Positions 1-21,261 of a stretch of DNA of 21,261 nt are shown here, piece after piece. Position numbers and translations under genes: made by a program. Under the pieces are notes generated by a model, which did not search any database, was not told the DNA's origin, and worked only from the letters and a program-made list of their open reading frames with translations. Source of the stretch: a virus; the IMG/VR virus record IMGVR_UViG_3300006790_000136, positions 1-21,261 of that record. One strand, written 5' to 3'. How positions within the stretch are numbered: position 1 is the stretch's first letter; every line of letters starts with the position of its first letter.

Positions 1-122
1 CGCAAGCAAAGCCCCCAGACGGACTCGCTATATGAGGGCGGTCCGCCTGGGGGCTTTGGCACCCAATAGGCGGGTCAAAATCAAACGCTGAAACCGGGTC
101 ACTTTTAAACGCTCATTGACAG
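1..122. repeat. Left copy of a 122-bp perfect inverted terminal repeat, possibly an IS end
   Basis: The first 122 bases are the exact reverse complement of the last 122. Read from the inner edge outward, the repeat begins TGTCAATGAGCG and carries two related 18-bp units at 71-88 and 95-112 (24-bp period, 14 of 18 identical), followed by a hairpin at 8-57. A TG start and stacked subrepeats just inside the tip are typical of IS21-family ends; that assignment is inference. The repeat enters gene 28-693 in frame and replaces its natural 3' end. No transposase gene lies inside the window. Confidence 0.9.
8..57. terminator. Terminator-like hairpin inside the left repeat
   Basis: An 11-bp arm (AAAGCCCCCAG with CTGGGGGCTTT), one A/C mismatch, then 5 bp (CGGAC with GTCCG) enclose a 16-nt loop. 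The arm ends in AAA on one side and TTT on the other, so it could stop transcription in either direction, although the U tract is only three bases. It lies across the stop codon of the chimeric gene ending at 28. Confidence 0.6.
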
Positions 123-693
123 CTGACTGCTTGTTGACGCTCTTGCGCTTCTGTGACGCTTGTTTGCGCTCCGCACGGGCAAGCTCAGTCACGGCATCCG
201 CCATTTCGTTTTCGTTCACATCGGTTGCAATATCAGCCAGAGACTTCTTGGCGGGCTCTTTGGGTTCGGGCTTCGAGGCACCAGACCCTTGCGAGACGAC
301 CGAGCTTCGGTTGAACGCATGACCCATGCTTTCAAAGCTCCGAAACAGCTCGTCGTGAATGCCGACGTCATCGCCCCAAAGACCGACGCGGCGATAATCC
401 ATGCGGTTGGGCGGCGTGTGAGCAAGCGCGTACCCGACAAGCTGCGGCGGCAGTTTTGCCGGCTTCTCTTGCGGCTTGTCAGCCTTGGGAATGTTCTCGG
501 CTTTCGACCAGATACCGCCCACTCTGACAGCGTTTCTGAACGGGCACATGAAGCAGGCATGCGCCAATGCGCAAATCTTGTCCTCTGTGCGCTCCGGTCT
601 GCCTTGTGTTCCGTTCTTGTGAACCTGCTCACAGTGCGAGACCGTTGTACCTTCTTTCTTGATCGGGCAATGAAACGTGTATTCGTTTGCCAT
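28..693 (-). CDS. Cys-rich unknown phage protein, 3' end replaced by the repeat
   Basis: I do not recognise this protein. The ATG directly follows the stop of the upstream gene (TAGATG) and has a good GGGGAG ribosome site. The N-terminal part carries C9, H20, C21, C41, C47 and C50, which suggests a bound zinc. The middle is charged, and residues about 140-190 are Lys/Ala/Glu rich and probably helical. About 190 codons are native; the last 31 come from the terminal repeat and look like a non-natural Leu/Arg-rich tail. The reading frame is therefore a chimera and the true C-terminus is missing. It is the last gene of a four-gene cluster led by the WGR-like gene. Confidence 0.7.
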   Translation of the reverse strand: MANEYTFHCPIKKEGTTVSHCEQVHKNGTQGRPERTEDKICALAHACFMCPFRNAVRVGGIWSKAENIPKADKPQEKPAKLPPQLVGYALAHTPPNRMDYRRVGLWGDDVGIHDELFRSFESMGHAFNRSSVVSQGSGASKPEPKEPAKKSLADIATDVNENEMADAVTELARAERKQASQKRKSVNKQSAVNERLKVTRFQRLILTRLLGAKAPRRTALI

Positions 694-996
694 CTACCAG
701 CTCCCCTCTTGTGGAAATTTCTCTGCGCGTATCTTTTGACGCTCTGCCTGTTTGCGGATCTTCTCTTCTCGTGCGCTCTTTTCCTCTTGCGCTCTCTTTT
801 TCAGAAGGATCGACCTGCGCTTAGCCTGCTCTTTGATGAACGTGTCCATGTCCTCAGTTGAGAAGTCGTTCACCTCTGCGGCTCTTCTGAGAAATTCGTC
901 CGCTTTGTGCGTTTCATACGCGACATCGCCTTCGTCAAAGATCAGATCGAGACTACTCCAGAAGCCATTTTCTATTCGGGTAAGATCACCATTCAT
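694..996 (-). CDS. Small unknown protein with basic coiled-coil tail
   Basis: This is a 100-aa protein of unknown function. Residues 1-50 are acidic and mixed, and residues about 55-95 form a Lys/Arg/Glu-rich helix likely to be a coiled coil. The ATG overlaps the end of the gene upstream by 11 nt, and the stop codon touches the ATG of the gene downstream, so the cluster is probably translated as a coupled unit. The C-terminus is Gly-Ser-Trp, a tail that recurs in neighbouring small proteins; its codons (GGGAGCTGG) also form a purine-rich ribosome site for the next gene. Confidence 0.75.
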   Translation of the reverse strand: MNGDLTRIENGFWSSLDLIFDEGDVAYETHKADEFLRRAAEVNDFSTEDMDTFIKEQAKRRSILLKKRAQEEKSAREEKIRKQAERQKIRAEKFPQEGSW

Positions 997-1186
997 CGCT
1001 CAACTCGTCGCGCTTTTTGGCAATGAACTCCTCGTCCGCTTCTGCAAACGGATCGGGGTCACCTGGCTCTCCTGGATCGAGGAAGTGCATCCCCTCGATC
1101 TCCATATGATCGAGATTGAGATAGAGCATCTCCTCGCGTGGACCTTGCGCCACGCTCTCGATGATCAGGCGGTTCAGCTGTTCCAT
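986..1186 (-). CDS. Small acidic unknown protein
   Basis: This 66-aa acidic protein has no family I recognise. It is rich in Asp and Glu, has a Pro-Gly-Asp stretch around residues 38-46, and ends in Asp-Glu-Trp. I chose the ATG at 1186, which shares one base with the stop of the upstream gene (TGATG). A GTG one codon earlier is possible and would add one residue. The tight overlaps on both sides support a real, translationally coupled gene. Confidence 0.7.
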   Translation of the reverse strand: MEQLNRLIIESVAQGPREEMLYLNLDHMEIEGMHFLDPGEPGDPDPFAEADEEFIAKKRDELSDEW

Positions 1187-1602
1187 CACCAGCTACCCCA
1201 CTCGTCGCCGCGGTCGATGTCAGCCAAGGGCTCTACTTCGGCGGTGGCGGAAGGTTCATCGTGACCCTCAAAGAACGAGCTGATCTCTTCGTAAATCTTG
1301 GTTCCAGGCTGCGCCCACTTCGCGCGCCCGAAAGTTGATTGAAAGCCTCTCGAATGAATGAAGGTCTCTTTCTGTTCGAGGCTGTATCCGTTCTTGTGAC
1401 GCTTGATTGCCTCGTCACTGGCCGCGGCTCTGACGTTGCCCTCGCTGCCGTTTGTGCCGCGTTGCATCTGTCCTCTGGCTTCGCGTGAACCGTTACGCTT
1501 GAGAAGGGTACACTCGTTCGTCCCTTGGTCGATCAGCAGCACCAGAACGTAATCTTTCGTGCCGCCCTGATGGACGAATTCTTGAATTTCAACGAAGCGC
1601 AT
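1186..1602 (-). CDS. WGR-like domain protein
   Basis: This 138-aa protein is the first gene of the leftmost transcription unit. Residues about 15-95 resemble a WGR domain: beta strands (KDYVLVLLIDQ), a basic Asn-Gly-Ser turn, a Gly-Gln pair, then a helix and strand ending SDEAIKRHKNGYS, close to the family's closing A...K..GY pattern. WGR domains are known in PARP-type proteins and in bacterial and phage proteins, where they contact nucleic acid; the role here is not known. The C-terminus (about 110-138) is acidic and ends GDEWGSW. The start follows an AGGTGACAGG ribosome site and lies 29 nt after the dyad at 1632-1645. Confidence 0.65.
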   Translation of the reverse strand: MRFVEIQEFVHQGGTKDYVLVLLIDQGTNECTLLKRNGSREARGQMQRGTNGSEGNVRAAASDEAIKRHKNGYSLEQKETFIHSRGFQSTFGRAKWAQPGTKIYEEISSFFEGHDEPSATAEVEPLADIDRGDEWGSW

Positions 1603-1631
1603 CCTGTCACCTGTCTATGTCTCTGTCTGTA

Positions 1632-1645
1632 AGTCATTTATGACT
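1632..1645 (-). promoter_or_regulatory. Dyad motif, copy 1 (upstream of the WGR-like gene)
   Basis: This is a perfect 14-bp palindrome, AGTCATAAATGACT on the minus strand, followed by TACAG. It lies in the 72-nt gap between the primase stop and the WGR-like start codon. Five other gene starts in the window have the same motif at a similar distance. It could be a promoter element, a repressor site or an RNA stem; the sequence alone does not decide. Confidence 0.65.
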
Positions 1646-1674
1646 GACTATTTACGGGAGCGCAAACGCGAATT

Positions 1675-2742
1675 TCACCCAATGCTCAGAAGAAGAGATT
1701 TCATGGGGTCAAGCTTTACAGCCTCGTCGAGAGCTTTCACGGTTTCGGCAACGGTGAGGTCACCTGGATCTTTGTCGCCTGGCGGACGTGCGATCTTGAC
1801 GCGAAAGCCCATCTTCATGATCTCGGTCGCGGTCTTGAGCGCTTTTCGATACGCCATTTCCTCACCATCCCAGAACAGAATGATCTCGCGCGTTCCCCAT
1901 GATTTCAGACGCAGCAGCTTGTTCTTCTGGTCATTGCCGTCGGCGCCTTTTGACAAGTGGACACCGAAAGACCCTACAACCGCCTTGTCCTCGTGATGAG
2001 TCTTCTTGATGTTGACCCATGTGCGAATAACGTCGAACGCGCCTTCACACATGATGACGCTACGCTTGCCCGCGGCGTTTTGACCATTGAACAGAAAGCG
2101 CCCAGTTCCGGGCAGGCCCGGCGGGAAGAGGTATTTACGGTCGCTCTCGCCGGATAAATCACGACCTTGAAAGGTGACCATTTCGCCATCGAGGTCGTAG
2201 ATCGGAATGAGAACGCGCTCACCGAAATACATACCGCCGCGTTCGCCGTCCTTCTTGGTGTAATTGTACCAGCCGTCAGGGCAGTATCGCAGTTTGAAAT
2301 ACTTTGCCGTTTCACCATCAACGCGACGCTGCTTGAGGTATTTCAGATTGCCGCCGTCGGGTGTTGGCAGATCGTACCCGTCTGGCAATTTCCAGTCCTC
2401 ATTGTCGAGAACTTCGGTTTCAAGCTGCGTCGTGCGCTCCGGCCGCCAGCCCATTTCTGAAGCCATGCGTTCGAGATATTGCGCCGTGGCGCGCTTTGAC
2501 CCGTCGAGCTGCGCTTCGGTAAAGGTGAAGATATTGAACGTCGTGCCGCAGGAGCCGTGAAAGCAGTTGCCGAGACCCGTGTCGCGGTTTGCATAGACCT
2601 TCCATTCCGAGCCGTGACAGAACGGGCATTCCTGAATGTTCAGCTGTTCGCCTGACGAGCCGTGACCGATGCGATATTCGACGCCTTCGCGCTCAAGGAC
2701 ATCCTCAAGCGTCAGGTTTTTCAGGATATCTTTAATGCTCAT
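1675..2742 (-). CDS. DnaG-type DNA primase (short phage form)
   Basis: This 355-aa protein makes RNA primers for lagging-strand DNA synthesis. The N-terminus has a zinc-binding module with C39, C42, C60 and C65. Residues about 165-205 match the linker leading into the catalytic core (FGERVLIPIYD, then FQGRDL). The TOPRIM fold follows: MCEGAFD at 231-237 with catalytic E233, LFWDGEE at 289-295 with D292, and GDKDPGD at 322-328. At 355 aa it is far shorter than cellular DnaG (about 600 aa) and lacks the C-terminal helicase-binding domain. The ATG overlaps the upstream stop as ATGA. The partner helicase is encoded upstream at 6328-7638. Confidence 0.93.
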   Translation of the reverse strand: MSIKDILKNLTLEDVLEREGVEYRIGHGSSGEQLNIQECPFCHGSEWKVYANRDTGLGNCFHGSCGTTFNIFTFTEAQLDGSKRATAQYLERMASEMGWRPERTTQLETEVLDNEDWKLPDGYDLPTPDGGNLKYLKQRRVDGETAKYFKLRYCPDGWYNYTKKDGERGGMYFGERVLIPIYDLDGEMVTFQGRDLSGESDRKYLFPPGLPGTGRFLFNGQNAAGKRSVIMCEGAFDVIRTWVNIKKTHHEDKAVVGSFGVHLSKGADGNDQKNKLLRLKSWGTREIILFWDGEEMAYRKALKTATEIMKMGFRVKIARPPGDKDPGDLTVAETVKALDEAVKLDPMKSLLLSIG

Positions 2743-2933
2743 TTCTCACGCACCTCGATGATCATAGACACCTGTTCTTCACCGACAGGGCATATCAGCG
2801 CCGTTGTTTTATGATCGGCCCAAACCATCTTGTAAGAGGGTTCAAGATTGTACTCGCTATTGAAGGCCATTGTGGCGAGATGCCATTCGTCGTGTGACTT
2901 TATGGCATAGATATTTAGCCTCTTATCGCTCAC
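2739..2933 (-). CDS. Small unknown protein
   Basis: This 64-aa protein begins SDKRLNIYAIKSHDEW and is likely a small alpha/beta fold; no family is recognised. It uses a GTG start that overlaps the upstream stop as GTGA and follows a GAGGAGAAG ribosome site. Longer readings with an upstream start run through the neighbouring gene and are less likely. Its own stop overlaps the primase ATG, so it is probably coupled to primase translation. Confidence 0.65.
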   Translation of the reverse strand: MSDKRLNIYAIKSHDEWHLATMAFNSEYNLEPSYKMVWADHKTTALICPVGEEQVSMIIEVREK

Positions 2934-3085
2934 AGCTTCTCCTCTGCGTTTTGAATGACCTGTTGCAGACGGTCGGCCCGAATGCGGTCGCCGCGCGCAA
3001 TGCTGATCGACAACTCCCAAGAGGCTGTCTCAATCAGTCCCTTGATCTTTTGTCGCTCGATCACTTGTTTGATCCATGCGATCAT
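2930..3085 (-). CDS. Small basic helical unknown protein
   Basis: This 51-aa gene was found by following the overlaps. The ATG at 3085 shares four bases (ATGA) with the stop of the gene before it, and the TGA overlaps the GTG of the gene after it. The product begins MIAWIKQVIERQKIKG and is predicted mostly helical, with alternating basic and hydrophobic residues. No family is recognised. Its support is the unbroken chain of overlapping starts and stops and the lack of any other gene covering these bases. Confidence 0.65.
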   Translation of the reverse strand: MIAWIKQVIERQKIKGLIETASWELSISIARGDRIRADRLQQVIQNAEEKL

Positions 3086-3414
3086 CTGTCTGGCCTCATA
3101 TACATTACTGAGTGATAGACCTCTTTGCGCGTCAGAGTTTTCGACTCTTGCGCGTTGACCCAGTTCAGAACCTTGTCAAACGCAGCCCACTGACCTGAAA
3201 TGAAGTCATCACTGACGGTTTCTTTAGCGCAGGGCTTTTCATCCAGCGATCGGTAATGCGGTGACATCGGGATCGGGCAATCGCCTTCGCATTGTGACCA
3301 GTCATCGCCGGAATACTTGCCGCACTTTGGACAGCCTTTTGGCTGATGCAGCTCAGCCTGCTCGGCGCGAAATGCGGCGTCGTTCTCGGCGCACCAACCG
3401 TCTTTCTTTTTCAT
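3082..3414 (-). CDS. Zinc-ribbon-like unknown protein
   Basis: This 110-aa protein has C28, C31, C42 and C46, spaced like a zinc ribbon (CPKCG then QCEGDC). A Trp-rich segment at 75-87 (GQWAAFDKVLNWV) follows, then a basic C-terminus. I chose the ATG at 3414, which overlaps the upstream stop as ATGA and follows a GGAGGAAG ribosome site; a longer frame exists but would run through the 54-aa gene upstream. The function is unknown. A copy of the dyad motif (CGTCAGTGATGACT, 3204-3217) lies inside the gene, but no start codon lies close downstream of it. Confidence 0.7.
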   Translation of the reverse strand: MKKKDGWCAENDAAFRAEQAELHQPKGCPKCGKYSGDDWSQCEGDCPIPMSPHYRSLDEKPCAKETVSDDFISGQWAAFDKVLNWVNAQESKTLTRKEVYHSVMYMRPDR

Positions 3415-3575
3415 TCTTCCTCCAGGTAACTGACTGCTTCGTCCCAGTCGCCCTCGATCCACGCCTTGATCGCCATGTCTCGATCCCAAACGTCCTCGAT
3501 CTTCTCGCGAACCTCTACCAGAAACAGGTCTATCACCATCGGGCGACCGTCTGAGAGTTGAGTTGACTCGGTCAT
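3411..3575 (-). CDS. Small acidic unknown protein
   Basis: This 54-aa gene starts at 3575 with an ATGA overlap on the Lar-like gene and ends with an ATGA overlap into the zinc-ribbon gene. The product is acidic and Trp-containing, with a probable amphipathic helix (IDLFLVEVREKIEDVW) and an EEE terminus. No family is recognised. The matching overlaps at both ends make it credible despite its size. Confidence 0.65.
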   Translation of the reverse strand: MTESTQLSDGRPMVIDLFLVEVREKIEDVWDRDMAIKAWIEGDWDEAVSYLEEE

Positions 3576-4015
3576 TTCTTATCCTTTGTCATTTTATGCG
3601 TCTTGCCGGCCAAATTCATCGCCCATTTCAGATCCTCTTCTGAGGATAGTCCGAACATGCCTGAACCAGAGGCTATGCACTCAAGAGTGCTGTTTGCGGA
3701 TTTCAGGCGCGCTCTGAGCTTGGTGTTGTTTGCTGCGATGTCCCGCGCTTTTTCTGACCAGAACCGCCAGATGTTTGACCCTACTGATGCGTGTCCGCTG
3801 TCCAGTGCGGCTTCAAGATCAGCAATGCGCTTCTCCACGCCTTCGGAAGCCCGCTTGTTCCATTTATCAACGCTTTCTGGGTGATCGGCGGCGATTCCCA
3901 TTCCCGAAAGAATGCAGTCGCCTTGAGATTGACCCTCATGAACGGCCATGTTCGACTTGGTGATAGTCAGTTTCTCACCACAGAAGGGACACGGTTTCAG
4001 AACTGGATGAGTCAT
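3572..4015 (-). CDS. Lar-like zinc protein (restriction-alleviation-type domain)
   Basis: This 147-aa protein begins, within ten residues of its start, with LKPCPFCGEKL. About 40 residues later comes SVDKWNKRA, the paired signature of the Lar restriction-alleviation domain (LKPCPFCG ... WNxRA). Named members in lambdoid prophages modulate type I restriction, but the domain is common in phages and often of unproven function. The second Cys pair of the ribbon is not obvious here: one Cys follows (QGDC). The C-terminal half looks helical. The ATG at 4015 overlaps the HAD stop (TGATG). Confidence 0.75.
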   Translation of the reverse strand: MTHPVLKPCPFCGEKLTITKSNMAVHEGQSQGDCILSGMGIAADHPESVDKWNKRASEGVEKRIADLEAALDSGHASVGSNIWRFWSEKARDIAANNTKLRARLKSANSTLECIASGSGMFGLSSEEDLKWAMNLAGKTHKMTKDKK

Positions 4016-4596
4016 CAGTAGTTGCCCTCTGCAACCTGGCAGCACAGCAGGCCCTTCTCGCGCCACATCTTCGTGTCTTCGATGCGATCTTCGAAGGCGA
4101 GCTTGGGGTCGAACCCGTCCATGCGCGCCTTCTCCAGAAGCTCGCCTTTGACGATGTGACTGAGCCGCCGATCACCGTTCTTGCGCATGTAGAGAACGGG
4201 GCCGGTAATGCCGCCGCTCTTTTGCATGTAGCGCCAGTGATGCGCTGCAAAGCTCCTGATTGGGCATTGCAGATGATCGTCGTAGAGCCAGTTGTAGGTG
4301 ACCTCGCGCTGAGCTTCCGGTCGACCGGTGATGAAGATGACCCGATGATGCTGGCGCAGAAGGCTATAAAGCAGCTCCCATGTCTGCTTGATCGGCGCGT
4401 CTTTCGCGACCAGCTCGTCAGACAGGAAATTGTCCCAGTCCTTCTTGAACGGCTTCTCATAGATCACGTTCGGATCAGGGATGATGTGGTGCAGACGATG
4501 TTTCGCATCTGCCAGTGTACCGTCTATGTCAAATACGCAATCGATGGTTTTATCTCCTCTTTTGAATGCCGACAGCCTCTTCGGGAGACCATCCAC
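4015..4596 (-). CDS. HAD-family polynucleotide 3'-phosphatase-like protein
   Basis: This protein matches the phosphatase half of T4-type polynucleotide kinase/phosphatase. The HAD motif FDIDGTLAD carries the nucleophile Asp and the acid Asp, FITGRP gives motif II, MRKNGDRR is typical of the Pnkp group, and FEDRIEDTKMW followed by GLLCCQVAEGNY closes the domain. It should remove 3'-phosphates from DNA or RNA ends during repair; no kinase domain is present. The start is unclear. The only usual start codon near the domain is GTG at 4596, which overlaps the HNH gene by 47 nt and lacks a good ribosome site. A strong GAGGAG site sits 8 nt before ATC at 4545, exactly where the family would begin. 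Disruption by the HNH gene is likely. Confidence 0.82.
   Translation of the reverse strand: MDGLPKRLSAFKRGDKTIDCVFDIDGTLADAKHRLHHIIPDPNVIYEKPFKKDWDNFLSDELVAKDAPIKQTWELLYSLLRQHHRVIFITGRPEAQREVTYNWLYDDHLQCPIRSFAAHHWRYMQKSGGITGPVLYMRKNGDRRLSHIVKGELLEKARMDGFDPKLAFEDRIEDTKMWREKGLLCCQVAEGNY
4527..4536 (-). repeat. Direct repeat at the HNH/HAD junction, HAD copy
   Basis: GTATTTGACA on the minus strand, encoding Val-Phe-Asp just before the catalytic motif of the HAD protein, is repeated exactly at 5119-5128 at the start of the HNH gene. The surrounding codons are also similar: the HNH gene begins M-D-I-V-F-D, and the HAD frame here reads I-D-C-V-F-D. The likely cause is insertion of the HNH gene at this spot. 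Confidence 0.55.
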
Positions 4597-5137
4597 GCTT
4601 GAGACGCATTTTGAGAGCGCCTCGGGTTATGTTTGCGAACTCGGCCCATTGAACCCAGGTGCGACGATCTCCGTTGACCGTCAGGTGCTTGGTGCATCGG
4701 CGGTTCATAATGTTGTCGATTTTGTCGACCCAGTGGCAATTTTCAGGACTGTAGCCTTTCGAATTGTCCTCTCGATCAAGTTCCTTGCCTTCTGGCTTTT
4801 CTCCCATGTCTGACAGAAAGTTCTCGAATGTCTCCCATCGAGCGCAGTATCCAATTCCTCTGCCGCCGTAGTTTTCATAGGCTGAGTGATTAGGATTTGA
4901 GCATCGCTGCTTCATGCCAACCCATGAATGATAGGTGGGTGAGTTTACCCACTCGCTTGCTCGATTAAGACATCCGCATGACGGGTTAGGTTGACGCTTA
5001 AATACTTGAGCGCGAAGTCTCTTTGTTCCGCCGCATTCACATGTGCAATCTACCCACGTCTCGACATCGCGGTCAGCACTCACAACAGTCAATAGACCTT
5101 TGCGCTGCCCTACCCACCTGTCAAATACGATGTCCAT
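4550..5137 (-). CDS. HNH homing-type endonuclease
   Basis: This 195-aa protein belongs to the common phage family of free-standing HNH endonucleases. An N-terminal Cys cluster (CTCECGG, later SCGC) is followed by WVGMKQRCSNP, YENYGGRGIGYC, RWETFENFLSDMG, LDREDNSKGYSPENCHW and NIMNRR, the usual order in this family. Such enzymes cut DNA at a target in a related phage and spread their own gene. The C-terminal 50 residues contain a likely DNA-binding helix-turn-helix (WVQWAEFANITRGALKMRLKRGWS). Its first six residues (MDIVFD) and its ribosome site appear to be borrowed from the HAD gene downstream. The start is one base after the upstream stop (TGATATG). Confidence 0.85.
   Translation of the reverse strand: MDIVFDRWVGQRKGLLTVVSADRDVETWVDCTCECGGTKRLRAQVFKRQPNPSCGCLNRASEWVNSPTYHSWVGMKQRCSNPNHSAYENYGGRGIGYCARWETFENFLSDMGEKPEGKELDREDNSKGYSPENCHWVDKIDNIMNRRCTKHLTVNGDRRTWVQWAEFANITRGALKMRLKRGWSPEEAVGIQKRR
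5119..5128 (-). repeat. Direct repeat at the HNH/HAD junction, HNH copy
   Basis: This exact copy of GTATTTGACA lies within codons 3-7 of the HNH gene, matching 4527-4536 in the HAD gene. The two copies bracket the body of the HNH gene. Confidence 0.55.
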
Positions 5138-5138
5138 A

Positions 5139-5768
5139 TCAGCTCCAATACCGGTAGATGGTGGGCCGCAGGCTCAGAAACGCCGCGGTTGTCATGTCCT
5201 CGGGCCAGAGCCGAAGATGCTTTATTACGAACCACAGGTGCCACGGTGCCCATGCGATCGCGTCCTTGTGCTCGGGTTTGTCGCGGTAGCAACTCTCCCA
5301 GTATTTCTCGACCCCCAGCGGCATATCGGGGTTTGCCTTCATCAGACCGACGTAGGGGTAGAGAGTGCCAGGGTGTGACAGCCACTCGCTTTCCAGATCC
5401 ATCGTCATGCTGTCGTGCTGCGTCTCATACAAGAAGGCGTCGAGATTGTTGCCGTAGCGGCTCCACTCTTCACGGCTCAGGGCCGGCGTCAGCAGAACTT
5501 TGTCCTCAAGGCCGAACTCGTCGTCGTGACTGACCATCTGGTGAAGCGCAGTGACGGGATTCATCGCCTCGTGGAAGATCAGATTTTCCATCACTTCGCC
5601 GGTTGTCTTGGCAAAGGATTTCACGTCGGCCCGAAAGGCTTCGAAGCGCTCAGGGTTTTCCAGCGCGCCATCATCGTCGAAAGACAACTGTGAGCGGTCT
5701 GCCCGCAGATCCTCGAACACGTTGAGATCGAGACCGTATCCTACGGCCAGGTGCATTCTGATACCCAT
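5139..5768 (-). CDS. Unknown phage protein
   Basis: This 209-aa protein begins MGIRMHLAVGYGLDL. It is acidic, with an aromatic-rich second half (WHLWFVIKHLRLWPEDM near the C-terminus). There is no signal peptide or membrane segment that I trust, and I recognise no family. The start is two bases past the upstream stop, preceded by a purine-rich GGGGATAAG stretch. It is the second gene of the unit that also carries the primase and DNA-end-processing genes, so a DNA-metabolism or host-takeover role is possible but not shown. Confidence 0.75.
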   Translation of the reverse strand: MGIRMHLAVGYGLDLNVFEDLRADRSQLSFDDDGALENPERFEAFRADVKSFAKTTGEVMENLIFHEAMNPVTALHQMVSHDDEFGLEDKVLLTPALSREEWSRYGNNLDAFLYETQHDSMTMDLESEWLSHPGTLYPYVGLMKANPDMPLGVEKYWESCYRDKPEHKDAIAWAPWHLWFVIKHLRLWPEDMTTAAFLSLRPTIYRYWS

Positions 5769-5770
5769 TC

Positions 5771-6040
5771 TTATCCCCAGCTCCCAGATTTGTCGTCATA
5801 TTTCATCTTTATATCGTTGTTTTCGTTAGTGTTTTCAGGAACAGCAAGACTGATCTTCAACCGATCTTCGAAGAAAGAAGCAGGTAGCTCGATGTTGACG
5901 GCCACAGACTGCTCGCCCTCTTGCGCCGTGTAGCCTGCGGGCCTGAAGGCGCTGTTGACATCGTCCACATTCCGAACAGCGCGTACGGAGCCGTCTTTCT
6001 TGACGAAGAGCCGCGCCTTGATTTCAAATGTTTTGCCCAT
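5771..6040 (-). CDS. Small unknown protein, first gene of the primase unit
   Basis: This 89-aa protein opens with beta-strand-like segments (FEIKARLFVKKDGSVRAV) and contains SVAVNIELPASFF and LKISLAVPE, so it is probably an all-beta fold. It ends in an acidic tail, KYDDKSGSWG, related to the Gly-Ser-Trp tails of the small proteins near the left end. No family is recognised. The start codon lies 24 nt after the dyad at 6065-6078. Confidence 0.7.
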   Translation of the reverse strand: MGKTFEIKARLFVKKDGSVRAVRNVDDVNSAFRPAGYTAQEGEQSVAVNIELPASFFEDRLKISLAVPENTNENNDIKMKYDDKSGSWG

Positions 6041-6064
6041 GTGAGCCTCGCGTTTGCTGTGTTA

Positions 6065-6078
6065 AGTCATTTGTGACG
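6065..6078 (-). promoter_or_regulatory. Dyad motif, copy 2 (start of the primase unit)
   Basis: CGTCACAAATGACT on the minus strand is followed by TAACAC. The half-sites differ at the outermost base. It lies in the 75-nt gap between the hairpin at 6090-6109 and the start codon at 6040, that is, terminator first and then this signal, as expected for the head of a new transcription unit. Confidence 0.65.
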
Positions 6079-6089
6079 TACTGATTGAG

Positions 6090-6109
6090 GGGTCGCAAGA
6101 GTGCGACCC
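6090..6109 (-). terminator. Hairpin after the helicase unit
   Basis: A perfect 8-bp stem (GGGTCGCA with TGCGACCC) with a 4-nt loop begins six bases past the stop of the 70-aa gene. On the minus strand it is followed by CTCAATCAG with no U tract, so it is a weak or factor-assisted terminator, or an RNA-stabilising hairpin. Confidence 0.55.
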
Positions 6110-6115
6110 GCCCAC

Positions 6116-6328
6116 TCAGCCGATGGGCTTGATCCACTTTTTACCGCCTCTGTAGCCGTATCGACTAGCCTTTCCGCAGCGATAGCAGTGAGACTGCGGC
6201 ATGCCTCGATAACCGCTACCCCACGTCACATAGAAGGCATGACCTTTGATCGAGCAGATGATTTCGCGCCACAGTTGACCCCATGAAGGGTCAACAGAGG
6301 TGTTTTGAACGTGATCAGGCTTCTTCAT
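6116..6328 (-). CDS. Small Cys-containing protein (DUF1660-like)
   Basis: This 70-aa protein contains ICSIKGHAF and, 20 residues on, SHCYRCGK. The pattern C...GH...C.RCG matches the small phage proteins called DUF1660, which probably bind zinc and have no known function. The ATG shares one base with the helicase stop (TGATG), so it is likely coupled to the helicase. It is the last gene before the hairpin at 6090-6109. Confidence 0.65.
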   Translation of the reverse strand: MKKPDHVQNTSVDPSWGQLWREIICSIKGHAFYVTWGSGYRGMPQSHCYRCGKASRYGYRGGKKWIKPIG

Positions 6329-7638
6329 CAGATGCCACCTTTCCCAAGTACCTTCGTGATGAATGTCGCGGTCGCTAGATCCTGTTCGATGTTCAGGACA
6401 TATCCGCCGGCCATGTTACGCACCGCGGCCATGAACAGACGCGCTTCGCCGTTCTCTTTCTCTTCGTCGCTTGCGTTGATAGAGAACATCGCATCAGCCA
6501 GTCGAACCTTGTTGAAGTCTTCTGCCGCGTGTTCCGCTTTTGCCAGCGAGGCTTTCATGCCATCACGGTTTGACTGAATGGCGGTGATGACTGCGAGGTC
6601 TTCGTCCTTGGCAAGTGAGCGCAGACCCATACCGATCGAGGCGCTTTCTCGAATGGCGTCGTCCTTGTAGACGCGATCTGGGGCCATGATGTCCCAGTAG
6701 TCGACCACGACCTCGTCAAAGATCAGACCCTTTGCCTTGTAATGCTCGACGAGGCGTCTGAGGTCTTTGGGCGAGAATGTCCCTGTGCCGTATTCATGCA
6801 CCTTCATCTTGCCCGCTTTTGCCAGCTTCGTTCGAACGGCTGACTCCACGTCGATGATATGCTTGAGCAGGTCGTTGGTCTTGAAGCCTGACAGGTACGC
6901 ATCGACGCGGTCCATCGTCACTTCGACGGAGTTTTCGAGAGAGACGTACAGGACGTTTTTACCGGCGAGCTGCGCGTTGACCGCGAGGTTCATCAGACCA
7001 AAGGATTTACCCGCTTTCGCTGGGCCGAGAATGACCAGCATTTCTTTGCGCTTGGCCCCGCCACCCAGAGCGTCATCCAGCTCCTTGTAGCCCGTTGTGA
7101 TGCCTGGTTCGATCTTGCCTACCGCAATGTCCTTGCGTCGCTCTGTACGCGCCGTGATGTCGTCTGTGACATCATGCCCGATCGAGCCGTCGTTTGCCGC
7201 AACCTGGAACGCTTGGCTCATGTATTCTTCGATCAGGTCGAAGTCATGCGTATCCATTGCGGGGACCGACTTTTGCATCGCAGCCATGATCGCTTGGTGC
7301 TTTGCAAAGCTGGAGATTTCGTCGATCACATAATCGCGGTCAGACAAGTCTTCCTTGCGCAGCAGCTTGAACGTGTCGATCACGTCGTCCTTTTGATCGG
7401 AACGAATGGTCTTGCGCGCAATGGCATCCTTGATCAGTTTGACCAGAACAACCTGCGACGGCACGGATTTGTACTTGTCCCAGTATTGCTGCGACAGCGC
7501 GACCAGATGCGCCTCGCTTTCGTTCAGGAAATACGAGGGCTCGATCAGCCCTTCTGTGCGGATGTTGAATGTCGGGTCGCGCAGAGACAGCGCTGCGACC
7601 TTGCTTTGGAATTCGTCATCGAAGTCATAATGAGGCAT
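6328..7638 (-). CDS. DnaB-type replicative DNA helicase
   Basis: This 436-aa protein is a hexameric RecA-fold helicase that unwinds DNA at the fork and works with the primase. Residues 178-197 (PGITTGYKELDDALGGG) lead into the Walker A motif GPAKAGKS at 205-212. The catalytic Glu is in VSLENS (E235), Walker B is VVVDYWDIM with D313, and ITAIQSNR at 351-358 corresponds to motif H3. The first 150 residues form a helical N-terminal region unlike the primase domain of T7 gp4, matching a system with separate primase and helicase. The start overlaps the Hfq-like gene's stop (TAATG), so the two proteins are made together. Confidence 0.93.
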   Translation of the reverse strand: MPHYDFDDEFQSKVAALSLRDPTFNIRTEGLIEPSYFLNESEAHLVALSQQYWDKYKSVPSQVVLVKLIKDAIARKTIRSDQKDDVIDTFKLLRKEDLSDRDYVIDEISSFAKHQAIMAAMQKSVPAMDTHDFDLIEEYMSQAFQVAANDGSIGHDVTDDITARTERRKDIAVGKIEPGITTGYKELDDALGGGAKRKEMLVILGPAKAGKSFGLMNLAVNAQLAGKNVLYVSLENSVEVTMDRVDAYLSGFKTNDLLKHIIDVESAVRTKLAKAGKMKVHEYGTGTFSPKDLRRLVEHYKAKGLIFDEVVVDYWDIMAPDRVYKDDAIRESASIGMGLRSLAKDEDLAVITAIQSNRDGMKASLAKAEHAAEDFNKVRLADAMFSINASDEEKENGEARLFMAAVRNMAGGYVLNIEQDLATATFITKVLGKGGI

Positions 7639-7865
7639 TAGTCTCGCACCTCACAGACACTTTCAATGGCGCTTTTGAAGATCAGGCTGGGGTGTCCGGT
7701 CTCGTCTTCAAGCAGAATGGTATAGCGGTCGAAAGATTTCAGATTGCCTTTATAGGTGGCCTCGTCTGTGGTGTTTACCCAGATGCTCTTCCCCACAAGC
7801 TTGCTGAGATATTGCTCATGACCCCAAGGCCGCGGGATGCTGAGCTTTTGTCGTTTCTTTTCCAT
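7638..7865 (-). CDS. Hfq/Sm-like RNA-binding protein
   Basis: This 75-aa protein resembles Hfq, a ring-forming Sm protein that binds small RNAs and mRNAs. The helix HEQYLSKLVGK is followed by strands ending GNLKSFDRYTILLED (compare Hfq GQIESFDQFVILL, with Asp46 equal to the conserved Asp40). FKSAIESV at 63-70 stands where Hfq has YKHAISTV. The loop before the last strand is two residues longer than in E. coli Hfq. The Tyr-Lys-His proximal-pore signature is changed to Phe-Lys-Ser, so RNA specificity may differ. There is no long disordered tail. It leads the helicase unit, with a GGCAGGAGAGAAC ribosome site and a dyad 17 nt before the start. Confidence 0.78.
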   Translation of the reverse strand: MEKKRQKLSIPRPWGHEQYLSKLVGKSIWVNTTDEATYKGNLKSFDRYTILLEDETGHPSLIFKSAIESVCEVRD

Positions 7866-7882
7866 GTTCTCTCCTGCCTAAC

Positions 7883-7896
7883 AGTCATCACTGACT
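7883..7896 (-). promoter_or_regulatory. Dyad motif, copy 3 (upstream of the Hfq-like gene)
   Basis: AGTCAGTGATGACT on the minus strand, a 5-bp half-site dyad with 4-nt centre, overlaps the stop codon of the gene before it and lies 17 nt before the start of the Hfq-like gene. There is almost no room for a conventional promoter between the genes, so if this is a promoter its upstream part lies in coding sequence. Confidence 0.6.
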
Positions 7897-8673
7897 GAGT
7901 AATGTTTTCTTGATATCGCGCATTTGCTTGACCGTGTCGAGTGATAGGACGCGCACGACCTCTGTCTCTCGAATGAGCCTCAGATCGTAGCATAAGCGCG
8001 CCAGTGCGATATTTCGATCCGGCCTGTTGCGCACCTCATTGATCAACCACTTGGAGCATGCCTTCTGGTTGCTGCTGCCGACCCAGGCGTCTGCGTGATA
8101 GTGCGAGTGCTTGGGCAGCCGAAGCTTGATCGTGTTTCGCTTTTCAAAGGCACGCTGTCCCGAGATCATGGTTGACGCCTCTGTCAGCATGTTCAGCGGC
8201 GGCAGGTCCAAATCTGCGAGATACGGGTTGTTCGATTTCCACTTGTCGAAGCCGCGCTCCTGCATGAAGTAATTGAACGAGGCATCGAAATAGCTGTCGT
8301 ATGGGCAGCCCAGCTGATCGACGAGGTGCATACGGTTCAGGGTCGATACAATCGTGCGCGCAGGGCGATTGTAGAGGCTTCTCTGTGCGTTCTTGGGCAA
8401 GTCGCTACGTCCACTGGCGGGACGCCCGTAGAAGCGCTTGAAAGCGCGTCTGTGCGCTTCGTTGTATTCGTGAATAAACACGTATGAGCGCAACACCGGA
8501 TGGATGTGACGATAATCGAACCAGCACTGGTGGATACGCTTGCGTTCGGCTTTGACCATGTCCTTGCGCCAGAACTTATACATCAAGCCTTCGAGTGTCG
8601 TCCAATCGAGTTCTGACTGGACGACATCTTTGAACAGATCGTTAGCCGTCTGTGATGAAGGATGGGAATTCAA
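7888..8673 (-). CDS. Unknown basic phage protein downstream of phoH
   Basis: This 261-aa basic protein is of unknown function. It contains an aromatic/basic helix run (MYKFWRKDMVKAERKRIHQCWFD begins about residue 31 and is given here only as its first residues' location), then YVFIHEYNEAHRRAFKRFYGRP and conserved-looking SHYHADAWVG. The start is uncertain. ATG at 8724 would overlap phoH by 83 nt with low-complexity sequence; TTG at 8673 follows an ACGAGGG site and keeps the protein-like segment DLFKDVVQSELDW; ATG at 8583 has a GAAGG site but drops that segment. I prefer 8673. It is the second and last gene of the phoH unit. Confidence 0.65.
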   Translation of the reverse strand: MNSHPSSQTANDLFKDVVQSELDWTTLEGLMYKFWRKDMVKAERKRIHQCWFDYRHIHPVLRSYVFIHEYNEAHRRAFKRFYGRPASGRSDLPKNAQRSLYNRPARTIVSTLNRMHLVDQLGCPYDSYFDASFNYFMQERGFDKWKSNNPYLADLDLPPLNMLTEASTMISGQRAFEKRNTIKLRLPKHSHYHADAWVGSSNQKACSKWLINEVRNRPDRNIALARLCYDLRLIRETEVVRVLSLDTVKQMRDIKKTLLSQ

Positions 8674-9433
8674 ACTGTTGGCCCTCGTCGCTGTCTGCAC
8701 TGTCGATGTCAGTGTCATACGCATCGAGAATTAGCCGGACGAGGCCGTGCCTGACGATGTCATCCCGCGTGAATTCAACTGAACCGACTGTGTCTAGATA
8801 GCAGATACGCTTGAACCCGTCAATCAGTCCTGACTTAGTATTTGATGGAAGCATGCACTGCTTTGGGTCGCCGTCAATGGCGTATCGTGCGCCCTCGCCC
8901 AAGCGTGTCAGAAACATCTTCATTTCTTCGACGGTGGCGTTCTGCGCCTCGTCAAAGAGAACCATGGACGGCTCGTCAAAGCTGCGGCCCTGCATGAAGT
9001 TCAGCGGTACAATCTCGATCTTCTCGGTGCGCATCAGATATTCGAAGTGACCGTGGCCCAGGCCGTCGTTGAACCCCTGCCCGTAGGCTGCGATGTAGGG
9101 CGCCATCTTCTCTTCCATGGTCCCTTTCAGAAACCCGATCGGACGACCGGCCTCAACCGCGGGGCGCGTGAGATAAATCTTCTCGATGTCTTTCTTCAGG
9201 AGCATGTCGGAGGCAACCCGCGCCGCGACGTATGTCTTGCCAACCCCTGCCGGCCCAATCCCGAATGTGATCTTGTTGTGACGCAGCGAGGAAATGTATT
9301 CCCGCTGTTTCGCAGTCTTGGGAACGAGAGGAGATTTCTGCCGCGCCGGAGCTTTGGGAGCCATATCGTCTACCAACCGAAGATTGGTAATCTGATCTTG
9401 ATGGCGGGGTTTGGTTTGCTTCCGCTTGGACAT
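8642..9433 (-). CDS. phoH: PhoH-like ATPase
   Basis: This 263-aa protein has the PhoH P-loop fold. Walker A is GIGPAGVGKT at 58-67, then LTRPAVEAGRPIGFLKG at 88-104, a family hallmark, Walker B VLFDEAQN at 158-165 and GDPKQ at 188-192. The family binds nucleotide and is linked with RNA metabolism; it is very common in marine phages, where its job is still unclear. The first 40 residues are basic and probably disordered. The ATG at 9433 has an AAGGAG site 7 nt upstream. It leads its own transcription unit, preceded by a terminator at 9551-9568 and the dyad at 9466-9479. Confidence 0.93.
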   Translation of the reverse strand: MSKRKQTKPRHQDQITNLRLVDDMAPKAPARQKSPLVPKTAKQREYISSLRHNKITFGIGPAGVGKTYVAARVASDMLLKKDIEKIYLTRPAVEAGRPIGFLKGTMEEKMAPYIAAYGQGFNDGLGHGHFEYLMRTEKIEIVPLNFMQGRSFDEPSMVLFDEAQNATVEEMKMFLTRLGEGARYAIDGDPKQCMLPSNTKSGLIDGFKRICYLDTVGSVEFTRDDIVRHGLVRLILDAYDTDIDSADSDEGQQFEFPSFITDG

Positions 9434-9459
9434 AAGTAACTCCTTATAATGTCTCGCAT

Positions 9460-9488
9460 AGTATAACTCATTCCTGAGTGTTTTTGAA
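9460..9488 (-). promoter_or_regulatory. Possible promoter of phoH
   Basis: On the minus strand, TTCAAA (9483-9488) and TATACT (9460-9465) are spaced by 17 bp, an acceptable but imperfect match to a bacterial sigma-70 promoter. The dyad at 9466-9479 fills the spacer, so a bound protein could repress or activate. The same geometry is not found at the other dyads. Confidence 0.4.
9466..9479 (-). promoter_or_regulatory. Dyad motif, copy 4 (upstream of phoH)
   Basis: ACTCAGGAATGAGT on the minus strand is a perfect 5-bp dyad with a 4-nt centre, here with C and G exchanged at the second position compared with copies 1 and 3. It lies 32 nt before the phoH start codon. Confidence 0.65.
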
Positions 9489-9550
9489 CAAGACTATGTT
9501 ATTGACACTCGGAAAGATTATCCGTCGGTAGGTGATCCTCAAACGACGAA

Positions 9551-9568
9551 ACGGCCCCGAAGGGCCGT
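9551..9568 (-). terminator. Intrinsic terminator after the phosphoesterase gene
   Basis: A perfect 7-bp GC-rich stem (ACGGCCC with GGGCCGT) is capped by a TTCG tetraloop and followed on the minus strand by TTCGTCGTTTG. It starts five bases past the phosphoesterase stop codon. This is the clearest terminator in the window. Confidence 0.85.
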
Positions 9569-9573
9569 CTGTC

Positions 9574-10974
9574 TCAGTCTTTGAAGATTTTCTCATCCGC
9601 GGTTCGGAAGTAATACTGTCCACCAAGAACGCAGTGATCTTGGATCGGAATGTATTCAAACACGGATTGGCGAGTTTGCGTGTCGCAGTGGACGACCATG
9701 ATGCCGTTCTGCCAAATCTCGCCATCCATGAAGTCTGCCCGCCGACGCTGGCCGCCGCCCATCTGGTGAAACTCGCATGCGCCGAAGAACGGGTTGAAGA
9801 AGGGCCAGACCTCATGTTTGTGGTAGTGGCCGCCCCAGCCTGGAATGCGCAGCTTGCGGCGCTCTGGATAGTGGCAGCTCAGCAGGCAGTCCCAGTATAT
9901 CTTGAAGTTCCGCGACAGCTCCTTCTTCACGTCAGATTCAGTGAAGGCTTTGAGCGATGCCTGACCGGTGAAGTTGACCTCATAGCGGTCCAGCCCGAGC
10001 AGCTGCGGGATGTCCATGCCGTGCAGATCGCAGAGCAAGACTTTCAGGGCCGGTGTTTGCTCGCCAAGGTGACGGAACAGCCGGTATTCGTGGTTGCCTT
10101 CGATGAAGTCCAGCTGTGCGTCGGCGTTGTCCTCGCGCAGCTCTTCGAGCAATTTGTGGTTCCAGTGGATCTCGCTCATGACATCGAACTCGCGCGGGTC
10201 CGAGGTGTATTTGCTGAAATCCGCCAGGTCAAAGAAGTCGCCGTTCATATTGATCACGTCAGGCTGAATGCGACGGTTGGCTTCGACAAACATGCGGCGC
10301 ACGAAGGGGTCGCATTTGGTCCCGTGAAAGTCCGTGCCGACGAGGATCGTCTTGAAGCGCTTGCCGTTGTCCGGCCGCTCATACTTGCCCGCATAGGAGC
10401 GCTTCATGTCGGTGACGCGCTGCATTTCATCTTTCGAGGCATGCTTGCCAATGGCGCGCTCGATCCCGTGAGCATGGCGGCTCAACTCAAGATCGGCTTG
10501 TCGGCGGAATTCAGAGAATGAACCGAAATATCGGTTCCATGTGCTGTCGCTGATCGAGCTGTTGTTGCGGAACAGGTTGCGGGTCATGTGAACGCGGTGA
10601 CCTGCCTCGTCTGACAGCATGTCTGCAATGGATCGCAGGTGCTTGATGCAGTCGATATCCGTCCAGTCTTCGCGATACTCGCGCACCTCGTCAGACTTCG
10701 GAACGCGGCGGCCCAGGTTGTCGACCATTTGACCAGGCTGAAGGACTTCCTCTTTCTCGACGCGGTCTTGATCGCGTCCAGCTGCAACACGGGAGCCGAT
10801 GGTCTTGAGGCCGTTCTCGTGGTCCTTGTTACGCCGGCGGATTTCAGAGACGAGGCTCTTGGCGCGACTTAGGGATAGACCCGCCTCCTCTGCAACATCT
10901 GACATCGTGGGGAAGGCGACAATGTCATTGTAGATGTCGATGAAACGGTTGGTCTTCTTGAGATTTCGGCCCAT
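9574..10974 (-). CDS. Calcineurin-like metallophosphoesterase with DNA-binding N-terminus
   Basis: This 466-aa protein has three parts. Residues about 10-48 look like a helix-turn-helix (IVAFPTMSDVAEEAGLSLS). Residues about 108-163 match the homing-endonuclease-associated repeat: a helix CIKHLRSIADML, then TWNRYFGSFSEFRRQADLE. Residues 207-400 carry the catalytic motifs: TDFHG (D215, H217), NGDFFDL (D246), EGNHEYR (N294, H295), CHYPE (H368) and GGHYHKH (H383, H385). The two-metal centre should hydrolyse phosphodiesters; with DNA-binding modules attached, a nuclease is more likely than a protein phosphatase, but this is inference. It has a GGGAG site before the ATG and a terminator right after the stop. 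Confidence 0.85.
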   Translation of the reverse strand: MGRNLKKTNRFIDIYNDIVAFPTMSDVAEEAGLSLSRAKSLVSEIRRRNKDHENGLKTIGSRVAAGRDQDRVEKEEVLQPGQMVDNLGRRVPKSDEVREYREDWTDIDCIKHLRSIADMLSDEAGHRVHMTRNLFRNNSSISDSTWNRYFGSFSEFRRQADLELSRHAHGIERAIGKHASKDEMQRVTDMKRSYAGKYERPDNGKRFKTILVGTDFHGTKCDPFVRRMFVEANRRIQPDVINMNGDFFDLADFSKYTSDPREFDVMSEIHWNHKLLEELREDNADAQLDFIEGNHEYRLFRHLGEQTPALKVLLCDLHGMDIPQLLGLDRYEVNFTGQASLKAFTESDVKKELSRNFKIYWDCLLSCHYPERRKLRIPGWGGHYHKHEVWPFFNPFFGACEFHQMGGGQRRRADFMDGEIWQNGIMVVHCDTQTRQSVFEYIPIQDHCVLGGQYYFRTADEKIFKD

Positions 10975-10995
10975 ATGAGGCTCCCGTGTTGAGGC

Positions 10996-11070
10996 TCAAA
11001 GAGCGATTAGTAAAATGAGGATGCTGAAGGTCAGTGCGATCATTGAGATAAAGGCGTGGTTTGGGGTCAT
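10996..11070 (-). CDS. 24-residue single-span membrane peptide
   Basis: This tiny gene encodes MTPNHAFISMIALTF and a further nine mostly hydrophobic residues. Nearly the whole peptide is one membrane-spanning helix. Three signs support it: its ATG overlaps the holin stop as ATGA, a GGTGA ribosome site lies 6 nt upstream, and a dyad copy sits 25 nt upstream. Its place after the holin and endolysin suggests a holin partner or regulator, but no homology can be claimed at this length. Confidence 0.55.
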   Translation of the reverse strand: MTPNHAFISMIALTFSILILLIAL

Positions 11071-11645
11071 CGCAGATCACCGTGTTTGTTCATCCACTCA
11101 CTGATGACTGCATTCTCTTCGCGCGTGGAAAGATCGGCTTCGATGTCACCCGCGGCGATGTTGACCCGCTCGATCTCGGCGCCCGTGTCTTGCACGTCGT
11201 CGATGATCTTGCGCGTCTCAACCACGGCTTTGACGCCATTGATCTGCTTTTGCATATCGAAGGTCTGAACCTTGGCCTGATGACGGCCGCCAAAGTAGAA
11301 GGCGATGATTGCGCTGAGCAGCCACCAAAGAGGTTCAGGGACCAATGCAATGCCGGTCATGCGCGAGGCAAACCACACGGGGTCCACCATTGCAGAGACG
11401 AACATGCCGATGATCCCGAATGCCATCAGCGGACGCGGGATGCGGTTCAAACCGTCGATTAGGCGATCGAACCAGTTGGTGCGGTTCTCGCTTTGAAACT
11501 CGCGACCGAATTGAGCTTGAGCCCCGCCGGTCAGCTGATGATCTCGGCGGGCCTGGCCTTCACGGCTTGTGCGAAAGAAACCCGCGGTGTCGGTGATAAC
11601 GTTGCGCCCGCCGCCGAACAGGGCTTTGAAGATGTCTCCTACCAT
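11067..11645 (-). CDS. Holin (GTA 3-TM type)
   Basis: This 192-aa protein should form the inner-membrane lesions that time lysis and release the endolysin. The segment from about residue 74 to 120 matches the GTA holin family: LNRIPRPLMAFGIIGMFVSAM (first span begins at RPLM), a hydrophobic WFA..MTGIALVPEP segment, and LWWLLSAIIAFYFGGR. The N-terminus is Gly/Arg rich and the C-terminal 70 residues are a charged helix. The start at 11645 is one base past the endolysin stop (TAAGATG); a longer frame exists but overlaps the endolysin gene. Confidence 0.82.
   Translation of the reverse strand: MVGDIFKALFGGGRNVITDTAGFFRTSREGQARRDHQLTGGAQAQFGREFQSENRTNWFDRLIDGLNRIPRPLMAFGIIGMFVSAMVDPVWFASRMTGIALVPEPLWWLLSAIIAFYFGGRHQAKVQTFDMQKQINGVKAVVETRKIIDDVQDTGAEIERVNIAAGDIEADLSTREENAVISEWMNKHGDLR
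11096..11109 (-). promoter_or_regulatory. Dyad motif, copy 5 (inside the holin 3' end)
   Basis: AGTCATCAGTGAGT on the minus strand lies in the last codons of the holin gene, 25 nt before the 24-aa peptide's start codon. It fits the same half-site and 4-nt spacing as the intergenic copies. It could give the peptide and the phosphoesterase a start of their own. A chance match within coding sequence is possible. Confidence 0.45.
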
Positions 11646-11646
11646 C

Positions 11647-12267
11647 TTACCACCGTGCCGTGCGGGCTTTGAACTGTTCACGGGTCATATGATACCGCGG
11701 GTGCATGAACTCTTCGGCGCGCTTGATCCAGCCGCCCTTCCCGCCTGCGCGGGTCCGAGCATACTTGCGCGACGCGGGCCGACGATCAGCGATGCGGAAA
11801 TAGTAATTGCGCCGTTCGACGCCGTATGCGTCTTCCATGGCGCTACCCATCTGCTTGTAGACGGCTTCCACCTTGCGCAGCGTGATTGGGCCGATCGACC
11901 CGTCTGCCTTGATGTCGGGCAGGGTGCGGTCGATGGTGTTGCACATGCGTTGCAGGATTTTGACAGCGTTGTTGCCCGCGTTCACCTGCATGTCGAAGAC
12001 GGTTGCATGCAACTCGGCCGGCAGCTGGTCGATCTTGGGCTTGAAGAAGTAATGACGCAGGAAGATTTGAACGGCCTGATCGACGGTCAACAGACGCACA
12101 TCGCGGGTATCCACGTCGCCGTCTTTGTCCAGATCCATACCAAGGGCGCGCATCGTGTGGATTGTCACGCCGTATTTGGTTGCCCCGCCTGGATCATCAG
12201 GGTCGTTCACGTAGCCGCCTTCGCGGGAGACGATGGAATGGGCAATGCTTTCGATGGTGGGTTTCAT
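11647..12267 (-). CDS. Endolysin, GH108 N-acetylmuramidase
   Basis: This 206-aa enzyme cuts the peptidoglycan glycan chain at lysis. The GH108 signature SREGGYVNDPDDPGG contains the catalytic Glu16, then TKYGVT, a typical order. Residues about 115-190 match the C-terminal peptidoglycan-binding domain, with DGSIGPITLRKV and ERRNYYFRIADRRP ... GGW. Residues 45-56 (DLDKDGDVDTRD) are a perfect EF-hand-type calcium loop inserted in the catalytic domain. There is no signal peptide, so it relies on the holin. The start at 12267 follows a TTGAGG site 7 nt after the upstream stop; longer readings run into the upstream gene. Confidence 0.92.
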   Translation of the reverse strand: MKPTIESIAHSIVSREGGYVNDPDDPGGATKYGVTIHTMRALGMDLDKDGDVDTRDVRLLTVDQAVQIFLRHYFFKPKIDQLPAELHATVFDMQVNAGNNAVKILQRMCNTIDRTLPDIKADGSIGPITLRKVEAVYKQMGSAMEDAYGVERRNYYFRIADRRPASRKYARTRAGGKGGWIKRAEEFMHPRYHMTREQFKARTARW

Positions 12268-12274
12268 GATAGCC

Positions 12275-12859
12275 TCAAGAAGATTGAAGGACGTAGCAAA
12301 TAGGGTCGAGCTGATCGAACGCATCCTCGCCCCCGCAGCGGTAAGTGACGGCGACCGTGATGCACACGCGACCTGGAAACAGACCGTCTGGAGGCAGAAA
12401 GGTGGCCTCAACCGGTGTCAGGTCTGTGCCGAACTGGCGAATCGGGGAAAGAAGAGTCCCAGGAAGCGGAATGTTGCGCTCGTCGGTGAACAAAGGGATT
12501 GCGGTCTTCGCGAGACAGCTGGCCCCGTGACTATTTCGTTTGACCAGATACCGCGCCGTCACGGGCTCGTCGGGAGTGACCGGCTCTTTGACGTATGAGA
12601 ACACTGGATCTCGGTAAAGAATGCGGTCAGCGCCGGTTATCTGGTTGAGAGTTTTGATGATTTCATCGGTTTGCTGTTTCGTCGCCAGCTCATTCACCCC
12701 CAGAAAGTCTCGCGCGCTGTCTCTGATCACATCCTTCTTGGCTTCAAATACGACCGTGACGATCCCGAATGCGATGGTCCACGAGGTCAGAATGATGATG
12801 GTGATGTCGCGAAGCTTGGATGCGATGCTGGAAACGGAAAGTCCGTATGGGAGGTTCAT
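12275..12859 (-). CDS. Membrane-anchored unknown protein of the lysis block
   Basis: This 194-aa protein has one N-terminal span (about 19-38, ITIIILTSWTIAFGIVTVVF), then a charged region and a soluble C-terminal part with four Cys residues, which would suit disulphide bonds in the periplasm. It lies directly upstream of the endolysin and is the first gene of the unit. An inner-membrane spanin or a lysis regulator would fit the position, but there is no long coiled coil and no nested lipoprotein gene, so I do not assign it. Its start lies 18 nt after the dyad at 12878-12891. Confidence 0.72.
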   Translation of the reverse strand: MNLPYGLSVSSIASKLRDITIIILTSWTIAFGIVTVVFEAKKDVIRDSARDFLGVNELATKQQTDEIIKTLNQITGADRILYRDPVFSYVKEPVTPDEPVTARYLVKRNSHGASCLAKTAIPLFTDERNIPLPGTLLSPIRQFGTDLTPVEATFLPPDGLFPGRVCITVAVTYRCGGEDAFDQLDPICYVLQSS

Positions 12860-12877
12860 GGCTATTCCGCTCTGCTA

Positions 12878-12891
12878 AGTCATTAATGAGT
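12878..12891 (-). promoter_or_regulatory. Dyad motif, copy 6 (head of the lysis unit)
   Basis: ACTCATTAATGACT on the minus strand is followed by TAGCAG. It lies just downstream of a good sigma-70-like promoter (12893-12921), so the expected transcription start falls inside the dyad, as in a repressor operator. Confidence 0.65.
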
Positions 12892-12892
12892 T

Positions 12893-12921
12893 ATCATAAC
12901 ACAACCTACAGTCTAACTCAA
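12893..12921 (-). promoter_or_regulatory. Sigma-70-like promoter of the lysis unit
   Basis: On the minus strand, a -35 box TTGAGT (12916-12921) and a -10 box TATGAT (12893-12898) are separated by exactly 17 bp, each differing from consensus by one or two bases. It lies in the 184-nt gap before the lysis genes, after the hairpin at 13003-13037. The rest of this gap (about 12922-13002) holds nothing I recognise. Confidence 0.6.
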
Positions 12922-13002
12922 CAGTATCGGGTCTATATGCGACAGGATGCGCTGCGGGACGCTCTTAGAAGCTCTCTCATGCGCAGGATGGGGTTTTGTG
13001 AA

Positions 13003-13037
13003 CCCTGACACTGTGAAAGAACAAGACAGCGTCAGGG
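13003..13037 (-). terminator. Hairpin terminator after the tail/GNAT genes
   Basis: CCCTGAC pairs with GTCAGGG (7 bp), then one A/C mismatch, then CTGT with ACAG (4 bp), around an 11-nt loop. It begins six bases past the GNAT stop. On the minus strand the stem is followed by TTCACAAAA and has no good U tract, so it is a moderate terminator at best. It separates the tail unit from the lysis unit. Confidence 0.6.
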
Positions 13038-13043
13038 AGCGAT

Positions 13044-13529
13044 TTATTTGATCAGCGTGTATTGGATGTGCTGGCCGCCATACTCTAGCCCGTCGACGAT
13101 CGTCGGGTTCGAATAGGCTTTCGTGAAAGACCAGATGTCTTGCGTGGCCGCGCCGTATCCGACACGCACGTTCAAGCCCTGCTCTTTTGCCATCTCATGC
13201 GCCTTCTCGAATAGCTGCTTGCCCAAGCCTTTGCCGCGCTGACTTTCGTGAACCCAGACCAGAGTGATGGTGAAGGCTTTCTCGACATCAAAGGGGAAGT
13301 CATCTGCATGTTCTCGAATCCAGTCGTCATTGATCGAAGGGTAGAACAGAAAGCTGCCGATTAGGCGATGACGGTCATCGACCGCCAGGATCACCTTGGA
13401 GTTCATGCTTGTGGCGCGCTGAATCCAGGCGTTTCGCTCTTCCGGCGTTTCGATCCAAGGCTGCATGTTGACGATGGCGGTCATGTATTTACGCAAAGAC
13501 TTGGTATCGCCGGTGATGAATTGGGTCAT
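13044..13529 (-). CDS. GNAT-family N-acetyltransferase
   Basis: This 161-aa protein has the GNAT fold, which moves an acetyl group from acetyl-CoA to an amine. The strand VILAVDDRHRLIGSFLF is followed by motif A, FTITLVWVHESQRGKGLGKQ, where QRGKGLG at 97-103 is the CoA-pyrophosphate loop, and then LFEKAHEMAKEQGLN. The substrate cannot be told. Its ATG overlaps the upstream stop (ATGA), so it is coupled to the tail genes; it could modify a virion or host surface component, or a host protein, but that is a guess from position. Confidence 0.85.
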   Translation of the reverse strand: MTQFITGDTKSLRKYMTAIVNMQPWIETPEERNAWIQRATSMNSKVILAVDDRHRLIGSFLFYPSINDDWIREHADDFPFDVEKAFTITLVWVHESQRGKGLGKQLFEKAHEMAKEQGLNVRVGYGAATQDIWSFTKAYSNPTIVDGLEYGGQHIQYTLIK

Positions 13530-14065
13530 TGAAGGTTGTCCAGTTCAGTCTTGAGGTGAAGAAGTGCTGCATCAATGTCAGATTGATCTTGTGCAGCGTC
13601 GATGGCGGCTCCCGCTTCGAGCCGCAGGGCTTCGATGATCGGCCCGACATAGCGCCAGAGCGACGCCTTGTATTCGAACAGATATGCGACCTGATAGGCT
13701 GTTTGGCCCGTGATGCCGATTTCGTGCGATATCCACGGAAAGTCGGTCAGGTCTTCTGGTTCAGGATCGAGGGCGAGATAGCGTTTCGCCTCCAGCTCCT
13801 TGTCGAGATAGATCATCCCCTGTCCAGGTAAGTCAGTAATGAACGACTGTCTGGCGCGCGTCAAGACAGACTTCACCTCTTCTCGCGCGTCGGCGCGACG
13901 AGGCTCCATGTCTACTTCGGCCAACGCCCCGTCCACCACTTGAAAAGAGGCCAATGGACCATCCGGTTCGTTCGCCTCAATGAAGTCACCAGCGGGCGCG
14001 CCCGCGTCTGGCCCGCCATAGGTGTAGAGAGGGTTGCCCGTTTCTGGGTCGTAATAAATACGCAT
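13526..14065 (-). CDS. Tail-fibre-associated protein, possible assembly factor
   Basis: This 179-aa protein starts two bases after the fibre stop. Residues 1-20 (MRIYYDPETGNPLYTY) and a strand-rich first third resemble small proteins encoded after phage fibres. The second half is helical, with QGMIYLDKELEAKRYL and then a long Ala-rich helix to the end (AAIDAAQDQSDIDAALL). This layout, with a Q-M-Y-x-x-K-E-A-x-x-Y helix, is common in tail-fibre assembly or chaperone-like proteins of many phages. A minor fibre part is the alternative. An imperfect dyad copy lies inside it at 13831-13844. Confidence 0.6.
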   Translation of the reverse strand: MRIYYDPETGNPLYTYGGPDAGAPAGDFIEANEPDGPLASFQVVDGALAEVDMEPRRADAREEVKSVLTRARQSFITDLPGQGMIYLDKELEAKRYLALDPEPEDLTDFPWISHEIGITGQTAYQVAYLFEYKASLWRYVGPIIEALRLEAGAAIDAAQDQSDIDAALLHLKTELDNLQ

Positions 14066-14067
14066 GG

Positions 14068-17000
14068 TTATGATCCCATCTTGAAGAACTGGTATTTGAT
14101 CGTTTTGTTGGGGTAGCTTGTCGATCCGGCAATGGGTGTTTTGGAACTGACAAAGGACATGCACTGGTTCTGGTGCATTCGAACAGTTTCTCCACTGTCA
14201 TTGATCGTTACTTCCCCAAAGTCCATGAAGCCGGAATCAGTTCGGCTCAATATCCAATACCCTGCTCCCAAGTCGGGGAACGGCCCTTGGCAGAGCATTG
14301 TACCCGTGGCAGTTGGTGTCAGAGGGATAACGTCGGCGCGGAAAGCAAGGTCTCCTCCAAGGCGATAATCCACTCTACCCGGAGAGCCGTTACCCCCGTT
14401 TGCAGAACCGGAAGCGCCGTTGCCTTTCGCGCCTACAGTTATGACCAGAGATGGGTTAGACAGGCCGGAAATATCGTAGTCTGTGACAGATTGAAGCTGC
14501 CCAGCAAAACCGCCCACACCCCCAGTATTGTCGCCGCCGCCGCCGCCGCCTCCAGCACCGTACCCTGTGGCATGCCCGCCGGGGGTCTCGTCTACGGTGT
14601 ACCCTCCTGTTCCTGATTTACCGCTACCAGTGCTTTGGAAATAAGCACCGCTCCCGCCAGCACCTCCTGTGCCCCAAATACTTGATTGACCGGGTGAACC
14701 GCTCTTGGCGCTTCTGGAAGCGTTACCCCCTACACCCCCAGCAGCAGTCCATGTCTTGATCGTTGTGGAACCGTTCTTCAGCGTCACAGTGGTCGTCCCA
14801 CCGTTTGCACCATGGGTGCTGCCATCCCCTCGGTGACCACCACCGCCCCCGCCAATCATATCTAGGGACAGCTTAGCCGTCCCCGAGGGGATGGATACGG
14901 TCTGGCTGGAAGTGATCGTAGTCGTTTGCGGGGTGGGTTCTAGGTCTCGGAAGAACTTAGCGTTGTTGATCTTCAACCCCGTCTGGGACGTAGCCTGAAT
15001 ACTCTCGGTGGATGCCCCGTTGTCATAGGACATCGCAAAGCCGAAGCCAGTAGAACCGCCCTCATCCGTCCGCCCCATGTAGATACCATCTGTACCCAGA
15101 TCGTAGGGGTTGAACTTACCCATCGCGAAGCCCGCAGTCGTGGCGTCGATGGACATAATCTCATCCACGTTGATACGCGCCACAGACATCGTCCCGGCCG
15201 TGATGTTGTCGGCGTTGAGAACTGTTGCATCTAGGTGGTCAATCGTGACCGACCCCTCAAGGATCACGTTATCTGCCGCGATACGCGCAAGGCTGGCCGC
15301 ACCCGTCATATCATCGAACGCCGCCAGTTCCAGTTCAGCGCCCGCTGTACCTGCGATGGTGCGGAAAGACAGGGCCGCAGCCGCGTTACCTTCGAGGTCA
15401 ACAACTGCACTTTCGAGGGTTTGGACGGAGGCCCCAATCTCGTGAGCGTCCGTAATGTCCTCAACGCCGAGGTAGTCCACCTCAACAACGCTAGATGCGC
15501 CCTGTTGATAGTTGAACAACGCCATGGGAACAGCTTTTACCGTAGTAGGACGGAACTGCCCGTGGTGGCTGTTACCTGCCCCTGTAATGATGCCCTCATA
15601 GGTACGCCATACGCCGTCATTGGCAAGGTTCTGACCTACCAGAGTACAATACCGCTGGGAGCCGGGGGCGGTGCTTTCCAAGTTACCCGCAGCGTCGAAA
15701 GTGCCCATCCCGCAGTACATCTTGCTTGTGGCCGTGCCCGTAACTTTAAGGCGGATTTTAACCCGATATACTCGGTCAAAATCAATGTTAATGCGGGCGG
15801 TAGAAAAGATAGAACCGTTACCAACATAGCGCAGCGATTTATTTGCGGTGTACCCTTCGTTTAGTACCGACACCCCTCCAGTTGCGGACCAAAGGTCGAG
15901 ACCATCGGCAAAGTCCCAGTTACCTGCGTACTCAACAATGCTGTTTCTGACAGAAACCGCCGTGTCTCGCGCAGCTACCGCAGTTGCCGAAGCCCCTGTG
16001 GCAGTGTTTGCTGCGTTGGCCGCTGTCGTCGCGGACGTTGATGCCTGAGACGCCTTGGTGCTGGCGGTGTTTGCAGACGTGCTTGCCGAGGACGCCGAAG
16101 AACTTGCCTCAGACGCTTTTGTGGAAGCTGTAGATGCGGAAGTCGCTGCCGCTGTTGCCGCCTCTTGGGCCTCTTCCTTCTCAGTTACGTCTTCGATCCA
16201 AATTCCGTCTATAAGCCCTTGGGTGTCCGCAGCCTGACTATAGTTTAGACGAGCAATAAGTGCGACACCTCTTGCATCGGTGCCTTTTGCCGCCTGAACA
16301 TCAGCAAGTGTAAAATCAGCACTAACCCGATCCTGCCACCCGTCCGCCTCTGAGAACGTGTTCCCCGCCGTGACGAAGTACATGTAACCACCATTGGAAC
16401 CTGTGTTTTGCCCGTCTGCGTCCATAGCAGTGGCCCCAACATAGAAACGGGCGTTGCCTGTTCCGAGCGTGGCGATGGATGCTCTGATCCGATAGCGTCG
16501 ACCTGGTTGCAATTCCCAAACTCGTTTCTGGGAAATATCCTGACGTGACCCGACATTGCTGGCAAATACATTCGGGCGACCACGGTAGGTGCCGATAAGG
16601 CCCCACCCCGGCGAAAGGTCCGCCGCCGAGGGTGTTCCACCGATGCGCCAGCCTTCATAACCATGGGAGAAATCAGGGTTACCGTCCACAAGAACTGTGG
16701 TGTCTTTCGCAGAGGCGGCAATAGCTGCAAAGCTAGACGCAGATGTTGCACTACCAGCCGCGTCATTCTTAGAGGAGGCCGCTTGTCCCGCAGAAGCAGA
16801 AGCCTCTCCGGCCTTAGTGCTGGCCGTATTGGCGTGAGTTGAGGCAGACGACGCAGACGTAGCCGCTTCGGTTGCTTTGGTGCTTGCCGTGGACGCGGAG
16901 GTTGCCGCTGCCGCTGCGTGGTCTTCCGCCTCTGCGGCCCCTGTGATGTCCTCAAAAGTCAGATAGTCAATCTCGGTTACCGCGCCCGAAGAATAACGGT

Positions 17001-20000
17001 TGCACTGCGCAAAAGGACGCACCTCAACGGTCCCTTGTCGGAAGATGCTCGGAGGGTTTCCGGGGTTTGTATTCGCCGCCTCCCCCGTAATTATCAGTTC
17101 TCGTTCAATCCACCCATGCGATTGGACGTTGTACTCTGCGGCTACATAAGTCCAAGTGTTGCCCGCAGGATCGAACCTGATGACATTACCATCCTTATCA
17201 TAAGACTCCAGACCTGCCAAAATTTGAGGCCCGCCCTCACGACTACCTGACACGGCCACTCGATATCGGATACGCACACGGTAAGTACGAGAGGTGTCCA
17301 CTGGAATGGTCCCACGCCAAGTAATGGCTGAATTCTGTCCCGACGTGCTGAACACCTTACCGGAGTGCTTCGCCTCGCTCGAAGGGGTTACTTGGGGAGA
17401 CGGGGCGGTCTCTGCCGCTGTGTAACCCGTACTTCCTGTAAGTGCCCAAGATTTTCCGTCTGCGAAGCCCTCATCCTCACGGGAGGAAATTGCTGATTTC
17501 AGGCTCGAACTCGCAGCAACTTCGGAGAACGATGCCGCCTCATTCTTAAAACCTTCCGCGTCAGACGCCGAGGACGCTGCTTGCCCTGCCGAAGTTGAGG
17601 CTTCGCCTGCCTTGGTGGTCGCTGTGTTCTTAGACGTGTTGGCCGACGAGGCAGACTGCGCTGCTTCGGACGCTTTTGTCGTGGCTGTGGAGGCACTATT
17701 CGATGCAGCGGTGGCTTGCTGCCCTGCTGTGGTCGCGCTGTTGGCCGCGTTGGACGCTTGCGTAGCCGCAGTAGATGCAGACCCAGCCGCGTCGTTCTTC
17801 GAGGTTGCTGCCTGAGACGCAGATGTTGCCGCTTCACCCGCTTTTGTGGTCGCAGTATTGGCTTGCGTGGTCGCGGTGGTCGCAGACTGGGCCGCTTCTG
17901 TTGCCTTGGTGCTGGCCGTAGAGGCTGACGTTGCCGCCGCAGTCGCATGGGCTTCTGCGTTGGCTTCACCCGTTACGTCTTCAAGACCAAAGTAGTCCAC
18001 TTCTACTACACGGTGACCATCGTTACCGTAGTTGGTCAGCAATTTAGGCCGTACAAAGGCAGTATCTGGCAGCATACTGTTGCCGCTGCTATTTGCACCC
18101 GTGTAATACGCTTCGTACTCTACCCATTCTCCGTCATTTTGAATGACTTTATAGGCAATACCCCAGTGGTCCGAACCCACCCCCGATTGGCTTGCTTGGT
18201 AAACCCCGTCTATATCGTAAGACGCCAAACCCCCATAGATCGTGGACGGCCCGTCCGTACCTATTGCGCGGATACGAAGCTTCAACAGGTAGGTTCTTGT
18301 AGGGTCGTAGGGGATCGCAGGAGACCACGCGATGGTCGCGTTTCTGGTGTTCAGAACCGCCTTAGCATTTGCCGTAGGCCCACCTGCGATTACAGAGAAG
18401 GTGGAGCCGTGCCACCCTTCGGTGTCGTGCGCGAAATCCCAGTTCCCCGAGATAGCTATTGCGGTATCTTTTGCGCCAGTAGCGGTAGATGCAGCGGTAG
18501 CAGCGGTGGAGGCAGACGTTGAAGCACTGGAAGCCGACCCTGCCGCATCGTTTTTTGATGTCGCTGCCTGTGCCGCTGAGGTAGAGGCTTCACCTGCCTT
18601 GGTGGTGGCGGTGTTTGCTTGGGTCGTAGCTGTAGACGCGGACTGACTGGCCTCAGTCGCTTTGGTCGTGGCGGTAGACGCGGAGGTTGCCGCTGCGTTG
18701 GCTGACTGGTCTGCTTCAAACTCAGAGGTAATATCCTCATAGCTGAGGGCGTATACTTGCATACGATCTGCTGCTGGAGAGAAGTCGAACGCGGGCGCGT
18801 AGGACAACGTGTCCTCTAATGCTTTGAAGACAAAATTCGTGTAGAACCAGTCCTGCCCCGGCTCAATCCTGCGAGTGCCTTGAGCATCAATAGTAGATAC
18901 GAGACCTAAAGGGGCGGAGGGGTTAGCAACCGTCTCCCCCCGAAGCTGGAAAGAGCAAGCCACGGTACAGTCGATGGTTCGTACCCATGCTCTCACACGG
19001 AAATACCGTCCGTTCGCATTACCTTCAACACGGGGGATAGACGCTGATCCGTCACGGGTCTCCAAAGAAGAGCTTCCTGCTGGAGCGTGTGACGGTACTT
19101 CGGAGGACAGGGTCACGCCTGCCCATGTGTTATAGACATCCTCCCCTTTGGGGTCGGTTACCAAGTTCTTCGTAGACGAGGCCATCGCTGAGCGGGCAGA
19201 AACTTCTGAGAAAGTTGCAGCTTCGTTTTTGGAGGTTAAGGCGTCGGAGGCCGACGAAGCTGCTTGCCCTGCGGAGACAGACGCCTCACCCGCCTTTGTG
19301 ATCGCGGTGTTGGCCTGCGTCGTGGCGGTCGTAGCAGACTGCGCTGCCTCGGACGCTTTCGTGGTCGCGGTAGATGCCGACGTGGCTGCTGCCGAGGCTG
19401 CGTCTTCCGCCGCTTTTACATCAGTGATGTCTGAAATCTCTGCCATAGAGATACGGGTTATGTGGTCATCCGAGGCCCCGCTGTAGGCCGTCAGGAACAT
19501 CAACCGCAGATACTTGGTATCAGGGTACTGATCCAATGTGTCCTCTAGAGTAAACTCGGTAACATACTCCACAAAATCCGCGTCTTCACGAACATAGCTG
19601 CCACCAATGTAAGCATTGGAGTTCGTTGACCCATTTAGGCGGCTGTACTGGAAGTCCGCCCCAAGAGGTACAACCCCCATATACAGTCTCTTACCATCAA
19701 GGTTTACCTCGCACTTGGCGCGAACCTTCAACTGGTACACCCGACCGTATTCCACTGGGGTGAGGTGCTTGAAATACAGCCCCGTAGTCCCCAGAACAAG
19801 TAGGTCTTTCCCCCCAACCTGTGCATCAGTACCCGGCACTAAGGTAACTTCGTTGCCCCACAAGTTACTATCTACGGGGGTTTCGCCTTCTTTATGGGGA
19901 GAGATAGGGCAGATACCTGCATCCCGGCTAAAATAAGGATCGGGGGTCAGCCTAACGGCCAGAGCGAGGTTGCTCTCGGCCTCAACGGCGCTTGTTGCGG

Positions 20001-21108
20001 CGGCACTTGCAGAGTTGCTGGCCTCTCCTGCTTTAGCACCCGCTGTCGTAGCGCTTGCTGCTGCCTGCGATGCTGATGTGGAGGCTTGGCCTGCTTTCGT
20101 GGTGGCAGTGCTGGCCTGCGTGGCGGCAGTCGAGGCAGATTGGCTTGCCTCATCCGCTTTGGTAGAGGCCACGGAGGCACTGTTCGCGGCGGCGGTTGCC
20201 TCGTCTCCAGCGTCATTAGCGCTGGTCGCTGCGTTGCCTGCGTGGGTAGCGGCTGTGGACGCGGAGCCTGCCGCATCGTTTTTTGATGTCGCGGCTTGAG
20301 ACGCGGAAGTCGCAGCCTCCCCGGCTTTCGTAGTTGCTGTGTTGGCCTGTGTGGTGGCGGTCGAAGCACTTTGCGCGGCCTCAGATGCTTTCGTCGTCGC
20401 TACAGACGCACTGTCTGCCGCCGCAGTGGCTTCATCTCCCGCGTCGTTTGCACTGGACGCTGCCAGACCTGCTTGGGTTGTTGCGGTAGATGCTGCACCC
20501 TCGGCAGTGTTCTTGGCGGTGACGGCTTCGTCTCGCGCTGTCTCTGCGCCCGAGCGGGCTGTCTGCGCTGCGGTACGGTCGGAGGATGTCGCTGCGGCGT
20601 CCTGCCCTGTGGCTGTCTCGGAGGCGGATGCAGCGCTTGCGCTGTCTGCGGACGCAGATGCAGCGGTTTGGGCATCGTCACGGGCTGTCTGTGCTGCCAC
20701 CTGTGCCGCGCTGGCCGCAGAGGCACTGTTGCCCGCGTTGGTCTCGGCAGTTTCAGCCTGAGAAGCGCTGCCAGCCGATGCAGACGCGCTATTCGCGGCG
20801 TTGGTAGCCTGTGTCTGCGCTTGGGTCTTAGCGGTCTCAGCGGCGCTCTTTGCCGCCTCAGATGCGTCTTTGGCAGCTACAGACCCGTCGCGCGCCGTTT
20901 CAGCTTCCGTCACGGCAGCTTCCGCCAGATCCTTTGCAGAGATCGAGCCGTCTCGGGCGGCTTCGGCTTCCGTTACAGCAGTCTCGGCCAGATCCTTCGC
21001 AGCCTGTGCATTGCTCTCAGCCGTCTCAGCCGCAGATTTCGCGTTGGCCGCGTCAATGGCTGCCTGAACCGCCTCTTGGGCTTTCGTCTGCGTGGCGTTG
21101 TAGTCCAC
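14068..21108 (-). CDS. Giant modular tail fibre / receptor-binding protein, 5' partial
   Basis: The frame is 2346 aa from GTG at 21108, but it stays open to 21138, where the terminal repeat begins and soon gives TAA (21154-21156). The GTG has no ribosome site, so the true N-terminus, probably the virion-anchoring domain, is missing. Residues about 1-380 are Ala/Ser/Thr heptads (A-S-x-A-A-T-S type), an alanine coiled coil. Six beta-rich modules follow, near 383-567, 638-795, 882-1048, 1203-1392, 1467-1645 and 1720-1890, joined by more heptads; several share NWDF...W openings and EVDYLGxEDITD endings like carbohydrate-binding jelly rolls. Residues 1890-2000 resemble the C-terminal stalk of lambda J-type fibres, 2060-2240 is a Gly-rich domain, and the last 100 form the tip. 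Confidence 0.88.
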   Translation of the reverse strand: MDYNATQTKAQEAVQAAIDAANAKSAAETAESNAQAAKDLAETAVTEAEAARDGSISAKDLAEAAVTEAETARDGSVAAKDASEAAKSAAETAKTQAQTQATNAANSASASAGSASQAETAETNAGNSASAASAAQVAAQTARDDAQTAASASADSASAASASETATGQDAAATSSDRTAAQTARSGAETARDEAVTAKNTAEGAASTATTQAGLAASSANDAGDEATAAADSASVATTKASEAAQSASTATTQANTATTKAGEAATSASQAATSKNDAAGSASTAATHAGNAATSANDAGDEATAAANSASVASTKADEASQSASTAATQASTATTKAGQASTSASQAAASATTAGAKAGEASNSASAAATSAVEAESNLALAVRLTPDPYFSRDAGICPISPHKEGETPVDSNLWGNEVTLVPGTDAQVGGKDLLVLGTTGLYFKHLTPVEYGRVYQLKVRAKCEVNLDGKRLYMGVVPLGADFQYSRLNGSTNSNAYIGGSYVREDADFVEYVTEFTLEDTLDQYPDTKYLRLMFLTAYSGASDDHITRISMAEISDITDVKAAEDAASAAATSASTATTKASEAAQSATTATTQANTAITKAGEASVSAGQAASSASDALTSKNEAATFSEVSARSAMASSTKNLVTDPKGEDVYNTWAGVTLSSEVPSHAPAGSSSLETRDGSASIPRVEGNANGRYFRVRAWVRTIDCTVACSFQLRGETVANPSAPLGLVSTIDAQGTRRIEPGQDWFYTNFVFKALEDTLSYAPAFDFSPAADRMQVYALSYEDITSEFEADQSANAAATSASTATTKATEASQSASTATTQANTATTKAGEASTSAAQAATSKNDAAGSASSASTSASTAATAASTATGAKDTAIAISGNWDFAHDTEGWHGSTFSVIAGGPTANAKAVLNTRNATIAWSPAIPYDPTRTYLLKLRIRAIGTDGPSTIYGGLASYDIDGVYQASQSGVGSDHWGIAYKVIQNDGEWVEYEAYYTGANSSGNSMLPDTAFVRPKLLTNYGNDGHRVVEVDYFGLEDVTGEANAEAHATAAATSASTASTKATEAAQSATTATTQANTATTKAGEAATSASQAATSKNDAAGSASTAATQASNAANSATTAGQQATAASNSASTATTKASEAAQSASSANTSKNTATTKAGEASTSAGQAASSASDAEGFKNEAASFSEVAASSSLKSAISSREDEGFADGKSWALTGSTGYTAAETAPSPQVTPSSEAKHSGKVFSTSGQNSAITWRGTIPVDTSRTYRVRIRYRVAVSGSREGGPQILAGLESYDKDGNVIRFDPAGNTWTYVAAEYNVQSHGWIERELIITGEAANTNPGNPPSIFRQGTVEVRPFAQCNRYSSGAVTEIDYLTFEDITGAAEAEDHAAAAATSASTASTKATEAATSASSASTHANTASTKAGEASASAGQAASSKNDAAGSATSASSFAAIAASAKDTTVLVDGNPDFSHGYEGWRIGGTPSAADLSPGWGLIGTYRGRPNVFASNVGSRQDISQKRVWELQPGRRYRIRASIATLGTGNARFYVGATAMDADGQNTGSNGGYMYFVTAGNTFSEADGWQDRVSADFTLADVQAAKGTDARGVALIARLNYSQAADTQGLIDGIWIEDVTEKEEAQEAATAAATSASTASTKASEASSSASSASTSANTASTKASQASTSATTAANAANTATGASATAVAARDTAVSVRNSIVEYAGNWDFADGLDLWSATGGVSVLNEGYTANKSLRYVGNGSIFSTARINIDFDRVYRVKIRLKVTGTATSKMYCGMGTFDAAGNLESTAPGSQRYCTLVGQNLANDGVWRTYEGIITGAGNSHHGQFRPTTVKAVPMALFNYQQGASSVVEVDYLGVEDITDAHEIGASVQTLESAVVDLEGNAAAALSFRTIAGTAGAELELAAFDDMTGAASLARIAADNVILEGSVTIDHLDATVLNADNITAGTMSVARINVDEIMSIDATTAGFAMGKFNPYDLGTDGIYMGRTDEGGSTGFGFAMSYDNGASTESIQATSQTGLKINNAKFFRDLEPTPQTTTITSSQTVSIPSGTAKLSLDMIGGGGGGHRGDGSTHGANGGTTTVTLKNGSTTIKTWTAAGGVGGNASRSAKSGSPGQSSIWGTGGAGGSGAYFQSTGSGKSGTGGYTVDETPGGHATGYGAGGGGGGGDNTGGVGGFAGQLQSVTDYDISGLSNPSLVITVGAKGNGASGSANGGNGSPGRVDYRLGGDLAFRADVIPLTPTATGTMLCQGPFPDLGAGYWILSRTDSGFMDFGEVTINDSGETVRMHQNQCMSFVSSKTPIAGSTSYPNKTIKYQFFKMGS
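14533..14550 (-). repeat. Six-unit GGC tract in the fibre tip
   Basis: Six GGC codons in a row (GCC on the plus strand) encode six of seven consecutive glycines in the Gly-rich domain. Slippage here changes the glycine count without breaking the frame, so the length may vary between phages. Confidence 0.8.
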
Positions 21109-21139
21109 CTCAAGCTCGCCAAGGTTGTTCTTGGTGAAC

Positions 21140-21261
21140 CTGTCAATGAGCGTTTAAAAGTGACCCGGTTTCAGCGTTTGATTTTGACCCGCCTATTGGG
21201 TGCCAAAGCCCCCAGGCGGACCGCCCTCATATAGCGAGTCCGTCTGGGGGCTTTGCTTGCG
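21140..21261. repeat. Right copy of the 122-bp perfect inverted terminal repeat
   Basis: This is identical in reverse complement to 1-122. The inner edge reads TGTCAATGAGCG from 21141; the 122nd base may match by chance. The 18-bp subrepeats fall at 21150-21167 and 21174-21191. The repeat interrupts the open frame of the tail fibre. The bases next to the two copies (GCTGACTG at left, GGTGAACC at right) do not show a shared target duplication of one insertion. Confidence 0.9.
21205..21254. terminator. Terminator-like hairpin inside the right repeat
   Basis: This is the mirror copy of the hairpin at 8-57, with the same 11-bp and 5-bp stems and 16-nt loop. Here it lies upstream of the fibre gene, where a terminator would block incoming transcription, which is not what a native phage late operon should have. 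Confidence 0.55.

Follow-up and report, generated by a model that had tools for sequence, protein, structure and literature searches.

Occurrence of the dyad in the viral fragment

The stretch of viral DNA analysed here (the window, 21,261 bases) raises the question of what is done by a short dyad, AGTCA-N4-TGACT in its consensus form, that recurs before its genes. The dyads are very likely operators of an XRE repressor that keeps a RepC/SSU5-type phage-plasmid in the plasmid state. A pattern scan finds 12 strand matches in the window against 0.53 expected, and the most that any shuffled version of the window contained was three (none of 100 shuffles reached 12); the six dyads listed in a sequence-only reading are all present where it had placed them, and the enrichment supports it. 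Exact dyads occupy seven places, six of them directly before a start (Table 1). The earlier statement that the dyad heads every transcription unit is too strong for a window that is a fragment. The site at 11096 occupies no gap: it overlaps the 3'-terminal part of the holin ORF (11067-11681). Two further sites had been described as near matches inside genes: 3204-3217 does lie within an ORF, but it is an exact match (minus strand, CGTCAGTGATGACT); 13831-13844, with two mismatches to AGTCA-N4-TGACT, is a near match as described, but a possible start is close to it, an ATG 14 nt on along the minus strand (13814-13816), in frame with the ORF at 13526-14164.

Table 1. Dyads of the window and the genes predicted to be their targets
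Feature	Position	Strand	Context
Dyad AGTCATTTATGACT	1632..1645		Before WGR-like gene (start 1602)
Exact match on minus strand, possible minor site	3204..3217		Inside ORF
Dyad, minus strand CGTCACAAATGACT	6065..6078		Before 89-aa gene (start 6040), after a hairpin
Dyad	7883..7896		Before Hfq-like gene (start 7865)
One-mismatch dyad	8822..8835		Within phoH, some 105 nt ahead of the following gene (7888-8724)
Dyad ACTCATTCCTGAGT	9466..9479		Before phoH (start 9433), directly before a minus-strand TATACT box
Dyad	11096..11109		Within 3' end of holin ORF, ahead of a 24-aa frame; poorest promoter context among the six dyads
Dyad	12878..12891		One base past a minus-strand TATGAT box, before lysis-unit gene (start 12859)
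Two-mismatch dyad, possible weak site	13831..13844		In-frame ATG 14 nt after
WGR-like gene, predicted target	1186..1602	-	Place matches annotated WGR genes of relatives; no Pfam match
Hfq-like gene, predicted target	7638..7865	-	Pfam Hfq, E 4.2e-7
phoH, predicted target	8642..9433	-	Pfam PhoH, E 2.6e-63
First lysis-unit gene, predicted target	12275..12859	-	Precedes GH108 endolysin and GTA-type holin genes; no Pfam match

Relatives of the window and their dyads

Sequence comparison places the window, itself a fragment, among the relatives of RepC/SSU5-type phage-plasmids: its helicase is 37-48% identical to those of annotated phages and phage-plasmids, and its replication module has an order (phoH, the next gene, Hfq-like, DnaB, primase, WGR) common to M. 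oryzae, LM21 and RHEph10, with extra small genes inserted in some relatives. Genes for plasmid replication and partition would be located beyond the fragment. Among relatives picked by helicase homology, without reference to the motif, dyads number 40 in Methylobacterium AMS5, 28 in M. oryzae, 12 in Cupriavidus, three in RHEph10 and one in Shinella; the strict AGTCA form is absent from eight of 11 records. Several relatives without it bear the same architecture as AGTAA-N4-TTACT, of which LM21 has 32 copies. Genomes with many sites (12-40) comprise AMS5, M. oryzae and Cupriavidus and, for the AGTAA form, LM21 and Aeromonas.

The related fragment G001, whose helicase is 74% identical, has no perfect dyad and seven one-mismatch sites, versus 0.6 in shuffles; the only candidate for a replacement dyad there, AATGA-N2-TCATT (four copies), was rejected because, unlike the dyad, it is not placed at the heads of genes. 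In the fragment G002 a mixed dyad (AGTCATAACTTACT) precedes a weakly similar WGR-like gene (32% identity), and no dyad precedes the counterpart in G001; annotated WGR genes have sites at 94456 in M. oryzae and 6344 in AMS5. The place equivalent to the Hfq-like head is occupied in G002 and empty in G001. Behind a similar hairpin at 4251, G002 has TGTCACAACTGACT, and BLAST finds no relative of the 89-aa gene in G002. Both fragments have a one-mismatch dyad at a similar distance before their counterparts of the gene at 7888-8724.

Architecture and placement of the dyad

When spacers from N0 to N8 were compared, only N4 was abundant; the N8 form occurs six to eight times each in AMS5, Cupriavidus and RHEph10 because the half-site is wider, and the symmetry of the dyad reaches 18 bp. 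The reversed control TCAGT-N4-ACTGA is itself enriched in several genomes, with 13 copies in G015 and 18 in AMS5, and was considered as a second class of site and rejected: the sites themselves suggest that much of its enrichment comes from the wider symmetry together with a 4-bp periodicity of half-sites, and some cases are unaccounted for.

In the two annotated Methylobacterium plasmids, 27 of 37 sites in one and 35 of 45 in the other precede a gene start by no more than 100 nt, where the random means are 4.8 and 5.9, respectively. The head of phoH carries a dyad in 12 of 16 sequences, a count that scores the window as a miss, its site having two mismatches to the consensus used; the helicase head does so in 10 of 19, and none of 18 primase genes, which are internal to operons, has one. 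Of 75 oriented sites, 15 have a -10-like box that begins 5-13 nt before the dyad, whereas the control stretch shows none at any of the 75; 48 have no -10-like box in either of the two stretches examined. A scan of the sites for sigma-70-like boxes agrees with the earlier remark that the dyad has no constant position relative to them.

A candidate XRE regulator

A small XRE helix-turn-helix protein is encoded in all 13 of the non-fragment sequences that are rich in dyads, and Pseudomonas phage hairong has neither the dyads nor the protein. Its gene is absent from the window and from the fragments G001-G003; the first 100,000 of the 103,299 bases of SSU5 contain related sites, and a search of them gave no regulator homologue. 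Contigs such as L190 and L193-L196 have the protein with no dyads nearby. Pfam, an AlphaFold model and fold matches identify a Cro/C1-type helix-turn-helix domain: among six of the proteins HTH_3 is above the cut-off for M. oryzae only, weaker in four and unmatched in AMS5, and the model (pLDDT 90.4) has helix 45-52 at the recognition position. Its fold resembles those of the DNA-binding domains of the lambda, 434 and P22 c2 repressors, and repressors and antitoxins are its nearest fold neighbours (the antitoxin HigA, Z 9.2; P22 c2, Z 8.2; the controller C.AhdI, Z 7.8; 434 Cro, Z 7.2), although Z values of this size may reflect merely a common arrangement. Matches to PDB sequences are weak (best E 0.0048, C.BclI), the best Foldseek E value is 4.8e-3, and a protein of 130-150 aa leaves no space for a lambda-type peptidase domain. 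A search for autoregulation shows a perfect dyad in the 400 nt before the regulator gene in only 12 of 59 rows, among which some records appear twice.

The dyad sequence varies with this protein. The key residue at the predicted recognition helix is Lys or Arg with AGTCA (Arg in pAMS5a) and Asn with AGTAA (as in pLM21S1): as judged by base 4 of the half-site, AGTCA accompanies Lys/Arg in 19 of 19 records and AGTAA is the majority form in 10 of 10 Asn records, tallies that cover the counted records only, some rows having been dropped. The covariation rests on few independent changes, because many of the rows are related. Aeromonas as aligned breaks the rule, with Gln in the key column and an AGTAA operator; its regulator has a two-residue insertion in the alignment, and it is either an exception or an alignment problem. 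A proline beside the key residue also correlates with AGTCA and was considered as the determinant, but the regulator of G057 (Asn-Pro-Ser) goes with 20 AGTAA and no AGTCA sites, which points to the first residue rather than the proline.

Alternative functions of the dyad

Of the three functions that the sequence-only reading had left side by side, the operator is favoured by the relatives, by position and by covariation with the regulator, whereas the RNA stem and the phage promoter are disfavoured. As an RNA element, the dyad would fold close to the ribosome site into a 5-bp stem capped by a tetraloop, with the phage Hfq-like protein as one possible ligand; dyads are frequently just upstream of start codons, and the window has an Hfq-like gene. 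The second stem pair, however, is G..G or C..C in two of five sites of the window, one of four in G003 and eight of 29 in G006. Outside the lineage of the window it is mismatched in 0-3 sites per genome, which would suit a stem, but a symmetric DNA site predicts likewise. Some sites fall in the interval from a predicted -35 box to its -10 box, or ahead of a -10 box, and would therefore escape transcription, and with the 18-bp symmetry and the covariation with a DNA-binding protein also against it, an RNA element is highly improbable.

MerR-type activators occupy the -35/-10 spacer, and this precedent, the location of dyads at the heads of transcription units and the sigma factor gene of some relatives could speak for a phage-specific promoter, or for a site of a transcription activator or phage sigma factor. 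There is little chance of this, given that the distance to starts and boxes is not fixed, that a palindrome has no direction, and that the covarying protein is of the XRE type with repressors and antitoxins as its nearest folds. A parS-like site, at which a phage-plasmid ParB would act in partition or DNA organisation, could likewise be a repeated and dispersed palindrome, and ParA and ParB genes are present, but the strong link to gene starts, the identical gene heads across genera and the covariation with the XRE helix make it very hard to credit.

Comparison with known repressor systems

The operator reading has a precedent in the phage-plasmid P1, in which a single phage repressor, C1, serves 22 operators spread through the genome (PMC8546580); the C1 operator is an asymmetric 17-bp sequence, whereas the dyad is symmetric over 14-18 bp and has a candidate protein of the XRE type. 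Cluster A mycobacteriophages such as L5 and Bxb1 have up to 30 stoperators per genome, and their repressors and site motifs diverge in concert, with immunity groups among the phages (PMC6550527). The 13-bp core of a stoperator usually has a single orientation relative to transcription, and most stoperators are away from promoters, in contrast to the symmetric dyads near gene starts. By number of sites, the dyad system would be a multi-operator repressor system like those of C1 and the stoperators, its binding and repression being predicted from co-occurrence and covariation.

CYRAN_45 of the SSU5-type E. coli phage-plasmid Cyrano is homologous to the XRE regulator (75.6 bits) and adjoins a cobT-like gene; it has been described as a putative repressor, transcribed in the lysogen 10-fold over the prophage background, and the available part of that account describes no operator (PMC9928086). 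Cyrano has no strict AGTAA or AGTCA dyad, and three relaxed forms in the 22 kb read. Elements of the SSU5 type are common, with matches to CYRAN_45 (E at most 1e-5) in 802 of 72,556 plasmid records. For other groups of phage-plasmids a review gives regulators by name and, in the part of its text available, none for the SSU5-type (PMC11652158); among the open-licence papers listed, no title or abstract opening describes an operator or tested repressor of SSU5-type phage-plasmids.

Proposed control of the phage-plasmid

What the sequences show is where the dyads lie, how many there are and that they are conserved, that dyad-rich genomes encode the regulator, and that site and regulator covary; predicted are the binding, the promoter boxes, repression as the direction of the effect and the role in lysogeny. 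A phage-encoded, lambda-repressor-like helix-turn-helix protein of about 130-150 aa would bind as a dimer to T[AC]-AGT[C/A]A-N4-T[G/T]ACT-[TG]A, copies of which, up to about 40 per genome, would head many transcription units, placed over the start region just past the -10, within the 17-bp spacer that separates -35 from -10, or next to the promoter. Bound there, it would block RNA polymerase; the regulator copy belonging to the window would be encoded beyond the 21-kb fragment, and is predicted close to repC/cobT with Lys, Arg or Gln as its key residue. One phage protein probably switches the virus off during its life as a plasmid in the bacterium. The chances are slightly better than even that a single whole-genome shut-off system is common to SSU5-type phage-plasmids of alpha-, beta- and gammaproteobacteria. 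It would consist of a short XRE repressor with a symmetric operator at promoters, and one residue, Lys/Arg or Asn, at the start of the recognition helix would determine the class of operator and with it much of the immunity group.

If this is true, immunity between SSU5-type phage-plasmids would be legible from sequence. Having a candidate regulator whose operator can be read opens lysogeny, induction and mutual exclusion to direct tests and allows fragments that lack the repressor to be placed in an operator class; the family may also offer a natural example in which a repressor and its dozens of operators diverge jointly.

Distribution of the dyad

The pattern (A/C)(G/C)TCA-N4-TGA(C/G)T is present at all six places named by the sequence-only reading, and the site at 3204, correctly placed there but called a near match, is a seventh exact match. 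The 21,261-base window, a virus entry of IMG/VR, has 12 strand matches to the pattern against 0.53 expected, a number reached in 0 of 100 shuffles. Among the matches listed for the window helicase, the nearest annotated phages are Pseudomonas nickie-like, Rhizobium RHEph10-like and Stenotrophomonas phages, then SSU5-type, and the nearest plasmids are from Methylobacterium, Cupriavidus, Sinorhizobium, Aeromonas, Shinella and Acinetobacter, ahead of many enterobacterial plasmid records. The M. oryzae plasmid, pLM21S1 (LM21) and RHEph10 all carry phoH, the gene next to it, the helicase, the primase and WGR in that order, some with extra small genes. In both M. oryzae and RHEph10, repC and a helix-turn-helix gene lie beyond this block; the window appears to be a piece of a phage-plasmid of this kind.

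Features located in the window and in Methylobacterium plasmids
Feature	Record	Position
Weaker dyad-like site	window	8822
Weaker dyad-like site	window	13831
Lar (restriction alleviation protein) match, weak, slightly under Pfam cut-off	window	3572-4066
2346-aa reading frame occupying the right third	window	14068-21108
Dyad exactly filling predicted 17-bp spacer (example)	AMS5	29909
Dyad exactly filling predicted 17-bp spacer (example)	AMS5	44167
Dyad exactly filling predicted 17-bp spacer (example)	M. oryzae	58701
Promoter-like string upstream of dyad (example)	pAMS5a, L142-L144	86859
Promoter-like string upstream of dyad (example)	pAMS5a, L142-L144	90716
Promoter-like string upstream of dyad (example)	pAMS5a, L142-L144	101030
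Small gene ahead of DnaB helicase, labelled efflux gene OprJ in plasmid table	pAMS5a, L142	9163-9444

A composite pattern including a -10 box retrieved 33 viral-contig stretches, and the 27 records then examined have 1-37 perfect dyads each, a motif-biased choice of records. Records picked by helicase homology include AMS5 (40 perfect dyads) and M. oryzae (28), and a set of 11 such records includes Cupriavidus (12), RHEph10 (3) and Shinella (1), strict dyads being absent from 8 of the 11. Shuffled sequences have 0-0.3. In six bacterial genomes or MAGs, each 4-7 Mb long, the count is 0-5, and 4 of the 5 in Azospirillum lie on a single contig.

Position relative to genes and promoters

Sites lie 0-100 nt upstream of an annotated start in 27 of 37 cases in M. 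oryzae and 35 of 45 in AMS5, compared with means of 4.8 and 5.9 for random positions (maxima 12 and 13; 1000 trials) and 16.9 and 21.0 for random noncoding positions (maxima 26 and 31; 300 trials). Only 4 and 9 sites, respectively, fall within coding sequence, which makes up 88-90% of the total. With one mismatch and mixed half-sites accepted and gene starts estimated, a site heads phoH in 12/16 sequences, the helicase gene in 10/19, the primase gene in 0/18 and the holin and GH108 genes in 0/3 each.

A -10-like hexamer begins 5-13 nt ahead of the dyad at 15 of 75 oriented sites, versus none in an equal-width control stretch; downstream, over a wider and uncontrolled stretch, another 12 show such a hexamer, and 48 have none in either stretch. 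Some dyads exactly fill a predicted 17-bp spacer (boxes by eye). An RNA stem, one option of the sequence-only reading, fits poorly: the second base pair is often mismatched in the window lineage (2/5 sites in the window, 1/4 in the related fragment G003 and 8/29 in record G006; 0-3 sites per genome elsewhere), and a site lying between predicted promoter boxes could not work at the RNA level. A putative DNA dimer site explains both.

In pAMS5a, a promoter-like string, GAAACGCC ... CGCTATAAC or CTGCTATAAC, is repeated upstream of several dyads and might belong to a phage-encoded sigma factor. The OprJ label in this plasmid looks wrong because the gene's place fits the Hfq-like gene.

Other spellings of the site

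A 5-mer dyad search of 19 sequences, with no motif given beforehand, ranks AGTCA-N4-TGACT top in nine; LM21 (32 copies) and Aeromonas (12 copies) have AGTAA-N4-TTACT at the top, Shinella (9 copies) has it in second place, and AATCA-N4-TGATT is top in RHEph10 (7 copies). SSU5 has TAAGT-N8-ACTTA and similar sites, ranked under another dyad; Pseudomonas phage hairong has no dyad of this form; the related fragment G001 returned a different dyad and has degenerate sites only; and the window and fragments G002 and G003 are too short for the count threshold. There is one common architecture, T-N-AGTNA-N4-TNACT-N-A.

In record G015 (IMGVR 3300048856_000029) the control pattern TCAGT-N4-ACTGA occurs 13 times versus 17 for the dyad, which a wider half-site only partly accounts for. 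SSU5 (NC_018843; L097, L098) has a second dyad, AAACA-N3-TGTTT (14 copies versus 0.18 expected, mostly at 80-95 kb), many copies lying immediately upstream of small genes; it is perhaps the site of a second regulator.

A candidate regulator and its covariation with the site

Homologues of a small XRE protein, the candidate repressor, occur in 13 of the 19 sequences, which are every non-fragment sequence with abundant dyads; none was found in the fragments (window, G001-G003), the part of SSU5 read, or hairong. SSU5, which keeps sites, may at a guess be a repressor-less relative. Among the four neighbourhoods inspected (M. oryzae, AMS5, RHEph10 and the E. coli phage-plasmid Cyrano), the gene sits near repC in M. 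oryzae and AMS5, and the Cyrano homologue CYRAN_45 (75.6 bits to the XRE profile) lies alongside a cobT-like gene, reading outward from it. An excerpt of PMC9928086 gives CYRAN_45 as a putative repressor, 10-fold above prophage background, and italics as the table convention for master repressors. The model of the XRE protein of record G005 (pLDDT 90.4) is all-helical, with weak matches to XRE repressor, antitoxin and controller folds; its K43, the key residue, immediately precedes a helix at 45-52.

Where this residue is Lys or Arg, AGTCA sites are the majority in 19 of 19 records counted (G050, G051 and G053 having one or two sites apiece); where it is Asn, AGTAA sites are the majority in 10 of 10 (AGTCA:AGTAA, LM21 0:32, Shinella 1:9, G037 0:3, G038 0:29, G039 0:17, G040 0:27, G041 1:10, G042 0:17, G011 3:5, G057 0:20). 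Left out of these counts are Lys/Arg bacterial genomes whose site numbers resemble background (G031 3:1, G033 0:0, G034 0:0, G036 2:0); fragments or partly counted records (L188, L189, L199, L216, L218, L230, L234/G021); L226, without an extracted regulator; Asn rows without strict sites (G035, Cyrano); single rows with Ala (Cupriavidus 12:0), Ser (G046 1:0) and Leu (G049 2:5); and Gln rows (G014 29:0, RHEph10 3:0, G043 2:0, G044 3:0, G045 6:0), which go with AGTCA or AATCA except for Aeromonas (0:12; Gln by gapped alignment), also left out. Many rows are related and therefore are not independent events; on the tree the Asn label requires three changes (gains or losses), at least two of them forced by well-supported branches. 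The cleanest separate case of Asn is G057 (L225), which, although its exact placement is loose, falls outside the supported clade that unites eight Asn rows.

Follow-up and report, generated by a model that had tools for sequence, protein, structure and literature searches.

Where the HNH gene and the phosphatase gene meet

How does an HNH endonuclease gene come to begin with the codons that open the phosphatase gene behind it, and why does that phosphatase gene have an ATC where its start codon belongs? Both genes lie in a 21,261-base virus record (the window, meaning the whole stretch of DNA that was analysed), in which phage genes for a DNA primase, a PNKP-type phosphatase, an HNH protein, a DnaB-like helicase, a PhoH-like protein and a metallophosphoesterase are carried on the minus strand. 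The features of the HNH/phosphatase junction are all on this strand:

4015–4545, minus: stand-alone PNKP-type HAD 3'-phosphatase gene, read from ATC (Pfam HAD_PNKP, E 3e-21; phrog_415/505, polynucleotide kinase)
4543–4545, minus: the ATC where the start codon belongs, aligned with the ATG of L002 and L017 and the ATC of L003
4550–5137, minus: HNH endonuclease gene, 195 aa, ATG start (open reading frame; phrog_374, E 3.4e-48)
5120–5137, minus: putative captured phosphatase start ATGGACATCGTATTTGAC, encoding MDIVFD (16/18 nt to the HAD start of L002, 14/18 to that of L017)
5119–5128, minus: first copy of GTATTTGACA (exact sequence search)
4527–4536, minus: second copy of GTATTTGACA, covering phosphatase codons 4–6 (HAD motif I, FDIDGT) (exact sequence search)

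The first-pass annotation had described an exact repeat of GTATTTGACA, an HNH gene that starts MDIVFD behind a ribosome site and continues as a normal HNH protein, and a HAD gene that reads IDCVFDIDGT with ATC for ATG, and all three descriptions were confirmed. The two copies of GTATTTGACA are exact and in register, and there are no others in the window, where 0.01 copies are expected and two copies were found in 0 of 100 dinucleotide shuffles; the exact repeat is in fact 11 nt long (CGTATTTGACA). The HNH gene is preceded by GGAG at 5146–5143 and opens with the codons ATG GAC ATC GTA TTT GAC AGG. From 4545 the phosphatase reads ATC GAT TGC GTA TTT GAC ATA GAC GGT, with AGAGGAGATAAAACC in front, GAGGAG at 4559–4554, 8 nt 5' of the ATC, and the HNH stop codon TAA (4550–4552) within its leader.

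The HNH protein of the window keeps the zinc-ligand and HNH-region residues in alignments with its relatives, and so has the HNH nuclease domain with intact motif residues by which a free-standing HNH endonuclease is recognized. It had no match in Pfam or NCBIfam, and nothing significant was found in the PDB, either by sequence or by the fold of its model. The AlphaFold2 model has a mean pLDDT of 85, with residues 1–3 below 50, and a low-confidence N-terminal overhang of this sort is as expected if these residues were a captured leftover.

The start of the HNH gene matches phosphatase genes in viruses that lack it

Close versions of the phosphatase are found in four viral contigs, the window among them. 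Two of these, L002 (72% identical) and L017 (56%), have other gene neighbourhoods and come from records without the HNH gene, and in both the phosphatase starts with an ATG and reads MDIVFDIDGT, which is the kind of HNH-less orthologue with an ATG-initiated MD(I/C)VFDIDGT start that had been predicted. The HNH start agrees with the phosphatase start of L002 at 16/18 nt and with that of L017 at 14/18, and every difference is synonymous; compared to the phosphatase start of the window itself it also agrees at 14/18 nt, with two amino-acid changes. Since HNH-less orthologues begin in this way, with 16/18 nt matching in the closer one, the start of the HNH gene is a phosphatase start, and the orthologues provide an independent test because the discovery drew on the window alone.

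Could a short HNH N-terminus have come to read MDIVFD before the VGQRxG motif by accident? HNH relatives mostly do not resemble the gene that follows them, and their N-termini are variable and only 6–9 residues long, which leaves some room for coincidence. Against this stand the 11-nt exact repeat in register, the match of 16/18 nt and all six residues to orthologues that played no part in the discovery, and the recurrence of the pattern at other genes. In addition, in a scan of all 41,067 ATG-started hexapeptides of the loci collected by then, MDIVFD was matched at 5/6 residues or better at only three distinct loci, namely at the start of the HNH gene in the window and at the phosphatase starts in L002 and L017; a chance match of the HNH start to phosphatase starts has a probability of about 1 in 10^4 or lower. 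We regard an accidental match as very improbable.

Leader and ATC start as probable parts of the phosphatase allele

The closest syntenic relative of the window is L003, an 11.6-kb contig in which DnaB is 81% identical and the gene order is DnaB, a small ORF, phosphatase and primase; no HNH gene was found in this contig. Its phosphatase also lacks an ATG, reading AACAGAGGAGATAAGATC ATC GAT ATA GTA TTC GAC ATA GAT, and the GAGGAGATAA leader with the ATC start is common to L003 and the window. The leader, its stop-like TAA and the ATC therefore occur in a phage with the HNH gene and in one without it. The features needed to compare the two regions are:

4539–4565, minus: leader and start shared with L003, TCAAA(C)AGAGGAGATAAxAxCATCGAT, with SD GAGGAG at 4554–4559 and the HNH stop at 4550–4552 (sequence comparison)
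5139–5768, minus: ORF209, with the GGAG that precedes the HNH gene within its last codons (relatives in L100 and L101)
5771–6040, minus: ORF89, weakly like an ORF of L003 located before the regulatory unit there (27% identity, E 1e-9)
6060–6118, minus: regulatory unit, an inverted repeat GGGTCGCA..TGCGACCC plus GTCACAAATGACTTA (76% over 59 bp to L003)

It had been proposed that the HNH gene supplied a new GAGGAG site for the phosphatase. This is not supported, as the HNH-less L003 has the same AGAGGAGATAA leader and ATC start, and the HNH gene is thus likely not the source of the ribosome site. Read most simply, the two contigs indicate that both leader and ATC start are probably features of this allele of the phosphatase. 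Nor is there support for the idea that the HNH gene took over the ribosome site of the phosphatase: the leader of the HNH gene is formed by the last codons of ORF209, whose relatives do not have a phosphatase behind them. ORF209 had no match in Pfam, PHROGs, NCBIfam or the phage collection, and its only IMG/VR relatives were two (L100, L101), in which other genes follow, so that it was rejected as the native upstream neighbour of the phosphatase.

These comparisons bear on the explanation given at first. On that view, the HNH gene entered this same phosphatase gene behind codon 6 in the lineage of the window, when the gene still began ATG-MDIVFDIDGT, acquired its start and ribosome site, and carried in GAGGAG together with a makeshift ATC codon for the remainder, L003 having lost the HNH gene later. 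The start it requires is the state of two orthologues, L002 and L017. But the leader in L003 lies directly 3' of the 59-bp regulatory unit, as an ordinary 5' region would, and contains no HNH remnant, whereas in the window ORF89, ORF209 and the HNH gene all stand between the homologous unit (6060–6118) and the leader; ORF209 and ORF89 thus separate the two as well, and the relatives of ORF209 occur without the phosphatase. Of the original claim, the identification of the HNH start as a phosphatase start is upheld by the orthologues, and insertion into the ATG start of this gene is not supported, L003 having the ATC as well. The expectation that HNH-less relatives would have a leader matching the one now in front of the HNH gene is likewise disappointed in part, L003 having no such leader. 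We consider insertion into this gene unlikely. The interval in L003 that lacks the HNH gene also lacks ORF209, and the phosphatase genes of L003 and the window are only about 70–71% identical, which blurs the history of the two; a clean presence/absence comparison is available only for a Vibrio relative described below. Neither the same HNH-phosphatase pair nor an exact empty allele of the window locus was present among the relatives found.

Simple target-site duplication was rejected as the whole story, because the two copies differ at codons 1–3 and the downstream copy groups with L003.

Apart from this question, a near-palindrome TAAGTCA-N4-TGACTTA precedes many genes (window 6060–6118, 1644 and 12890, minus strand; L002 3444; L013 2343 and 4252), and at 6060–6118 it is joined to the G+C-rich inverted repeat GGGTCGCA..TGCGACCC. 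It is probably a regulatory unit (terminator, promoter or operator) of this phage group.

A phosphatase apparently read from ATC

No in-frame ATG, GTG or TTG was present near the ATC of the phosphatase, the nearest being a GTG that lies within the HNH gene, at 4596. Codon table 11 includes ATC among the permitted starts. The predicted SD duplex before the ATC (–7.2 kcal/mol) is as strong as that of most window genes, and RNA folding around the start gave no unusual structure over the SD or the start. Differences between the window and L003 phosphatases number 35/26/86 at codon positions 1/2/3, and the three closest phosphatases diverge mostly at third positions, which argues that the ATC-started gene is under protein-level selection. 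We infer that the phosphatase is translated at a low rate from AUC with a strong SD. In a reconstituted system, the yield from AUU, a non-AUG codon decoded by the initiator's CAU anticodon, dropped to a low level with rising IF3 (PMC10158994), and by analogy this behaviour is consistent with weak expression of the phosphatase from AUC. Phosphatase genes apparently started from AUC are seen in two phages whose copies are about 70–71% identical (L003 3980–4010; window 4527–4565), and an apparently conserved AUC start is one that gene finders would miss or mis-start.

Relatives of the window phosphatase in the PDB are T4-type polynucleotide kinases, and none were found in bacterial genomes. The HAD_PNKP domain is shared with the T4 polynucleotide kinase-phosphatase (1ltq), whereas the window phosphatase is stand-alone and read from ATC.

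Other HNH genes carry the end of a neighbouring gene

HNH relatives were collected from virus contigs, bacterial genomes and phage records (237 distinct ORFs and 38 later ones, about 275), and the N-terminus of each HNH protein was compared with the start region of the downstream gene and its C-terminus with the end of the upstream gene, mismatched pairs serving as the null. The start of the downstream gene is carried by three more HNH genes. In L026, the HNH protein begins MEFKKAVRKQASPRVALSG and continues QFGRL, and the next gene, an AAA_24 ATPase, begins MQFVKAVRKQAKLRLALSG and continues PSGSGKT, so that the ATPase is cut immediately 5' of the P-loop. In L128, MRQITLTLPYPINS precedes TFGKL in the HNH protein and the RusA gene behind it begins MKSITLTLPYPVSSNRYW, and in L183, a Comamonas prophage, MITLTLPYPVSA precedes KFGRL and the RusA gene begins MMPAITLTLPYPVSSNRYW. 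The ten codons shared in L183 contain six synonymous and zero non-synonymous differences. The upstream C-terminus is carried by at least four HNH genes, whose ends compare with those of the preceding gene as follows: L195, ...VFEQPIN* and upstream ...VFQNPIN*; L080, ...AGKVLRIRP* and ...AGKVLRITP*; L265, ...INGSFVKEADL* and ...INGCYVKEADL*; L187, ...SLTSRGILA* and ...ALASRGIIG*.

With matches anchored at gene ends and a threshold of p<0.001, five 3' ends were observed against 0.23 expected and four 5' ends against 0.21 expected, one of the latter four (L089) being probably spurious. In the same blind, start-anchored screen the window reached only p ~0.017, because its captured stretch is six codons (18 nt), and this value is insufficient alone among 214 tests; the support for capture in the window comes from the DNA repeat and the orthologues rather than from this screen. 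The L089 case (at a GTG) was judged spurious, and L083, L223 and L143, which had come from unanchored alignments of HNH N-termini with downstream DNA, were composition-driven and were dropped after start anchoring. The 38 later ORFs gave no new capture, and L315 consists of two adjacent HNH frames. L222 and L237 are candidates for further 3' captures that are not firm, with an HNH C-terminus like that of the upstream gene (RAAAAM..., ...KNLI*). Separately, the codons for PEEAL, a conserved motif at the HNH C-terminus, read CCAGAGGAGGCG or CCAGAAGAGGCA (L183 3040–3075, L128 2285–2310), and this coding puts a Shine-Dalgarno-like sequence right before the overlapping ATG of the next gene.

Which copy is native can be read in L183. 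In the same bacterial family, RusA genes that lack an HNH gene begin MITLTLPYP or MIELTLPYP, and the HNH copy reads MITLTLPYP, so that the HNH gene holds the native start and the target copy is the altered one (MMPAITLTLPYP). By sequence comparison, L183 is in this respect like the window, with the native start on the HNH copy and an altered start on the target. The same arrangement makes an altered second start borne by the element plausible, which speaks for the insertion explanation weighed above.

The targets in L026, L128 and L183 keep a complete, ATG-started copy, which also bears on whether the 592 nt between the repeats might be removed by splicing, or hopped by ribosome bypassing or slippage, joining ATG-MDIVFD to IDGT. 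A join at the repeats would yield a perfect MDIVFDIDGT start. However, no Rfam match was found at E up to 1 in window positions 3500–6500, the HNH ORF fills the interval, and the phosphatase has its own SD and full codons 1–6, which are conserved in L003, where there is nothing to splice. We hold such a join to be extremely improbable. A group I intron with an intron-encoded HNH gene was rejected on the same Rfam search (E up to 1, 3500–6500), no catalytic intron being detected.

Natural uninvaded alleles in Vibrio phages

One of the 3' cases, L265, is Vibrio phage 1.133.O, in which the target, a MazG-like gene by a borderline Pfam match, has the HNH gene at its end. A search with this region returned 36 records, 35 of them Vibrio phages; in those sister phages that were listed, only about half of the query is matched, by two segments that flank the HNH part. 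Four sister phages were fetched, and all have a short, contiguous arrangement without it. Among these four, the MazG-like gene has two natural versions of its last 39 nt. The target-gene copy of 1.133.O agrees with one version at 35–37/39, the HNH-tail copy together with the flank behind it agrees with the other (L278) at 36/39, and the two copies in 1.133.O agree with each other at only 27/39. Phage 1.133.O demonstrates an HNH gene flanked by two alleles of the end of its target, with the target complete.

A probable homing-type gene that keeps the start of its target

What we observe is a gene end present twice, with relatives for either copy, an equivalent arrangement at other genes and, once, natural uninvaded alleles. 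The anatomy shared by these sequences is an HNH gene together with a second copy of one target end, the target staying complete. For the window, the probable explanation is a stand-alone, homing-type HNH gene that kept the start of its target gene and lies between two alleles of the phosphatase start. In an earlier host, the HNH frame would have run on from phosphatase codons 1–6 (ATG-MDIVFD), at the point between FD and IDGT of the conserved HAD motif. In the window, the HNH gene stands directly before a complete phosphatase with a second, different version of these codons (ATC-IDCVFD) and its own GAGGAG leader, and would thus lie between the ATG copy that serves as its own start and the ATC copy that belongs to the phosphatase, which stays whole without an intron or intein. 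Homing is the inferred route of placement: the HNH enzyme would cleave an uninvaded allele near the gene end, and repair by recombination from an HNH-bearing genome would follow, so that the native gene end would remain attached to the HNH protein as a tail. A diverged second copy would be shielded both from cleavage and from loss through recombination between the repeats. More tentatively, such elements may be natural homing drives with built-in rescue, which cut conserved motifs near gene ends and travel with a diverged copy of the severed end; that copy would restore the target and prevent renewed cutting, and the phosphatase would owe its AUC start to this recoding as a side effect.

Phages contain many stand-alone homing endonuclease genes, and keeping one end of a target while the neighbour has a complete second copy would permit insertion without gene breakage or splicing. 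End capture would also leave a readable scar, as the captured peptide identifies the past target gene of the HNH gene and the codon of insertion, and HNH target sites may for this reason be predictable from sequence. It would account for the odd, non-homologous N- and C-terminal tails of annotated HNH proteins. In populations that contain both alleles, such as the Vibrio breoganii phages, mixed infections would allow homing to be followed directly.

The closest described parallel in arrangement is the mobile ORFs (mORFs) of fungal mtDNA, known at atp6, atp9, cox2 and nad3 of Glomus sp. and atp6 of Allomyces macrogynus (PMC3630166). There too, an endonuclease ORF is flanked by two copies of one target end and the target is whole; divergence of the two copies is biased to synonymous sites (63.5% DNA identity against 91% protein identity for the atp6 copies), and one end is inferred to be foreign (PMC3630166). 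Two end copies flanking or fused to the endonuclease ORF are likewise found in the window, L026, L128, L183, L195, L080, L265 and L187, and the copies come from different alleles or donors in the Vibrio phages, in L183 and in the window, with its L002-like and L003-like copies. The mORFs differ in being fungal mitochondrial elements described at C-terminal ends only, with a LAGLIDADG enzyme in the detailed example, whereas the cases here are HNH genes of phages and prophages, at 5' ends (that of the window included) as well as 3' ends. Since the window is a virus contig with phage genes, the HNH cases would work like mORFs and are not members of that group.

Phage HNH elements have been described as intergenic, intron-encoded, gene-splitting or out-of-frame, as far as the accessible parts of these reports go (PMC2988022, PMC10448857, PMC12724721, PMC11855218). 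Within the accessible part of PMC2988022, the free-standing HNH homing endonucleases of T4-like phages (mobA–E) are also stand-alone, intron-free and placed among DNA-metabolism genes, but they are intergenic or split genes (mobE in Aeh1 nrdA, mobA in T4 gene 60), and no gene-end copy is described for them there. The ShiLan element, an out-of-frame HNH in a phage methylase, is likewise without a detectable intron or intein, and its first 11 residues resemble the 11 residues after the insertion site; it differs in being an internal insertion that is read through in the methylase frame, the gene end not being restored (PMC11855218). No description of end capture by phage HNH genes was found in the open-access literature searched.

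Other observations in the window

ORFs at the two ends of the window (about 28–115 and 21150–21234) lie on opposite strands and finish in the same peptide, VNERLKVTRFQRLILTRLLGAKAPRRTALI, which suggests either an inverted terminal repeat in the contig or an artefact of its assembly. Positions 14068–21108 are occupied by a single ORF of 2,346 aa, which contains long arrays of Ala/Ser/Thr repeats (SASTATTKAGEA...) and probably encodes a tail fibre or a protein of that kind.
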